Counted from the first letter of the stretch, positions 1 to 64,000 are shown. The stretch is DNA of 64,000 bases from Limnothrix sp. CACIAM 69d (GCA_001913845.2 MKGP02000026.1:1-64000); one strand, 5' to 3'. Numbers and translations are program-made. The notes: a model not told the origin generated them from the letters alone.

Positions 1-120
1 ACAAAGGTTGTCTCTAAATCAGTACATATGGTTGACCTGACCATGGCATTATTTGCCAAATTTCGGGTGAATGGCACGATTGATCTGCTACGCAACTGGC
101 GCTTAGCATTACTGTCTTGA
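1..120 (+). pseudogene. 3' end of an unidentified gene (cut by window edge)
   Basis: Frame 1 is open from the first base to a TGA at 118-120 and encodes 39 residues ending RNWRLALLS. The basic, leucine-rich tail could be the C-terminus of a transposase, but I do not recognise the family. The gene starts outside the window, so it may be intact or a remnant. The repeats that follow favour a mobile-element scar. Confidence 0.35.
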
Positions 121-127
121 AGCTCTC

Positions 128-203
128 AATTGCTACTCTGTACGCCCCAGAGATCGATGCAGAAAAGCCAAAATTGCTACTCTGTACGCCCCAGAGATCG
201 ATG
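128..203 (+). repeat. 32-bp direct repeat, two copies, period 44
   Basis: Positions 128-159 and 172-203 are identical over 32 bp and separated by 12 unrelated bases. Each copy contains a small hairpin (CTCTG, 7-nt loop, CAGAG). The pair lies directly after the truncated frame ending at 120. Its function is unknown. Confidence 0.8.
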
Positions 204-211
204 TAGCCAAG

Positions 212-316
212 ATGCTCAAGCCCCTTCTACGACAATTAATCTTTAGCCCAGCCCGTCCTGAAAGATACTTCGCAGACATCCTCTTAGACCAAACTTGGGT
301 CAAGGGAGGCAATTGA
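212..316 (+). other. Short ORF of 34 residues, doubtful
   Basis: ATG at 212 to TGA at 314-316, ending DQTWVKGGN. It has no clear ribosome binding site and no family I recognise. It sits between the truncated upstream frame and the repeats before 352, so it is more likely a gene fragment than a functional gene. Together with 1-203 it fills the gene-poor first 351 bases. Confidence 0.2.
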
Positions 317-355
317 TTGGATTTTAATTTGGATTTTAAGCAATTTGAATTTTAA
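317..355 (-). repeat. 11-bp repeat, three copies, ending across a stop codon
   Basis: TTGGATTTTAA occurs at 317-327 and 329-339, and TTGAATTTTAA at 345-355. The third copy contains the stop codon (352-354, minus) of the FHA-cyclase gene. Confidence 0.6.
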
Positions 356-1350
356 AAATCCAGTTCCAGGGATCGATGATGGGCGGTTAAAAACCGATCG
401 AGATTGTCATAGGTGGCGGCATAGGTGACGCTTTCGGTGTCATAGCCCTTGAGGTTCACGCGATATTCCTGAAAAATCTCGCAGGCGGAACTATTCAAGG
501 CACAGAGATACTGGTAGGTGGTTTTCCCGATCGCCACGTCCAGTTGCAATTCCTTGGTGCAAGACTCTAACCGAAAGGCGGCGTTCACCGTGTCACCCAG
601 GGCGGTGTAATCGGGGCGATCGTTGCTGCCGGTGTTGCCAACCATCGCATAGCCCGTGTTGGCCCCGGTGCCAATTCGCAACGGAAAGGGGAGGGGATAG
701 TGCAAATGCAAGTCGCGGGTCATTTTTTGCAGCGCGTTGACCGCCTCAAAAATCTGTAGCACTTCCCGGGGACTCACTTCCTGTTCCCCATGAATCCACA
801 CGGCCATCACAGCATCGCCGATATATTTATCCACCCAACTGCCGGACTCACGGATGATGTTGCCCGCTTGGCGAAACCAAGTCCCGATCGCCTCCGAGAG
901 AACTTTTTCATCGGTTTGTCGGGTCAGCCCCGTGAAGTTCCGAATATCAGCCACCAAAATCGTGATCAGCCGTCGCACATGGAGCGTTGCAGTCACAGAA
1001 AATTCAAAGCTATCGCTGGTGCTGTAGTCCCGATCGTGGGCGGGCGCATAAAAATCCAGTTCCGTTTGGCCAAAGGTCAGGCGATCGCCACTTTGCAGGG
1101 TGACGGGAATACTCACCCGGCGGCCATTCACGAAGGAACCATTGCGGCTTCCCAGATCAATCAAATAGAACGCGCCATCCTCCATGCACTGGAGCATGGC
1201 ATGGTTGCGCGAGATCCAAGGATCGCCCAGCACAAAATCATTGTCTGGGCTGCGACCGATCGTCCAGCAAGCGCTACCGACAAGGGGTAAGTACCGGCTG
1301 CCGGATTCGGTTCTCAGAATTAAATGCGGACAGGGCTGGAGCGTAACCAC
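352..1350 (-). CDS. FHA domain-adenylate cyclase (class III)
   Basis: A soluble 332-residue protein that should make cAMP from ATP under control of a phosphothreonine-binding FHA module. The FHA domain spans about residues 25-100 (GRSPDNDF, SRNHA, DLGSRNGSFVNG). The cyclase domain spans about 125-310. It keeps both metal aspartates (D135, D179), the adenine-selecting pair K175/T249 in DKYIGD and DYTALGD, and the NAAFR arginine R260, so activity is expected and ATP rather than GTP specificity is inferred. No membrane segment is seen. The chosen start is GTG at 1350, since the FHA fold begins soon after. FHA-cyclase fusions are common in cyanobacteria, where cAMP is known to influence type IV pilus motility; a link to the pil locus downstream is only an inference. 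Confidence 0.93.
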   Translation of the reverse strand: MVTLQPCPHLILRTESGSRYLPLVGSACWTIGRSPDNDFVLGDPWISRNHAMLQCMEDGAFYLIDLGSRNGSFVNGRRVSIPVTLQSGDRLTFGQTELDFYAPAHDRDYSTSDSFEFSVTATLHVRRLITILVADIRNFTGLTRQTDEKVLSEAIGTWFRQAGNIIRESGSWVDKYIGDAVMAVWIHGEQEVSPREVLQIFEAVNALQKMTRDLHLHYPLPFPLRIGTGANTGYAMVGNTGSNDRPDYTALGDTVNAAFRLESCTKELQLDVAIGKTTYQYLCALNSSACEIFQEYRVNLKGYDTESVTYAATYDNLDRFLTAHHRSLELDF

Positions 1351-1483
1351 GCGCGCACAAGTGAAAGTCCTGGAAGACTCGGTGTTGTTTTAGTCCGGCA
1401 CAATATACACCGCCATTGACAGCTCCTCCGTACAGCCTGTGCAGATTTTGGGCTACGCCACGGTTGGGGCCAACGGGGCCGAC

Positions 1484-1501
1484 TAGGCAAATTAGGCAAA
1501 C
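1484..1501 (-). repeat. 9-bp tandem duplication at a stop codon
   Basis: TAGGCAAAT (1484-1492) is followed by TAGGCAAAC (1493-1501). The stop codon of the DUF3120 gene (1492-1494, minus) lies on the junction of the two copies. Confidence 0.6.
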
Positions 1502-2241
1502 AGGGCACTCAGCCAGAATAGGCCATCGACAAAGAGAGTGCCCAACAGGGCCGCGCTAAACACCATCCAGCCAGCATCCTGGGATCGCTTGGCCCACCAG
1601 CCCGCGCCAAGTCCGGCAAACAGCAATGTACCCGCCAACAGCGCGGCCCAGCCCAGGCCAAAGGGGGTGTGCATTTTGGCCAAGGCTCCGTGCAGGATCG
1701 GGGCAACGGTGTGAAGATCGGCACTTTCGGCGGCGATCGCCTCGCGCCAGGCGGGCATCAAATCCACGCAATAGAAGTAGCTATCGGTGATGGCGGTTCC
1801 CAACAGGGAGCCGAGATAGAACAGGCTGCCAATGCGTCCCCAGCTCGATCGCACGGAAATGAGCGCCAGGGGCAGGGCGATCGCCTCCATGGGCAGGTGA
1901 ACCGTGGGTTCCCAACGCAACCAGCCCCAATAGAGCGAACCCGCCAGCCAGCTCCAGCTAAACCCGACTAACAAATCGCCCCAAACCCGCCACTTGGGCG
2001 ACTCCAGCCACCGGGCCCCCAACAGGCTCCAAACCAGGGTAAGGGCGGTGCAAAGGATGGGGAACGATCGCACCAAGGGGGCTTCCACAAACACGGGGCC
2101 CGACACCAGGAACAACCCTGCCACAAACATCCAGCCCAGGGCCACGGGCGATCGAGTGGCAGTCGGCGGGGCGGGGGGAATCAGGATTGTCTCATCAGGG
2201 CAATCACTAGCCGAGGCATCCGCCGCCAAATTCGCGGACAT
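1492..2241 (-). CDS. DUF3120-family integral membrane protein
   Basis: A polytopic membrane protein of about 249 residues matching the cyanobacterial DUF3120 family by overall pattern; its function is unknown. Several hydrophobic stretches rich in Trp, Leu and Gly suggest about six membrane spans, the first starting near VALGWMFVAGLFLV and the last ending at the C-terminus (LFWLSALFA). The frame extends to a TTG at 2310, but that extension is polar and low-complexity, so ATG 2241 (MSANLAAD) is preferred. It is transcribed away from uppP, with 383 bp between the two starts. Confidence 0.8.
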   Translation of the reverse strand: MSANLAADASASDCPDETILIPPAPPTATRSPVALGWMFVAGLFLVSGPVFVEAPLVRSFPILCTALTLVWSLLGARWLESPKWRVWGDLLVGFSWSWLAGSLYWGWLRWEPTVHLPMEAIALPLALISVRSSWGRIGSLFYLGSLLGTAITDSYFYCVDLMPAWREAIAAESADLHTVAPILHGALAKMHTPFGLGWAALLAGTLLFAGLGAGWWAKRSQDAGWMVFSAALLGTLFVDGLFWLSALFA

Positions 2242-2624
2242 CAAACGACCGGGGCCAGCCGATCGACGAAACGGCGTAATGGCGCTGGCAGAGGAGGGAT
2301 AGGCAACCAAAATGAGAAAACCTGCGACTTTGGTTAGGTTTATTAATTTTTATCTTTAGTTTTCTTAACATACCATAGCCCCCACGGTGCATCACCGATA
2401 GCAGTTGGTTTTCGGGATGCGGCAAAATCAGCCACAATATGAGCCGCGATTGGCATGATGGCGGAGGAACGCCGTTGGGTAGCATGGCAAGGAAGGCGGA
2501 TTGCGAATCAAGGACATCGTATTCAGTCCTTAGAATCAGTCCTTAGAAATTCAGAAGAAATTCAGAACAGTGGTTGAAGGTGCTGGGCATTTTCAGGCAT
2601 GGTTGGGGCCAATCAGGTTTAACG

Positions 2625-3617
2625 ATGGGTAATTCACAGCAAGGGCGATCGAGCAGCAAAGGGCAGAGTCAAATCAAGCGGGTTTACCGCTGGTGGGCCG
2701 GGATGGGGCTGGGGGTTTGGCTGGTGGGCTTGGGGGCTGCGGCCCAAGCGGCTGACCCAACGGTTCCGGTGAATGATGGCGTGAGCTGGCTGGAGGCGAT
2801 CGGCCTGGGGCTGGTGCAAGGGCTGACGGAGTTTTTACCAATCAGCAGCACGGCCCACCTGAAGGTTGTGCCCGTGGTGCTCGGTTGGGGCGATCCAGGC
2901 GTGGCCTACACGGCGGTGATCCAACTGGGGAGCATTGCGGCGGTGCTGACCTATTTTTGGGCCGATTTAACGGCCTTGGCGATCGGGTCAGCCCAAGCCA
3001 TTTCCCGCAAGGATTGGGGCGATCGACAGTTTCGGATTGCCCTTGGCATTGGTCTGGGAACGTTGCCCATTGTGGCTGGCGGCCTAGCGATTAAGAAATT
3101 CATCCCCGATTTTGACCATTCCCCGCTACGAAGCTTGGGAGCGATCGCGATCGCCTCGATCGTCATGGCCCTGCTGCTGGGTTTGGCGGAAGTGACCGGC
3201 AGCCGCCACCGCCACTACAACTCCCTGGGACTGAACGATGGATTAATTTTAGGGGCGGCCCAAGCCCTAGCCCTGATTCCCGGGGTCTCGCGATCGGGAT
3301 CAACCCTGACGGCGGGCCTGTTGTCCGGTATCGATCGGGCAGCGGCGGCGCGTTTCTCCTTTCTGCTGGGCATTCCCGCCATTACCCTGGCGGGATTAGT
3401 AGAACTGGTGGGTGTTTTGAAAGAAGGGTTGCCGGCCGGTGCGGGATTGTCGCTAACGGTGGGCGTTGTGGTGGCGGCGGTGTCGTCCTATGCGGCGATC
3501 GCTTGGTTGCTGAAGTTTTTGCAAACCCAAAACACTTGGATTTTTGTGATCTATCGGTTGATCTTTGGGGTGGCGATTTTGGGGTCGATCGGGTTGGGGT
3601 GGTTGCCCAATCAATAA
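2625..3617 (+). CDS. uppP: Undecaprenyl-diphosphatase (UppP/BacA)
   Basis: This enzyme dephosphorylates undecaprenyl pyrophosphate to recycle the lipid carrier for peptidoglycan and other envelope polymers. The family signatures are present: GLTEFLPISSTAHL with the catalytic glutamate and serines, and PGVSRSGST with the catalytic arginine. About eight membrane helices follow. The open frame extends to a TTG at 2574, but ATG 2625 is preferred. From there the first 45 residues look like a signal peptide: a basic stretch (KRVYRWWAG), a hydrophobic core and an AQA-AD cleavage-like site. That N-terminal extension is longer than in E. coli UppP. The gene ends in a 12-bp duplication that also covers the end of the convergent PHP gene. 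Confidence 0.93.
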   Translation: MGNSQQGRSSSKGQSQIKRVYRWWAGMGLGVWLVGLGAAAQAADPTVPVNDGVSWLEAIGLGLVQGLTEFLPISSTAHLKVVPVVLGWGDPGVAYTAVIQLGSIAAVLTYFWADLTALAIGSAQAISRKDWGDRQFRIALGIGLGTLPIVAGGLAIKKFIPDFDHSPLRSLGAIAIASIVMALLLGLAEVTGSRHRHYNSLGLNDGLILGAAQALALIPGVSRSGSTLTAGLLSGIDRAAAARFSFLLGIPAITLAGLVELVGVLKEGLPAGAGLSLTVGVVVAAVSSYAAIAWLLKFLQTQNTWIFVIYRLIFGVAILGSIGLGWLPNQ

Positions 3618-3629
3618 CCCAATCAATAA
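3606..3629. repeat. 12-bp tandem duplication across two stop codons
   Basis: CCCAATCAATAA is repeated perfectly at 3606-3617 and 3618-3629. The first copy holds the uppP stop codon (3615-3617, plus). The second overlaps the stop codon of the convergent PHP gene (3623-3625, minus). Confidence 0.85.
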
Positions 3630-4462
3630 TCGGTTTCCATTTCCAAGGTGGCCTTGACCTGTTTTAGGCGATCGAGCAAGGCCAAGGGCAATTGAAATTG
3701 ATTTAAGCTGTCGCGGCGTTCGGCCCTGGTACTGGGGGCGGGGCCATGGTAGTCACTGCCACCCGTGGCCAACAATCCATAGCGATCGCACAGTTCCAAA
3801 AGGCGCTTTTGCTCCGTCAGGCTGTGGTTGGGATGATAAACCTCCAAGCCCAACAGCCCCGCCGCCACCAGTTCCGGCAAGGTGTCTTCCACATTGCCCC
3901 CACGAAACAGGTAAGGATGGGCCCAAACGGGCACGGCCCCGGCCGATCGGAGCAGGTTCATGCCCTCCACGATCGAAAATTTGTCGTATTGCACATGGGC
4001 CGGGCGATCATCCCCCAAAAATCGGGTAAACGCCTCCTGGGCCGACGTGACATGGCCCGCCGCCAACAGCGCTTGGGCGATGTGCGGTCGGCCAGGAGCC
4101 ATGTTGCCTGGTAATTCCGGCAGCTCGATCGGATAGCCCAACTCCGCCAACTTTTCCGACATCCGTTGGGCCCGCTGGCGACGGCCGGCCAAGCGCACCG
4201 CCAGCGGTTCATGAATTCGATCGCGATCGGGATAAAACCCCAAAATATGGAGCGATCGCCCGTTGTGAACCACGCTCAGTTCCAACCCCGGCACAATTTC
4301 GAGCCGATCGCCCGCCGCCTCGATCGCCTCATCCCAACCAGCGCAGGTATCGTGATCCGTAATGGCCAGGGCCCGCACCCCCGCCTCGATCGCCGCCGCC
4401 ACCAACTCCGTCGGAGTCAGCGTGCCATCGGAAAATGTCGTATGACAATGCAATTCCAGCAA
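3623..4462 (-). CDS. PHP-domain phosphoesterase (RNase AM/YciV type)
   Basis: A 279-residue PHP-family metal-dependent phosphoesterase. The metal ligands are visible in order: HCH (H5, H7), D12, TDHD near residues 36-39, GLELS, AHPYL and SDYHG near the C-terminus. Its size and motif order fit the 3',5'-nucleoside bisphosphate phosphatase / 5'-3' exonuclease group (E. coli YciV), so a role in clearing short RNA ends or pAp is plausible but not proven. The start is TTG at 4462: a perfect AGGAGG lies five bases upstream and the HCH motif begins at residue 5, so this rare start codon is well supported. Confidence 0.87.
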   Translation of the reverse strand: MLELHCHTTFSDGTLTPTELVAAAIEAGVRALAITDHDTCAGWDEAIEAAGDRLEIVPGLELSVVHNGRSLHILGFYPDRDRIHEPLAVRLAGRRQRAQRMSEKLAELGYPIELPELPGNMAPGRPHIAQALLAAGHVTSAQEAFTRFLGDDRPAHVQYDKFSIVEGMNLLRSAGAVPVWAHPYLFRGGNVEDTLPELVAAGLLGLEVYHPNHSLTEQKRLLELCDRYGLLATGGSDYHGPAPSTRAERRDSLNQFQLPLALLDRLKQVKATLEMETDY

Positions 4463-4901
4463 AGTTTCCTCCTGCCCCTTTTGCCCCTTCCTGTTTAGAT
4501 CTGATCTGGATCTGATCTGGATCTGATCTGGATCTTTCTGAATCTTGGCTACTCCTGGCCCAGTCCCCGGCGATCGTCGCCAAACCTGAGACAGGCCTCG
4601 GGGTATCTGTTACAAATCTTCACCAAAGCTGCCACCGATTGACACCCCCGACCAAGGCCTTTTGTGGAGGATCTGGGATCAGCAACCGCCCTCTGAATCG
4701 ATCGCCCCTAAGTAAACCCAAGCCAACGATTTCCCGATCGACGAAAACCGACTGGGCAATGGTTTGACCCCACTTTTGCTAAGGGGTCTCGGCCCATTCC
4801 AGCCCCGGGCGATCGCCCCAATCAGGGGTCAATTAGCCCGAAGGTTTTGCCGCGAAAAAACTTTGGTAGAGTGGAAACGATATTCCGATACTCTCGATAT
4901 T
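4463..4901. promoter_or_regulatory. Divergent spacer PHP gene/apcD with an 11-bp tandem repeat
   Basis: This 439-bp spacer separates two divergent genes and must hold both promoters. GATCTGATCTG is repeated about 3.5 times at 4498-4535. No small gene is convincing; an in-frame extension of apcD up to 4764 lacks phycobiliprotein similarity. I could not place promoter boxes with confidence. Confidence 0.55.
4498..4535. repeat. 11-bp tandem repeat, about 3.5 copies
   Basis: The unit GATCTGATCTG repeats perfectly from 4498 to 4530 and is followed by a partial unit to 4535. It lies about 35 bp upstream of the PHP start codon and is rich in GATC sites. Confidence 0.9.
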
Positions 4902-5390
4902 ATGAGCGTAGTTAGCCAAGTCATTCTGAAAGCCGACGACGAGCTTCGCTACCCTAGCAGTGGCGAGCTTAAGAGCATCTCGGAATTTTTAAAAACCGGC
5001 GAGCAGCGTATTCGGATTGCCCAAACGCTGGCCGACAGTGAGAAAAAGATTGTGCAAGAAGCAAGCCGCAAGCTGTGGCAACGTCGCCCGGACTTCATTG
5101 CTCCCGGCGGCAATGCCTATGGCCAACGGGAGCGGAACCAGTGCCTTCGGGACTATGGCTGGTATCTGCGGCTGGTGACCTACGGCGTGTTGGCGGGCGA
5201 CAAGGAACCGATCGAAACCATTGGTCTGGTGGGCGCACGCGAAATGTACAACTCCTTGGGTGTACCGCTGCCGGGGATGGTGGAAGCCGTGCGTTGTCTC
5301 AAGGAAGCCACTTTGGGCCTTCTGAGCACCGAAGATGCTGCCGCCACCGAGCCTTACTTCGACTACATCATTCAGGGAATGGCGGCCTAG
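4902..5390 (+). CDS. apcD: Allophycocyanin alpha-B subunit
   Basis: ApcD is a terminal energy emitter in the phycobilisome core and passes excitation to the photosystems, in particular photosystem I and state transitions. The 162-residue product has the normal phycobiliprotein length. It opens [23 protein letters not shown], the ApcD rather than ApcA signature, and carries the phycocyanobilin-attachment region [21 protein letters not shown], whose cysteine takes the chromophore. ATG 4902 is chosen because it gives the family N-terminus exactly; the open frame continues 46 codons upstream without similarity. The gene stands alone, as apcD usually does. Confidence 0.96.
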
Positions 5391-5669
5391 GGCCGTTCCT
5401 TCAGAGACCAAAAACCCATGAAATTTGGTTTGCGTTCAAGGTCGTTTTCGGGCGATCGCGGTGGGCGCAGGCTGCAATCACAGGGGGTGGAGATGTGGGC
5501 TGCATCTCTACCCCTTTGCGTGTCTGAGGTGGGCCGAGGCTGCTGATGCCAGCGGATCCAACCAGACAGAGCACTAGCAACAATCAAGCCTTAGCAAGAA
5601 TTAGAACCAATCATTCAGAAATTGGAAATCAGAAATCAGGTGTTTGTCTCCTGTAGGTGCAATTAGGCG

Positions 5670-6614
5670 ATGGTTTGTGGATTTTTGAACTTGTGCAAAC
5701 CGGCGGGCTTCACGTCCCACGATTGCGTGGCCAAAGTACGGCGACTGACGCGGTGCAAACGGACGGGCCATGGGGGCACGCTGGATCCGGCCGCGATCGG
5801 GGTGTTGCCGATCGCCCTGGGGCCCGCCACGCGCCTGTTGCAATTTTTGCCGGGGGGCAAATCCTACGCAGCCACGGTGCGTCTTGGCATCACCACCACT
5901 ACCGACGACCTGGAAGGGGAAGTGCTGACGGCGCGATCGCCCGAGGCATTAACCAGCCTGACCCTAGAAGCCATTTCCAGCCAAATATCGCAATTTATTG
6001 GCCCAATTCGACAAATTCCACCCCAATACAGCGCTATTCAGGTGGATGGGCAGCGGCTCTACGATTTGGCTCGGCAAGGCAAAACTGTGGAAGTGCCGGA
6101 GCGACAAGTGCAGGTCGATCGAATCACGATCGAGGCTTGGCGACCAGGAACCGAGCCAGAGTTGGACTTAACGATCGACTGTGGCCCCGGAACCTATATC
6201 CGCTCGATCGCCCGAGATTTGGGCGCGGCCTTGGGCGTGGGGGGCACGTTGGCCCATTTGAAACGAACGGCCAGCGGCGGCTTCACCTTGGAAGACAGCC
6301 TGACGCTGGAGCAATTGGAAGGGGCGATCGGGCAAGGGTGGCAACCGATCGACCCGGCCTTGGGCTTGACCCATCTGCCCACGGTGACTTTGGCGGAAGT
6401 GGCCGTGAGGCGCTGGTTTTTTGGCCAAGCGATCACCCTTGCGGAATGGCCCCCAGCGCCGGACGGCGGCGAATCCCTCAAGCAGGAGCAAACCGACCCG
6501 ATCGCCCGTGTTCTGGATCAGTCGGGTCGGTTGTTGGGAGTTGGGGCCCTAACGACGGGAGAGGCGGGGCCGTTATTGGCTCCGCGTGTCGTCTTGCCAC
6601 AGGAACACAGCTAG
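5670..6614 (+). CDS. truB: tRNA pseudouridine-55 synthase TruB
   Basis: TruB converts U55 to pseudouridine in the T-loop of tRNAs. The catalytic motif GHGGTLDPAAIGVLP gives the nucleophile D39. Other family blocks follow: LGITTTTDDLEGE, RQIPPQYSAIQVDGQRLYDLAR and CGPGTYIRSIARDLG. At 314 residues it is of typical cyanobacterial length, with a C-terminal extension of about 100 residues that is less conserved. It converges with the degenerate ABC gene, with only six bases between their ends. Confidence 0.95.
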   Translation: MVCGFLNLCKPAGFTSHDCVAKVRRLTRCKRTGHGGTLDPAAIGVLPIALGPATRLLQFLPGGKSYAATVRLGITTTTDDLEGEVLTARSPEALTSLTLEAISSQISQFIGPIRQIPPQYSAIQVDGQRLYDLARQGKTVEVPERQVQVDRITIEAWRPGTEPELDLTIDCGPGTYIRSIARDLGAALGVGGTLAHLKRTASGGFTLEDSLTLEQLEGAIGQGWQPIDPALGLTHLPTVTLAEVAVRRWFFGQAITLAEWPPAPDGGESLKQEQTDPIARVLDQSGRLLGVGALTTGEAGPLLAPRVVLPQEHS

Positions 6615-6620
6615 TTCCCT

Positions 6621-7397
6621 TCAAAACCAATCGGCTTCGGGATCGGGATCTATAACGGGATCTGTGCCGGAATGATTGGCCGGGGGTAATTGGTCTTTTA
6701 GGGCGGCCCAGTCCATTTCGGAAGCCGGCCGATCGGCCGTGAGCTGGCCCTGAGTGAGCACCCAACAGCGGGTGGCGATCGGGGCCGCCCTCAGACCGGC
6801 CGCCGTGGTGGCGGTGCAGACAACTGCGGCGGTTTGGGAGCTGAATGCTTGATTTTGCAATAGGCTTTGCAGGCGATCGCTCTGTTCCGTGGTTAAGCCC
6901 TCAAACCCATCGCCCAACAGCAGCACCAACGGTTGCAGCAAACTGGCCCGCGAGATCGCCACCCAATGTTGCTCGGCGGCGGTCAGTTGAAAGGCTTGGC
7001 GGGTTAACCAACTGGTGGGAATTTCAAAGCGATCGCAGGTTTCCTGAATGGCCGTTTCGATCGCCCGAGAGTCTTGCCCCAACAACACCAGGGGATAGGC
7101 CAAGGTTGCCGCCACCGTCGGAGCCAGCAAGGTCGATCGAGGAGCCACCCAAGCCACCCGCCGCCGCAGGGTAACGGGATCCAGCGCTTGCACCCGCTGC
7201 CCCTGCACCAGCACATCGCCAACCGTTGGCTCCGACAGCCGCACCCACCAGCGCAAAATTTCTGGGGCCTGTGCTCCCACAATCAACAGTCGCTCTCCGG
7301 GTTCAATCGCCCCCGTAATGGGCCCCAAGGGCGATCGACCGCCTTGGGTTGCGCCTTGGCAAGCTAACAGGGGCGATCGAGGGGTGGCTGCATCCAT
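6621..7397 (-). CDS. Degenerate ABC-ATPase-like protein
   Basis: About 258 residues aligning end to end with an ABC transporter ATPase domain but lacking its catalytic motifs. The Walker A region reads VGAQAPEIL, with no P-loop lysine. The signature region reads LTAAEQHWVAISRA in place of LSGGQ. Walker B reads LVLLLGDGF, with the Asp-Glu replaced. The H-loop region reads VVCTATTAAG, without histidine. The beta-strand and helix framework around these sites is kept. The frame is open and free of stops, so this is a diverged protein rather than fresh decay. It probably cannot hydrolyse ATP; a structural or regulatory role is inferred. ATG 7397 is preferred; ATG 7478 would add 27 polar residues. 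Confidence 0.65.
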   Translation of the reverse strand: MDAATPRSPLLACQGATQGGRSPLGPITGAIEPGERLLIVGAQAPEILRWWVRLSEPTVGDVLVQGQRVQALDPVTLRRRVAWVAPRSTLLAPTVAATLAYPLVLLGQDSRAIETAIQETCDRFEIPTSWLTRQAFQLTAAEQHWVAISRASLLQPLVLLLGDGFEGLTTEQSDRLQSLLQNQAFSSQTAAVVCTATTAAGLRAAPIATRCWVLTQGQLTADRPASEMDWAALKDQLPPANHSGTDPVIDPDPEADWF

Positions 7398-7666
7398 AGC
7401 AATTGGGTTGGAGCGTCGGTTTTGGATGGTCAGTTTTGGAGCGTCGGTTTCGGATTGTCTATGCCGTTGCAGCGGCATTCAGCCCAGGTCTAGCCCATGG
7501 ATGAGGTCGCTGGTAAGCATGTCTGCGGGAAATGCTCACGGGAAATGCCGACGAAGAATATCCGCGAGAAATTCTGAGAAACCCAATGCGGGATTGGGCG
7601 GGTTTTCTGTCAAAATAAGTGCCAAGAAATATTACAGAACGTTATCAAAATTAGAGAGGGTCGGTG

Positions 7667-7909
7667 ATGGCGTTTTTCCGGCAGTATGTGGCTCCCTTCC
7701 TGGTGGTGTTGATCTTCGCGGTGGCATTGATCGCCGTCAGTGCGCGGATCTTCTTGCCCAATGATTTGGCCGCGCCCGCGCCGATCGGGGCGATCGATTT
7801 CCCTTCCCCCATTGCTCAACAAACTACGCCTTCAGCGCCCTTGCCGCCTTCCCTGTCTGCGTTGGTGCAGGGGTCTGCGCCGGATTTGGATCTCTCTGCC
7901 AGTTTGTAG
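7667..7909 (+). CDS. Small single-span membrane protein, conserved-looking
   Basis: An 80-residue protein with one strong N-terminal membrane helix (VAPFLVVLIFAVALIAVSA) and a proline-rich tail. An AGAGAGG-like ribosome site precedes GTG 7664/ATG 7667; ATG is preferred. I recall similar short cyanobacterial proteins with this FFRQYVAPF start but know of no function. It lies just upstream of the acetyltransferase gene in the same direction (33 bp), so the two may be co-transcribed. Confidence 0.65.
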   Translation: MAFFRQYVAPFLVVLIFAVALIAVSARIFLPNDLAAPAPIGAIDFPSPIAQQTTPSAPLPPSLSALVQGSAPDLDLSASL

Positions 7910-7942
7910 CCTGCGGGTTGGAGTCTGCGGACTAATGCCGCC

Positions 7943-8521
7943 ATGAATCAGCCATCCGACCCAGGGCCGAAGCCTGGGATGGGGCAACAATCCAATCAGT
8001 TACCCACAGGCTATCGATTACGGCGAGGGAGCCGGGCCGATCGCCCCCAATTGTTGGCGGGCTTGGCGGCCACCTACCGAGAGCTAATGCCCCGAAGTCC
8101 AGACCCAACGGCGATCGCCCTGTTGGTCGATCGACTCTGGGCGGCTGATGGGCAACTGTGGTGGGTGGAAGCGGCCATGGCTCAAGCCAGCAACGGTCAA
8201 CCTAACGGTCAATCTTGGGCTGCGGGTCTGTGGTTGGGCTGGGCGATCGACCCGGAAACCGGCCAGCGACGGGCCCAACTGCTTTGGCTCTATGTGCAAC
8301 CGACAGAACGGCGGCGCGGCTTGGCTCGGGCCCTACTGCATCAAGCGGAACAGCAGGTCAAACAGGCCGGTTGCGATCGCCTGGGGCTGCAAGTGGGAGC
8401 CAGTAACCAAGCGGCGATCGCCCTTTATCAGTCCTTGGGCTATCAGACCCGATCGCTGGAGCTGGTGAAATCTTGGGATGGGGCGGCAGACAGGGACACC
8501 GACGCACCAGCCACGCCGTGA
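7943..8521 (+). CDS. GNAT-family N-acetyltransferase
   Basis: A 192-residue protein with a GNAT domain from about residue 25 to 180. The acetyl-CoA loop is seen in ERRRGLARALL, and the C-terminal NQAAIALYQSLGYQ motif is typical of the family. The substrate cannot be inferred. Its last 79 bp overlap the 3' end of the convergent membrane gene, so both C-terminal tails (DGAADRDTDAPATP here) are read from the same DNA in opposite directions. Confidence 0.82.
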   Translation: MNQPSDPGPKPGMGQQSNQLPTGYRLRRGSRADRPQLLAGLAATYRELMPRSPDPTAIALLVDRLWAADGQLWWVEAAMAQASNGQPNGQSWAAGLWLGWAIDPETGQRRAQLLWLYVQPTERRRGLARALLHQAEQQVKQAGCDRLGLQVGASNQAAIALYQSLGYQTRSLELVKSWDGAADRDTDAPATP

Positions 8522-9747
8522 TAGAGCGCACCCAGGCCCCACAGTTGCCAAAACCAACGCACCCGCACCAACAACACCAGGGCTAGCCCCAAGCTCACCC
8601 CAATCGATCGCCGCCCAACAGATCCTAAATCGCCAAGGGTGGTTGGCCCACCGGCCAAGGTCATGTGCATCCCGATCGCCACCAGGGCCGGAATCGCCGC
8701 CAGATGCAAAGTGCGCCAATGGGATCCCAGCCAGCGCATGGCTCGATCGAAACTGGTGAGGGCCAACAACGTTAGCAGCCCGATCGCCCCCACACCGGCC
8801 CAAATCCCCACCTGCTGGCGAGGGTGCAAAAAGCCCACCGCCGCCCAATCCCAAGCCAGGGAGTGATCGAGCATGTGGCCCGTATGCGCCAGGGCCAACA
8901 ACCAAGCGCCCACCCCGACCACCCGGCGATAGCGCAGGGGGGCCGCCCACAACCGACTGATGGGCCGGGCGATCAGGGACAAACTCAGCAACACCAAGGA
9001 ACCATAGCCCGTCAGATCCTGCATGGCGCTGGTGCGGCCCAGGGTTAACAGCCCAATCGCGATCGTCACCCAACCGGCCATCCGAAAGAGTTGGCTGCGG
9101 CGATCCTGGCCAATGGAGCCAGCCCAAGCGCCCGTTAAAACCATGGTGGGCAAGGTTCCTAGCCCAAAAATCAGCATGGTCAAGCTGCCCCCGATCGCGC
9201 TGCCCGTTTCCGCCGCCTTAATCTGGGCCGCATACAAAAATCCACAGGGAATTAGCCCCCAAACCAGCCCCACGGCCAACGGCATCCACCAACGGGTTTG
9301 GCCAGCAATGGTGAGCATGGTTTTTTCGAGGCGATCGCGCTGGGGCCCCCGGGCCAGAGGATGCCAAAGAGGCAAGCGGGGCAACCATTGGGGTCGCACT
9401 TGGGCTAGGCCAAACCAAATCAACATCAACCCCGTCAGGACGCTCAGGCTCTGACGCAGGGGACTATCAATCCCCGTCAGTTGTCCGCCCGCCACCAGCA
9501 AAGATCCCAAACTCCCGATCGCCCCGCCCGCCACGGCATAGCTGAAAATTCGCCCCAAGTTCAGCAACAGGTGGAACTGGCCCAACTGCCACCAAGTTTT
9601 TGCGCCCGCTTGCGGCAAGGCCCGAGACTCTCCCGACAGGGCAAAGGCCACCGCCAAGGGGCCACACATGCCCGCACAGTGGCCAAAGCTACCCAAAAAA
9701 CCCAGCGCCCAAATCAAGCCCCAGTCAAGCATCTCCCCAGATCCCAT
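8443..9747 (-). CDS. Polytopic membrane protein: SafE/DsbD-like domain plus ferric-reductase-like domain
   Basis: A 434-residue membrane protein. The N-terminal half has the FLGSFGHCAGMCGPLAVAF signature of the sulfite-exporter/UreH-like (DsbD_2) family, with a paired CPCGF-type element (WGLIPCGFLYAAQ) later. The C-terminal half has about five more spans with histidines (ALAHTGHMLDH, LHLAAIPALVAIGMHM) like ferric-reductase-type b-heme proteins. Such fusions occur in cyanobacteria; metal or thiol redox transport is the usual guess. The start is uncertain: ATG 9747 has AGGAAA upstream and ATG 9732 follows shortly; the track-length start at 9825 is unlikely. Confidence 0.72.
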   Translation of the reverse strand: MGSGEMLDWGLIWALGFLGSFGHCAGMCGPLAVAFALSGESRALPQAGAKTWWQLGQFHLLLNLGRIFSYAVAGGAIGSLGSLLVAGGQLTGIDSPLRQSLSVLTGLMLIWFGLAQVRPQWLPRLPLWHPLARGPQRDRLEKTMLTIAGQTRWWMPLAVGLVWGLIPCGFLYAAQIKAAETGSAIGGSLTMLIFGLGTLPTMVLTGAWAGSIGQDRRSQLFRMAGWVTIAIGLLTLGRTSAMQDLTGYGSLVLLSLSLIARPISRLWAAPLRYRRVVGVGAWLLALAHTGHMLDHSLAWDWAAVGFLHPRQQVGIWAGVGAIGLLTLLALTSFDRAMRWLGSHWRTLHLAAIPALVAIGMHMTLAGGPTTLGDLGSVGRRSIGVSLGLALVLLVRVRWFWQLWGLGALYHGVAGASVSLSAAPSQDFTSSSDRV

Positions 9748-9869
9748 TTTCCTGTGATTCCCCAATTCCCTCCGGTCGATCACTCCTGGCAACCGAAAAC
9801 CTGAGGTAGTTCTAGTTCTCCGCAATGGCGCTGTTTTGGTTGAGTCCTGAACTCGATCGCCATCATGCT

Positions 9870-9911
9870 GATTAGCCCAACTGGATTAGCTCAACTGGAT
9901 TAGCTCAACCG
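9870..9911. repeat. 14-bp tandem repeat, three copies
   Basis: GATTAGCCCAACTG, GATTAGCTCAACTG and GATTAGCTCAACCG lie end to end at 9870-9883, 9884-9897 and 9898-9911, between the divergent membrane-protein and aminotransferase genes. Confidence 0.85.
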
Positions 9912-10056
9912 GCTTGGCACTCAACTCGATCGGTGCAAACGGTTGATTCACCCAATCAAGGTTTCAGCAAGAAGACAAAATTCAGCACAGCGATTACGTT
10001 AAAAAAGCGGGGCAATGATCCCGTCAGTATTGTTGAGCTTACCCGCAATTGGTTTC

Positions 10057-10863
10057 ATGCCTGCCCAGTGGTATCACGGTCAACCCCTCGATCAGCGCAC
10101 CATTACCCTGGATGTCACGGATCCGGGGTTGATGTTTGGGGCCACAACCTTCACAACCTTGCGCATTTACGATCGCAATCTCCATGGGCCCATGACCCAA
10201 TGGCTGGCTCACCGCGATCGGCTCTCCAACACCCGCAGCCAATTGGGACTGCCCCAACCGGATTGGGAACAGGTAGAGCAGGGCGCAACCCTGCTGGCGG
10301 CTGAATATCCGGTGGTGCGGGTCACTCTTTTTCCCGATGGGCGGGAGTGGATTTTAGGGCGAGAATTGCCACCCCATTTGACCCAAAAGCAAACGCAAGG
10401 AATTGTGGCTTGGGTAGCCCAAGCAGCCCACTACCGCCGTTCGATCGCGATTCACAAAACGGGTAATTATTTTCCCTGTTGGCTGGCGTTGCAGACGGCC
10501 CAGCAGCAGTTTCTGGGCCCCGAAGCGGCGGCCGAAGCGATTTTGATTGATGAAGATGAACGCTGGCTGGAAACCAGCACGGGCAATCTCTGGGGATTTC
10601 GCGATGGGCGTTGGTGGACTCCGCCCCTGGGGGATTGCTTACCGGGCATTGCTCGATCGCACCTGATTCGCCAGCTTCAACGCCACGGGCAACCGGTCGG
10701 CGTTGACCAGCCTTGGACTGCCGATTGGGTGGAAGGATGCGAGGCGATCGCCTATTCCAACAGCGTGGTGGAGGTGATTCCTTTCCATGCGGTGCTGGAT
10801 GGCCACCGGGTACATCGATTGGCGATCGAACCGGTGGCCGCACTCCAGGCCCTCTACCACTAG
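10057..10863 (+). CDS. Class IV PLP-dependent aminotransferase (aminodeoxychorismate lyase-like)
   Basis: A 268-residue fold-type IV PLP enzyme. The likely PLP lysine is in IAIHKTGNYF. The family blocks DPGLMFGATTFTTLRIYDR, ETSTGNLWGF and AIAYSNSVVEVIPF are visible. The family includes aminodeoxychorismate lyase (PabC, folate), branched-chain and D-amino acid aminotransferases; the ETSTGNLW block resembles the PabC group, which is my best guess. ATG 10057 gives the usual MPAQWYHGQ start, while ATG 10015 is possible. Its stop codon directly abuts that of the convergent pilL gene. Confidence 0.8.
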   Translation: MPAQWYHGQPLDQRTITLDVTDPGLMFGATTFTTLRIYDRNLHGPMTQWLAHRDRLSNTRSQLGLPQPDWEQVEQGATLLAAEYPVVRVTLFPDGREWILGRELPPHLTQKQTQGIVAWVAQAAHYRRSIAIHKTGNYFPCWLALQTAQQQFLGPEAAAEAILIDEDERWLETSTGNLWGFRDGRWWTPPLGDCLPGIARSHLIRQLQRHGQPVGVDQPWTADWVEGCEAIAYSNSVVEVIPFHAVLDGHRVHRLAIEPVAALQALYH

Positions 10864-13800
10864 CTAGGCACTGGTCGTAATCAGCACTTCACCCCGCAGC
10901 ATTCGTCGCGCCGCATCCAGGAGGGCTTCCTCCAAGTAGGGCTTGGTAAAGTAACCCTTTGCACCCAGGTCAACGGCCATTTTCCGGTGCTTGTCGGCTC
11001 CCCGAGAGGTGAGCATGGCCACGGGCAACTCACAGAGGGTTTCTTCCGTTTGCAATCGCTGCAAGAGCTGCAAACCGTCCATGCGCGGCATTTCGATATC
11101 GCAGAACACCAGATCGCAGGGCAAACCCGATCGCAGTTTTTCCCAGGCTTCTTGACCGTCGCGGGCCTGCTCCACCTGATAACCCGCTTTTTGGAAGGTC
11201 ATCTTCAGCAGCTCGCGCACCGTGATCGAGTCGTCCACAATCAACACCATCGGATCCTTCTGTTCCGTCGGTGGCTCCACGATGTGGATGTTGTCGGATT
11301 CCCAACGGCCGCTGACCGTATCGCGCCGGATGCGGCCCTTCGCCAGGTCAATTAGCTCCAGCACGTCGGCGATCGGCATGACGCGCCCATCACCCAACAC
11401 GGTCATCCCAGCAATGCCCAAGGGCTTGGGCACGGGGCCTTCCGGTTGCTTAATGACGATTTCTTGCTCGCCCAGTACCCGATCGACCTCGATCGCGATG
11501 AACTCACCGGCACTGCGCAACACCACGATCGCCAGGGAATCATCCTCCTGGTTGCCGCCGTAGATGTTGCCGCGACTCAGGTGGCGATTGTATTTCAGCA
11601 ACTCCGTGAGGGGATGCAGCGTCAAAATTCGATCGCGCCAGGCAATGCAGCGACGGCCTTCCTTATCGGTCTGCACATCCTCCGGGTGAATATCGGGCGG
11701 CGTGTCTTCCACCCCATCCATCGGAAACGCGATCGTGGCGTGATCGCTCAAACACCGCAGCGCCTTACAAATACTCAGGTTCAGGGGCAAGCGAATGGTG
11801 AAGGTCGTTCCCCGTCCCAATTCTGAATCAATGCTGATGCTGCCGCGCAATTCCTGAATCTTGCGCATCACCACATCCATGCCCACGCCACGACCGCCAA
11901 ACTCATCGGCCTGGTCTTTGGTGCTGAAGCCCGGCAGGAACAGCATTTCATAGATTTCCTGACGCACCATGTTGCGAGCCTGGTTGGGGTCAATCAAGCC
12001 CTTCTCGATCGCCTTTTGTTTCACCCGCTCCGTATTAATCCCCGCCCCATCATCGGACAGGGAAATCACCGTTTGGTTACCTTGATAAAAGGCCCGAATG
12101 GTTAGCTTGCCGGTGGGGGGTTTACCTGCCGCCACCCGTGCTTCAGGCGTTTCAATGCCATGCACCAGGGCGTTATTAATCATGTGGGTAATTGGACTCG
12201 ATAGCTCCTGGGAGAGGAACTCATCGATCGCCGTTTCCTTACCCTCAATGATCAAATCCACATCCTTGCCGCAGCGCTCCGACACCGATCGCACCGCCCG
12301 GGGCAACCGCTCCACCGTGCGCGCAAAGGTCACCATGCGCGACTTATTCAAGTTCTCTTGAATCTGGGTGGTGATTTGCCGCAGGTTCCGCACCAATTGA
12401 TCGGTTTGTTCCACCACGAAATCAATGTCTGAGGCAGACTCCCGCACCCGCACAATCAACTCAATGATTTCTTGAGATTGGGTATGGAAGGGGGTGAAGC
12501 GATCCAGCTCCAATTCTCCCAGGCCCATCCGGCCGCCGTGGGTGTCAGACTCACCGCTGTGATGGGTGTCGGAATGCCCGCCGCCACTACCGCCGCGCCG
12601 CCCCGACAGCAAGGACATTTCCAGGAGCGATCGCTCGTAAAAGTCCTGCATCCGTTGCCCCACATCGCCCAACTGCTGCACCCGTTGGGTCAAGTTTTCC
12701 AAGGACTGGCGCAGGCGCTCTTGGCCCTGTTCCATGCTGTTGCGGTTCACCACCATTTCCCCAACCAGGTTGTTGAGGTTGTCCAAGTTCCGCACCGGCA
12801 CTTTGATGATTTGTTCGGCCCGTAAATTGCGGCTGGCGGCCGCTTCCATTTCGCGCTGACCGTTCGCCACGGGAGTTGGGGCCGATCGAGCTGGCGACAC
12901 CGCAGGGCTGGGGCCCGTCGCTGGGGCAGCCTTGGCCGGGGCTTCCAGTATCTCCACCAAAGCGTCAAAGTCTAGATCCAGGCCGCCGGTACTGCCAGCG
13001 GGCGCAGGGGTTGTGGCTGGGGCCGCAGCATCGCCAAATAGATCCTCAAAGCGATCGGGGCTGTTGGTGGCGGCCGTCGTTGACAGATTCAGAGTCTTCA
13101 GCAGATTATCCAGCTCATCCACGTCGCTGGCCGCTCGGCTCGCCGGGGCCGGCGCAGCGGAACCCTCCAGGGCATTGAGCAGGTCATCGAGGGTGCTGTC
13201 ACCGGCCGGCGCAGATCCCAGCTCCTGATTCAGCAGTTGATCCAGATCGCCCAAATCACCCAAACCGCTGAGACCGTCCATCATCGGCTCACTGGTGGGG
13301 GGCACACCCAAGAACGCATCCAAATCTTCTAAATCCGAACCAGCCAGCGGATCAACCGCATCAACGGGTAATCCTAAGTCACCCAAATTACCCAAATCAC
13401 CCAAAGTCCCCAAGTCTCCTAAGCCACTCAAGTCGTTTAGATCACCCAAGCCCCCGAAGTCAAAGTCATCCGCGCGATCGGCACTGGCTGCCTCCTGTGG
13501 CTCACTGAGATCCAAGGGGCTGCTCCAGTCGGCTGTTCCCATCAAGAAGTCAGGGGCTTCGCCATCAGCGATGGTTTCCAGGCTTGTCGCTTCCCCAAAG
13601 TCCAAATCGTCCAAGGCGGCCCAATCGTCATCCAACGCCGGAGCAGGGGCCGACGCGCCAGCGGGGGCCAGCAGGGCATCTAAATCCGAGAGAATTGGCG
13701 GCTCGGTGAAGTTTTCCGGAGTCCAGAGGGCGGCTGCATCATCGTTGGCCCCTGCCAGATCTGCTTCGGCCTCGGCCAGGTCTAGATCTTCTTCCAGGCC

Positions 13801-16332
13801 GCTCAGATCGGTCGTGCGCCGATCGGAGAACAGATCTTCCAAACCTTCGGAGCTGAGGGTGGATCGATCGATCCGAATGGCTTTGGCTCCATTCACGTCG
13901 TAACTGAGGTCAGCCGCCTCATAGACCGGCTCGGCCGGCTCCGCAAAGAGCGGCTCGTCCAGCAGGGTATCAATGTCTTGGATAAAGTTCTCGGCGGTTG
14001 AGGTTTCCGCATCCGGCAACATCACATCGGGCGACTCCACCAACAGATCCGCAAAGGGATCCACCTCCTCCAACGGATTGGCCTGCAAAATGCCATCCAA
14101 ATCGAAATGATCGAGGGCAGGCAAGTCGTCCAGGGACGGATCCACCAGGGCCGGCATGGCGGTGGTCGGCGCGAGATCCTCATCGGTCAGATCAACGGCG
14201 CTGAAGTCACTCAGATTATCGAAATCATCGGTCAGATCAACGGCGCTGAAGTCACTCAGATTATTGAAATCGTTGAAGTCCAAGTCAGGGGCGGAGTCCG
14301 ACCAATGATCGTCTAGGTCGATCGCGGCCAAGTCGGGCAACTCCCCTGGCGACATCTCCCCGAGATCCAACCCATCCCCCCAACGATCTGTGGTGGCTTC
14401 TGGGGCCGCTGCGGCTGCCACATCGAGATCGGCCAGGCCTGCATGGCCAAGGTTTAGGTCTGCATGGGCCAAATCTACGTTGGCCAAATCTGCAGCCCAA
14501 GCGTCCAGATCAGCCATGTCATCGATCGCCCCGATCTCCGGTAACGAATCGAGGGTCAGCTCTGGAGGCGCAATCTCTCCCGTCAGGCCATCAATCAGAT
14601 CCAATCCCAGGTCGGAGCCGAAATTGCCATCGAGATCATCCAAATTCCCCAGCGCCGGATCAATCACCGTCGTCAAATCCGGGTCATCATCTCCCAATTT
14701 TTGGAGTTCATGGGGGATCGGTTCGATCGCCGTGGGATTGCTGATCAGCTCCGTGGAGAAGGTCAAGTCGCTGCTAGGCACCACCCGTAGGCCAGTGGGT
14801 TCCTCTTCCGCATCCAAGCCCAGATCAAACAGGTCATCCGAGGCGATCGGGTTGACTTCCGTGGCCGTTTCCACCGCATCCAGCAGCGCATCCAGATCAT
14901 CATCACCAATGAGATCGATCGCCCCCGTGCCTTGACCCGCATTCACCATCAGTCCATTGCCGCTCGATGGCTCGTCCCCAAAGGACAACAGATCATCGAT
15001 GGACTCTAACCCCATCTCCGACACCGAATCGGTGGTGTCAATCTCATCCAGCAGATCGTAGCCCAGTGCATCCAGGGAGCTGGTCAAGGCATCAGCATCC
15101 GCTGACGATTCCTCATGGGTAAACATCAAGTCCGACAGGTCATAGTCTGCGGCCGGGTTCAGGGGCAAACCAACCGCCGACTCCGCACTTTGTCCCGGTA
15201 GATCGGCTTCCAAATCCTGGGAGCTTTGGCGAAACAAGTCCGCCAACACGTCCAATTCGGCCACGCCCACTTCCGGCCCCGTGCCCGGTTCTGCCCTGGG
15301 CCGTTCCACCCGACTGGTTTGGGTGGGTGATGGGGTAGGGCTTAAATCCAGCTCATCCATCCGAGTTACGACGGTGTTGCTGGTTTCCGTAAACCAATCT
15401 TGCTCAAAATCATCGCCCTGGCTGTGGGTGATGTCGGTAATTTCGGGCGCTAATTCGTCGTTGAGTAAGTCGTCGAAGTCAAACAGATCTGCATCTAGGC
15501 TGCTGGGGCTGGGGGCAACCGGCTGGGGAACCAAAGCCCGTAACTCACTGCCCAAGCAGATTTCCTGGCTGCGATCGTCCAGAACCAAATCTTGAGCCTG
15601 CTTCAGGTCGCGAATGATCGTGGGCGCTAGGGTTTTGTAGGAGTTGGTGGGGCAACCGATCGCCTGGCTGGCCGCATCCAGTAGCTCCACCCAGCCAGTA
15701 ATGCGGCTGCTTTTGCCCAAGTCAGACAAGCGCTGACACATCCATTGGAGCTGCGCGCGTTGCTGAGGACTGTCCCCTTGGCGAAACAGATCCAACATTT
15801 CCCGCAATAGTTGGGGCACCTGTTGCTGAAAAACCTGATGGGTGCGATCGGCCGCCCAGGCATCCTCACTTTGGGATGAGAGGGTACGATGCAGCACGCT
15901 GGGCATATCCACTTCATGGACGGCGAGGCCCAAACGTTCCGCCAGGGCGTTAAACGCCGGCTCCGAATCCTGAAGCACGCGGTTGCCCACTTCGGTGGTC
16001 AGGCCAAAGGGGCCCTGGAGATGGTCGAGCAGTTCCACCAGGGTGTCAAAGGCCCGCAGAAACAGGCTTTCCAATTCCCGATCGATATGGATCGGATGTT
16101 CTTTCAGGACTTTGAAAAAGTCTTCAATGCGGTGGGCGGCCTGTTGGATGCTCTCGAACTCCAACATGCCCGCGCCCCCCTTGATCGAGTGGGCCGCCCG
16201 AAAGACCTCATCCATTAGCTCTGGGTCTTCGATCGTCCCCTGCAAGTTCATGAGGCCTTGCTCGATGGTTGTGAGGTAGTCCTTAGCTTCCTCAATGAAA
16301 TAACCGACGATGCGTTGCTGTTGATCTTGCAT
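10864..16332 (-). CDS. pilL: CheA-type hybrid histidine kinase of the T4P taxis system (PilL/HmpE-like)
   Basis: This kinase phosphorylates the pathway's response regulators in response to receptor state. Domains in the 1822 residues: Hpt (about 1-110, phospho-His H48 in AAHSIKGG); a helical region to about 260; a roughly 900-residue acidic low-complexity region (about 265-1165); a CheA dimerisation segment from about 1170; HATPase with HMINNALVHGIE, DDGAGI and GGRGVGMD (about 1380-1500); CheW (about 1525-1660); and a C-terminal receiver with D1745. Hpt-kinase-CheW-receiver is the order of cyanobacterial PilL/TaxAY proteins; the low-complexity insert is far longer than I expect. GGAGG precedes the ATG. 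It is the last gene of the pilG-H-I-J-L series, 247 bp after pilJ. Confidence 0.93.
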   Translation of the reverse strand: MQDQQQRIVGYFIEEAKDYLTTIEQGLMNLQGTIEDPELMDEVFRAAHSIKGGAGMLEFESIQQAAHRIEDFFKVLKEHPIHIDRELESLFLRAFDTLVELLDHLQGPFGLTTEVGNRVLQDSEPAFNALAERLGLAVHEVDMPSVLHRTLSSQSEDAWAADRTHQVFQQQVPQLLREMLDLFRQGDSPQQRAQLQWMCQRLSDLGKSSRITGWVELLDAASQAIGCPTNSYKTLAPTIIRDLKQAQDLVLDDRSQEICLGSELRALVPQPVAPSPSSLDADLFDFDDLLNDELAPEITDITHSQGDDFEQDWFTETSNTVVTRMDELDLSPTPSPTQTSRVERPRAEPGTGPEVGVAELDVLADLFRQSSQDLEADLPGQSAESAVGLPLNPAADYDLSDLMFTHEESSADADALTSSLDALGYDLLDEIDTTDSVSEMGLESIDDLLSFGDEPSSGNGLMVNAGQGTGAIDLIGDDDLDALLDAVETATEVNPIASDDLFDLGLDAEEEPTGLRVVPSSDLTFSTELISNPTAIEPIPHELQKLGDDDPDLTTVIDPALGNLDDLDGNFGSDLGLDLIDGLTGEIAPPELTLDSLPEIGAIDDMADLDAWAADLANVDLAHADLNLGHAGLADLDVAAAAAPEATTDRWGDGLDLGEMSPGELPDLAAIDLDDHWSDSAPDLDFNDFNNLSDFSAVDLTDDFDNLSDFSAVDLTDEDLAPTTAMPALVDPSLDDLPALDHFDLDGILQANPLEEVDPFADLLVESPDVMLPDAETSTAENFIQDIDTLLDEPLFAEPAEPVYEAADLSYDVNGAKAIRIDRSTLSSEGLEDLFSDRRTTDLSGLEEDLDLAEAEADLAGANDDAAALWTPENFTEPPILSDLDALLAPAGASAPAPALDDDWAALDDLDFGEATSLETIADGEAPDFLMGTADWSSPLDLSEPQEAASADRADDFDFGGLGDLNDLSGLGDLGTLGDLGNLGDLGLPVDAVDPLAGSDLEDLDAFLGVPPTSEPMMDGLSGLGDLGDLDQLLNQELGSAPAGDSTLDDLLNALEGSAAPAPASRAASDVDELDNLLKTLNLSTTAATNSPDRFEDLFGDAAAPATTPAPAGSTGGLDLDFDALVEILEAPAKAAPATGPSPAVSPARSAPTPVANGQREMEAAASRNLRAEQIIKVPVRNLDNLNNLVGEMVVNRNSMEQGQERLRQSLENLTQRVQQLGDVGQRMQDFYERSLLEMSLLSGRRGGSGGGHSDTHHSGESDTHGGRMGLGELELDRFTPFHTQSQEIIELIVRVRESASDIDFVVEQTDQLVRNLRQITTQIQENLNKSRMVTFARTVERLPRAVRSVSERCGKDVDLIIEGKETAIDEFLSQELSSPITHMINNALVHGIETPEARVAAGKPPTGKLTIRAFYQGNQTVISLSDDGAGINTERVKQKAIEKGLIDPNQARNMVRQEIYEMLFLPGFSTKDQADEFGGRGVGMDVVMRKIQELRGSISIDSELGRGTTFTIRLPLNLSICKALRCLSDHATIAFPMDGVEDTPPDIHPEDVQTDKEGRRCIAWRDRILTLHPLTELLKYNRHLSRGNIYGGNQEDDSLAIVVLRSAGEFIAIEVDRVLGEQEIVIKQPEGPVPKPLGIAGMTVLGDGRVMPIADVLELIDLAKGRIRRDTVSGRWESDNIHIVEPPTEQKDPMVLIVDDSITVRELLKMTFQKAGYQVEQARDGQEAWEKLRSGLPCDLVFCDIEMPRMDGLQLLQRLQTEETLCELPVAMLTSRGADKHRKMAVDLGAKGYFTKPYLEEALLDAARRMLRGEVLITTSA
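12830..15530 (-). repeat. Acidic Asp/Leu/Gly-rich coding repeats in PilL
   Basis: About 900 residues are dominated by D, L, A, G, S and E, with many short repeats such as LGDLGNLGDLG (DNA about 13374-13450, period 9) and ADLANVDLAHADL. The composition predicts an intrinsically disordered, strongly acidic region between the Hpt and kinase domains. Confidence 0.85.
14182..14271 (-). repeat. 45-bp in-frame tandem duplication in pilL
   Basis: Positions 14182-14226 and 14227-14271 are identical except for one base, and duplicate 15 residues containing LSDFSAVDLTD. The near identity shows a recent expansion of the low-complexity region. Confidence 0.9.
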
Positions 16333-16579
16333 GGAACATAGCCTCCGAAGCGTTTGCCCGCATGATCAAGGGCACTGCCAGCCAACTCGATGCGGATTTG
16401 GGGCGAATCAAAAGATGGATCGACAAGGAATCGTTGGCGATTCGACCTCGCCCATGGGGCGAGCCGCTGAATCTGTCAAGCCGTAACAATGACTTCAGAA
16501 TTCAGCATGAAATCTCCAGCTTGGAATCTACTGTACTCGATCCATTTCGGATCAGCCTCCGCTGGATTCACCCTGCTGG

Positions 16580-19500
16580 CTACTGATTGCTGCTGTCCAC
16601 CCGGAAACGCTCCACGGATGAGAGCAGATCGCCCGCCACTCGCACCAGAATTTGCAGGGACTCAGACACCCGCTGCGATTCTTGGGAGGTATCTTGGGCG
16701 GTCTTTTCGACCGATCGCACCACTTGGGCCACGGAGCGGGAGGTGTCCGTTTGCTCCACGGTGTCCGCCGTAATCGATCGCACCAGCACATCAATCCGGT
16801 TCGACACTTGGATGATGTCATCGAGTGCGCGCTTGGCCTGTTCCGCCAGCTTCGTTCCTTCCAGCACCTGCTGTGTGCCGTCTTCCATCGCTCGCATCAC
16901 CAAGTTGGTTTCACTTTGGATTTGCATCACGATTTTTTCAATTTCCTTGGAAGCCTTGGCGGCGCGATCGGCCAACTGTCGCACTTCATCCGCCACGATG
17001 GCAAAGCCCTTGCCCGCTTCGCCAGCCCTGGCCGCTTCGATACTGGCGTTGAGGGCGAGCAGGTTGGTACGGGAGGCGATCGTGGCAATCAAGGCCACAA
17101 TCTTGGAAATTTCCTGGGTAGATTCCGCCAGTCGTTTGACCTTGCGGGCGGTTTCGGCCACCGTTTCCCGAATTTGCAAAATCCCGGCCACGGTGCGTTC
17201 CACCGCTTCGCCCCCCTTCAAAGCGGTCGCAGAGGCGGAACGGGCCACTTCCTCGGCTTCGCGAGCACTTTCGGCCACCCGCTGAATCGAGTCGGTCATC
17301 ACCTGCACGGAGTTGAGGGTGACGGCCAGCTCTTCCGCCTGCCGCAGTGCATCGGAAGAGAGCGATCGGGCAAAGGACTCGTTTTCCGAGGAGCGCTTGT
17401 TCACCTGCAAAGCGGCCGTTTTCACCTGCTGCACAATTTCTCGCAGGTTTTGAATGGTCAGGTTGAACGAGTCGGCCACGGCACCCAACACGTCGGCGGT
17501 CACTTCCGCCTGTACGGTTAGGTCGCCTCGGGCAGCCCCTTCCACGTCGTCTAGCAGCCGAATCACTTGCCGCTGGAGATCTTCGCGAGCCTGCTCCTGC
17601 TCTTGGGCTTTGCGCTGGGCCTCGCCCATGGTGCTCAAAATCACCCGGGTCATTTGGTTAAAGGAGTTGGCCAGTTCCCCAAATTCATCGTCCCCAAAAA
17701 CCCGAGCCGTGGCATGGAGACTGCCTTGGCAAACGGAATCCAACTGGGCTTGCAAATCACCCGTGGCTCGCTCCACATGCTGGGCCGTGCGACGACCCAA
17801 GAACAGGGCCACCCCGCCTCCGGTGGCTCCCGCCAACAGGGAGGAAACCAGGCCGATGGTGCGAATGTCGCCCATCAGTTGCGGACTGATGCCCCGATCG
17901 CGCACATGGGTCATGGTCAAGTGCGTGGTGCCCGCCACGGCCAGGAATGACACAATCCCAGCCATCACCGCCGTAACGGTTTGTTTGGTTGTCAGGCGGG
18001 CATTGTCGAAGGAAGCCAGCCAACCATCTTCGGATGGGGTGACCGGTTCGGCGGCGCGGCTTTCGGGCTGGTCAAAACTCAGCAGTTCTTCGTTGTTGGA
18101 ACTGGTGGCGATGTTGAAGACTTCGTTATCCCCCCCGACGAAGTTGGAGAGGGGTTCTCCCATCACGCCCAAGGAGGGTTCCCCAAGGGAAAATTCGTCG
18201 CCACCGTCCGATCGCGGCACGAATTCCGAGGAGGTGTTGGTCAAGCTGAAGTCCGGTAGGCTGCCGAGGTCGTCGAACTCATCGAAGTCATCCATGAAGT
18301 CGCTGGCGGCGGCGGCTCCGTCATCCGCGATCGCGGACAGGGCCCCGGAGGCCGGATCATCCACCGATCGAGCAGGGCTAGTGAAAGCCATGCCCGGGGC
18401 CCCGTTGATCATATCGAGGGGGAACGCATCATCATCGGACTCCGGCTCCATAACCGGCGGTTCATTGAAGATGCCAAAATCGCCTACCTCATTGTCTTCC
18501 GGCTCGATCGACCTTAAGGCCGGCTCCGGTTGCGCATCCCAGGAGCCGCCCCCAAAAGCCGTGGCACTCAAGTCTCCAGGGCTGAACTCATTGAACTCAT
18601 CCGGGTTGAACTCTGCCCCGTTGAAGTTCCCACTGCCAAATTCAGCCAAGTCTTGGGCTGTGGCTCCCTGAAGGGTACTGGGCCCCGCCATCATAAACAG
18701 GGTTTCTTCCACCTCATCATCGATTGGGAAAGATCCCTCGATCGAGGCCGCAAAAGGCAGCTCGATTCTGGCCGCTGGCTCCTTGGCCGCTGGTTCCTGC
18801 GTGCCGGCCGGCGGGGGCATGAAGAGTGTGCGATCGTCGTCGGCGCTGTCCCCCACAAACACGCCAAAGGGTTCATCAAAAGCATTCGCGCCCGCCAGCG
18901 GCCCAGCAGCAGCCGGAGCCGCTGGCTCTGAGAAATCACCAAAGCCGTCCCCAAACGCCTCGGAGCCAAAGGGATTTTCGGCCCCTGCGGCAACCTCAGC
19001 GCCACCAAAATCAGTGCCACCAAAATCAAAGTCAGCCTCAGCGGCCACGGGTTGACTCGCTAGCCCGTCCGCATCAAACACGCCAAATCCAAAATCTTCA
19101 GGGGCGGATGATTCAGAGGCTGCCGGTGCTGCCCAGTCTTCGGCAAAGGCCGCCGCGGCCGGAGCGGCTGGGGCTTCAAGGTCAAAGCCCTCAAAGTCAC
19201 CGAAGCCATCGACCGCCAAGTCATTGGTCTCCGTCGAATCGGCAAAATTAGGCGGCTCAAAGCTGGCTTCAAAGGGCGCTGCGGGAGATGCTGCCCCAAA
19301 ATCACCAAAATCCTCAATGGGATCAGCATCCAAGTCCCCAAAAACCGGCGCTTCCGAGGTGGACGCGGCAAAGTCTTCTGAGCCAGCCTCTCCAAAGCCC
19401 ACCGCCTCATCAAAGCCGGCCGATGCGCCGAAGTCGAGGTCAGCCAACGCAGCGCCAAATTGATCTGCACCAAATTGATCACCATCGGCCGTGTCACCGG

Positions 19501-20590
19501 GCAAATCACCCGCGAAGTCATCGGCCCCAAAGGCTGATGCGGCCAGGGGATCCGCCCCACTGGTTTCCCCCAAATTGACTTGATCTAAATCAAAGGACTG
19601 ATCACCAAAATCCATGCTGGCCCCAAAAGCATCATCGCTGGTGGGCGATGCCAATGCCGCAAAGGGATCCGCTGCGAAGCGATCGGGCAGCCCCAAGTCT
19701 GGTGCTGGTGAGGGTGTGGATCCTTCGCTCCCCCCAAAAGGATCGATCAAGAAGGGATCCGCTGCCGGATCTGAGGGGGTGGCTGGTTCCGGAGACCCCA
19801 AGGCAGCAAAGGGATCATCACTCCCCCCTAGGTCAGCGCCTAGGGCGATCGCCCCGGGGTCTGCACCCAAGTCCATTCCCGAGTCCGTGCCAAAGTCAAA
19901 GTTATCAAAACTGTTGAGGTCATTGGGATCGCTGCCCGTGGATCCATCCCCGAGATCCAGCGCGCCCAAATTGCCTAAATCGGCGCTCTCAAAATCCGCA
20001 TCTTCAAAGTTGACACTACCGAAGTCTGCACTGCCAAAGTCCGCGCCGCCAAACTCACCGCTCTCTAGGTCAGCATTGGCAAAGTCCGCGTCACTTTCCA
20101 GGTCGCCCAGGGCTTCGGCCATGGTGCTGTTGCCGGCCAGTAGGCCCGTTTCCGTGCCCTGGGGGTCACTCATCAATTCATCGAAATTGAAGTCCCCATC
20201 ATCAATCAACGGTTGATCGGCTAGATGGGTGTTGCCGCCATTGGTAGTGGTTTCCTGATCACCGAAGTCGAATTGGTCAAAGTTGGGAGTTTCGTCATAA
20301 CCATTACCGGCGCTCAGGGCTTGACTGGTGGCGGCTAACCCTGAATGGGCGTATTCCACAAAGGTGGGGTCGCTGGTCAGGCTAAGCACGGACTGGTATT
20401 CCACCTGGGCCGTTTCGTATTGGTTTAGGCCATAGCAGTAGATGTGGCCTCGGAGTAAGCGAACGCTGGGATCATCGGGATAGGCCTGGGCAAGCCGATC
20501 GATCGCGGCGGCAGCTTCGGGGTAATTACCGCTGGTGTAGGCATCATTGGCCCGCTGGTAATCCTGGTTGTAATCCGTGCTGGATGCCAT
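16580..20590 (-). CDS. pilJ: Methyl-accepting chemotaxis protein of the T4P taxis system (PilJ/HmpD-like)
   Basis: This receptor controls PilL. Order in the 1336 residues: a TPR-like helical N-terminus (about 1-95); a 770-residue acidic, Phe/Asp/Gly/Ala-rich region (about 100-865); two membrane helices (about 868-888 and 905-925) with only a short loop between; HAMP-type segments; and a signalling coiled coil with the conserved tip [21 protein letters not shown] (about 1190). There is no periplasmic ligand-binding domain and no GAF domain with a chromophore cysteine, so it is not a PixJ-type photoreceptor. Input probably comes through the large cytoplasmic N-terminus, as inferred. GGAG lies upstream of the ATG. 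Confidence 0.93.
18010..20290 (-). repeat. Acidic Phe/Asp/Gly-rich coding repeats in PilJ
   Basis: About 770 residues with repeated DFG, FGDF, ADFGS and PFxAL-type fragments and alanine/proline-rich spacers. The region is predicted disordered and strongly acidic, with regularly spaced phenylalanines. Confidence 0.85.
19970..20089 (-). repeat. Run of eight pentapeptide repeats inside PilJ
   Basis: Residues 168-207 read as eight consecutive A(D/N)(F/L)xx units: [40 protein letters not shown]. This matches the pentapeptide-repeat consensus, which folds as a right-handed beta helix in longer arrays; eight units make only about two coils. Confidence 0.7.
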
Positions 20591-20730
20591 TGACCTTCTC
20601 CGGGACGATCGAACTCTGGCGCGTTTAGAAAATTGCGGCTTGGGGCGCGTGGGGCCGCTTGTAACAATTGGGCAAACAATTGGGCAAGTCAGGTACGAGC
20701 ATAGCCGCCCATCGTACTTCGATGCTACTC

Positions 20731-21267
20731 CTATCCTGCGGATTGACCCAGGCGGTTAGACCGCAAAATGGCCACATGATCCAGTAGTTGCAGAATTCGA
20801 TTGTTACTCAATCGCCACTCTCCGCGCAAAAATTCCCCGATCGGATCATTCACGCTACTCAAGGCTTCCACATTGTCCGGCTTGAGCCAATACATACCCG
20901 CCACCCGGGCCACCGCCAAGCCAAGCATCATATCCCCTTCCTCGATCGCAATCACCGGCACCTCCGCCCGATCGGTATTCAGCGGGATGGTTTCCCCCAA
21001 AAACTGCCCCAGATCCACCACCCAAATCACCTGCCCCCGAATATTCAAGGTTCCTAACAACAGGGGAGACACGTTCGGCACAGGCGTGATTCGATCGGGA
21101 GAAGGTTCACTCACCTCGCGGATAATGACCGCTGGCAATGCCAATTCCCGTCCCGAGGGTAGGTAAAACCGCAGGTGCATCTCACCTTCAGGATTTTCTA
21201 GCTCCTGAAGTTCCGGCGACTGATCATCCACACCTCCGCCGGCCAAAAAATCTGGACTTCCGACCAC
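20731..21267 (-). CDS. pilI: CheW-like adaptor (PilI)
   Basis: A 178-residue CheW-domain adaptor that couples the PilJ receptor to the PilL kinase. The CheW core begins near residue 30 ([16 protein letters not shown]) and includes [20 protein letters not shown], the family's most recognisable block. GTG 21267 is chosen because AGAGGAAAG lies a few bases upstream. It precedes pilJ by 140 bp on the same strand. The first 29 residues are acidic and probably disordered. Confidence 0.9.
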
Positions 21268-21592
21268 AGCGCTTTCCTCTGGCTCCGTAACAGACTGAAG
21301 GGCAACTGCTACCCCACAATTACGTTACGCCATGCATTCACGATCGCACCCGATCTTTCAGGCAGTCATCACCCCGCTAGGGGCAAAGAGCCAGATTTTG
21401 ATCTAGCCCAACTGCGCAATTGCCGTCAAATCACTGTCCAATTGTTGCTAATTTCGCGAAACCACACCCATCCTGCCAGATCGGCGCAAATTTCCTCAAT
21501 TAGAAGCCAATTTTCTCAATTCCAGATCACCAAATTCAGATCACTGAACCCAGATCACCAAACTCAGATCACCAGATCCTAACCTTTGCCAA
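21268..21592. other. pilH-pilI spacer with a 14-bp tandem repeat
   Basis: A 325-bp non-coding spacer inside the pil locus. It contains the repeat at 21523-21578 immediately after the pilH stop codon. I see no terminator hairpin and no small ORF with a ribosome site. Confidence 0.5.
21523..21578. repeat. 14-bp degenerate tandem repeat, four copies
   Basis: Units begin CAGATCAC at 21523, 21537, 21551 and 21565, each 14 bp long with a few differences. The repeat lies 15 bp beyond the pilH stop. Confidence 0.85.
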
Positions 21593-21958
21593 TCAGCCGC
21601 GTAATAATTGCTTCACTGTTCCCACCAACTCTTGAGGCTGAAAGGGCTTAGCAATATAGGCATCTGCGCCTTGTCTCAGGCCCCAGTAGCGATCGAACTC
21701 TTCCCCTTTCGAGGAACACATCACCACTGGCACATCCTGCGTTGTGGGATCCGACTTCAAGCGACGACAAACTTCGTAGCCATTCATGCGGGGCATCACA
21801 ATATCCAAAACGACCAGATCTGGACGCTGCTTTTGCAAACTTTCCAGCGCCTCAACACCATCGGATGCCATGTTGACGGTCAGCCCACTGCCCTGCAAGA
21901 GCTCGCCGATCATCTCTCGCTGGGCGACGCTGTCTTCGACAACTAACACTACACTCAT
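21593..21958 (-). CDS. pilH: CheY-like response regulator (PilH)
   Basis: A 121-residue single-domain receiver. The phospho-acceptor is D52 in VVLDIVMP, the acidic pocket is VVEDS, and the conserved lysine is in AKPF. With no output domain it should act by protein contact, either on the pilus motor machinery or as a phosphate sink. It corresponds by position and length to PilH/TaxY/HmpB of cyanobacterial T4P taxis loci. It is separated from pilG by an unusually long 800-bp spacer, so it may have its own promoter. Confidence 0.92.
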   Translation of the reverse strand: MSVVLVVEDSVAQREMIGELLQGSGLTVNMASDGVEALESLQKQRPDLVVLDIVMPRMNGYEVCRRLKSDPTTQDVPVVMCSSKGEEFDRYWGLRQGADAYIAKPFQPQELVGTVKQLLRG

Positions 21959-22758
21959 GGCTATCTTTCTCGTTTCACTCTGCCTGCCAAGGGGGTCAAT
22001 CGGGGCGCATGGGGTTCATGACGCAGCGGTGGCTCGTCACCCAAACTCTTGCATTACCGGTCATCGGAACGGGCAATGATTTATCCCAGACGCGATCGGC
22101 GCTGCTCTTACTTGAACCATCCTGATCCTGCCAGCTTTAGGGTTCCCAAATCCCTGGCAGCCAACGGACATGGCTACCGGTGAATTGAGGCACGCGAGAA
22201 TTTAACGACTAGGAGATAGGGAGTGGGTGCGAACCAGCAATCAGGTTATTACCGGCGATCAATGGCTTGGGGGCAATTGCTCTGTTTTCGGCAGGATTGC
22301 CGTTGACAAGATCGGCTGATAGAGCTGTGGTGCTGGCGTATGGGCGGGCATGAACCTCACCCATGTCAAGCAATCACGGCTGGTGTTGACTAAGAACACT
22401 CAGACCCTGGCAAAATGCCGCTATGCAAGTGCGATGGCTGGCAATGATTATAGCGTCGTGATGGGCGGGCCACGTCTTTTTGCGGGTGGTTGTCACCCAC
22501 GGAAATCGCAGACCTGCGCCTGAATGCTAGCAGGAACTGACAGCTCGCGCACCCGATTCTTGGCCCGAGTTGGGGCTAACCCGGTTGCGCAAGCGTAAAC
22601 GATGGTTGGGTTGTTTTTCAACTTTTCTGGCAATCTTTGGGCAATCTTTAGGCAACGCTCTGGCTATTTGAGATCCCGTTGGGGCTGGGCGATCGCCCGT
22701 TTAGGTTTCTCCGGGAAAGGCCCTAGCCCGGTGCTCATTTGAGTCGAATTGGGCGCTT
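21959..22758. other. 800-bp gene-free spacer between pilG and pilH
   Basis: No recognisable gene was found in either strand. A 57-residue plus-strand ORF (22350-22523) lacks a ribosome site and any similarity I know. Short repeats (GGCAATCTTTGG and variants) occur near 22630-22660. The spacer could hold the pilH promoter or leader, or a small RNA; sequence alone does not decide. Confidence 0.5.
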
Positions 22759-23988
22759 TTATGATGTTACGGGGAGAGATTCCGCCGTAGACAACGCTGG
22801 ATCGCTTATTTCTTCCTCAGGGGCTGGCTCCAGACGACCAGAGCCGATATATCGCTCAATTAAGGCTTTTAATTCCTGGCGTTTGAAGGGCTTGGTCAGG
22901 TAGTCAGTTGCACCGGCCAGGCGGGCTTGGGTGCGATCGAGAAACCCTTCCCGTCCCGTGATCATGATGATGGGCACATGCCGAAACAATCGGGTTTGTC
23001 GCAACATGGCGCATAGCTCATAGCCATCCAGATGGGGCATGGCAATATCACAGAGGATCAAATCTGGCCGCAGCTCAAACACCTGACTGAGCGCTTCTAG
23101 GGCACTGAGAAAGCCCACCACGTCATAGCCCAACAACTGCAACCCCTGCTCGATCGCGCGGCAAACGGCTGGGCTGTCTTCAATGCAAACGATTCTCGGT
23201 GCTCGCGGGCTGGGATCCTGAACGGTCATGACCTGATGCCAGCGCGATCGGGCGGCCGAATGCTCCAAAGGCGGCTCGATCAGTTGCACCAACCCCTCCT
23301 GAATGTAGGGATAAAGCGCCTGGGCCACGGCCAGGAGCGGCCGCTGGCGATAGCGAGCAATTTGGCGCAGAGTGATTGATCCGGTGGCCCATTCGCTAAA
23401 GGTTTGGAGGGTTTGGGCCGGCAACACCTCCCGCAATCGCTGAACATCCGTCAGCACGGGGCACAGATCTGGCGATTGCACGTAGGGATAGAGTTGTTTC
23501 CAATCTTGCAATTCCTGGGCCACTTGGGAAATCAGCGGGCTAACGGCCAAGCTGGTTAAGTGGGGCGCGATCGCCTCGCCCATATTAAAAATGAACCGCC
23601 CCTCATGCACCGTTAGCAAATCAAACAGGGCCTCATGCACCATTGCCTGGAGGATGTTGCGGCCCTGTACCGGTTCCAGTTGATGGGTTTCCAGCAATGT
23701 CCAAAGATATCCATATTCCGGCTCGCTGATGGAAGCCATTTTGGAAACCGACAGCTCATCAATGGCCGTTTCCAAGGCATAGCGATGGAGATAATCCCGA
23801 AGGCGGGTTGTGCCCCCTTCCCCGGAGGTGCAGTAAACGATCGCCCCTTGGCGGAAAAAGACAAACCAACTGCGGCGATCGCCCGGGTGAGCGCCTTCAA
23901 CTTCTAAATACAGTTCACCCGTGCGCTGGCCTAACTCAATCAGGTGCAGGAGGCTGCGGATATCAATCTCGCTGAGCTGTCCTTGCAT
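22759..23988 (-). CDS. pilG: PATAN-domain response regulator (PilG/TaxP/PatA type)
   Basis: A 409-residue regulator with an N-terminal PATAN/DUF4388 region (about 1-240, opening MQGQLSEIDIRSLLHLIELG) and a C-terminal receiver (about 265-385). The phospho-acceptor is the Asp in LILCDIAMP, the acidic pocket is CIEDS and the lysine is in TKPF. PATAN regulators bind and steer the T4P motor or chemosensory partners in cyanobacteria. It is the first gene of the pil series and diverges from hmpF across an 838-bp spacer. Confidence 0.92.
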   Translation of the reverse strand: MQGQLSEIDIRSLLHLIELGQRTGELYLEVEGAHPGDRRSWFVFFRQGAIVYCTSGEGGTTRLRDYLHRYALETAIDELSVSKMASISEPEYGYLWTLLETHQLEPVQGRNILQAMVHEALFDLLTVHEGRFIFNMGEAIAPHLTSLAVSPLISQVAQELQDWKQLYPYVQSPDLCPVLTDVQRLREVLPAQTLQTFSEWATGSITLRQIARYRQRPLLAVAQALYPYIQEGLVQLIEPPLEHSAARSRWHQVMTVQDPSPRAPRIVCIEDSPAVCRAIEQGLQLLGYDVVGFLSALEALSQVFELRPDLILCDIAMPHLDGYELCAMLRQTRLFRHVPIIMITGREGFLDRTQARLAGATDYLTKPFKRQELKALIERYIGSGRLEPAPEEEISDPALSTAESLPVTS

Positions 23989-24826
23989 AGGGCTGTCCTG
24001 GCACGGGGATAGGGGGGAGTGGGATTGCCCAGTCCTGGCTCCATGCTATCGCGATCGATCAATCCCGAATGGCTCGATCGCAACTTTTTCAAGCTCGATT
24101 TTTAAATACATTTTGTCTAATACATTTTGTATAGTAGGGCGGTTGCCCAAGCAACCCGGCGCATCTACTCCAGCAGCGATTCAATCCAGCAGCGATTCAA
24201 CCCCGAGCTAGTTTTGAATCTCAACAACGCCAGCCAACCCACCCTAAGCAACCGCAGGGAGCTGGCAGAACTTCACCCCCAGCGGGCTGCTGGCCGGAAA
24301 ATAGAAGATTGTCCCTCTCAGGTGGCTTCTGGCTGCGTTTGATAAAATCAGCATGGTTTAACCTCTCTGCTCATCTTGCAGCGATCTCTCAGCCCTAGCG
24401 CTGTGAAACCAAGTCTGAAGGCCAAGAGCGGGAAAAATCAGCAATCAATGGGCAGTCTGACCGAAAAACAGGCCCCTTTTGCAGCATCGGAGAGTAAAAC
24501 GCCCGGCTCGCGATCGCGAATCGGTGATTTGAAATCCAATGGGTCGAGCTGACGTGCAGATCACCCCAGTTTCTTTGCCGGTCACGGTCAATGGCTGGTT
24601 ACGGTCAACGCAGCGTCAACCCGTGGTCTAATCGAGCAAATAGGGCTGCTCGGCTGGGGCCAAAATCCCCTTGCCCCTGGGCAGGGAAAAGTGTCAATCT
24701 CACAGTGGCAGCCAAGTCATGTCTTTATAAGTTGCGTCCTTAAAAAAGCTGCATCTTGGAAGACGATGGCCAACGCCACCATCCGTAGCGCGAAGATCTC
24801 ACTGAACGAACGAGGGGAAGGGCAGC
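23989..24826. promoter_or_regulatory. 838-bp divergent control region between pilG and hmpF
   Basis: The spacer must hold both promoters. An A+T-rich patch at 24085-24135 contains AATACATTTTGT twice (24105-24116 and 24119-24130), 73-150 bp upstream of pilG. TCCAGCAGCGATTCAA is duplicated perfectly at 24169-24200. A plus-strand frame from 24691 overlaps the hmpF start and looks like a shadow. No small gene is convincing. Confidence 0.55.
24169..24200. repeat. 16-bp perfect tandem duplication
   Basis: TCCAGCAGCGATTCAA occurs at 24169-24184 and 24185-24200 in the pilG-hmpF control region. Confidence 0.9.
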
Positions 24827-26557
24827 GTGCTGTATCTTGCAGAAGTCGTCCAAAAACGCGGCTTGATGGGATCAAAGTCAGAATTAAAGCTGCTGGCCTG
24901 TCAAAAGGGAGAGCAGTGGAGCGCAATTACCAATGAGGATCCCATCGCTTCAGACGATGCCAGCAATTACAAAGACGGGGCATTAGTGCTGGTGGATGCG
25001 ATCGGGTCAGGGGCCGATCGCAAAGTCAAGAATATTCAAGAAGGGGCCCGGCAGATTGTCAGCCTGCTGCAAAGCTATTCCCGCCAACAGGAAAAGAACA
25101 AGAGCCAGGAAGAAGAAATTCAGCAATGGATGGAGTCCCTGACTTACCAAAGCCAGGAGCTGAACCGGCGGGAACAGGAACTCGATGAGCGGCGCGAAAA
25201 ACTGGAGCAACTGGAACAGGAGTTGCGGCAGCTCGATCGCCAGCGCCAAGAGGTGCAACAGGCCCGGGAATCGGCCGATCGCCTCAATCAGGAAGTGCAA
25301 CACAAGCGCCAGGAAATTGAGCAGGCTCAACATGCCCTGCGGGCCCAACAGGAGCAACTGAACCAAGAGCGCCTGGCGATGCAGCAGCAGTTAGCGCAGT
25401 CGGCGGGTCTCGATGCCCAACAGGCGGCTCAATTGCAACATTTGCTGCAACAGGCGGCTTCTTCGGTGGTGGCCATGGACTATTTGCAGTCGGCGGTGGA
25501 AACTTGCCTGCAAATTACGGCGGCCCAGGAAAGCCTGCTCAACCACGCCCCAACGGCGGAACCAACCCTTTCCCCGGAGGTGCGGGATTGGATTACGTCG
25601 GAAACCCAGACCCTGGCGGCGGCTTGGCAGGATTGGTATACCCAGCGGGATGATCTGGATCGGGCCCGGGCCGAGTGGCGGGCCCAACAAACGGCGCTCG
25701 AACTCCATCAACAGCAGCTTTCGGCCGTTGAAGGGCAACTGGCCACCCAACGCAGCTTGCAGACCCTGTTGGAGCAAGCGGCCAATGGGGACGGCCACAG
25801 CGATGCAGCCCAACGGGTCGATCGAGCAGCCTTGGAAGCCATGCCGATCGGGGAGTTGCAAGAGCTGACGGCCCAGTTGCAGCGGGACTTGGAAAAGCTA
25901 TCGCGGCTAGTGAGTGACGAGGAAGAGGAGCTGAGTGCCAAGCGCCAGGCGATCGAGGAACTGCAAGGCCAAATCAACAGCGCCAATGAGTACGATCGCA
26001 TTCAGCTAGAAGCCAACCTGGCCGATGAGCGCGACGGTTGCCAGATGCTGGAAGAAACCCTGGTGGGCCAACGGCGCAACCTGCAAGAGCGGGAAGAGGT
26101 ACTCCATGCCCACAAAACGGTGCTGAACAAGCGCCAAGGGTTGGCAACGCCCCGCACGGATGGCAGTGTGGATCTGTCGCCGCTGCTCGATCGGGTGACG
26201 CAAGATCTTCAAGCCCTGGAGGAATTGCAGTCCCAATTGCGCGATCGGATTTCCACCTTGGAATCCACGGTGCAGGAGGCGGAGATGACCGTGAACCAGC
26301 GCCATGGGGATGTGCAAGCTCAGTTGCAAGTCCTGCAAGATCGGGAGCGCGAATTGCAAAGCAAGCAAATTGAGGCCATCACCCAGGGCAGCCAAGGGGG
26401 CGATACCCTGACTCAGCCCATGTCTGAGCAGGTTTCCGGTCTGCGGCAACACCTAGAAGCCCTATTGACCAACCTCACCCAGGCGACGGACACCACCCAA
26501 GCCCAGCAGGCGACGATCGGGCAAATGCAGCAAATTGTTGCTTCCCTCAGCAAGTAG
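24827..26557 (+). CDS. hmpF: HmpF-like T4P motility/taxis coiled-coil protein
   Basis: A 576-residue protein opening MLYLAEVVQKRG with a short globular N-terminus (about 1-75; SELKLLACQKGEQWSAI), the pattern I know from cyanobacterial HmpF. HmpF proteins localise with the T4P machinery and are needed for pilus-driven motility and phototaxis. From about residue 85 the protein is nearly all Gln/Glu/Leu-rich coiled coil, interrupted near 230-270 and 400-430. The start is GTG 24827, preceded by GAGGGGAAGGG. Its divergent position next to pilG fits a partner role in the taxis complex. Confidence 0.85.
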   Translation: MLYLAEVVQKRGLMGSKSELKLLACQKGEQWSAITNEDPIASDDASNYKDGALVLVDAIGSGADRKVKNIQEGARQIVSLLQSYSRQQEKNKSQEEEIQQWMESLTYQSQELNRREQELDERREKLEQLEQELRQLDRQRQEVQQARESADRLNQEVQHKRQEIEQAQHALRAQQEQLNQERLAMQQQLAQSAGLDAQQAAQLQHLLQQAASSVVAMDYLQSAVETCLQITAAQESLLNHAPTAEPTLSPEVRDWITSETQTLAAAWQDWYTQRDDLDRARAEWRAQQTALELHQQQLSAVEGQLATQRSLQTLLEQAANGDGHSDAAQRVDRAALEAMPIGELQELTAQLQRDLEKLSRLVSDEEEELSAKRQAIEELQGQINSANEYDRIQLEANLADERDGCQMLEETLVGQRRNLQEREEVLHAHKTVLNKRQGLATPRTDGSVDLSPLLDRVTQDLQALEELQSQLRDRISTLESTVQEAEMTVNQRHGDVQAQLQVLQDRERELQSKQIEAITQGSQGGDTLTQPMSEQVSGLRQHLEALLTNLTQATDTTQAQQATIGQMQQIVASLSK

Positions 26558-26560
26558 CTG

Positions 26561-26590
26561 TCAGCAAACGGCGCTTTAGGCAAACGGCAT
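26561..26590 (-). repeat. Imperfect duplication at a stop codon
   Basis: TCAG-CAAACGGC (26561-26572) and TTAGGCAAACGGC (26576-26588) are near copies 15 bp apart. The second contains the HEAT gene's stop (26576-26578, minus). The first would supply a second in-frame stop. Confidence 0.5.
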
Positions 26591-27898
26591 GGTTGCTCCG
26601 TCTTGGGCCGATTGGGCGATCGCCTGCCATTCCTGAAGGCCCTGGCGGGCGGTGACGGTTGCCTGCTGGGCAGCCGCCTGATCAATCCAAGCCGCGAGCC
26701 GATCGGCTCCCTGTTGGGGGTCGATTTGCCGCAGTGCCGCCAACACTTGCAAGGCCAGAATTGGGGACTGGTCGGGCCGATCACACAACCGGGGCAGCAG
26801 TCGATCGAACGCAGCCGCCACTCGCAAATTACCCAGGGCTTCAATTAAGGCCCCCTGAACTGCCCAGTCGGTGAAGGGAGCCAGGGGCCGATCGAGCCAA
26901 TCGAGCAGCAGATTAGCCACCCGGCGTTGATAGGTTTGATCGGAACTGTGATGCTGGGCGATCGCCACAATCCCCCCCAAGAATAGATCTGTTTCACCTT
27001 GGGGCAACCGCTCTCCCAAGGCCGCCAAGGCCGAGGGTAATCCCATTTGAGCCAACAACCGCACCACCAACTCCGGTGGTAACTGTCGCCGCTCCCAGGC
27101 CGCCACCAAGGCCGCCCGCGCCGGTTCATGGCCCCAGTGGCTGAGGGCCAAGGCGGCCGCCTCCGCCACCGAGTCCACCGGATCGCTCAACAGTTGGGTG
27201 AGGGTTTGGGCGATGGTGTCTTGGGCCACTGGGCTGTGGCCCCAACGCTTGGCCCCCAAGGCCGTCACCGCCACCAAGCGCACCGTGGCCTCCGAGTCTT
27301 GCGTTCCTTGCAGCAGGTGGGGTAACAAGGCGGGATGGGGCAAGCTGCCCAGGGCTTCCAAGGCGGCCCGTCGCAGGGGAGGCTGAGGAGAAGCGGCCCC
27401 AATCAGGAGGCCATGAATTGCGTCGGGGTGGTCAATTTGGGCGATCGCCTTGATCACCAAGGGCCCCCAATTCGGATCCGTGAGGTAAGGGTTCAGACAA
27501 TCCAGGGCCACCGTTCGCAATGGGGGCGATCGCTCTGCCAATTTGCCCAAGGCCTCGATCGCCGCCGCCTGCACGGAGGGATCCGGCGCGATCGACAGCA
27601 GATTCACCAGCGATTGCACCGCCGCTGGGTCGTCAAACTCTCCCAAGGCCCTGGCCACAAACCAGCATTGCTCTAAGTCCAGCGCTTCATCGGTCAGCAA
27701 CGCCACCAGGGCCGGAATCGCAGGCTTGCCAATGGCTTTGAGCTGCCCGATCGCCTGCCAACGTTCATAAAAATCCCCATCCGCCAAAGTCGCCAGCGCC
27801 TGATTTAACGCTGGATCGCTCACTGGCTCCAGCACCTGATCGAGCGGTTGACCGGGCAGTTGCCCCAACTCCTGCGCTTGATGGTGATTCAATGGCAT
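26576..27898 (-). CDS. HEAT-repeat protein
   Basis: About 440 residues made almost entirely of HEAT-type helical pairs from about residue 40 to 420, recognisable by repeated A(L/V)xALGxL and DPxxVxxAAxxAL patterns. Such proteins are scaffolds or belong to bilin-lyase/phycobilisome-related groups; no lyase-specific feature is clear, so no function is assigned. ATG 27898 is preferred over TTG 27904. It converges with hmpF, with 18 bp between the stop codons. Confidence 0.8.
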   Translation of the reverse strand: MPLNHHQAQELGQLPGQPLDQVLEPVSDPALNQALATLADGDFYERWQAIGQLKAIGKPAIPALVALLTDEALDLEQCWFVARALGEFDDPAAVQSLVNLLSIAPDPSVQAAAIEALGKLAERSPPLRTVALDCLNPYLTDPNWGPLVIKAIAQIDHPDAIHGLLIGAASPQPPLRRAALEALGSLPHPALLPHLLQGTQDSEATVRLVAVTALGAKRWGHSPVAQDTIAQTLTQLLSDPVDSVAEAAALALSHWGHEPARAALVAAWERRQLPPELVVRLLAQMGLPSALAALGERLPQGETDLFLGGIVAIAQHHSSDQTYQRRVANLLLDWLDRPLAPFTDWAVQGALIEALGNLRVAAAFDRLLPRLCDRPDQSPILALQVLAALRQIDPQQGADRLAAWIDQAAAQQATVTARQGLQEWQAIAQSAQDGATMPFA

Positions 27899-27904
27899 AG
27901 CCAA

Positions 27905-28287
27905 CCGTTTCTGAATTGAAGTGTCTAGATTGAAATATTTGGATTGAGTCTTGAGCAGCGAACTGACTCTCAGCTTAACTGTCTCTATCTAACTGTCTTG
28001 CCACTGGAATCGCTGGAGGCAATGGTTTGGAACGGTTGGCAATTGATCGACTCTTGGATCATCGCCTGGTCAAGGTTTCAGCGATTCCGACCATGACCAG
28101 TACGGTGGAGCATTGACGCGGGTTACCGGCTTTGCGTTAGGGTTTGGAGCGGCGCGATCGAACACTCCCAGGCAAATCCCCCGATGCGGGCCTGGCCCAA
28201 AACAGGCACACTGAACAGGGAATGTATCCATTGCACAAAAACCGTTGAGCAATCCTAGTTGAGCAGTAGCAAGAGCAGTTCTGAACG
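27905..28287. promoter_or_regulatory. Divergent spacer HEAT gene/ygfZ
   Basis: A 383-bp spacer that must hold two promoters. TAACTGTCT is repeated with 14-bp spacing at 27976 and 27990. No gene is seen; the longer minus-strand frames that run through 28137-28577 are shadows of ygfZ. Confidence 0.45.
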
Positions 28288-29367
28288 ATGGTAACCCTGC
28301 AAGACGCACAACAGCAGATGGGAGCAGTATGGGATCTCGCCGTGGCTGAGGGGCAAGTGCCCGCCCATTTCGGCAACGATCCGGCGGCGATCGCGGCGGT
28401 CACGACGGGGGTGGCCCTGGTGGATCGATCGCACTGGGCCCTGTTGCAATTAACGGGGGACGATCGAGCCTTGTTTTTACATAACCAAAGCACCGCCAAC
28501 ATCAAAGCTCTGCAACCGGGCCAGGGTTGCCAAACCGTGTTGGTGACCTCCACCGCTCGCACCCTGGACTTAGCCATGGTGGCCGTGACAGCGGAAGCGC
28601 TGGATTTATTGGTGTCGCCGGGGATGGGGCCGACCCTGTTTCGCTGGCTCGATCGCTACATCTTTCCCGCCGATCGGGTCTCCCTCGCGGATATCAGCGG
28701 TCAATTCGCGATTTTCAGCCTTTTGGGGCCCCAAAGTGCCCTTTGTTTGCAACAGTTGGGGGCGACCCTTGACAACATTTCAGCCCTGGAACCCTTTGCC
28801 CACCAGACCATGATCCTGGCTCAGGATGTGTCTGTGCGGGTGCAACGGAGCAGCGGTCTGGCCACCGATGGCTATACCCTTTGGGTGAGAAGCGATCGAG
28901 CCGGTGACCTGTGGCAGGCGATCGCCCAAGCAGGAGCCGTTCCCCTGGGCGAACAGGCCTGGGAACAGTTGCGGATCACCGAAGGGCGGCCGGCGGTGGG
29001 CCATGAGTTGACGGAAGATTACAACCCCCTGGAAGCAGGGCTATGGACAGCCGTTTCCTTTAATAAAGGCTGCTACATCGGCCAAGAAACGATCGCCCGC
29101 CTGAACACCTACAACGGCGTGAAGTTGAACCTTTGGGGGTTTCGATTGCCTCGGGTGATCGCCACCCCCTGTCCGATTTTGCAAGCGGATCAAAAAGTGG
29201 GAACCCTCACCAGTTGTGTGGCCACCGAAAACGGAGCGATCGGGCTGGGCTATTTGCGCACCAAAGTGGGCGGCGCGGGCTTAAGCGTCATGATTGACCA
29301 TTGCCCCACCGACGCAATCGACCTGCCCTTCATTACGCGCGAGCTGGCCAACACCATCGACCATTAG
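28288..29367 (+). CDS. ygfZ: Folate-binding protein YgfZ (GcvT-like)
   Basis: A 359-residue member of the GcvT/YgfZ family, which uses tetrahydrofolate and helps assemble or repair Fe-S clusters. The defining motif KGCYIGQET is present at about residues 256-264, with its conserved cysteine. The whole chain matches a typical YgfZ (folate-binding GcvT-like fold, then a C-terminal barrel from about residue 275). It is probably monocistronic, with the next gene on the opposite strand. Confidence 0.9.
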   Translation: MVTLQDAQQQMGAVWDLAVAEGQVPAHFGNDPAAIAAVTTGVALVDRSHWALLQLTGDDRALFLHNQSTANIKALQPGQGCQTVLVTSTARTLDLAMVAVTAEALDLLVSPGMGPTLFRWLDRYIFPADRVSLADISGQFAIFSLLGPQSALCLQQLGATLDNISALEPFAHQTMILAQDVSVRVQRSSGLATDGYTLWVRSDRAGDLWQAIAQAGAVPLGEQAWEQLRITEGRPAVGHELTEDYNPLEAGLWTAVSFNKGCYIGQETIARLNTYNGVKLNLWGFRLPRVIATPCPILQADQKVGTLTSCVATENGAIGLGYLRTKVGGAGLSVMIDHCPTDAIDLPFITRELANTIDH

Positions 29368-29393
29368 CGATCGTTAAACTGCAATCATTGCCA

Positions 29394-30050
29394 CTACTGG
29401 CGGGCGATCGGCCCCAAGTAGCGCTGGAGATGGGGGGAAAAGACCTCAAAAATCAGCGTGAGGGGCTGATTTCGATGCCAAAACAGGTAATGTCGCCCCC
29501 AGAGCGGCCCCGACTCTCCAAAGGCGGCCTCTAGGGCCGCCGATCGCCCATAACAAATTCCCCGCACATCGCGGTAAAGCTCCGTGCGCAACCGAGCCAA
29601 ACTGGCCCAGATGGGCAGCGATCGGTTTTGCAAATACTCATCCACATGGCTGGCTTCCCACCAAGACGTGGCATAGGCCAACCGCTGGCCGGAAGCTGTC
29701 CGTAACCAAACCTGGCGACGCAACCGCGGCCCCGGAACCATCTCAATCGCCTCCGGGGCCCCATCCCCCGCCGGCCCCACCACCGACATATCAATCACAT
29801 CCACCTCGGTTGGTTCTCCCGTCAGCAATTGCAGGTGGCGAGTGGGTGACCCATCTCCCAACAACAACATTTGCCAAGGGGGAGCCAAAAAATGGTGAGG
29901 TAAGCCCTGCTGCACAACGGTTTCATCCCCTTGCCAGGTGGGTTTCAGCCGATGCCAATCCCCATGGGATCCCAGCTCGATCGAGGGGCGATCGACGGGG
30001 GGTTGAGGTGCAGATAAATCCGCTTGTCGATCAGTAACGCTAGCAGTCAA
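29394..30050 (-). CDS. Chorismate lyase (cyanobacterial type)
   Basis: This enzyme turns chorismate into 4-hydroxybenzoate and pyruvate, the first step of plastoquinone synthesis in cyanobacteria. The 218-residue protein has the family's PPWQMLLLGDGSPTRHL opening, the RRQVWLRTASGQRLAYATSWW strand pair and a C-terminal GRHYLFWHRNQPLTLIFEVFSP block. The substrate-binding arginine of the family fits the RRQVWL site. The N-terminal 30 residues are low-complexity. The apparent start is TTG 30050 without a good ribosome site, so the start is uncertain. Confidence 0.85.
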   Translation of the reverse strand: MTASVTDRQADLSAPQPPVDRPSIELGSHGDWHRLKPTWQGDETVVQQGLPHHFLAPPWQMLLLGDGSPTRHLQLLTGEPTEVDVIDMSVVGPAGDGAPEAIEMVPGPRLRRQVWLRTASGQRLAYATSWWEASHVDEYLQNRSLPIWASLARLRTELYRDVRGICYGRSAALEAAFGESGPLWGRHYLFWHRNQPLTLIFEVFSPHLQRYLGPIARQ

Positions 30051-30250
30051 GGTCTTTGCATTTCTTAACTTTTCTCGATCCTAACACTCACCTAAAGAAA
30101 AGGGACTGGAGGCATCACTGGCATCGGGCGGCTTCCGCCACCCCCCAGAGATTGGAGGTAAGGAGGGGTTCGATCGATTTGAGAGTCCCGTTCATTCTGT
30201 CGAGAGCCTGAGTCGCAATCTTGAGCCACAACTCTGAACCTAGGACTATG

Positions 30251-30283
30251 AAAAACCGGATCACTGAAAATCAATGATCCGGT
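30251..30283 (-). terminator. Rho-independent terminator after tRNA-Leu
   Basis: On the minus strand a perfect 9-bp stem (ACCGGATCA / TGATCCGGT) with an 11-nt loop is followed directly by TTTTTC. It lies about 75 bp downstream of the tRNA-Leu gene in the right orientation. Confidence 0.85.
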
Positions 30284-30355
30284 CGCAGGTTATGAGCTGA
30301 GGACGCTCAAGCCAGGTTTCAAAATGCTCTGGATGAAGTCCAATCTGGAGTTCAA

Positions 30356-30436
30356 TGCGGATGGCGGGACTCGAACCCGCAAGGCAAAGCCACACGCCCC
30401 TCAAACGTGCGCGTATACCAATTCCGCCACATCCGC
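30356..30436 (-). tRNA. tRNA-Leu (anticodon GAG)
   Basis: An 81-nt cloverleaf: acceptor stem GCGGATG/CATCCGC, discriminator A, a long class II variable arm, and T-arm GCGGG-TTCGAGT-CCCGC. The anticodon stem CACGT/GCGTG encloses TTGAGGG, giving anticodon GAG, which reads CUC/CUU leucine codons. CCA is not encoded. A rho-independent terminator follows. Confidence 0.95.
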
Positions 30437-30807
30437 AGGTGATTCACTGATGATGCTGGTGTGAATTTTTGGGGGTATTGCTGAACCCAACCGAGGATGT
30501 TGGGGGCAAATAATCGTTACCCATCAAACCAGCCGTAGCAGTATAGCATTCTTCGATCATTTTGTTGAGCCTTGTCTCAGGATTAATGCACATCGGGAAT
30601 GCACATCGGAAATGCACATTGGGATGCGACTTGAGAGGGTGCTTTAGCCAGGATCGAAGATTCAGCCAAGGCCTGAGCAGGTATTAAACGAGATTTAAGA
30701 GGATCACCGCGATCGTCCCGATTTGCCCAGACTCCGCCGCCCGATCGCCCGCAGGCCACCCACGATGATAGGATTGGCTACCGCGCCCCACCTGCGATCG
30801 TACGACA
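30437..30807. promoter_or_regulatory. Divergent spacer tRNA-Leu/accC with a 13-bp repeat
   Basis: A 371-bp spacer with no recognisable gene. It contains AATGCACATCGGG in three tandem copies (30585-30623), about 185 bp upstream of the accC start. Confidence 0.5.
30585..30623. repeat. 13-bp tandem repeat, three copies
   Basis: AATGCACATCGGG, AATGCACATCGGA and AATGCACATTGGG lie end to end at 30585-30597, 30598-30610 and 30611-30623. Confidence 0.9.
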
Positions 30808-32166
30808 ATGCGCTTTTCAAAAGTCCTGATTGCCAACCGTGGAGAAATCGCCGTTCGGGTGATCCGAGCCTGCGAAGAACTGGGAATTTCCACCGTGGCT
30901 GTTCACTCCACTGCCGATCGACAAGCCCTGCACGTGCAGCTTGCCGACGAAGCCGTTTGCATCGGCGACGCAGCCAGCAGCAAAAGCTATCTGAACATTC
31001 CCAACATCATCGCCGCCGCTCTGACCCACAACGCCACGGCCATTCACCCGGGCTACGGTTTTTTGGCAGAAAACGCAAAATTTGTCGAAATTTGTAACGA
31101 TCACCAAATTGCCTTCATTGGCCCCTCGCCGGCCGCGATTCGGGCCATGGGTGACAAGTCCACCGCCAAGGAAACCATGCAACGGGCCGGCGTGCCCACG
31201 GTTCCCGGCAGCGAAGGACTGGTGCAAAACGAAGAAGCGGCCCTGGAGTTGGCCAATGAGATTGGCTATCCCGTGATGATTAAGGCCACGGCGGGCGGTG
31301 GCGGTCGCGGAATGCGTTTGGTGCGCAGCGCCGAAGAGTTGCCCAAGCTGTTCCAAGCGGCCCAAGGAGAAGCGGAAGCGGCCTTTGGCAATCCGGGCCT
31401 CTACATTGAGAAATTCATTGAACGGCCGCGGCATATTGAGTTCCAAATTTTGGCCGACAGCCATGGCAACGTGATCCACCTGGGTGAGCGGGATTGTTCA
31501 ATTCAGCGTCGTCACCAAAAGCTCCTGGAAGAAGCGCCTAGCCCTGTTTTGAATCCGAAATTGCGGGAAAAAATGGGCAGCGCGGCCGTGGCGGCGGCCA
31601 AGTCGATCGACTATGTGGGCGCAGGAACGGTGGAGTTTCTGGTGGATCGATCGGGCAATTTCTATTTTATGGAAATGAACACCCGCATTCAGGTTGAACA
31701 TCCAGTCACGGAAATGGTTTGCGGCCTGGATTTGATCGCTGAACAATTGCGGATTGCCCAAGGAGAAAAACTACGCCTCACCCAAGATCAGGTGCAGTTG
31801 CGCGGCCATGCGATCGAATGTCGAATTAATGCGGAAGATCCCGATCAAAATTTCCGCCCTTGTCCCGGTCGAATTGGGGCCTATTTGCCACCGGGCGGCC
31901 CAGGGGTGCGGATCGATTCCCACGTTTATCCCGATTATGAAATTCCGGCCTACTACGATTCTTTGATTGGCAAATTGATTGTTTGGGGCCCCGATCGCTC
32001 CAGTGCGATCGCCCGGATGAAGCGGGCCCTGCGCGAATGTGCCATCACCGGGGTGAACACCACGATCGGTTTTCACCAAAAAATTATGGAATCGCCAGAG
32101 TTTATTGGCGGCGAAGTTTATACCAATTTTGTTGAAGAGTGGATGAGCAAAAATAAAAAGCGCTAA
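30808..32166 (+). CDS. accC: Biotin carboxylase subunit of acetyl-CoA carboxylase
   Basis: AccC carboxylates biotin on the carrier protein with ATP and bicarbonate, the first half-reaction of fatty acid synthesis. The 452 residues show every family block: [26 protein letters not shown], the ATP-grasp glycine loop [24 protein letters not shown](L/V)[20 protein letters not shown] with metal-binding glutamates and the bicarbonate arginine, and [13 protein letters not shown]. Full length and apparently intact. A 146-bp MITE-like element lies nine bases beyond its stop. Confidence 0.97.
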
Positions 32167-32174
32167 TCAAGCGC

Positions 32175-32320
32175 TAGGGCCTGTCGTCATTTCCTGAGAT
32201 CAGACAACAACGGTTGATTTTCCATGCCCCAATCGTCGTAACAAGGGGCTTGAGCATCTTGTCCCCCACGATCTGCCAACAGTGGAATTAGGGTTTCAGG
32301 CGATTTGACGACAGGCCCTA
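32175..32320. mobile_element. MITE-like element, 146 bp, 15-bp perfect terminal inverted repeats
   Basis: The ends are TAGGGCCTGTCGTCA (32175-32189) and its exact reverse complement (32306-32320), with weaker extension inward. The terminal TA on each side suggests a TA target site, as used by IS630/mariner-type or some IS5-group elements. The interior has no ORF. It is most simply a non-autonomous element moved by a transposase encoded elsewhere. Confidence 0.8.
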
Positions 32321-32372
32321 ATCCTAACCCCTGAATTGCTGACCACCTTCCTAAGCTGTTTCGGAGTCAACC

Positions 32373-32465
32373 ATGGGCGACCATTGGATGGATTGGGCCA
32401 CGGTGATTGGCTATGTGGGATTCACACTATTCATCATGTGGCAAATTTTTAGCCGATCCAAATAG
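32373..32465 (+). CDS. 30-residue single-span membrane miniprotein
   Basis: A short ORF, MGDHWMDWATVIGYVGFTL followed by FIMWQIFSRSK, with GGAG six bases upstream of its ATG. It has one likely membrane helix (about residues 9-25) and a basic C-terminus, like the small subunits of photosynthetic and NDH-1 complexes. It does not match PsbX, PetL, PetM, PetN, PsaM or Psb30 as I remember them, so I leave it unnamed. Its stop codon lies inside a 13-bp tandem duplication. Confidence 0.6.
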   Translation: MGDHWMDWATVIGYVGFTLFIMWQIFSRSK

Positions 32466-32485
32466 ACCTGCTAAATAGACCTGCT
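32460..32485 (+). repeat. 13-bp perfect duplication across a stop codon
   Basis: AAATAGACCTGCT occurs at 32460-32472 and 32473-32485. The first copy contains the stop TAG (32463-32465) of the 30-residue ORF. Confidence 0.9.
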
Positions 32486-32551
32486 AATTGCGGGGTTGGG
32501 ACAGGAAAGTTAGTACAGGAGAGATTGCTGACTCCGTTGGGCAAATTTTTC

Positions 32552-34225
32552 CTAGCGATCGGGCAAGGACGAACTGGCGTGCCGCAATCCCCAGCTCACC
32601 GCCAGAGCCAAGGGAATAGAAAGGGGGGTGAGCCAGTCGCCCCAACGGACGTAGGGCGTTTGCCGGGTGCGGCGATAGATTTCGGTGGCGTGGAGTTCGT
32701 AGGTATTGGGGCGCGATCGCCAGTGGGTGACTCCGTGGGGATCGATGAAGGCGGAATAACCGGTGTTGGCGGCGCGGGCCACCCATCGATCGGTTTCGAT
32801 CGCCCGCATCACATCTTGGGCGTGGTGTTGGGCAAACATCGTGGGCCGGTAATGGGCGTTGTTGGCTGCCGAAAGGATGAATTGCCCGCCGCTGGCCGCC
32901 TGCGATCGCGCCAATTCCGCATGGGCTGAGTCATAGCAAATTAGGGCGATCGCCTGGCCAAAGGGAGTGTTGAGGCGCTGGTTGGGCTGGCCGAGGGCCA
33001 ACTTGGTGTCCAACGGCGATAGGCGATCGATGAAGCCGCCGATCACAGACTCGAAGGGAATATATTCCCCCAGGGGCACAAGGCGCACTTTGTCATAGCG
33101 ACCCACGGCTTTTCCGGTGCGATCGAGGGAAATGAGGCTGTTGGTGAGGCGATCGGGTTGTTGGCGATCGGGCGCAAATAAACCCAACCACACGGGCACA
33201 GCCCGATCGAGCACTGCCGACAGGAATTCATTGCGCCGATCGCGGGTGGCCTCCGCCGTCCAGACCATTGGCAAGGCCGTTTCGGGAATTAGCACACCGT
33301 CAACGCCCGCCGCCGCCAGGGTTTCATAGCCCCGTTGATAGCCTGTGAGGGCCCTGCGCCAACCTTCGGAGCCAAATTTCAGATCGTTGGGAATGTTGCC
33401 TTGGATCACCCCGATCGTCAGGGCCGCAACGGGGCGATCGGCCAAGGGTTGGGCAGCCAAAGTGGCCCCCAAGCCATGGCCCAACAGCAATAGTGCGATC
33501 GCTCCGGCCCACCAACGCCGCCGATGGGTCAACCAACCTTCTGCCCAAGCTCCATTCACCCCCACAATCACCGCCGTTACCAGGGCGGGGCCCGACAGTT
33601 GGCCCAAGTGCAAAATCGCTAAGTTGTGAGGCGCTTGGGTCAGGCCCAATCCCGTCCAAGCTAAGGGAGATTGGTTCCAGAGCCATTCCGTCACCAACCA
33701 CAGGGCCAGGCCCAGCGCCCAGCGTCCGCCAGCCGATCGCCCCGCCAATCTGCGGTGCAGCAGCCCAAACCCCACCGCCCAGCAGGCAACCTGTGACCCG
33801 GCCCAACCGGCAGCCACCAACCAGCACACCAGGGCAATGGTGAGGCTGGTGGCCCAGGACACTCCCAACCACATCATGGGATGTAGGCCCGTGAGCCAAA
33901 ACACCGCCACGAGGTTGTAGCCCAAACCCCAAAGCCAGCCCAAACCAAGTCGATCGCGCCAATTGAGTGTTGGGTTAGCCAGCAACCACCACAGCGGAGC
34001 GATCGCCACCCAGGGGAGCGGCCACCAGCCCACCGGCTCCGGCCCCAGCCCCATCGCTACCCCAGCTCCCAAGGCCAGAGCCGATCGCTGCCAACGACTC
34101 CATAGCGATCGCCTTGGCCCTGGCTCGCCAGCGGTGGGCGCAACGCCGCTAACCCAACGACTCAAAAAAATCCGTGCCTTGCCCCCCGGTTTTGCGACCA
34201 AACACGCCCTAACGCCCCTGCTCAA
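32552..34225 (-). CDS. lnt: Apolipoprotein N-acyltransferase
   Basis: Lnt adds the third acyl chain to lipoproteins in the inner membrane. The 557 residues have about seven N-terminal membrane spans and a C-terminal nitrilase-like domain from about residue 265. The catalytic triad is visible: Glu in LIPETALPM, Lys in YDKVRLVPLGEY and Cys in LICYDSAHAE. Most of the N-terminal 55 residues are polar. The apparent start is TTG 34225 with no clear ribosome site, so the true start may be further downstream. The small ORF upstream ends 9 bp before. Confidence 0.9.
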   Translation of the reverse strand: MSRGVRACLVAKPGGKARIFLSRWVSGVAPTAGEPGPRRSLWSRWQRSALALGAGVAMGLGPEPVGWWPLPWVAIAPLWWLLANPTLNWRDRLGLGWLWGLGYNLVAVFWLTGLHPMMWLGVSWATSLTIALVCWLVAAGWAGSQVACWAVGFGLLHRRLAGRSAGGRWALGLALWLVTEWLWNQSPLAWTGLGLTQAPHNLAILHLGQLSGPALVTAVIVGVNGAWAEGWLTHRRRWWAGAIALLLLGHGLGATLAAQPLADRPVAALTIGVIQGNIPNDLKFGSEGWRRALTGYQRGYETLAAAGVDGVLIPETALPMVWTAEATRDRRNEFLSAVLDRAVPVWLGLFAPDRQQPDRLTNSLISLDRTGKAVGRYDKVRLVPLGEYIPFESVIGGFIDRLSPLDTKLALGQPNQRLNTPFGQAIALICYDSAHAELARSQAASGGQFILSAANNAHYRPTMFAQHHAQDVMRAIETDRWVARAANTGYSAFIDPHGVTHWRSRPNTYELHATEIYRRTRQTPYVRWGDWLTPLSIPLALAVSWGLRHASSSLPDR

Positions 34226-34233
34226 TCGCCGGT

Positions 34234-34434
34234 TTAGGGGTTCGGGGCGGGTTCAGCGCTGGGGCTGAAGGCTGGGCCCACCCAAGCCAGGGCGATCGCC
34301 CCCAGCACCACCCACTGGGTCGCTTGCAGGAGCCGATCGGGCGATCGGGGGGCCGTTGAAGGGGGGGAGTTGGGGGCAAATCCGGTTGCATAGTCCGTTT
34401 TGAGATTACTTTCGGAATTATTTTTCAGGTTCAA
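34234..34434 (-). CDS. Possible small membrane protein upstream of lnt
   Basis: A 66-residue frame with one strong membrane helix (LLQATQWVVLGAIALAWVGPAF) between polar, proline-rich ends, placed directly before lnt. The only start is a TTG inside a tandem repeat, without a ribosome site, so it could be a decayed or misread frame. The clean membrane helix argues for a real product. Confidence 0.4.
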   Translation of the reverse strand: MNLKNNSESNLKTDYATGFAPNSPPSTAPRSPDRLLQATQWVVLGAIALAWVGPAFSPSAEPAPNP

Positions 34435-34490
34435 TCAACCACAGGTTCAATCAACCACGGGTTCAATCAACCACGGGTTTAATCAACCAA
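34427..34490 (-). repeat. 16-bp tandem repeat, four copies, across a stop codon
   Basis: Units at 34427-34442, 34443-34458, 34459-34474 and 34475-34490 follow (A/G)GGTTCAATCAACCAC with few changes. The last copy contains the stop codon (34479-34481, minus) of the PP2C-like gene. Confidence 0.92.
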
Positions 34491-35291
34491 ACGTTGAACC
34501 AGAATCAGTGTGACATCATCATCGGTGCGCTGGGCAATTCGATCGGACTCCAAAAACGCCCGTAGCCGATCGATCACGACGGCCAGGTCTTCGCTTTGGG
34601 CTAAAAACCGAAACAGAGGCTGAAAAAACGGCTGAAAAGGCGATTGATCGGGTTCCTGTAAGGCCAGACGCTGCAACCCATCGGAAAATAGCGCGAGAGA
34701 CTGCCAATCACCAAGCCAAGTGACCAACTGAGGCGATCGGGCGGCCCCTGGCTCCTGCAAGAATCGGGTTTCGTTGGCAAATTCTCCCTGTTCCGGCTGC
34801 GTGAGCGTTTGCCAATTGCCCTGGGCATCTTGAATAACCACCGCCCCATCACCGATTTGGGCGATCGCCAAGCCCGTGGGTAAAGCCACCGTCACCACCA
34901 GGGTACAAGCTAACTCTCGCAAGGCTAACTCCCGATCGCGTGCTGCCCGATCGACCGCCCACCGCGCCGCCCGCACCACCGCCCGCAACAACGGCAACCA
35001 ATCCGCCACCGATCGGGGCGATCGCCGCTGCTGCCAACGGGGCAACAGCGTTAAAACCGTTTCCACCGCCACCTGGGCCCCCAAATCGGAGGCATTGGCC
35101 GATCCGGCCCCATCAGCCACCACCGCAAATCCCGCCCGATCGCCCAAGGCCCAACCACTGGCATCTTGGCAAGGTTCCGCCGCCCGCCGATGCCGACTGC
35201 CCGCCACCGACAGGGCGATCGCTGCCATCCGCATCGATTCCAGTTGCATCCCAAGTTGCAGCGCTGCAACTTCCTGACCAATGGCGCTCAA
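34479..35291 (-). CDS. PP2C-like protein phosphatase
   Basis: A 270-residue PP2C-type phosphatase of the short bacterial kind. Visible motifs: CQDASGWALGD and FAVVADGAGSA (metal Asp), IGDGAVVI, LALFSDGLQRLAL and DDDVTLILV near the C-terminus (metal Asp). It should remove phosphate from Ser/Thr residues. The start is TTG 35291 and is well supported: AGGAG lies six bases upstream, inside the last codons of the histidine-kinase gene, whose stop is two bases before. The two proteins are therefore very likely translated in a coupled way. Confidence 0.85.
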   Translation of the reverse strand: MSAIGQEVAALQLGMQLESMRMAAIALSVAGSRHRRAAEPCQDASGWALGDRAGFAVVADGAGSANASDLGAQVAVETVLTLLPRWQQRRSPRSVADWLPLLRAVVRAARWAVDRAARDRELALRELACTLVVTVALPTGLAIAQIGDGAVVIQDAQGNWQTLTQPEQGEFANETRFLQEPGAARSPQLVTWLGDWQSLALFSDGLQRLALQEPDQSPFQPFFQPLFRFLAQSEDLAVVIDRLRAFLESDRIAQRTDDDVTLILVQRLVD

Positions 35292-35293
35292 TC

Positions 35294-36607
35294 CTAACTC
35301 CTATCTACACAAACCAGCGGCAACTCAATCATAAAGGTTGTGCCCACCCCTAACTGGGACTCCAACCACAATCGACCGCCATGCTTTTCTTCAATCACTT
35401 GTCGAGACAGGGTTAAGCCCAAGCCGGTTCCTTTGCCCACCAATTTAGTTGTAAATAAATGCTCAAAAATCTGGCTTTTCAGCTCCTCAGCAATGCCGCG
35501 CCCATTGTCCTGGATGGATAGGTGAACCGATTTTTGATCCGCTGAGAGGGCAGTGGTGATGGTGATTTGGGGGGGATTTTTACTCAGTTCTTGAAAGCTA
35601 TGATCTTGACAAGCTTCATCTAGCTCATCGATCGCGTTAGCCAGCAAATTCATGAACACCTGATTCAATTGACCGGCAAAACATTCCACTTCAGGCACAT
35701 CACCATAATTTTTAATGACCTGAATGGCTGGCCGATGATCATGGGACTTCAGGCGATGTTTTAACAATAAAATGGTGCTGTCCAGTCCATCTTGCAAATC
35801 AAAGCTAACGGGATATTCACTATCCAATCGCGAGAAGGTTCTTAAGCTATCACTAATCGTTTTAATGCGATCAATTCCCTGATTCATCGACTCCAAAAGC
35901 TTGGGCAAGTCCTGGCGAATAAAGCCTAAATCCACCTCTTCAATGAGTTGTTGCACCTGCTGATGGGGATCGGGATGATGTTCTGCATAGGCATCCAACA
36001 GGGCAAACAGATCCTCCAGGTGCTCCAATGCAGGGCGAATATTGCCCTTTAAAAACCCCAAAGGATTATTAATTTCATGGGCCACCCCGGCGACCAAATT
36101 CCCCAGGGCCGACATTTTTTCACTTTGCACCAGTTGAATTTGCGCTTGCTGAAGCTGTTCCACCACCTGCTCGAGGGTTGTGGACTTTTCTAAGAGCTGA
36201 GCCTCGGATTCTTGCAAGCGTCGTTCGGCCATCACCCGATCGGTCACATCTTGGGCGATCGAGTAAATGGATAGCATCCGGCCTTCGTCATCAAAAACCG
36301 GTGTATTAATCCATTCACAGATAATGACACTGCCGTTTTTGCAAATATTTTCGTTCTGACAAACGATCGTTTTTCGTTCCCGTAAAAGGGCCTCCATTAG
36401 CGGTTTAATTTCTATTTGTACGGCTGGCGACACGATGCGGCTAACCGGTTGCAGGTAAATTTCTTCCGCAGAATAGCCAAAGATTTGTTCGGCGGCGGGA
36501 TTCCAACTGATCACACAGAAATCTTGGTTCCATTCAATCAGCACCAAGGGAGTTTGCTGAATCAGGAAACTGAGCTTTTCAGTGATACCAAGAAACTGGT
36601 TTGACAT
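35294..36607 (-). CDS. PAS-domain sensor histidine kinase
   Basis: A 437-residue soluble kinase. A PAS domain covers about residues 18-125 (WNPAAEQIFGYSAEEI), then a short coiled coil, then the H-box VAGVAHEINNPLG with phospho-His H177, and a HATPase domain with NLLANAIDE, DNGRGI and GKGTGLGLTLSRQ. The H-box and ATPase region is closely similar to that of the 1807-residue kinase at 39561, so the two are paralogues in this part. No receiver or output domain is present. It is translationally coupled to the PP2C gene. Its DNA is richer in A+T than most of the window. Confidence 0.92.
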   Translation of the reverse strand: MSNQFLGITEKLSFLIQQTPLVLIEWNQDFCVISWNPAAEQIFGYSAEEIYLQPVSRIVSPAVQIEIKPLMEALLRERKTIVCQNENICKNGSVIICEWINTPVFDDEGRMLSIYSIAQDVTDRVMAERRLQESEAQLLEKSTTLEQVVEQLQQAQIQLVQSEKMSALGNLVAGVAHEINNPLGFLKGNIRPALEHLEDLFALLDAYAEHHPDPHQQVQQLIEEVDLGFIRQDLPKLLESMNQGIDRIKTISDSLRTFSRLDSEYPVSFDLQDGLDSTILLLKHRLKSHDHRPAIQVIKNYGDVPEVECFAGQLNQVFMNLLANAIDELDEACQDHSFQELSKNPPQITITTALSADQKSVHLSIQDNGRGIAEELKSQIFEHLFTTKLVGKGTGLGLTLSRQVIEEKHGGRLWLESQLGVGTTFMIELPLVCVDRS

Positions 36608-37324
36608 GACAGTCAGTTGTTGAATGGAGAGACAATTAGCAATCTTGCTTAGTGGATGTCTGAAAAGCGTCTTGGATTACTTACCAAGCACCAATCATCA
36701 CGAAGGCAAGAGGCTGAAGCCCCTTGTTTGCGATGACACCTGAAAGGAGTAGCTATGGCTTTTCAGACATCTACTTAGGGATAACTCTTAGCAAGCTACC
36801 CAAACACTAAACATCAAACAATCAGCCTAGGACAGACCATACAGCCCTTACCTCGCTTAATAAGTACAGCAGACTGTAGGGTGAGCAATGCCCACCGACT
36901 AACAGCTTCGTATCATCTGCGATCTGACGTACCAATCGTTTGAGGTAAAGGCTGTAACTATGAATATCTGCATCGGATTGAATATTTATAAGGAGTGCCA
37001 CAGTATTAGAAATTTGAATTTGAGTTGCAAAATGTGCAAATCGCACCAAGTCTTCTTCAATGTTAACGGATGATCTGAATGGCTGCCGTAAATTTGTGAT
37101 ACTTGTAGTTAAAGTTTCGATAATGCATCATCACAAATTAATCCCCCGCCTTAGCTGCCGATCAGTGGTGCGTTAAAGTTCTGAATTGATTTTGCTCAAT
37201 TTTTCGCCAAAAATCAGCAGGGATGCGATTAGCGCACAATTTCGGCTGCATTCGGGTCAAGGTGCGTTCGTTCGCCACAAAGATTCATCGGCGGCGATCG
37301 CCCGTTCTACTAGACCAATTTTGC
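36608..37324. other. 717-bp spacer with a MITE-like element and an unassigned ORF
   Basis: The left part holds the 121-bp element at 36653-36773. A 75-residue minus-strand ORF (36822-37049) has no similarity I can name and includes a motif resembling a dispersed cyanobacterial repeat (GTGGGCATTGCTCACCCTACA), so it is probably not a gene. The rest is A+T-rich. Confidence 0.45.
36653..36773. mobile_element. MITE-like element, 121 bp, with 5-bp target duplication
   Basis: Inverted ends TGGATGTCTGAAAAGC (36653-36668) and GCTTTTCAGACATCTA (36758-36773) match at 15 of 16 positions. CTTAG directly flanks both sides (36648-36652 and 36774-36778), as expected for a transposition duplication. The interior is non-coding. 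Confidence 0.8.
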
Positions 37325-37331
37325 CTAGACC
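37310..37331 (-). repeat. Duplicated CTAGACC at a stop codon
   Basis: CTAGACC occurs at 37310-37316 and 37325-37331, 15 bp apart. The second contains the stop (37325-37327, minus) of the GTPase gene; the first supplies another in-frame stop. Confidence 0.5.
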
Positions 37332-39250
37332 GATCGCGCTTGGCGATAGAACTGCACCCGATCGCGGAGGGTATTGGCCGGGGTTTCTTGGCTCCAATGT
37401 TCCACCAAGGCATGGCCCAAGGCCCAGGCTTCCCGCTCCGGTGGCTGATCGTTGTCGGTCACCAGCGGCCACAGGGACAGCCAATCTAAATTGTGCGATC
37501 GCGCTTCGCCGTCCAAGCGGGCTGTTGGTTGCAGTAGGCTAAACAGGTCGTAGGCCAGTTGCAATTTGCCAACCACCAAGGGCAATTGCTCGATCGGGAT
37601 GCGCTCGGCCAGCAGATAGGCCAAGGTTGGAGAGCCGGTCATCACCCGCGAAATCAGTTGCAGAACCGGGCTTTTGAGAAACAGGGCCAGCCCTTGGGCG
37701 GTGGACATTTGGAACACATATTGATCAATGATGCAAGCAGCGGCCGTGGCGCGGGCTTCCCGATCGCGCAGGAAGCGGGCCAAGCGAAGTTCCTGGGCTG
37801 GGCCGATCGCCTCTAATAGCACCAAGGAGAGGGTTTCCAGGCCCCAAGGCCCCCGCTCTCCCAACACCACGGGCAAGAATCGATCGCAATGGGCCCCCAG
37901 CAGCTCAGCGCGATATTGTACAGCTTCTCGAATCGACTGCTCCTTAGGGCGATCGCCTCCCAGCCAGTCGTAGGGCGGTTGCCATTCTCGCAGGGGCCGC
38001 AGGCGATCCACCTGGGAAATGACCCCAATCACCGGAGCCGTTACCCCAGCGGCCTGCAAATCTCGCAAACAGTCCAAATCCATCTGTAGCGCCGGATCCA
38101 GCGCTGGAGTCACCAGCAGGATCAAGTCTGCGGCCCGAGCGGCTGCCCGGGCCCGCTCTCCGGCCGTTGGGTTACCCGCCTGTTCATAGCCCGGTGAGTC
38201 CCACAGCCGCAACCGATCGCCCGTGGCGGCCACCCACTCATAGCTCACCACCCGATCGGTATTGGGCAACACATCCGTCTCCGCTAACTCCGCCGCAAAC
38301 AGCCCATTCACCAGGCTGCTTTTGCCGGCCCCCGTCCGCCCCAACAACAACACATTCACTAGGGCGGTGGTGATCGCCTCTTCCGGTTCCGCTTGGGCAA
38401 TCAAGGCTTGCAGGGATTGGGTTTGGGCCTGGGGAATGGGTGAGGCGATCGGGGCAAAATTTTCCGGCGGCAACCCAACCCCACCGTACAGGGCGATCGC
38501 CTGGCGCGCCAAATTCCGCAGAGCCGTTTCCCGCAACACTTGCCCCAAATTTGCCAACAGGGCGCGATCGGCCCGAGTGCTGGAGCCTTGGGTGATCGTT
38601 CGAGCCACCGCCGCCACCGGATTCAAAAACCACTGGGCCCACTGCCAAGCCCGAAACGCCTTGCGCATGGAAGGCTCCAGCTTTTGATACAGCGTATAGG
38701 TCTCATAGGCTTGGCCCACGGTCACCTGGCCCAAAACCGGCTCCAGTTGCTGCATCCAGCGATCCAAATCATCCACCGTCCCCCGCATTAACCGATAGGC
38801 TTGGGGCACATAAATACTGAGCAAGGGATAGCTAGACTCCGGGTAATAGGCCCGAGCCACCGCCGTTGTTAAGCTCAAACAGCGCTGCCAAAACTGATCC
38901 CAATCTTCCCAAGGGGCCGGGTCGTTTTGGGAAGTTTGCAACAACTCTGTCAAGGCCACTTCCGCCCGCGCCAACGCACCTTCATTCACCGGCACAGCAA
39001 CCCGATCGCCCCGCTGTTCCCAGTCCGCCAGCCCCGCCGAGGCGATCGCCGCTTCCACTTGTCCCACCATGGATTTTGTCCAGCGCACCAGCAACCAGCG
39101 CCAGCCCACGAGCACCAGCGTAAACAGCCCCCATATCCAACTCAAGCCCCAAGCGTGCAACTGGGAGCCGGCCGCCCACAGCACCACCCCCACTATCGTC
39201 ACCAACGGCAGCGCCAACACCACCCACTGCCACCGCGCCAATCGCACCAT
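37325..39250 (-). CDS. Membrane-anchored GTPase (Era/YfjP-like)
   Basis: About 641 residues. Two N-terminal membrane helices (about 8-60) anchor a long helical region. A GTPase core from about 315 carries G1 GRTGAGKSS, G3 DSPG and G4 SQVD. A C-terminal helical region follows. The GTPases of this cyanobacterial group have no firm function; membrane remodelling or stress roles are guesses. ATG 39250 with GGGAG nine bases upstream is preferred over TTG 39259. It is GC-rich and HIP1-rich, unlike the neighbours on both sides. Confidence 0.82.
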   Translation of the reverse strand: MVRLARWQWVVLALPLVTIVGVVLWAAGSQLHAWGLSWIWGLFTLVLVGWRWLLVRWTKSMVGQVEAAIASAGLADWEQRGDRVAVPVNEGALARAEVALTELLQTSQNDPAPWEDWDQFWQRCLSLTTAVARAYYPESSYPLLSIYVPQAYRLMRGTVDDLDRWMQQLEPVLGQVTVGQAYETYTLYQKLEPSMRKAFRAWQWAQWFLNPVAAVARTITQGSSTRADRALLANLGQVLRETALRNLARQAIALYGGVGLPPENFAPIASPIPQAQTQSLQALIAQAEPEEAITTALVNVLLLGRTGAGKSSLVNGLFAAELAETDVLPNTDRVVSYEWVAATGDRLRLWDSPGYEQAGNPTAGERARAAARAADLILLVTPALDPALQMDLDCLRDLQAAGVTAPVIGVISQVDRLRPLREWQPPYDWLGGDRPKEQSIREAVQYRAELLGAHCDRFLPVVLGERGPWGLETLSLVLLEAIGPAQELRLARFLRDREARATAAACIIDQYVFQMSTAQGLALFLKSPVLQLISRVMTGSPTLAYLLAERIPIEQLPLVVGKLQLAYDLFSLLQPTARLDGEARSHNLDWLSLWPLVTDNDQPPEREAWALGHALVEHWSQETPANTLRDRVQFYRQARSV

Positions 39251-39560
39251 TGCCGCCAACTCCCAAGGCTACGGTTCCCATTCTAGAAACCACCAGGGGC
39301 GATCGCCCAAGCTTTTTTAATTAGTGAGAACGGGCAGCAAAATAATGCTCAACAGCAACCATGCGCTCAAAAAAGGCGATCGGGCGATCGGTTCACCAGG
39401 TTACAAAATTAGGCGATCATCATTGTCCTCAGGGCAAATATTAAGATTGACACCTTACCAACAGAAATTGCTAAGCTAGATGTCTGAGTTAATTGACAAC
39501 ACAATCAATTTAAACTCTATCAGCGCTTCATCATCAACGCTTCATCACGGATTAATGTAG
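39251..39560. promoter_or_regulatory. Divergent spacer before the large kinase gene
   Basis: A 310-bp spacer between divergent genes with an A+T-rich right half (39420-39560), which likely includes the promoter for the 1807-residue kinase. ATCAACGCTTCATCA-type short repeats occur near 39525-39545. No gene is seen. Confidence 0.45.
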
Positions 39561-42500
39561 ATGTCTCCACTGAATGCTTCTTCAATCAATTTTTTTCCTG
39601 AAGTTCCTGGCTATAGAATTGTTGAACAAATTCACCGTGGGTCACGCACATCCGTTTATCGCGCCATCCAGCACCATAGTCAGCGAATAGTAATTCTAAA
39701 AGCGCTGCATTCAAGCTATCCCACCTTTAGCGAATTAATTCAATTTCGAAATCAATACGCCATCACTCAAAATCTTGATGTTCCAGGCATTGTGCAGCCT
39801 TTAGATTTGGAGCCGATCGGCAATAGCTATGCTCTGATCATGGAAGACTGTGGCAGCATTTCTCTTCAGAAATACTGTCAGCAACAACAACTCAGCTTAG
39901 GTGATGTGCTAACCATTGCCCTGCAACTGACCACTATTTTGCATAACCTGCATCAGCAGCGAGTCATTCATAAAGATATTAAGCCAGCCAATATTCTAAT
40001 TCATCCAGAATCTAAACAGGTCAAACTTATTGACTTTAGCATCGCCTCTTTACTACCTAAAGAGACACAAGAAATCCAAAATCCCAACATCCTCGAAGGA
40101 ACCCTTGCTTATCTTGCACCGGAGCAAACCGGACGCATGAACCGGGGCATCGACTACCGCGCCGACTTCTACGCCTTGGGCGTGACGTTATATCAACTAC
40201 TCAGTGGCCAGTTGCCATTTGAGTCAGAGGATCCAATGGAGCTGGTGCATTGTCATATTGCTAAAGTGCCCGCACCCGTTGAGCAAATCAATTCAGCCAT
40301 TCCAGCCATTGTGGGGGCGATCGTTTCTAAATTGATTGCCAAAAATGCTGAAGATCGCTATCAAAGCGCCTTGGGACTAAAACATGATTTACAACAATGC
40401 TTGAACCAGTGGCAGGACACAGGCACGGTTGCTGATTTTGAATTGGGTCAACGGGATTTAAGCGATCGCTTCCTCATTCTCGAGAAACTCTATGGCCGCG
40501 AAGCTGAGGTTCAGGCACTCCTGAAAGCTTTCGATCGGGTTGCTCAAGGCAGTTCAGAGCTGATGCTAGTGGCGGGATTTTCTGGAATTGGCAAGACCGC
40601 TGTTGTCAACGAAGTTCACAAGCCAATTACTCAGAAAAAAGGCTATTTCATTAAGGGAAAATTTGATCAGTTCAATCGCAATATTCCCCTGCTGGCATTT
40701 GTGCAGGCCTTACGCGACTTGATGGGGCAGCTCCTGTCGGAGTCCGATGCGCAATTGGCCCAATGGAAGACCAATATCCTGGAAGCCGTGGGCAGCAACG
40801 GTCAAGTTCTGATCGATCTCATTCCTGAGCTGGAACAAGTCATTGGGCCGCAGCCACCCGCTCCAGAGCTTTCTGGCGAAGCCGCTCAAAATCGTTTTAA
40901 CCGTCTATTGCAAAACTTCATTCAAGTTTTTGCCAAGTCAGATCATCCCCTTGTCATTTTTATCGATGACTTGCAATGGGCTGATTCCACTTCTTTGAAT
41001 GTGATGCAAAACTTGTTGACGGAAGCTCGCTCCCATGCACAATGTCTCCTGGTTTTGGGAGCCTATCGAGATAATGAAGTCTTTCCTGGTCATCCCTTTT
41101 TAATTACAGTAAAAGCCTTAGAAAGTGCCCATGTTCCCCTTGCAACCCTCATTCTCGGCCCTTTGAGTGCGGAGAGCCTCAATCAGTTAATTGCTGATAC
41201 TTTCCGGGCCACAAATAGCAAAGTGCAGCCCTTAACCCATCTGGTTATGCAAAAAACCCAGGGCAACCCATTCTTTGCGACCCAATTCCTCAAAGCACTA
41301 CACCAAGACAGTCTCATTACCTTCGATCGGGAGGCGGGTCACTGGCAATGTGACTTAGTGCAGGTACAGGATGCGGCCCTAACTGATGACGTGGTGGAGT
41401 TCATGGCTTTGCAGTTACAAAAACTGCCCATGGCTACCCAGGAACAGCTTAAATTTGCAGCCTGTGTTGGGGCCAGATTCGACCTCAAAACCTTGGCGAT
41501 TGTGTCAGAACAAAACGAAATTCAAGCGGCTTCAGCCCTATGGTCAGCGCTGCAAGAGGGGCTGATTCTACCGGAGGGCAAAATTTATAAGTTCTATGCC
41601 GACCTTGATTCATCCCAGGTTGAACCATCCTGGGGCGAAGAGATTTCTGGGCAAATTCAATACCGCTTTTTCCATGACCGGGTGCAACAAGCTGCCTATT
41701 CACTGATTCCGGAAGATCAAAAACAGGTCACTCATCTGAAGATGGGGCAGTTACTCCAAAGCCGTTTGTCAGCAGCCGAGCGCGAGGAAAAACTGTTTGA
41801 TATTGTCGGTCATCTGAATTTAGGTCATGGATTATTAAGTCAGCAAGCTGAACGGGAGTCATTGATTCGACTGAATCTTGCTGCAATTGAAAAGGCTAAA
41901 AAGGCAACCGCCTACGGTGTAGCCCAAGACCTGGTAACGATCGGGCTGGAATTACTTTCAGAAGAGCCTTGGCAAAACCAGTATGAGTTGAGCTTAAAGC
42001 TCCATCAAATGGCGGCAGATGTGGCCTGTTTAAAGGCTGATTTTGAGGAGGCGATCGCCCAAGTTCAACAAGTTCTAGATCAGGCCCAGACGATCTTGGA
42101 TAAAGTGCCTGTTTACATGGTGCAAGTCAGGGTTTTGACAGCTCAGGATCGGTTGGCAGAGACGCTCGCCATTGCGGCCCAAGCCATCACTCAATTAGGG
42201 ATTGAGTTCCCCTCGAACATTACATCAAATATCAGCGCACAAGCTGTGCAAAGGGCAGAGATTGAATTAGAAGGGAAAGTGATTGAGGATTTGATCGACT
42301 TGCCCATCATGGATGACCCAACAATCATTGCCGCCATGGAATTGTTGGGCATGATCATGCCAGCAGTCTTTCTTGCCAACCCCACATTGCTGCCCTTTGT
42401 TTGCGCAAAAATTGTGAGCTTATCACTGCAGTCTGGCAATGCACCTGTTTCGAGTGTTGGCTATGCTACCTACGGCTTGGTTTTAGCCACGGGGTTGGGT

Positions 42501-44984
42501 CAGGTCGATCGGGGTTATCGCCTGGGGAAAATGGCCTTAGCTTTAATCGATCGGCTCGATACAAAAGCATATAAGTGCCTGACCATTCTTTTCTTTGCTG
42601 CCTGCGTCCAGCATCAGAAAGAGTCAATGACTTCCATGGCTGATTTGCTCAAGCAGGGATATTTAGCCGGAGTGGAAGCGGGTGACTTTTTATATGTAGG
42701 CTATTGTTTAGCCCACTGTTTTTATGCTCATTTTTATTCTGGAAAAGAATTAACTGCTTTTCAAGTAGAAGTTAATCAATTTTGTTCTGCCGTTGCTTCA
42801 CTCAAGCAAGATAGTGCTTTGGCATACTTGCAAATGACGCATGAATTCTTAGATCGCTTGCTCGTAACGCACCACCAACCCACTCTCTTAGTGGGAGACA
42901 GTTACGACGAGACAAAAGTTTTTCCACAGCATCTTCAAAATCAGCAATTGACAGATCTTGGGATTGCTTATACCTATAAACTGATTCTGGCCTATTTGTT
43001 TGGTGATTATGATCGTAGCTTTGAATATATTAATGAAGTTAAGAAATATCTAGACAATATCGTTGGAATGCTACATGTTCCCGCTGTCCATTTCTATGGA
43101 GGGTTAACCTATTTGGCAGTGACTGTTGGCAAGCCTGAAAAAGAACGATTAGAATTACTTGCTTTGGCGGAGCAGCACTACGCTAGTCTATCGACTTGGG
43201 CAGAAAATGCCCCAATGAATTACCAACATAAGCTGGATCTTGTATCAGCAGAAAGACACCGGTTTTGGGGCAATATTTTGGAGGCAATTGATGATTATGA
43301 GCGAGCCGTTGCGGGCGCTAAAGCTAACGGCTTCGTTCAAGAAGAAGCGTTAGCCAATGAACTAGCGGCTAAATTCTATCTCGATTGGGGTAAGGAAAAA
43401 ATCGCCGCTACCTACATGCAAGAGGCTTACTACTGCTATGCCCGCTGGGGAGCAAAAGCCAAGGTTATTGATTTAGAGCAACGCTACGCCCAGCTACTGC
43501 AACCCATTTTGCAAGCGGCCAATCAACCCTTCGCCCTTTTAGAAACCCTGGCAACGATCACAAATCCTGCTGATTCACCACGCGCCACCCCGCATGGAAG
43601 TTCTAGCGGCAGCATTAACCAAATGCTTGATTTTACTGCCCTGCTGCAAGTTTCTCAAAATCTGGTCAGCACGATCGCCCTGGATGAATTGCTGCAAACC
43701 CTAGCTCAGACGATGTTGAAAAACTCGGGAGCCAATCGATGTGCCTTGATCCTTTGGGAGGGCGATCGATGGCAGGTGAGAGTGATAGCAAACCCAGAGC
43801 AGGTGACATTGCAATCGACTCCCTTAGACGATAACCCCGACATTCCGATTAAGCTGATTCAATATGTCAAAAACAGGGTAGTGACGGTTGTGATCAATGA
43901 TCTTGATACCGATTTACCCGTCATTGGTGATTACCTAAACTGCCATCAGCCCAAAAGCGCTTTGTGTTTGCCAATCCTTAATCAAGGAAATGTGCGGTCT
44001 ATTTTATACCTGGAAAATCGATCAACCAGTGGCGTGTTTACCAGCGATCGGATCACTATTTTAAAATTTCTTTGCAGCCAAGCCGCTATTTCCCTGGAAA
44101 ATGCTCGGCTTTATCAACAAGCTCAAACCTATGCTCAACAGTTGGAACAGTCCCAATTGCAAATGGTGCAGAGCGAAAAAATGGCTTCTCTCGGAAACCT
44201 AGTGGCGGGGGTGGCCCATGAAGTTAACAACCCGATCGGCTTCCTCAATGGCAGCATTAACAATGGCAAGGATCACGTCAAAGACCTACTAGAACATTTG
44301 TCCCTGTATCAACAGCATTATCCCAATCCGGTTGTGCCAATTCAGGATCATGCTGAAGATATTGACTTGGAATATATTTGCGAAGATCTACCTCAGTTGC
44401 TCAAGTCAATGCAAGGGGCAACCGATCGAATCAAATCGATTAGCACCAGCCTTCGCATTTTCTCTCGGGCCGATACGGAATATAAGGTGAGTGCAAATCT
44501 GCATGAGGGCATTGACAGCACGGTGCTGATTTTGAAATACCGACTCAAGGCAAATCCGTTTCGTCCAGCGATCGAGATCCAAACAAATTATGGAGACATC
44601 CCAGAAGTGGAGTGTTTTCCCGGGCAAATTAACCAGGTGTTCATGAATATCCTGGCCAATGCAATCGATGTGTTTGATGAAATGGTGCAGGGTCGATCGT
44701 TTAAGGAATTAGAAGCGCATCCCCAAATCATCACGATCAGTACAACGGTTGTTGATGATCAAGTCCAAATTTCAGTTCGGGATAATGGCAAGGGCATCAG
44801 CGAAGAGGTGCAAGCCAAAATCTTTGACCATTTGTTCACCACGAAAGGGGTGGGTAAGGGCACGGGGTTAGGGTTAACGATCGCCCGCCAGATTATTGAA
44901 GAAAAACATGGCGGTAGTTTGACGGTTCAGTCAGAGTTGGGACAAGGGACTGAATTTTTGATTCAACTGCCAATCAAGGGCTAG
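39561..44984 (+). CDS. Ser/Thr kinase-ATPase-GAF-sensor histidine kinase fusion
   Basis: A 1807-residue multi-domain signalling protein. An N-terminal eukaryotic-type kinase domain (about 18-290) retains VIHKDIKPANI (catalytic Asp) and LIDFSIA (DFG equivalent DFS). The glycine loop is IHRGSRTSVY. Next comes an AAA-type ATPase with Walker A AGFSGIGKTAVV (about 350) and VIFIDDLQWAD. A long helical TPR-like region (about 700-1250), a GAF domain (about 1360-1520) and a histidine kinase with H1552-region VAGVAHEVNNPIG and GKGTGLGLTIARQ follow. This trifunctional architecture is known in cyanobacteria and other large-genome bacteria; its ligand is unknown. It has markedly lower GC than flanking genes. 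Confidence 0.92.
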   Translation: MSPLNASSINFFPEVPGYRIVEQIHRGSRTSVYRAIQHHSQRIVILKALHSSYPTFSELIQFRNQYAITQNLDVPGIVQPLDLEPIGNSYALIMEDCGSISLQKYCQQQQLSLGDVLTIALQLTTILHNLHQQRVIHKDIKPANILIHPESKQVKLIDFSIASLLPKETQEIQNPNILEGTLAYLAPEQTGRMNRGIDYRADFYALGVTLYQLLSGQLPFESEDPMELVHCHIAKVPAPVEQINSAIPAIVGAIVSKLIAKNAEDRYQSALGLKHDLQQCLNQWQDTGTVADFELGQRDLSDRFLILEKLYGREAEVQALLKAFDRVAQGSSELMLVAGFSGIGKTAVVNEVHKPITQKKGYFIKGKFDQFNRNIPLLAFVQALRDLMGQLLSESDAQLAQWKTNILEAVGSNGQVLIDLIPELEQVIGPQPPAPELSGEAAQNRFNRLLQNFIQVFAKSDHPLVIFIDDLQWADSTSLNVMQNLLTEARSHAQCLLVLGAYRDNEVFPGHPFLITVKALESAHVPLATLILGPLSAESLNQLIADTFRATNSKVQPLTHLVMQKTQGNPFFATQFLKALHQDSLITFDREAGHWQCDLVQVQDAALTDDVVEFMALQLQKLPMATQEQLKFAACVGARFDLKTLAIVSEQNEIQAASALWSALQEGLILPEGKIYKFYADLDSSQVEPSWGEEISGQIQYRFFHDRVQQAAYSLIPEDQKQVTHLKMGQLLQSRLSAAEREEKLFDIVGHLNLGHGLLSQQAERESLIRLNLAAIEKAKKATAYGVAQDLVTIGLELLSEEPWQNQYELSLKLHQMAADVACLKADFEEAIAQVQQVLDQAQTILDKVPVYMVQVRVLTAQDRLAETLAIAAQAITQLGIEFPSNITSNISAQAVQRAEIELEGKVIEDLIDLPIMDDPTIIAAMELLGMIMPAVFLANPTLLPFVCAKIVSLSLQSGNAPVSSVGYATYGLVLATGLGQVDRGYRLGKMALALIDRLDTKAYKCLTILFFAACVQHQKESMTSMADLLKQGYLAGVEAGDFLYVGYCLAHCFYAHFYSGKELTAFQVEVNQFCSAVASLKQDSALAYLQMTHEFLDRLLVTHHQPTLLVGDSYDETKVFPQHLQNQQLTDLGIAYTYKLILAYLFGDYDRSFEYINEVKKYLDNIVGMLHVPAVHFYGGLTYLAVTVGKPEKERLELLALAEQHYASLSTWAENAPMNYQHKLDLVSAERHRFWGNILEAIDDYERAVAGAKANGFVQEEALANELAAKFYLDWGKEKIAATYMQEAYYCYARWGAKAKVIDLEQRYAQLLQPILQAANQPFALLETLATITNPADSPRATPHGSSSGSINQMLDFTALLQVSQNLVSTIALDELLQTLAQTMLKNSGANRCALILWEGDRWQVRVIANPEQVTLQSTPLDDNPDIPIKLIQYVKNRVVTVVINDLDTDLPVIGDYLNCHQPKSALCLPILNQGNVRSILYLENRSTSGVFTSDRITILKFLCSQAAISLENARLYQQAQTYAQQLEQSQLQMVQSEKMASLGNLVAGVAHEVNNPIGFLNGSINNGKDHVKDLLEHLSLYQQHYPNPVVPIQDHAEDIDLEYICEDLPQLLKSMQGATDRIKSISTSLRIFSRADTEYKVSANLHEGIDSTVLILKYRLKANPFRPAIEIQTNYGDIPEVECFPGQINQVFMNILANAIDVFDEMVQGRSFKELEAHPQIITISTTVVDDQVQISVRDNGKGISEEVQAKIFDHLFTTKGVGKGTGLGLTIARQIIEEKHGGSLTVQSELGQGTEFLIQLPIKG

Positions 44985-44985
44985 A

Positions 44986-45228
44986 TCAGGCTGCAAAACA
45001 TTGCTCAACGGCAATCACTTGATCGGGAAAGGCGATCGGGGCGATCGTTTTGCCAGGTTGCAGGATCAGCTGATCGCCATAACCGTCTGCACTAGGCGAT
45101 CGGTAAATTTCCAAGTGGCGCTGCTCCAAGTCCACTAACCAATAGTCCCCGATCGCCTCGCGGGCATAGAGTGCGCCTTTGACCTGGCGATCGTAGCGAA
45201 ACGTCTTGTTTGGTACTTCGATCAACAA
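44986..45228 (-). pseudogene. C-terminal fragment of a Uma2-family (DUF820) nuclease gene
   Basis: Eighty residues match the C-terminal part of Uma2/DUF820 proteins: LLIEV, YDRQVKGALYAREAIGDYWLVDL with the family's YW(I/L)VDL strand, and a closing AFPDQVIAVEQ block. Full-length members have about 190 residues, so the N-terminal half with the first catalytic carboxylates is missing and does not continue upstream in any frame. It is probably a truncated relic of a gene family that is abundant and mobile in cyanobacteria. Confidence 0.78.
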
Positions 45229-45314
45229 GTTTTATCGTTCCCACATTCAACATCAGAATGATGGAAAGTACTATCATTCATGATAATGTAGACAATCAAT
45301 AATTATCCACGACC

Positions 45315-46442
45315 ATGTTTCAGTTCGGTATTGAGCATGAGGTCGCGTTGATTAATCCCGAAGGTCAACTGGCGGATTTCTCGCGAGCAAAATTTTCTGA
45401 ACTAGCTCAAATTATTGAACGCCTGCCCTCATATGAAAATGATAGTAATCAGCTTCATATTGGAGACGCTGGAATCCGACAGAAGCGATGGTATCTTGAA
45501 GGAATGGAGAGATTTTCCAATACAGGAAAATTGATCGACTTTGTTCCAAAGGGAATCGAAATTAGAACAACAATCCATTCTGACATTCCAAGTGTAATTT
45601 CTGAATTAAAAAAAAGCTTTCATTTATTGCGTAAAGTATCCTTGGAGTTGGGTTTTTCTCCAGTTTTGGTGACATTTAATCCGAATCTGACTATTTTTGA
45701 TCCCGAGCCTCCTTTTAATGAATATGAAACAAAATGTCTAGAAGCATTTCCTGAAGAACAAACAGATCATATTGCAATGCTCTCATATGGGCCAGATCTG
45801 AACCTGTCGTTAATAGGGATGTCGCCTGAGGAAATTATTGATACTGGTCAAAAACTGATTTACTACAGTCCTTATATTATCCCCTTTAGCTATAGCTCTC
45901 CTTTTTTTAGTGGTTCTCTATGGGATGGTTTGTCAATTCGGACATTTATACGAACGGGATTAAGGTCAACGGTTAGGGTTTTTCTAGAGAAGCCTGAACA
46001 ACAGATTCCTACTCAGCCAATTTTGACAAAAATGGCACGTTTGCCAGCAGAAGTAGGTCGCATTGAATTTAAGGCGTTTGATAGTTGCGATGATTTTACA
46101 ACATATGCAAGTTTATTAGCCCTGCTAAAGGGAATTGTGTTAGATAAATCATTGCTAGGTCGATCGGCTTTGCCTGATGTATCACTCCACCAAATTTCTG
46201 CGAAATTTGGATTTGATAATACGGTTATTTTTGACAATGCCAGTCGGGTTTTGCAAGCAGCGCAATCTGCGTTGCATGGTAATGGAGATCCGGATATAGA
46301 GCTTTTGACACCATTATTCACAAGCCTGGATCAGAGAAAAACACGATCACATGAGCTGATTGAGTCATTTCATAGGCTAGGCTCAATTGAGAAAGTCCTG
46401 CGAGATACTTACCAAGTATCGGGGCTAAACTCGATAACTTAG
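45315..46442 (+). CDS. Glutamate-cysteine ligase-like protein (GCS2 family)
   Basis: A 375-residue protein with the GCS2 signature FGIEHEVALI at its N-terminus. Further conserved blocks are PKGIEIRTTIHS, YYSPYIIPFSYSSPF, GLSIRTFIRTG and RIEFKAFDSCDD. This family ligates glutamate to an amino substrate. It includes gamma-glutamylcysteine synthetases and YbdK-type carboxylate-amine ligases; this branch may make glutathione precursor, but the substrate is not proven. It is clearly richer in A+T than the surrounding genes and almost free of HIP1 sites. Confidence 0.75.
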   Translation: MFQFGIEHEVALINPEGQLADFSRAKFSELAQIIERLPSYENDSNQLHIGDAGIRQKRWYLEGMERFSNTGKLIDFVPKGIEIRTTIHSDIPSVISELKKSFHLLRKVSLELGFSPVLVTFNPNLTIFDPEPPFNEYETKCLEAFPEEQTDHIAMLSYGPDLNLSLIGMSPEEIIDTGQKLIYYSPYIIPFSYSSPFFSGSLWDGLSIRTFIRTGLRSTVRVFLEKPEQQIPTQPILTKMARLPAEVGRIEFKAFDSCDDFTTYASLLALLKGIVLDKSLLGRSALPDVSLHQISAKFGFDNTVIFDNASRVLQAAQSALHGNGDPDIELLTPLFTSLDQRKTRSHELIESFHRLGSIEKVLRDTYQVSGLNSIT

Positions 46443-46632
46443 GAATGGTTGGCAACCATCGCTGACTTAGAGAAGTGCAGCCTAGGAATGAAGAATAGCT
46501 AAGATGTTATGTAGCCACTCTGCGATATGTTTCTCCATACGATTGTTGAGGATTTCGTTGTTTCTCGACTTGACCTGAAATAATCCGTGAAACTGTCATG
46601 GAGCGCTAAGTTTTAAGCTGCTATTTTGACCT

Positions 46633-47220
46633 ATGCGATCGCTCTGTTTACAACTGCTGAATCATGACCATCTCGATCAATTAGTAGCGATCGACCAGCT
46701 CGCCTTGGGGGGGCTGTGGAGCGCCGACACCTATCGCCGGGAGCTGGATAGCCCGAATAGTGATTTGCTCGGGGCGATCGATCCGCAGGGACAACTGATC
46801 GGGTTTGGTTGCGCCTGGGCGATTGTTGACGAGTGCCACATCACAGCGATCGCCCTGCGACCGGAATTTCAGCGGCAGGGATTAGGTCAGGCCTTGCTGT
46901 GGGGCCTGTTGAGCTTGGCGCGGCAACGGGACATGAAACGCGCCACCCTGGAAGTGCGGCCGAGCAACCAAGCGGCCCTGTCGCTCTACGAAAAATTTGG
47001 CTTCCAAGAGGCCGGCCGTCGCAAACGCTACTACGCCGATGGCGAAGATGCGGCGATCCTGTGGTTAGGCAAGTTGGATTGGCCCCAGTTTGCCCAACAG
47101 CTCGATCGCACCGCTGCCGACCTGAGCGATCGACTGGCGCAACATCAGTGGCAGTGGTGGGGAGAAATTGTGCCCCCAACCGCCGGGGTCGGCAGCCCCC
47201 CAAGCCATGCGCTAGATTAA
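46633..47220 (+). CDS. rimI: Ribosomal protein S18-alanine N-acetyltransferase (RimI-like)
   Basis: A 195-residue GNAT protein. RimI acetylates the N-terminal alanine of ribosomal protein S18. The acetyl-CoA loop is RPEFQRQGLGQALLWGLL, followed by ATLEVRPSNQAALSLYEKFGF, the RimI-type C-terminal motif, and RKRYYADGEDA(A/I). A 45-residue C-terminal tail after the domain is not needed for the fold. It lies upstream of clpC on the same strand, but 455 bp separate them. Confidence 0.83.
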   Translation: MRSLCLQLLNHDHLDQLVAIDQLALGGLWSADTYRRELDSPNSDLLGAIDPQGQLIGFGCAWAIVDECHITAIALRPEFQRQGLGQALLWGLLSLARQRDMKRATLEVRPSNQAALSLYEKFGFQEAGRRKRYYADGEDAAILWLGKLDWPQFAQQLDRTAADLSDRLAQHQWQWWGEIVPPTAGVGSPPSHALD

Positions 47221-47675
47221 AAACCTATCTTTCAATCCTGCCCAACAGGTTCACCCAATTTTTGGAATTCACCCCAGTCCGCTGGCTCAATGGGGGTCTG
47301 CCAAATTCTGGCTAACGCTTGAGCTGGCCCATGTTTCACTCCCGATCGGGCCGTTTTGCCGCTGGCCCTTGCCATCAGCAATCCCAAGACCCGATTTTCA
47401 ACCCAAACGTTCTTTAAAAATCCTAAAAGCATTCATCAATCCATCCCCCAGGATCGCCCAAAAGGCTTGATCCCCCCCTACCCCATCGGGGAACAAAATC
47501 CCCCGAAAGTTCATGGCAATTTCTCGAGTTCTTGAGCTTGCCAAGGGGAAGGCGATCGAGTTGGGGAAACCGCCCGATCGCCCCCCAATTGCCGGCCAGG
47601 TCAGCCCCAAACTGCCCAAACCGCGCGTGTTAAAATCAGATTTGCCAGCACTTCGCAGGTGATAGGGAACCGCCA
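47221..47675 (+). promoter_or_regulatory. 455-bp leader/promoter region of clpC
   Basis: No gene is seen between rimI and clpC. A 66-residue minus-strand frame and others here have no family similarity and no ribosome site. The last 30 bases include GATAGGGAACCGCCA before the clpC ATG, giving a weak ribosome site. A heat-shock-type control element could not be identified. Confidence 0.45.
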
Positions 47676-50165
47676 ATGTTTGAACGCTTCACTGAGAAAG
47701 CCATTAAGGTGATCATGCTCGCCCAAGAAGAGGCCCGCCGCCTGGGTCATAACTTCGTGGGCACCGAGCAAATCCTTCTCGGACTCATTGGCGAAGGCAC
47801 TGGTGTAGCCGCCAAAGTCCTGAAATCCATGGGTGTCAACCTCAAGGACGCTCGGATTGAGGTCGAAAAAATTATCGGTCGCGGCTCCGGTTTCGTGGCT
47901 GTGGAAATTCCCTTCACGCCTCGGGCCAAGCGGGTTCTGGAACTGTCGCTCGAAGAGGCCCGCCAACTGGGCCACAACTACATTGGCACAGAGCACCTGC
48001 TGCTGGGCCTGATCCGCGAAGGAGAGGGGGTCGCGGCCCGAGTGCTGGAAAATCTGGGCGTTGACCTGTCGAAGGTGCGCACCCAAGTGATTCGGATGTT
48101 GGGCGAAACGGCGGAAGTGACTGCCGGTGGCTCCCAAGGCCGCACCAAGACCCCAACCCTGGATGAGTTTGGGGCCAACCTGACCCAACAGGCCGCTGAA
48201 GGCAAGTTGGATCCGGTGGTGGGTCGCCAGAAGGAAATTGAGCGGGTGATTCAGATTTTGGGTCGCCGCACCAAAAACAACCCGGTGTTGATCGGGGAGC
48301 CGGGCGTGGGTAAAACCGCGATCGCCGAAGGATTGGCCCAACGGATTGCCAATGGCGATGTGCCGGACATCCTGGAAGACAAACGGGTCGTGACGCTGGA
48401 TATCGGTCTGTTGGTGGCCGGGACCAAGTATCGCGGGGAGTTTGAAGAGCGCCTGAAGAAGATCATGGATGAAATTCGCCAGGCCGGTAACGTGATCCTG
48501 GTGATCGATGAAGTCCATACCCTGATTGGGGCGGGGGCCGCCGAAGGGGCGATCGATGCGGCGAATATCCTGAAGCCGGCCTTGGCGCGGGGTGAGCTGC
48601 AATGCATCGGTGCAACCACCCTGGATGAGTATCGCAAGCACATCGAGCGGGATGCGGCCCTGGAGCGGCGCTTCCAGCCGGTGATGGTGGGTGAGCCGAC
48701 CGTGGACGAAACGATCGAGATCCTGCGCGGCCTGCGGGAACGCTATGAGCAACACCACAAGCTGAAGATTTCCGATGAAGCGCTGGAGGCGGCGGCTAAG
48801 CTGTCCGATCGCTACATCAGCGATCGCTACTTGCCCGACAAGGCGATCGACTTGATCGACGAAGCCGGATCGCGAGTGCGGCTGCTAAATTCCCAACTGC
48901 CCCCGGCCGCCAAGGAATTGGATAAGGAGCTGCGGGAAGTCCTCAAGCAAAAGGACGAAGCCGTGCGATCGCAGGACTTTGACAAGGCCGGCGAGCTGCG
49001 CGACAAGGAAATGGAAATCAAGCAGCAAATCCGCAACATCGCCCAAACCAAGAAGTCGGAAGAGCGCACCGACGACCCCTTGCAGCCGATCGTTGACGAG
49101 GAAGACATCGCCCACATCGTCGCTTCTTGGACGGGTGTGCCGGTGAACAAGCTCACCGAGTCCGAATCCGAAAAGCTGCTGCACATGGAAGACGTGTTGC
49201 ACCAGCGGCTGATCGGCCAAGACGAAGCGGTGAAAGCCGTGTCCCGCGCCATTCGTCGGGCCCGCGTGGGTCTGAAGAACCCCAACCGCCCGATCGCTAG
49301 CTTCATCTTCTCTGGCCCCACCGGGGTTGGGAAAACCGAGCTGACCAAGGCCTTAGCAGCCTACTTCTTCGGCTCCGAGGAAGCGATGATCCGCCTCGAC
49401 ATGTCGGAATACATGGAGCGGCACACGGTCTCGAAGCTGATCGGTTCGCCTCCGGGCTATGTGGGCTACAACGAAGGCGGCCAACTGACGGAAGCCGTGC
49501 GTCGTCGCCCCTACACTGTGGTGCTGTTCGATGAAATCGAAAAGGCCCACCCCGATGTGTTCAACATGCTGCTGCAAATCTTGGAAGATGGTCGCCTGAC
49601 CGATGCCAAGGGCCGCACGGTGGACTTCAAGAACACCCTGATCATCCTCACCTCGAACATCGGTTCTAAGGTGATCGAAAAGGGTGGCGGCGGTCTGGGC
49701 TTCGAGTTTGGCGAAGACCAAGCCGAGTCTCAGTACAACCGGATCAAGTCCCTGGTGAACGAGGAACTGAAGAACTACTTCCGCCCCGAGTTCCTGAACC
49801 GCTTGGACGAAATCATCGTCTTCCGCCAACTGAGCAAGGACGAGGTGAAGGAAATCGCCGAAATCCTGCTCAAGGAAGTGTTTGCTCGCTTGACCGAGCG
49901 CGGCATCACCCTGGCGGTGACCGACAAGTTCCGCGAACGCCTAATCGAAGAGGGCTTCAACCCCAGCTACGGGGCGCGGCCACTGCGTCGGGCAATTATG
50001 CGCCTGCTGGAAGATGTGCTGGCGGAGGAAATCCTCTCCGGCCGGATCAAGGATGGCGACACAGCGACGATCGACCTGGACGAAGACCGCAACGTGAAGG
50101 TGGAAGTGACGGCCGGTGCGCCGCCCGCTGAAACCCGCGAGCTGGTGGGTCAAGGGGCTGAGTAA
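47676..50165 (+). CDS. clpC: ATP-dependent Clp protease ATP-binding subunit ClpC
   Basis: ClpC is the AAA+ unfoldase that feeds proteins to ClpP-type peptidases. In cyanobacteria it is essential and also degrades phycobilisomes via NblA. The 829 residues contain the N-domain with two repeats, AAA1 with [13 protein letters not shown] and VIDEVH, a middle UVR region ([29 protein letters not shown]), and AAA2 with [13 protein letters not shown] and [12 protein letters not shown]. Everything expected of ClpC is present, with no frame damage. A terminator hairpin follows at 50275. Confidence 0.98.
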
Positions 50166-50274
50166 CTCTGAACCGAGCGGAACCAGAACGTGAAACGCGA
50201 TCGGCTCGATCGCGCTCAGGTTTAGTTCAGCTCAGTTCCAGCCCTTGATGGGGATGCACTAATGCTTATTTGTG

Positions 50275-50303
50275 AAAGGGTGGCCTCAACGGGTCGCCCT
50301 TTT
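50275..50303. terminator. Terminator hairpin between clpC and recQ
   Basis: AAAGGGTGGCC pairs with GGTCGCCCTTT through about 11 positions, including two G-U pairs, with a 5-6 nt loop. T-rich bases follow on the plus strand and A-rich bases flank the other side, so it may serve both convergent genes. Confidence 0.75.
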
Positions 50304-50367
50304 ACGATTTTTGCTGGTATTTGCTGGGGCCAGTTCTGGATGCAGATGGCTGAATGCCACCAAGGGA

Positions 50368-51816
50368 TCACCGCTGACCGATGGGGCGACATCGATCGCA
50401 CTGACCACAGCGCCAGTTAGCCGACTTGGGCGGTAACCCCAACGCTTGCAACAAAAAGCGCCACCGACAACCCCGATCACCCCCGTAGCGACGCATCGAA
50501 AGCTCAACCGATCGACCCGTGCGGGCTTGGTGGGCGATCGCCGCTGACCACTGCCCCGACCATTGGTAGTGGAACGGATCGAGCCAGTCCAGTTGACCGA
50601 GGGCATGGAGCCAACTGAGGGCGATCGCCCCTTCAGCAAACTGATCGGCAATTTCAGCGATCGCGCCTTCCTGGGGCAAACGCCGAGCCACAAGGCCCAA
50701 ATTTTGAATTTGTTGGCGGGTTTGTTGCTGAAAGTGGCGATCGAGCCGTCGATCGGTGCTGTCCAGCCAGCCGGTGGGTTCACTGACCAACAGCAAAATA
50801 TCGGCCGGCTGCCCATCTCGGCCGGCGCGACCAATTTCTTGCACATATTCCGCCGGGATTAGCGGCCGATGCCAATGCACAATCCAGCGCACATCGGGGC
50901 GATCGATCCCCATGCCAAAGGCGCTGGTGCAGACCAAAAAGGGCAACTCACCCCCCACCCACTGAGCTTCCAACCGGCGGCGATCGGGCGGTGGCAACCC
51001 GGCATGATAGGCGGCTGTCTGGTGGCCCCGATCGCGCAACTGTCGGGCCAAGTCTTCGCAGGTTTGGCGGCTGCGGGCAAAAACCAGGCCCCCTTGGCCG
51101 GGGCGATCGCGCAACCACCGCTGCAAACGCCACTGACGCTGGGCGGGAACCCAACAGCGCTGCACCTGTAATCGCAGGTTGGCCCGATAGGGAGATTGCT
51201 CAAACCGGGCTGGGTTCCGCAACCCCAAAACTTGGGCAATGATGGCACGATCGGTGGGGGTGGCGGTGGCCGTGAACGCGGCGATCGGGATTGGCTTTTG
51301 GGCCGCTGCTTCCAGGGTCTGGCGGGCAATCCCTAACCGGCGATAGGCGGGCCGAAAGGTTTCGCCCCACTGGGCCAAGCAATGGGCCTCATCGATCGCC
51401 AGGCCCTGAATTTGGGGAGCCAACCGCAACAACCGTGACCAAACTCGCTGGCTGAAAAGGGTTTCGGGCGACAGATACAGCAATCGCAACTGGCCCCGCT
51501 CCAAGCGATCGAGCACCGCTTTTTGTTCCGATCGAGGCACTTCGCTATGCAGGGTGGCGGCCGGCAATCCCTTGGCCCGCAGGTCTGCCACTTGCCGATC
51601 CATCAGCGACACCAAGGGCGACACCACCACAGTCAAGCCCGATCGCAACAGGGCCGGCAATTGAAAGCACAAAGATTTACCGGTTCCCGTGGGCAACAGG
51701 GCCCACAGATCCCGCCCTTGCAAAATGGCTTGAATAATGTCGCCCTGGGGGCCGCGAAATCCGTCGTAGCCCCACAGGGTTTGAAAGAGCGATCGCGCCC
51801 GTTGCCACTCATCCAT
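50368..51816 (-). CDS. recQ: RecQ-family DNA helicase, short form
   Basis: A 482-residue 3'-5' DNA helicase. Helicase motifs are intact: LLPTGTGKS (Walker A K47), IDEAHCLAQWG (DEAH), FTATATP, GMGIDRPDVRWIVHW and QEIGRAGRDGQP. The C-terminus has the zinc-cluster-like CGQCDRC. Compared with E. coli RecQ (about 610 residues) it lacks the HRDC domain, as in many cyanobacterial RecQ proteins. It probably acts in replication fork repair and recombination. Confidence 0.92.
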   Translation of the reverse strand: MDEWQRARSLFQTLWGYDGFRGPQGDIIQAILQGRDLWALLPTGTGKSLCFQLPALLRSGLTVVVSPLVSLMDRQVADLRAKGLPAATLHSEVPRSEQKAVLDRLERGQLRLLYLSPETLFSQRVWSRLLRLAPQIQGLAIDEAHCLAQWGETFRPAYRRLGIARQTLEAAAQKPIPIAAFTATATPTDRAIIAQVLGLRNPARFEQSPYRANLRLQVQRCWVPAQRQWRLQRWLRDRPGQGGLVFARSRQTCEDLARQLRDRGHQTAAYHAGLPPPDRRRLEAQWVGGELPFLVCTSAFGMGIDRPDVRWIVHWHRPLIPAEYVQEIGRAGRDGQPADILLLVSEPTGWLDSTDRRLDRHFQQQTRQQIQNLGLVARRLPQEGAIAEIADQFAEGAIALSWLHALGQLDWLDPFHYQWSGQWSAAIAHQARTGRSVELSMRRYGGDRGCRWRFLLQALGLPPKSANWRCGQCDRCRPIGQR

Positions 51817-51861
51817 CCCGATCGCGCCTCTGCCCCGAATGCCGCGCCGTTCGTCAATGGC

Positions 51862-52209
51862 CTAAACCGAAGCCAGGGGGCGATCGGCCGGTTGGGGATC
51901 AACTTTGCTGCACACCTCGTAGAAATTCGTGACCGGCGGCTTCAGGAAAAGGTGAGCCATTTTGGCAAAAATTGCCTCGCAAGCTTCATTGCGATTGGCA
52001 TCCATATCATCAATGTTGTCCCAAAAGATCACCGCAATGCCGCGATCGCTGTTGGTCTCTTGCAGCAAATAAGCCCCTTCAAAACCCTGTTTGTAGGTGG
52101 AAACTGCCGCTTCAAACAGTTGTTGAGCCTCGGCAAATTTGCCCGGCCGAAATTCCCCGATCGCCACGTAGGCATATTGATGCTTCAGGAAGTCTAGAAA
52201 TTCGCTCAT
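51862..52209 (-). CDS. Antibiotic-biosynthesis-monooxygenase (ABM)-like dimeric alpha/beta barrel protein
   Basis: A 115-residue protein from ATG 52209 (MSEFLDFLKHQYAYVAIGEFRPG). It shows the ferredoxin-like pattern of stress-response A/B-barrel or ABM proteins, with strands AYVAIGEFR, GAYLLQE and GIAVIFWDN and a helix around RPGKFAEAQQLFE. The catalytic role is unknown. The longer frame to 52326 adds 39 residues of unrelated composition, so the short form is preferred. Confidence 0.7.
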   Translation of the reverse strand: MSEFLDFLKHQYAYVAIGEFRPGKFAEAQQLFEAAVSTYKQGFEGAYLLQETNSDRGIAVIFWDNIDDMDANRNEACEAIFAKMAHLFLKPPVTNFYEVCSKVDPQPADRPLASV

Positions 52210-52424
52210 AATGTTCGTCGAGTCCTCACGGTGCTTGCTTAAGGCCAGCCTAACTCGATCCCCTGGCGTAACTTGAAAAAGCCGATCAAACATCACTGAC
52301 TTGTAGCGAATTGCAATGCTTTGCAACCTCTCTGTTCGCTAACTTTACGAAGCAATAATCAAAGCGATACTAAAGGTCATAATCAGCCAGTTGAACCAAT
52401 CAACTTTCGACCAGATTTTTTTTG

Positions 52425-52465
52425 TTAACTCAGTTAATTCGGCTAACTGGGTTAACTCGGTTAAC
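52425..52465 (-). repeat. 9-bp tandem repeat, about 4.5 copies, across a stop codon
   Basis: Units TTAACTCAG, TTAATTCGG, CTAACTGGG, TTAACTCGG and a partial TTAAC run without gaps. The final unit supplies the stop (52461-52463, minus) of the exported protein gene; each earlier TTAA or CTAA also gives a stop in the same frame. Confidence 0.88.
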
Positions 52466-53078
52466 GGCGCGATCGGGTGACTGCCCAAAGTCCCAAAAAT
52501 CCCAGACCCACGCCGCCCACACCCAACCACACCAGTTCCCCAGAATGCCATGGGGTCTCGGTGGTCGTTTCAGCAGCGGCCACTGGTGAGGCGATCGCAG
52601 CGGCCACGGGAGCGGGACTGGCCGCAGGGGCAGCTCCGGCCAGCACGGTGGTTTCGTATCGAAACTCAAAGGGTTGAAAGTCACCCGGTTGTTTCGGCTG
52701 GCCTTTCAGCACCAAATCATAGGCCCCCGCTGCCGGGAACACGGTGGTTGCGCCGGGCATGTTTTGAAACCCTTCGGCGGCCTTGGGTGTGAGGGGCGGT
52801 TGCCAGGGTTGGGGGGCTGTCGGACTCTGCAAGCGGGGGCTGATGGTCAGTTGGCAGTTGCAGCGATCGAGGGGGATCGTTGCGCCGCCTTTGCGCGTGA
52901 GGCTAAACCAAATGGTGGCCGGCTCCCCCGATCGGGGATTATGGTCGGGTTCCAAGTGAAACAGGGCGGCCACATCGGCTCCCGTCTTCACCTGGTGGGC
53001 CCCCGAAGGCCAGGCCAGGCCAAACCCCAGCCCGATCGCACCCAAGCCAACGCTCATCCAGCGAGCTGCCCGGTTCAT
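52461..53078 (-). CDS. Exported, membrane-anchored protein of unknown function
   Basis: A 205-residue protein with an N-terminal signal sequence (MNRAARWMSVGLGAIGLGFGLAWPSGAH, shown in parts), an all-beta-looking middle part (EPATIWFSLTRKGG, AYDLVLKGQP) and an Ala/Pro-rich linker before a C-terminal membrane helix. The CNC pair near residue 83 could bind metal. CopC/YtkA-like folds look similar, but I would not name it. ATG 53078 overlaps the LivG stop by the four bases ATGA, so translation is coupled. Confidence 0.72.
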   Translation of the reverse strand: MNRAARWMSVGLGAIGLGFGLAWPSGAHQVKTGADVAALFHLEPDHNPRSGEPATIWFSLTRKGGATIPLDRCNCQLTISPRLQSPTAPQPWQPPLTPKAAEGFQNMPGATTVFPAAGAYDLVLKGQPKQPGDFQPFEFRYETTVLAGAAPAASPAPVAAAIASPVAAAETTTETPWHSGELVWLGVGGVGLGFLGLWAVTRSRR

Positions 53079-53887
53079 GCGGCTTGCCCCAGATAGGCTT
53101 CCAAAACCCTTGGATCCGCTTGGATCATGTCCGGGGAGCCATCCGCTAAATTCTGACCATCCGCCAAAACCCACACCCGATCGCACAGGGACATAATCAC
53201 ATCCATGTTGTGTTCCACAATCAGGAAGGTCAGTCCCTCCCGATTCCAGGTTTGGATTCGATCGCAGATTTGCTCAATTAGGGCTGGGTTCACACCGGCC
53301 GCTGGCTCATCGAGCAACACCAACTTGGGTTGCACCATCAGGGCCCGCCCCATTTCCAGCAATTTTCGCTGCCCACCGGACAGGGAACCGGCATATTCCC
53401 GCGCCATGTGGGCCAGGCCGATCGCCTCCAACAGTTCCATGGCTCGCAATTCCAAGTCCCGCTGCTGGCGACGGATGCGGCTGCTTTGGGTCCAAACTTC
53501 CCAAAACCGTTCGCCCCGTTGATCTTGGGCTGCCAAAATCATGTTCTCCAGCACCGACAGCCGGGAAAGCACCCGCGCCACCTGAAAGGTTCGCACCATC
53601 CCCTGGCGGGCAATTTGGTGGGGCGACAGGTTGTGAATGGGTTGCCCATCCAAAAACACTTCACCACTATCGGAGGGAATGAAGTTAGAAAGCAGGTTAA
53701 AGAGGGTGGTTTTGCCTGCTCCATTGGGGCCAATCAGGCCGGTAATACTGCCCGATCGCACCTCAATGTTGGCTCCCTTCACGGCTTTCAGGCCCCCGAA
53801 GCTTTTGCAAAGCTGCTTGGCTTGCAGCAGGGGCCGAGCAGGCAGGGTTTCGGTCATTTGGGGCCGATCGCTGGTGGAAGGGGTCAT
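53075..53887 (-). CDS. livG: ABC transporter ATPase, LivG type (branched-chain/neutral amino acids)
   Basis: A 270-residue ATPase with Walker A GPNGAGKTT, signature LSGGQRKLLEMGRAL, Walker B VLLDEPAAG and H-loop IVEHNMD. The MVRTFQVARV block and the PALIEQICDRI region are typical of LivG/NatA proteins. It would power uptake of neutral or branched-chain amino acids with permease and binding proteins. Those genes are not in this window; in cyanobacteria they are often dispersed. ATG 53887 is preferred; TTG 53911 adds eight residues. The gene starts 50 bp after the tRNA-Arg gene on the same strand. Confidence 0.9.
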   Translation of the reverse strand: MTPSTSDRPQMTETLPARPLLQAKQLCKSFGGLKAVKGANIEVRSGSITGLIGPNGAGKTTLFNLLSNFIPSDSGEVFLDGQPIHNLSPHQIARQGMVRTFQVARVLSRLSVLENMILAAQDQRGERFWEVWTQSSRIRRQQRDLELRAMELLEAIGLAHMAREYAGSLSGGQRKLLEMGRALMVQPKLVLLDEPAAGVNPALIEQICDRIQTWNREGLTFLIVEHNMDVIMSLCDRVWVLADGQNLADGSPDMIQADPRVLEAYLGQAA

Positions 53888-53936
53888 GGCAACGGGCGAC
53901 TCAAGGGGCAACGGGCCCCACGGGGCCCCACAAACA

Positions 53937-54010
53937 CGGGACTGGCGGGATTCGAACCCGCGACCTAGCGCTTAGGAGGCGCTTGCTCTATCCATCTGAG
54001 CCACAGCCCC
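53937..54010 (-). tRNA. tRNA-Arg (anticodon CCU)
   Basis: A 74-nt cloverleaf: acceptor GGGGCTG/CAGTCCC (one G-U), D-arm GCTC/GAGC, anticodon arm AGCGC-CTCCTAA-GCGCT, variable AGGTC, T-arm GCGGG-TTCGAAT-CCCGC and discriminator G. The anticodon CCU reads AGG. CCA is not encoded. Confidence 0.96.
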
Positions 54011-54074
54011 AAATCCAAATTTCAGACCGATTATAGGCGAATTTTTTGCGTTGCTTTGGTTAAGACGGCAACGG

Positions 54075-54932
54075 TTACGGTGGTGGATTGGCCTCAGGGG
54101 CGATCGCCTGGAGGGTCAAACGGTAATGGTAGAGGGCCACGGGGCGGTTGCGGGTCACGGAGGCATAGCGATCACGCGGGGCCAGATAAACAGCCGTGAA
54201 CTGATCGGCTTCAATCGCGTCCGGGGCGGTGCGGCGATAATCCGTGGTGGTTTCCACCGCGTTGGCATAGACCGATCGCCCCTGTTGAGTCCCCTCGTTT
54301 TGAAAGGACTGCACAATCACTTCCGTGGCCAGAAACCGTCGATCGCTCGGGGTTTCGCTGGCTCGATCGGTCACGGTGGAGACCAAGGCCCGCTGATTGG
54401 CCAACTTCAAAATCTGCTCGTTAGGGTTGCCCGGATCCGCCACCACCCCAGCAATGGCCCTTCGTCCCAGGTAGGCCGCGGCAATGTTCAACCCGTTAAA
54501 GGCGCGATCGGCCACAATTGGGGCCCGATCGGGCGGTTGATATTTCCGCAGGGGAAAAGCACTCAGGGCCGGCGCAATGGTTTGGGGGCCAAATCGCACC
54601 GCAAAGCTCACGGGCTGGCCCAGGAGCGATCGATTGCTCTCAAAACCGGGGGTAACAATTTCCGGCGCGAACGGAGCCGATAACTCCAGCAACGTGCTGG
54701 TGGCCTGCCAGTCACCCGCCATCCATGGGGGATAGATCAAGTCTCCGGCGGCGGGCTTGGTGGGGGGCTTAGTGACCCAATAGGGAAAGGCATTGACCCG
54801 ATCGAGCAGGGGGCCCGCCTGGGCCACAGAGGGCCAACCCAACCAAGCCATGACCCCCCAACAAAGGGCCAAACCCAGGGCAAACCAACGGCTGAACCCT
54901 CGGCTTTCCGACCGTTTCGATCGCCGCGTCAC
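54075..54932 (-). CDS. Thylakoid-lumen-type protein (DUF6816-like)
   Basis: A 285-residue protein with a signal peptide (hydrophobic ALGLALCWGVMAWLGW and cleavage-like AQAGP). The mature part shows blocks GDLIYPPWMAGDWQATSTLL and IVTPGFESNRS, which I associate with the DUF6816 family shared by cyanobacteria and chloroplasts; function unknown. It starts at GTG 54932, four bases after the permease stop, with a GGGG-rich ribosome site spanning that stop. It is probably translated from the permease transcript. Confidence 0.7.
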   Translation of the reverse strand: MTRRSKRSESRGFSRWFALGLALCWGVMAWLGWPSVAQAGPLLDRVNAFPYWVTKPPTKPAAGDLIYPPWMAGDWQATSTLLELSAPFAPEIVTPGFESNRSLLGQPVSFAVRFGPQTIAPALSAFPLRKYQPPDRAPIVADRAFNGLNIAAAYLGRRAIAGVVADPGNPNEQILKLANQRALVSTVTDRASETPSDRRFLATEVIVQSFQNEGTQQGRSVYANAVETTTDYRRTAPDAIEADQFTAVYLAPRDRYASVTRNRPVALYHYRLTLQAIAPEANPPP

Positions 54933-54936
54933 CCCA

Positions 54937-55977
54937 CTACCACCCCGTTTGGAAATTCATGAACAGCCCCACAAAAAACGCCAATTGGGCCGCCAGCACA
55001 AACATATACAGCACCGCCCGGGGCCGAAAAATCGACAGCAACAGCCCGATCGCCTTCAGGTCAATGATGGGGCCAAACACCAAAAAGGACAGCAGAGAAC
55101 CGCTGGTGAACGCGCCCGAAAAGGACAGGGCAAAGAAGGAATCCACGGTGGAACAAATGGAAATCACCGCCGCCAACACCATCATGGCGATGATTGAAGT
55201 GACGGGCCCTTGTCCCAAACTGAGCACCACTTCGCGCGGCACCGCCACCTGCACCACCGCCGCGATCGCGCTGCCCAAAATCAACACGCCGCCCAGTTCC
55301 CGCAGCTCTCGCACCACGTTCTCCAAAAACAATCGCCAGCGTTCGGCTCCGCTCATGCGCTCGCGCGATCGATCCACCGCCAAGGACTGCATCGTGGCCA
55401 ATGAAGACTCCAGCGGTTTGCCCGTGGTGACTCCTGGCCAGTAGGTTCCCGAGGTGAGCAAGCCCCGCTCTTGGGCCACTCGCTCAATGCCCGTTAGCTC
55501 GCGCGATCGCAGCATGGAACGGGCCAAACCCGGATTCAGAAAAGGTCGTAAATCCTTTTGGGCCCCAAACACACAGCCCACAATCACCGCAATCAGCAAG
55601 GCTGCCAAAACCCGAAACACCACCAATTCGGGACGATCGCGAAAGGCAGTCCAGGTGGCCCAAATGGCCACCGGATTGGCCGTGGGCGCAGCCAGCAAGA
55701 ACCCCACCGCCACCGGGGCCGGAATTCCCTGCAACAACAGCCGCCGCGCCACGGGCACATTGCCACATTCACAGACCGGAAAGCAGAAACCCATCACGCT
55801 GCCTGCCAAGGCCCCCAAAACGGGATGGCGCGGCAACAGGGAAATTAAGCGCCCTTCGTCAATGAACAATAACAGCGCGCTCGAAAACACCACTCCCATG
55901 AGCAGGAAGGGCAGTGCCTCCACAATTAGGCTCAGGAACAGCGTAAAACCAGCGTTGAAAGCGCGATCGAGCGGCAT
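54937..55977 (-). CDS. Permease of the ArsP/DUF318 family
   Basis: A 346-residue protein with about eight to ten membrane helices. The family motif PVCECGNVPVARRL, with its cysteine pair, sits near residues 67-80, and the second half repeats the fold (ICSTVDSFFALSFSG). Known members export organoarsenicals; others have no known substrate. GGAG lies six bases before the ATG. The gene is followed, with a 4-bp gap, by the lumenal protein gene, so the pair likely forms an operon. Confidence 0.85.
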   Translation of the reverse strand: MPLDRAFNAGFTLFLSLIVEALPFLLMGVVFSSALLLFIDEGRLISLLPRHPVLGALAGSVMGFCFPVCECGNVPVARRLLLQGIPAPVAVGFLLAAPTANPVAIWATWTAFRDRPELVVFRVLAALLIAVIVGCVFGAQKDLRPFLNPGLARSMLRSRELTGIERVAQERGLLTSGTYWPGVTTGKPLESSLATMQSLAVDRSRERMSGAERWRLFLENVVRELRELGGVLILGSAIAAVVQVAVPREVVLSLGQGPVTSIIAMMVLAAVISICSTVDSFFALSFSGAFTSGSLLSFLVFGPIIDLKAIGLLLSIFRPRAVLYMFVLAAQLAFFVGLFMNFQTGW

Positions 55978-56088
55978 TCAAATCTCCAAGCTCACTGTCG
56001 GAAACCAACAAGGCCCTGGGCCCCATCGACCGGCGATGCTACGGGGCGATTGTACCGTATCGATGTTAACGAACTGACCTGGAATCAA

Positions 56089-56121
56089 CCGCCAACTAGC
56101 CGCCAACTAGTCGCCAATTAG
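56089..56121. repeat. 11-bp tandem repeat, three copies
   Basis: CCGCCAACTAG (56089-56099), CCGCCAACTAG (56100-56110) and TCGCCAATTAG (56111-56121) lie between the NblB-like gene and the permease gene, 30 bp beyond the NblB-like stop. Confidence 0.9.
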
Positions 56122-56150
56122 CGGCCCAGCCCCCCTGAATTAGCCGTCCA

Positions 56151-56807
56151 TCAACCCAGTTGGGCTGCCGCTGCCTCGGATACTTGGGCGATCGAATCTT
56201 GGCTGAGGGTCTCCAGTGCGGCCCGGGCCTCGGGTGTGTTGAATTGCCCCAAGGTGAGGGCTAACCGGTGGCGCACCTGCCAATCACTGCTGTCCATAAA
56301 CGGCAACAGATGGGGCAAGGCGCGATCGTCCGCCAACTCGCCCAGGGCCCCAATCGCCCCCAGCCGCTCCAATTCATTGTCCGAAGCCAAGGCCGACAAC
56401 AGCACATCCACCGCCCGGAGGTCGCCCAATTCTCCCAGGGCTGAAAGGATGCTGAAGCGCACCAGCCATTCCCCGCTGGATTGATACAAGGTCACCAAGT
56501 CTTCGTAGGCCGCCGTCAGCTTCAAGCCACCGAGGCAGTCGGCCGCCGCGGCCTGCACGTCCGGTTCTGGATCCGACAGCAACCCCCGCAGCAGTTCCAG
56601 CGATCGATCGGGATCTTGCCCGCCCAAGCTGTCAAACTGGCTTACCGCCGCATAGCGAACTCGAGTGTTGGCATCCCCGATCGCCAGTTGAATCAGCGCA
56701 AATCCTTGATCCGGCGGTAGGGCACGAATGTCATTCACCGCCCGCAGGCGATCGCTCAAATTCTCAGAATGCAACAGCTCGCGAATTTGGTCAGGCGTGG
56801 CAGTCAT
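56151..56807 (-). CDS. HEAT-repeat protein, NblB-like
   Basis: A 218-residue protein of four to five HEAT repeats. Its length and the blocks RVRYAAVSQFDSLGGQD, DPEPDVQAAAADCLGGLKL and EWLVRFSILSALGELGD match what I remember of NblB, needed for phycobilisome breakdown during nutrient stress and for chlorophyll homeostasis. NblB is distantly related to bilin lyases but lacks lyase activity. I call it NblB-like rather than NblB because several HEAT families look alike. Confidence 0.8.
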   Translation of the reverse strand: MTATPDQIRELLHSENLSDRLRAVNDIRALPPDQGFALIQLAIGDANTRVRYAAVSQFDSLGGQDPDRSLELLRGLLSDPEPDVQAAAADCLGGLKLTAAYEDLVTLYQSSGEWLVRFSILSALGELGDLRAVDVLLSALASDNELERLGAIGALGELADDRALPHLLPFMDSSDWQVRHRLALTLGQFNTPEARAALETLSQDSIAQVSEAAAAQLG

Positions 56808-57537
56808 AACAGCGTCATTTAAAGAACGTAGTCAAACAGAGATTAATTCAACAAACCAACCAACCAACCATTAACCCGGCCCCAATTCTGGCCAGGCAAT
56901 GGGCGAAACAGGCGATCGCCCTTGGGCCCAAAGATGGGGAAGCATTTTCGGTAACTCTCCAGCAACTATACGGAAAAACCGCAGAAGCTTCATGGCCCTG
57001 CGATCCCCGTCCAAAGACTTGGCAGGGCTTTCAGCGCTGGGATCGCCATTTCTTAAACATACTGACAGATCCCCAGGCAAGTGGTCGCATAAATTTAAAA
57101 CATAAATTCAAGAGCTGTTACCTGAAATAGCAACTCGCCGCATTTCTGATACGAGGCTGTTATATTCATCAGCCATTACTCAACGAATGAGTAAACATTG
57201 ATTGCAACAGAGACTATCCTCAAAAACTCGATGGTAGATTAACAACATGAAGCGAGAGAGCTTCAGCTCCGAAACAGCCTCCTAACGACTCCTGTTGAAG
57301 AGTCAATTGCAAATAGTTTGATTGCAAAACGCTGTTTTTCGTTCAAGATCGAGCAATAGCACCCTGCTGAGACGCTCATTTCTCCCCAGCTTAATTATCC
57401 AGGGAATTTCGGTTTAAGTTGCTGAAACAGCAATCTTCAACCTTCATGAATCCTGTGTGAATCATGGCAGTGTTGAGACCGAATCCGCTAAGGATCAACG
57501 TATGAGAGGAGAACAGAAGCAGTCTATCGCCTGGGTG
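56808..57537. other. 730-bp spacer without a recognisable gene
   Basis: Both strands were read. Short frames at 56871-57105 overlap each other antisense and have no family similarity. CCAACCAACCAACCA (tetramer repeat) occurs near 56856. The A+T-rich centre at 57085-57480 has no long ORF. The upstream part should contain the promoter of the NblB-like gene. Confidence 0.5.
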
Positions 57538-58482
57538 CTATTCTCGTTTTTGGATTTGGGATTGAATCCAATTGCGCAAATAATCATCCACCAGATCCGG
57601 CACTTCATCGTGGGGACAATGGCCCGCATTTAAAAAGTGCTCCGTGATCTGATCGAAGTATTGATGAAACTGAGCCGATCGCGCCCTGATTTGCATCCAA
57701 GGATCTCCTTCGCCCCACAGCAACAGCAAGGGAGATTGCAACTTGCCCAGGAGTTGATCGACGTTTTCGCCCCGAGGGGATTTAAACACCGAAGCGAACA
57801 CTTTCACGGCTCCCGGATCGCAAGAAGGGCGATAAATTTCTTCCACCAGGCGATCGGTCACGGCGGTTTGATCTAAATACACCTTTTGCAGTGTTTTGCG
57901 AATGGTGGATTTGCGTCTGGCATTTTGAAACAGTAAATAGCTGGGCAACGGCTGCAACAGCACATTCCGAATCAGCGATCGAACCAGTTTTTGGAACCCA
58001 TTGGGCTGGGTTTGGGTTGTGGTTTCCGTGAAGGGGCCCGCACTGTTGAGCAGGGCAACCCCACAAACCGATTCGGGATGATTGGCAGCCACACAAAGGG
58101 ACGCATAGCCCCCCAAGGAATTTCCGGCGATCACCACCGGTTTGCCAATCACCTGCTGAATGAACTCCTGGAGCTGCTCTTGCCACAGTTGACTGCTGTA
58201 GACCCAATTGGGCTTGGCCGATCGCCCAAAACCCAACAGGTCGATCGCCCAGACTTCAAAGTCTTGCTGAAGATCCGCGAGGTTTTTGCGCCAATGATCC
58301 GTCGAAGCCCCAAACCCATGCACCAACAGAATGGGCGGTTGCTGGGGATGGGCCGTTCTCGATCGCACGTAGTGAATCGCCTGATCGCGCCACTGCCAAA
58401 ACTGACTGGGGGGCGCATCGGCCGCCGCCAATTGAGCACGGCGATCGAGATTCGGGGCGATCGGGAGATTCACAGCAGTCAT
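57538..58482 (-). CDS. Alpha/beta-fold hydrolase
   Basis: A 314-residue alpha/beta hydrolase. The oxyanion and nucleophile region reads LVHGFGAS and VIAGNSLGGYAS, with the serine nucleophile in GNSLGG. The acid is likely the Asp in LWGEGDPW, and the catalytic histidine is in NAGHCPHDE. The substrate is unknown. Relatives in cyanobacteria are annotated as chlorophyll-related or generic esterases; nothing here decides this. Confidence 0.88.
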   Translation of the reverse strand: MTAVNLPIAPNLDRRAQLAAADAPPSQFWQWRDQAIHYVRSRTAHPQQPPILLVHGFGASTDHWRKNLADLQQDFEVWAIDLLGFGRSAKPNWVYSSQLWQEQLQEFIQQVIGKPVVIAGNSLGGYASLCVAANHPESVCGVALLNSAGPFTETTTQTQPNGFQKLVRSLIRNVLLQPLPSYLLFQNARRKSTIRKTLQKVYLDQTAVTDRLVEEIYRPSCDPGAVKVFASVFKSPRGENVDQLLGKLQSPLLLLWGEGDPWMQIRARSAQFHQYFDQITEHFLNAGHCPHDEVPDLVDDYLRNWIQSQIQKRE

Positions 58483-59005
58483 GGGGCTAAATTTAGGGAG
58501 CGCTTGTAAATTTATGTAAACATTCTAGCGCCAAGCTCAAATCTTGTCGCGATCATGGAACTTCTACACGCCTCACACCAGTCAGGGTGTTATGAATTCA
58601 ATCACAGTGTTCACCAAATCAAAATAGATTAAAAGATTTGGCTGAAATAAGGATTTGCTCTATGGCAGATGCTAAAACAGAGTTTCTTTTGGGATCTGGA
58701 TAGAGACCGTTTTTGGACAAGTTTGGACAAGCTTGTTCTGAGCGAAATATCGAATCACGAAACTTTGGCCCCTGTTCACAGTCGGTTTTTATTTACACAC
58801 AGCGTCTCCCGATCTTGTTTGTAAATAAAAACTTGTGAGCAAAAGCTTGTAAACACAAACTTGTGAACTTGATCTTGAATAGTCAAGAGATTGCGCGATT
58901 AGCTCGCGCGATCGATTGGTCTGTTCTTTGAAATTTGGAACTGCTCCCCCCACTGGCCGGGAGCCAGTTTCGCTTGCCCATTAACCCTAGTCAGGACTCA
59001 ACCCA
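58483..59005 (+). promoter_or_regulatory. 523-bp leader with a perfect inverted repeat and ACTTGTG repeats
   Basis: No gene is seen. GTTTTTATTTACA (58785-58797) and its reverse complement (58820-58832) form a 13-bp perfect stem around a 22-nt loop. About three degenerate copies of AAAACTTGTGA(G/A)CA follow at 58828-58870. These features sit 130-220 bp before the start of the repeat/beta-roll gene and could be regulatory. Confidence 0.55.
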
Positions 59006-60052
59006 ATGACAGCCTTGAATAGCTTGTTTGATGAATCCTTTTATTTGGCAGCCTATCCCGACGTGGCAGCGGCCGTTCGCAATCGCCAACAGGCCAGCGG
59101 TTTGCAACATTTCCTGAATTCAGGGATGCGGGAAGGACGCACAGCCATCAGCCGGTTCTATAGCCAACCCGATCGGGAGTTGGCCTATCGCCAAGCCTAT
59201 CCCGACGTGGATGCCGCCATTCGATCGGGTGGTTTGGCCTCCGGTTTGCAGCACTATTTCCAGTCAGGAGAATCGGAAGGCCGCAGCCTGTTTCCCCGCG
59301 CGTTTGATGAGCAGTGGTATCGCAAACGGTTCTCGGATGTGAACAACGCTGTCGCCCAAAAAACCTTTACTTCTGGATTAGAACATTACTTACGATTTGG
59401 GCGCGGCGAACAGCGTGCCCCCTCAACCTTCTTTGACTTCGACTATTTCCAAGCCTATCCCGATATAAAAGCGGCCAGGGACAACGGTGCAGCGTTTTTA
59501 TCGGGTTGGGATCACTTCAATCAAGCGGGCCGCATTGAAGGGCGAGTAGCCACATTTTCGGGAACCAAGGGCAATGATTTGGTGGTGGGAAATGGGGCCC
59601 TCGATACGCTCACAGGGGTCGAAATGGATGCGGGACGATGCTTTGTGGGCGGCACGTTAACCGGTGGCCAATGCCGAGAATATCTCTCCTTGGGAGCCAA
59701 TGAACTGGACACATTGACGGGCGGGCCCGGTGTGGATTCCTTTGAAGTGGGCCGCCAACTCACCACCCGATTTGGCATCAACTACAGCCCCTTTTACACC
59801 GCTGCTGGCAATTCAGATTTTGTGCGCATTCAGAATTTTGAACCGGGCAAGGATCGCTTGATTTTGGGAACTAAGCAGGGAGATCCTGGCTTTAATGTGT
59901 CAGGCACTGAATTTGTCAGCGCCCCGGATGGTGTTTATGTTTATGCCCGGTCTCCGTTTCTGACGGGTGGGGCTGACCTGATGGCGATCGTGGAGGGGGC
60001 TAATCTGGATGCTAGTGATGTGTTAGTCAGCACAACTTTCTTGGGTAGCTAG
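59006..60052 (+). CDS. Repeat protein (YPDV-type) with calcium-binding-like C-terminus
   Basis: A 348-residue protein with no signal peptide. Residues about 8-182 form four repeats of about 42-45 residues: (F/Y)D..(Y/F)(L/R)..(Y/F)PDV..A......SGL.HY...G..EGR. From about 183 the sequence turns into FSGTKGNDLVVGNGALDTLTG and GGPGVDSF, the look of RTX/hemolysin-type beta rolls though short of perfect nonapeptides. Similar combinations are found in secreted cyanobacterial proteins exported by type I systems; export is therefore an inference. Confidence 0.8.
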   Translation: MTALNSLFDESFYLAAYPDVAAAVRNRQQASGLQHFLNSGMREGRTAISRFYSQPDRELAYRQAYPDVDAAIRSGGLASGLQHYFQSGESEGRSLFPRAFDEQWYRKRFSDVNNAVAQKTFTSGLEHYLRFGRGEQRAPSTFFDFDYFQAYPDIKAARDNGAAFLSGWDHFNQAGRIEGRVATFSGTKGNDLVVGNGALDTLTGVEMDAGRCFVGGTLTGGQCREYLSLGANELDTLTGGPGVDSFEVGRQLTTRFGINYSPFYTAAGNSDFVRIQNFEPGKDRLILGTKQGDPGFNVSGTEFVSAPDGVYVYARSPFLTGGADLMAIVEGANLDASDVLVSTTFLGS

Positions 60053-60121
60053 TTTGGAGAGCGACTGGCTGGGGCCACCGCTCTCCTTGCAATTTCCTCG
60101 TTTCTTTTGGTCGGTGGTTCC

Positions 60122-61357
60122 TCAACGCCGATCGAGATTGAGATCGGCCAGGCGATCGAGCAGGGGCTTGGCCATCCAATTCAAGCCCACCTTAATTTGA
60201 TGTTCTAGGGTAGGCATTCGGTACAGATACACCAGTCGCCGCAGGGCATAGGCCAGGGGCCCATCCAATTGCACCCCCAGGCCGGTGAGGGTGGCGCTGG
60301 TGTTGCCGAGGGCCAACATTTCGCCCAAATGCTGATATCGGAACGGCAGCAGGGGCCGATCGCACAGAGAAGCCCAAAGATTCCAGCCCACATAGTCTCC
60401 CGCTTGCAAGGCCGCTTGGCCGGTGCTGGGCACGGGACTGCCTTGGGGGTCATTGGCATCGCGCATTTCGGCAATGTCCCCGAGGGCGAAAATTTCGGGA
60501 TGGTCGATCGCCTGGAGGGTGGGTTCCACCAACAGTTGATCGCGACCATTTTTGGGCAAGGGCAAACCTCGAACCAGCTCAGGCACTCGGTTCCCCACCG
60601 TCCAAATGGTCAGCTCCACGGGAATATCTTCTAGGCGGCCGCGATAGTCGAGCATGATGCGATCAGGGCCGATGTCGCGCACACTGGTTTCCCAATCAAT
60701 CCAAATACCACGCTGTTCTAAGGCCTTGTCAGCCGCTTGGCGATTAAAGTTGGGCGAATTGCGCAGAATTTGATCGCTTTGTTCAATTAGCCGCAACCGT
60801 CCGCGATCCTGAAGTCGATCGGCAAGTTTGCAAGCCAGTTCCACACCGCTGTAGCCGCCACCCACAACCGCCACCCGGATTTTGTCGCGATCGGTCGCTT
60901 CCAGGGCCCGCAACCGATCTTCCAACCGATAGGCATCGGCGATCGACCGGAAAGGCAGGGCATGTTCCGCCGCACCGGGAATCCAGTCCATCGGCGTTTC
61001 GCAGCCCAGGGCCAACACCAACCGATCGTAGGTCAAGGTTTGCGGTTGGCCGGTGACGGGGCTGAGGCTCACCTGCCGCTGTTGAAGGTCGATCGCCTCC
61101 ACGGTTCCTTGCACAAACCGCACTTGGGTTCCGGCCAGCAACTCCGCAAAGGGCGGGGCCACCTCCCAGGATTGCAGCTCACCGGTCATCAACTCATACA
61201 GCAAGGGCAAAAACACGAATCGATCGCCCCGATCAACCAACAGAATTTCCGGGCGATGATCTCCCCAATCCAAGCGATCAAGGCGGAGGGCCGCATACAA
61301 ACCCCCAAAGCCCCCTCCCAAAATCACAATCCGTGGGCTAGTGCTGTGAGCGGTCAT
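60122..61357 (-). CDS. ndbB: NAD(P)H-quinone oxidoreductase, NdbB-like (type II)
   Basis: A 411-residue FAD enzyme with two Rossmann motifs, VILGGGFGGLYAALRL and VAVVGGGYSGVELACKL, and the ALGDIAEM FAD-binding block. It belongs to the type II NADH dehydrogenase group. The NdbB branch reduces demethylphylloquinone so that the last methylation of vitamin K1 can occur. I assign this branch from general similarity and the Coq4 neighbour, so it is not certain. ATG 61357 is preferred over the frame's end at 61426, which adds 23 unrelated residues. Confidence 0.8.
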   Translation of the reverse strand: MTAHSTSPRIVILGGGFGGLYAALRLDRLDWGDHRPEILLVDRGDRFVFLPLLYELMTGELQSWEVAPPFAELLAGTQVRFVQGTVEAIDLQQRQVSLSPVTGQPQTLTYDRLVLALGCETPMDWIPGAAEHALPFRSIADAYRLEDRLRALEATDRDKIRVAVVGGGYSGVELACKLADRLQDRGRLRLIEQSDQILRNSPNFNRQAADKALEQRGIWIDWETSVRDIGPDRIMLDYRGRLEDIPVELTIWTVGNRVPELVRGLPLPKNGRDQLLVEPTLQAIDHPEIFALGDIAEMRDANDPQGSPVPSTGQAALQAGDYVGWNLWASLCDRPLLPFRYQHLGEMLALGNTSATLTGLGVQLDGPLAYALRRLVYLYRMPTLEHQIKVGLNWMAKPLLDRLADLNLDRR

Positions 61358-61637
61358 AGGCTGGCGAGAAATAGAACTTGAAAGCAAATAATCGATCGGC
61401 CCAAGGGCGCGATCGAGCCGGGCCATCCACAGCCCCCAACCCCTTCAGTGTAGAAAAGCTGTGGTCTTTTTGGGCGGTTCGCCGTGCATTCGCCGTGCAT
61501 TCGTAGCTGTTGATTAACCCATTCGCCAAGCCAACGCCAGCCGATCGCCACAGCATTGTCAAACGGAGTTGCCATCCTAAAGGAGTTCAGCGCCTCAACA
61601 CTCTTTAGCGCTTCAACACCATCAGCGCCCCAACACC

Positions 61638-62165
61638 ATGCAGAAACTCCCTTCTCTCCAATTTTCGGGTCAACTGTTTTCGGCGGAAACCCTGTTTCAG
61701 TGGGTCGATCGCCTGTCCGATCGCCTCGGGTTGAGCCAGCCGCCCGTGGTCACCCGCGAACAGTTGCAAGCCTGCCCGCCCCAGAGCCTCGGCCGGGAAT
61801 GGATTGAGTTAGTCACCCGCCATGGTTATCCCTTGCTCACCAGCGGCCCCCGTCGCAAGCAATTGCATGATGCGATCCATGTGCTGACCGGTTATGGCAC
61901 CGATGATTGGGGAGAGTTGGAAGTGCAAGTTTTTCTGTTGGGCTGCAAATTTCGCCATCTCCATTTGCCGATTGTGGCCGGCCTGTTACGGCGATTGGGG
62001 CGATCGGGACAACTCACCGGCCCATGGCGCGATCGAGTCCAGGCCGCCTATCGTCGCGGCCAAGCGGCCGCCGACACCTTCGATCCTGACAACTGGCCCG
62101 CTGAATACCTGCTGGATATGCCCGTGGTCACCGTCCGTGAATGCTTGGGAATTCCCGCCCAATAG
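61638..62165 (+). CDS. Coq4-family protein
   Basis: A 175-residue Coq4 homologue. The zinc motif HDxxHx11E is complete: H and D of LHDAIH, the second H, then E after eleven residues in GYGTDDWGE. Mitochondrial Coq4 is needed for coenzyme Q assembly and is linked to the C1 decarboxylation/hydroxylation step. A cyanobacterial homologue has been crystallised with a prenyl lipid. It is transcribed divergently from the NdbB-like gene, 281 bp away. A function in plastoquinone or phylloquinone chemistry is an inference. Confidence 0.85.
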   Translation: MQKLPSLQFSGQLFSAETLFQWVDRLSDRLGLSQPPVVTREQLQACPPQSLGREWIELVTRHGYPLLTSGPRRKQLHDAIHVLTGYGTDDWGELEVQVFLLGCKFRHLHLPIVAGLLRRLGRSGQLTGPWRDRVQAAYRRGQAAADTFDPDNWPAEYLLDMPVVTVRECLGIPAQ

Positions 62166-62246
62166 CCTTCTCTGGTGTCCTGGTTAGGTGATCTGGTTTT
62201 TCAGAAATAACGGCGATTTCGTTGATTTCGTTGTTGGTTGTCCAGT

Positions 62247-62269
62247 CCCTCTCCCGACTTGGGAGAGGG
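62247..62269. repeat. Perfect 9-bp hairpin of the CCCTCTCCC type
   Basis: CCCTCTCCC and GGGAGAGGG flank GACTT. With the following GATTTAGGGTGAGGG this is a dispersed bacterial repeat motif that I have seen in many genomes. It lies between the convergent Coq4 and PATAN genes and might act as a weak terminator. Confidence 0.75.
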
Positions 62270-62303
62270 ATTTAGGGTGAGGGTTTTGATTGATGCAAGA
62301 GGT

Positions 62304-63497
62304 CTAGTTTCTCAATGGAGACGGGGACTTCGCAGTTCCTGCTCCACCGCGATCACCCAAATATTTTTCCAACAGCGCCACAATTTTTTCCTTGCGAGGC
62401 GGCTTGGGCAAAAAGTCCGTAGAACCAACCAACTTGGCCCGCACGCGATCGACCAACCCATCTTGCCCCGTCAAAATCGTGACCGGCGTATCGCGAAATC
62501 CTTCTAAGCGACGAATCTGAGTACAAATCTCATACCCATTCACTACCGGCATATTCAAATCCAAAAAGATGAAATCCGGTCGGTGTTTGCGCAACAACGG
62601 AATCGCCTGCACCGGATCCTGCGTTGACACAAACCGATAACCCGCATGGGTCACAATATTTTCCAAAGACCGACAAATTACCATACTGTCATCAATGCAG
62701 GCCACCAGCGCCCCCGCCGTTGGTTCCAACAAGCCCGAAAGGGGATTGGGTAAATCTGGCAAGCTCCGAAATTCCACCGCATTTTGTTGCAAGAAATAGC
62801 GCAAAATGCGAATGGCCACCATCGAAGATTGTTGCAGCTTAACGTCAATATCCCAAAAGGTTCGCTGACCATTAAATAGTGGTTGCAAGCTATAGAAAGA
62901 TGTGCTTTCCGTTTGTTCTTGAATTTTGGTATTCAAAGCCGACGAATCTTTCAACATTGGTGCGCGATTGCTGTAGTCCAAATCCAAACCCAGCAGTTGC
63001 CAGCGCTGCCAAAGCTGTTCCGCCACCTGCATCAAAGACTGGACTTCGCATTGCTCCAAAGTCACCTGGGATCCGGTGTCATGATCCAACAGGGGAAAGG
63101 GCTGCCAATTAAATTGTGGCTCCATCATGCTGGCCGCCGTAAAGAGCATTTCCTTGGCCGCCGTGCAGACAATATCGCGAGCCTGCTCTGGGTTAATTTC
63201 TTCGGCTTTCAGGCCACGGGCCAGGGTGAGCTGTTCCCAAAAACGCAATTCTGAAGGGCTGGCGAATTCAATCCGAATTCGGCTGGGGCGAAATTGCGGG
63301 CAACTGCGTTTGATGGCGCGGCTCCAGCGACGCACACGGTGAATTTCGCAGGTGGGATAACCGAGTTTGCCACGGTAAAACGGGAGCAACCAGGTGTGCT
63401 TGGTGTCGGTAAGCGACAGAACACCCGAGAGCTGCTTGGCATTGATCGTTGTCAGCAACGCCCTCAGTCTAGAAATCCCTGATGTTTGCCTCAACAT
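62304..63497 (-). CDS. PATAN-type response regulator, second copy
   Basis: A 397-residue protein with the architecture of PilG (about 1-265 PATAN/DUF4388-like, then a receiver). The receiver shows CIDDS, LDLNMP (phospho-Asp) and KPPR around the lysine position. It differs strongly from PilG in the N-terminus (MLRQTSGISRLRALLTTINAKQ). No chemotaxis partner lies next to it inside the window; they may follow beyond the window edge or it may be an orphan. ATG 63497 is preferred, with TTG 63500 immediately before. Confidence 0.87.
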   Translation of the reverse strand: MLRQTSGISRLRALLTTINAKQLSGVLSLTDTKHTWLLPFYRGKLGYPTCEIHRVRRWSRAIKRSCPQFRPSRIRIEFASPSELRFWEQLTLARGLKAEEINPEQARDIVCTAAKEMLFTAASMMEPQFNWQPFPLLDHDTGSQVTLEQCEVQSLMQVAEQLWQRWQLLGLDLDYSNRAPMLKDSSALNTKIQEQTESTSFYSLQPLFNGQRTFWDIDVKLQQSSMVAIRILRYFLQQNAVEFRSLPDLPNPLSGLLEPTAGALVACIDDSMVICRSLENIVTHAGYRFVSTQDPVQAIPLLRKHRPDFIFLDLNMPVVNGYEICTQIRRLEGFRDTPVTILTGQDGLVDRVRAKLVGSTDFLPKPPRKEKIVALLEKYLGDRGGAGTAKSPSPLRN

Positions 63498-64000
63498 CAA
63501 CTCTGCGTATCCTCGTACCCTCGATAATTGGCAATGGCTGATTCAGATGGGTGACGATCGCCCTCGGTCTTTGACTTACCCCAAGCATAAATCGATCACT
63601 GCGGGCGATCGGTTGTCTGTGATCAGTTGTTAGCGATTGTCAGCGATCACTGGCGCTTGCTCGGTGGGCCTGCGACCAGTTGTTAGCGATCGGTGGTCGG
63701 TTACTGGTCAATCGGTTACTGGTGAATGGGTATCCGTGATCGTAGGCTTATTCGGCCGACTCGATCCGAGGGGTCACGGGCCGAATAATTGCTTTTTCGC
63801 TCAAAATCCGCAAAAGCCGGACTTTAAGCCACCAATTTTGCGCCTAGGCGGAGACAGCCTCAATAATGCCGAGTTGGCGAGCTTTGGAGGGGTTTGAAAC
63901 CCGGTTGACTCGCAGCACAGCAGATGGGTCACGAAGTTTGGCCAACTTTGACCATAGAAGATGGTTCAGACGATGGTTGGGTGATAGTTGCATCAAACCA
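63498..64000. other. 503-bp end of window without a recognised gene
   Basis: Tandem and direct repeats are dense: TCGGTTACTGGTCAA and TCGGTTACTGGTGAA (63697-63711, 63712-63726), plus CAGTTGTTAGCGAT twice (63622 and 63677 regions). An 86-codon plus-strand frame (63637-63897) runs through these repeats and looks spurious. The PATAN gene's promoter should lie in the left part. Confidence 0.45.

Follow-up and report, generated by a model that had tools for sequence, protein, structure and literature searches.

The window analysed here is a 64,000-nucleotide stretch of DNA from Limnothrix sp. CACIAM 69d. It contains an hmpF/hmpABCDE-type cluster, in which the PilJ/HmpD chemoreceptor gene lies at 16580..20590 on the (−) strand and encodes a protein of 1336 residues. 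Also on the (−) strand are the genes of the partner kinase, an HmpE/PilL-type CheA of 1822 residues (10864..16332), of an HmpC/PilI-type CheW (20731..21267; PF01584), of an HmpB/PilH-type CheY (21593..21958; PF00072), and of an HmpA/PilG-type response regulator with a DUF4388 N-terminus (22759..23988; PF14332 and PF00072). A putative HmpF-like coiled-coil protein, a candidate client, is divergently transcribed at 24827..26557 on the (+) strand. Its heptad-rich and Gln/Glu-rich sequence has no Pfam match, and the assignment was made by gene order and sequence character rather than by a profile. The neighboring domains (CheW, CheY, PATAN-type regulator, and CheA) match the hmpF/hmpA-B-C-D-E order and orientation, and the cluster agrees with the hmp gene order tabulated for Nostoc and Leptolyngbya (PMC10581220). 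HmpD of Nostoc punctiforme, PilJ (Slr1044, TaxD3) of Synechocystis and the receptors of other type 1 systems have the same gene order and belong to the same receptor class.

The domains of the receptor were assigned with Pfam, hydropathy and an AlphaFold2 model of residues 1–960, for which an alignment with 60 orthologues was used. All coordinates that follow are on the (−) strand. The TPR domain comprises residues 1–92 (20315..20590). Its Pfam match (TPR_16, residues 11–49, E 2e-4) is under the curated cut-off, and the model shows helices over residues 3–98 with a pLDDT of ~97. Foldseek matched this model to TPR folds in the PDB with TM-scores of up to 0.88 on the target; these are generic peptide-binding TPRs, none with E <0.001, and are non-diagnostic. 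An acidic, Phe-rich linker comprises residues 93–870 (17981..20314). Two hydrophobic cores, residues 869–894 and 911–932, mark transmembrane helix 1 (residues ~873–891, 17918..17974; modeled helix 866–898) and transmembrane helix 2 (residues ~913–931, 17798..17854; modeled helix 903–955). The loop between them (17855..17917) has ~20 residues, and the median gap among orthologues is 21 residues. The HAMP domain (17636..17797) scores 27.2 bits against PF00672 (cut-off 25), and the signaling domain (16703..17251) scores 140.9 bits against PF00015 (E 5e-41). Both are above cut-off and place the protein among the MCPs. Upstream of transmembrane helix 1, no hydrophobic or signal-like stretch was found (hydropathy maximum 0.77). 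Since the signaling domain must be cytoplasmic, and there are two transmembrane helices with no earlier hydrophobic segment, the TPR and the linker are cytoplasmic according to the established MCP topology.

The original prediction, made from the DNA alone, described an acidic Phe/Asp-Gly repeat region at 18010–20290 standing in place of a periplasmic sensor. The region is real, its coordinates are right, and it corresponds to residues ~101–860 of PilJ. As predicted, the loop is too short for a sensor and holds no Pfam sensor domain. There is indeed no periplasmic sensor, but the region is not the N-terminus; it follows a TPR domain as a linker. Like PilJ of the Pseudomonas aeruginosa Pil-Chp system, the protein is a type IV pilus system MCP with a HAMP and a signaling domain. 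Pseudomonas PilJ senses through periplasmic PilJ domains, whereas the Limnothrix protein gives no Pfam match to such a domain.

The linker is composed of 13.8% D, 7.8% E, 9.9% F, 12.2% G, 15.6% A, 0.3% K, and 1.0% R. Lys and Arg together make up about 1.3%, and the net charge is −159. Residues 100–850 have a pLDDT of 33–50 in the AlphaFold2 model. The Uversky charge–hydropathy value of the linker (−0.053) and the orthologue median (−0.135) fall on the disordered side, and that of the signaling domain (+0.159) on the folded side. A pentapeptide-repeat fold at residues about 167–205 was considered (PF00805, 21.1 bits against a cut-off of 20.2). However, the model shows a pLDDT of ~33–41 and no strands here, and the match is compositional. 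Electrostatic pairing between the TPR and the linker was also rejected, since the TPR itself has an acidic pI of 4.3. No such acidic stretch occurs in the other MCPs obtained from the same genome (L002, L003, L009, and L010), where the net excess of acids does not go beyond 7 per 100 residues.

The region had been noted for recurring DFG/FGDF fragments and spaced aromatic residues in an acidic background, and both descriptions are borne out for this protein. Compared with 1000 shuffles, DFG occurs 12 times (1.3 expected), FG 28 times (9.5), FGDF 3 times (0.1), and F-x4-F 18 times (7.4). Each of these counts was matched by none or one of the shuffles, and the bias thus exceeds composition. Phe residues are more evenly spaced than expected by chance, with only 5 of 1000 shuffles equally even; across orthologues, the median z of evenness is about −1.1. 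The DFG/FGDF fragments are compositional and are not tandem copies. Tandem duplication was rejected as the origin of the linker length, the DNA showing only short repeats of 2–3 units. Although enriched here, DFG is no hallmark of the family (mean 0.94 per orthologue), and the conserved motifs are others.

Evenly spaced Phe residues could act as stickers through which the receptors self-associate at the poles or septa, in line with the clustering or condensate-like role first proposed. The abundance of Phe, its even spacing and preferential conservation, and the excess of FG favor such a role. In contrast, the net charge and the scarcity of Lys and Arg oppose self-association, and the Hmp proteins of the cluster are all acidic (pI 4.05–5.25), so that no counter-charge or polycation is found there. 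FG is only weakly enriched in the family (3.9 versus 2.5), and MCP arrays already cluster via their signaling tips. Caulobacter PopZ offers a comparison: it acts at the poles and has an acidic disordered linker of conserved composition between client-binding and assembly elements (PMC9512792). That linker is Pro-rich and 78 residues long, with a conserved length that trades off with charge (PMC9512792), whereas the PilJ linker, also acidic and disordered, is Phe-rich and 185–915 residues long; we claim no homology. No PopZ-like length/charge compensation was seen among the PilJ orthologue linkers, the longer ones being no less charged. We consider a condensate-driving linker unlikely.

Of 195 cyanobacterial genomes queried with the signaling domain, 167 gave PilJ-like matches, and many of those without a match belong to one small-genome family (f2). 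The 170 loci, some from metagenome-assembled genomes, yielded 142 distinct complete PilJ proteins, out of a set that spans ~100 genera. All 142 have a TPR, an acidic linker, and two transmembrane helices. Comparison of length, composition, and disorder, as the original prediction had suggested, revealed an acidic disordered region in every complete orthologue examined; no folded domain is predicted across it. The region is therefore not unique to Limnothrix PilJ but is a general feature of cyanobacterial PilJ/HmpD. One 474-residue frame (L102) looked like an orthologue naturally lacking the N-terminal half. This was rejected, as the TPR start lies in a second, 523-residue frame upstream in the same orientation, and the interruption looks like a frameshift.

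The linkers of the 142 orthologues span 185–915 residues, with a median length of 384 and a 95th percentile of 577. The Limnothrix linker (780 residues) ranks fourth, and the five longest are all in its own clade (support 1.0). Simple averaging on one approximate tree gives an ancestral linker of about 810 residues for this clade and about 431 at the parent node. The ~780-residue length is thus a clade-specific, rough doubling of a general feature. In the orthologues of Nostoc linckia (L187) and Cylindrospermum (L185), an acidic linker of ~420 residues joins the TPR to the two transmembrane helices; the Limnothrix linker has almost double that length and an unusually high content of FG/DFG. 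The orthologue that branches deepest among those examined (L195) retains the TPR, but its linker has only ~80 residues. The length itself is unlikely to be an essential feature, because it is a clade-specific expansion of a region averaging half that. Tagged Hmp proteins of N. punctiforme reportedly form rings near the septa (Risser et al. 2014). In that case, a linker of roughly half the Limnothrix length is enough for polar placement.

Conservation along the linker is uneven. In the alignment of the 142 orthologues, the bulk of the linker has a column identity of 0.02–0.2. Two [DN]PF motifs lie in its outer part, at residues 283–285 (19736..19744; P284 conserved in 92% and F285 in 90% of the orthologues) and 308–310 (19661..19669; P309 92%, F310 94%). 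Pairs of [DN]PF no more than 25 residues apart occur in 93 of the 142 linkers and in 0.8 after shuffling. A DxTLFM motif, DDRTLFMP, is found at residues 585–592 (18815..18838; T588 92%, Phe 77%), and a second TLFM copy, VEETLFMM, at residues 627–634 (18689..18712). TLFM is present in 73 of 142 linkers and in none of the shuffled ones. Nearer the membrane are Phe motifs at residues 823–841 (18068..18124; family consensus E.F...LPxFTQ, F825 87%, F839 90%) and a juxtamembrane motif at residues 847–870 (17981..18052; family consensus EPxVxVEQGxLAxLENAPLxxK, N863 92%, K869 96%). The motif counts vary with the alignment, with regular-expression and profile counts agreeing in outline, and the orthologues share kinship, so that the percentages overstate independent evidence.

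The most prominent conserved element is an island at residues 764–795 (18206..18301; [32 protein letters not shown]), a candidate docking helix. Two successive blocks of 15 residues have column identities of about 0.77 and 0.62, and the consensus of ~30 residues is (D)[29 protein letters not shown]. A profile search recognized the island in 121 of 142 orthologues; in the other 21, it is lost or unrecognizable. In 12 genomes searched with the profile, the strong matches (E 8.5e-12 or lower) were all PilJ, one per genome, and the remaining matches were marginal (E 0.06–1). The island is the sole part of the linker with raised AlphaFold2 confidence, 56–58 in the Limnothrix protein. In the orthologue L173, the island is modeled as a helix (residues 292–303), the block having a pLDDT of about 47. 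Given the pattern F-L--F--F--L among acidic residues, such a helix would be amphipathic, but with confidence this low (~50–58), we regard this as a propensity at most. None of the [DN]PF, DxTLFM, and island motifs is universally required, because the island is lost or unrecognizable in 21 of 142 orthologues and the linker of L195 is so short.

The island keeps a nearly constant distance from the membrane. From the FDDLG of the island to the linker end, there are 104 ± 10 residues, while the rest of the linker measures 301 ± 105 (n = 98). The two lengths are uncorrelated (rho 0.12, p 0.23, n = 98), and the profile-based median from the island start to the linker end is 119. In every close pair compared, evolution is slower in the 105 residues next to the membrane than in the distal linker. 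Because the proximal linker is slow at the protein level while its dS is normal or high, selection acts on the protein rather than on the DNA. Conservation of the island as DNA, such as an RNA element or an antisense gene, was rejected, as dS is not low in this segment.

Conservation is lowest in the distal linker, which, with the clade-specific doubling of length, is what a neutral low-complexity expansion without function would show. The dN/dS of this part, however, is about 0.1–0.2 in most close pairs (0.27 in one), which shows purifying selection, and its composition is maintained. In ungapped pairs, Asp (0.92) and Phe (0.91) are the best kept residues, and Ser (0.77), Ala (0.71), Val (0.71), and Asn (0.64) are less kept; only five pairs underlie these figures, and Phe is by nature a slowly changing residue. 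With motifs conserved across the phylum as well, a functionless expansion is highly improbable.

Over most of the linker, it is composition and not sequence that is conserved, and the length ranges from 185 to 915 residues. This would suit a passive entropic spacer or polyelectrolyte brush in which only length and charge matter, the arm holding the TPR head at a distance from the membrane, setting the receptor spacing, or sensing ionic strength or crowding. The CheA of the cluster has a similarly acidic linker of 930 residues (16% D, 15% L), and the pre-catalytic CheA length correlates with the PilJ linker length (rho 0.58, n = 43, uncorrected for kinship). The linkers of PilJ and CheA were compared for a common motif, and none was found. 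Such a spacer explains neither the residue-level conservation of the island, the [DN]PF pairs, and DxTLFM nor the fixed distance from island to membrane. We therefore think it improbable that spacing is the whole function.

The TPR head could itself be the sensory domain with the linker as a mere tether, or the short-loop transmembrane bundle could sense membrane energetics. The TPR is kept in all orthologues, even behind the short linker of L195, with a column identity of 0.62–0.82 per 15-residue block, and CCCP disrupts the polar localization of HmpF (PMC9239167). A head on ~780 disordered residues, however, cannot pass a conformational change mechanically to HAMP, and conservation is comparatively low in the transmembrane helices and the loop (0.29–0.58). 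The island is left unexplained in both cases, and we judge both to be doubtful.

The architecture is reminiscent of the FimV/HubP polar hubs, in which a single polypeptide combines a membrane anchor with a TPR at the free end and, in the cytoplasm, a long acidic part that is largely unstructured and varies in length. These hubs partner pili and chemotaxis clusters and position the clusters (PMC12918733). As deletion of the TPR spares soft-agar spreading, the authors credit the acidic or periplasmic part with cluster placement (PMC12918733). In PilJ/HmpD, unlike FimV/HubP, the order is reversed, with the TPR at the N-terminus, and the arm is fused to an MCP signaling module. PilJ/HmpD has no Pfam LysM match corresponding to the LysM-like domain of FimV/HubP and no periplasmic domain, and its TPR does not match TIGR03504, the FimV C-terminal TPR domain. 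A search of 59 cyanobacterial genomes, including that of Limnothrix, gave no FimV_Cterm match above cut-off; weak FimV matches in 7 of the 59 are unremarkable TPRs rather than FimV homologues. The resemblance is one of kind and not of homology, and PilJ/HmpD is not a member of that family.

We give about an even chance to the reading that the non-signaling half of PilJ/HmpD is a cytoplasmic client-docking arm built into the receptor. A long, disordered, polyanionic spacer, held in place by the first membrane helix, would carry the TPR head at its distal end. Its negative charge and dispersed Phe residues would maintain an open chain on which the short motifs stay accessible. The island, about 100–120 residues before the membrane, is predicted to fold into an acidic, amphipathic helix when bound. 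Together with the outer [DN]PF and DxTLFM motifs, it would offer candidate binding sites for cytoplasmic partners from the pilus/Hmp apparatus, and the TPR head would bind another partner. Occupancy of these sites may place the receptor array at the pilus machinery, may alter the load on the TM–HAMP relay and so feed CheA, or may do both. The poorly conserved stretch between the motifs would serve as an adjustable spacer, roughly doubled in the Limnothrix lineage. We infer that the motifs bind proteins and that this binding carries signal. By cluster membership or published roles, HmpF, the DUF4388/PATAN regulator HmpA, and the pilus motors are candidate partners. The Hmp system controls the position of HmpF and pilus activity (PMC12288463). 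Self-condensation of the linker is less favored than docking. The region had also been proposed as the input domain; motifs conserved at the residue level support docking, and through it an input role. A more tentative extension, which we hold to be possible but rather less than probable, is that the receptor is driven from inside the cell. The occupancy of the docking motifs by pilus-machinery or Hmp proteins would then be the input, passed on via the transmembrane helices and HAMP, and receptor and polar hub would be one molecule in cyanobacteria and two (PilJ and FimV/HubP) in proteobacteria.

The MCPs of the Hmp/Tax3 systems lack the photosensor domain found in PixJ (PMC5812497, PMC12288463). 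A search of the open-access literature found no published description of the disordered region, TPR, linker, or motifs in cyanobacterial PilJ/HmpD. The present analysis shows that the non-signaling half of this receptor is cytoplasmic throughout cyanobacteria. The striking linker length seen here reflects the expansion of a general feature in this lineage, and the conserved parts lie elsewhere than in the DFG-rich tracts. The likely interaction sites are narrowed to the ~30-residue island, two short motifs, and the ~100-residue TPR, all amenable to mutagenesis or bait experiments in genetically tractable strains. The docking-like motifs thus give a testable lead on how the cyanobacterial surface-motility receptor gets its signal.

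The segment of the chemoreceptor PilJ that follows the HAMP domain (residues 1006-1050; window about 17441-17575, minus strand) shows almost no variation across cyanobacteria. Column identity in the orthologue alignment is 0.98-1.0, at least as high as that of the signalling hairpin tip. In one PilJ orthologue (L102), the coding sequence is divided over two reading frames, which is likely a frameshift or an assembly error.

The acidic linker of the window's own PilJ carries two copies of the short motif DxTLFM (18815-18838 and 18689-18712, minus strand). The surroundings of the motif are acidic, and its threonine is conserved in 92% of the 142 orthologues; a speculative role for the motif would be that of a phosphorylation or FHA-type site. 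The acidic linker of the partner kinase CheA/HmpE (10864-16332, minus strand) contains a separate conserved island at residues ~351-370, with the consensus GPEVGxAELNSLADLFEGE, in poorly conserved surroundings. This island may be a further docking site.

Elsewhere in the window, a HEAT-repeat protein gene (26576-27904, minus strand; PF13646, E 2e-34) adjoins the hmpF-like gene. A hybrid protein of 1807 aa (39561-44984, plus strand) combines Ser/Thr kinase, AAA ATPase, GAF and histidine-kinase ATPase domains in a single chain.
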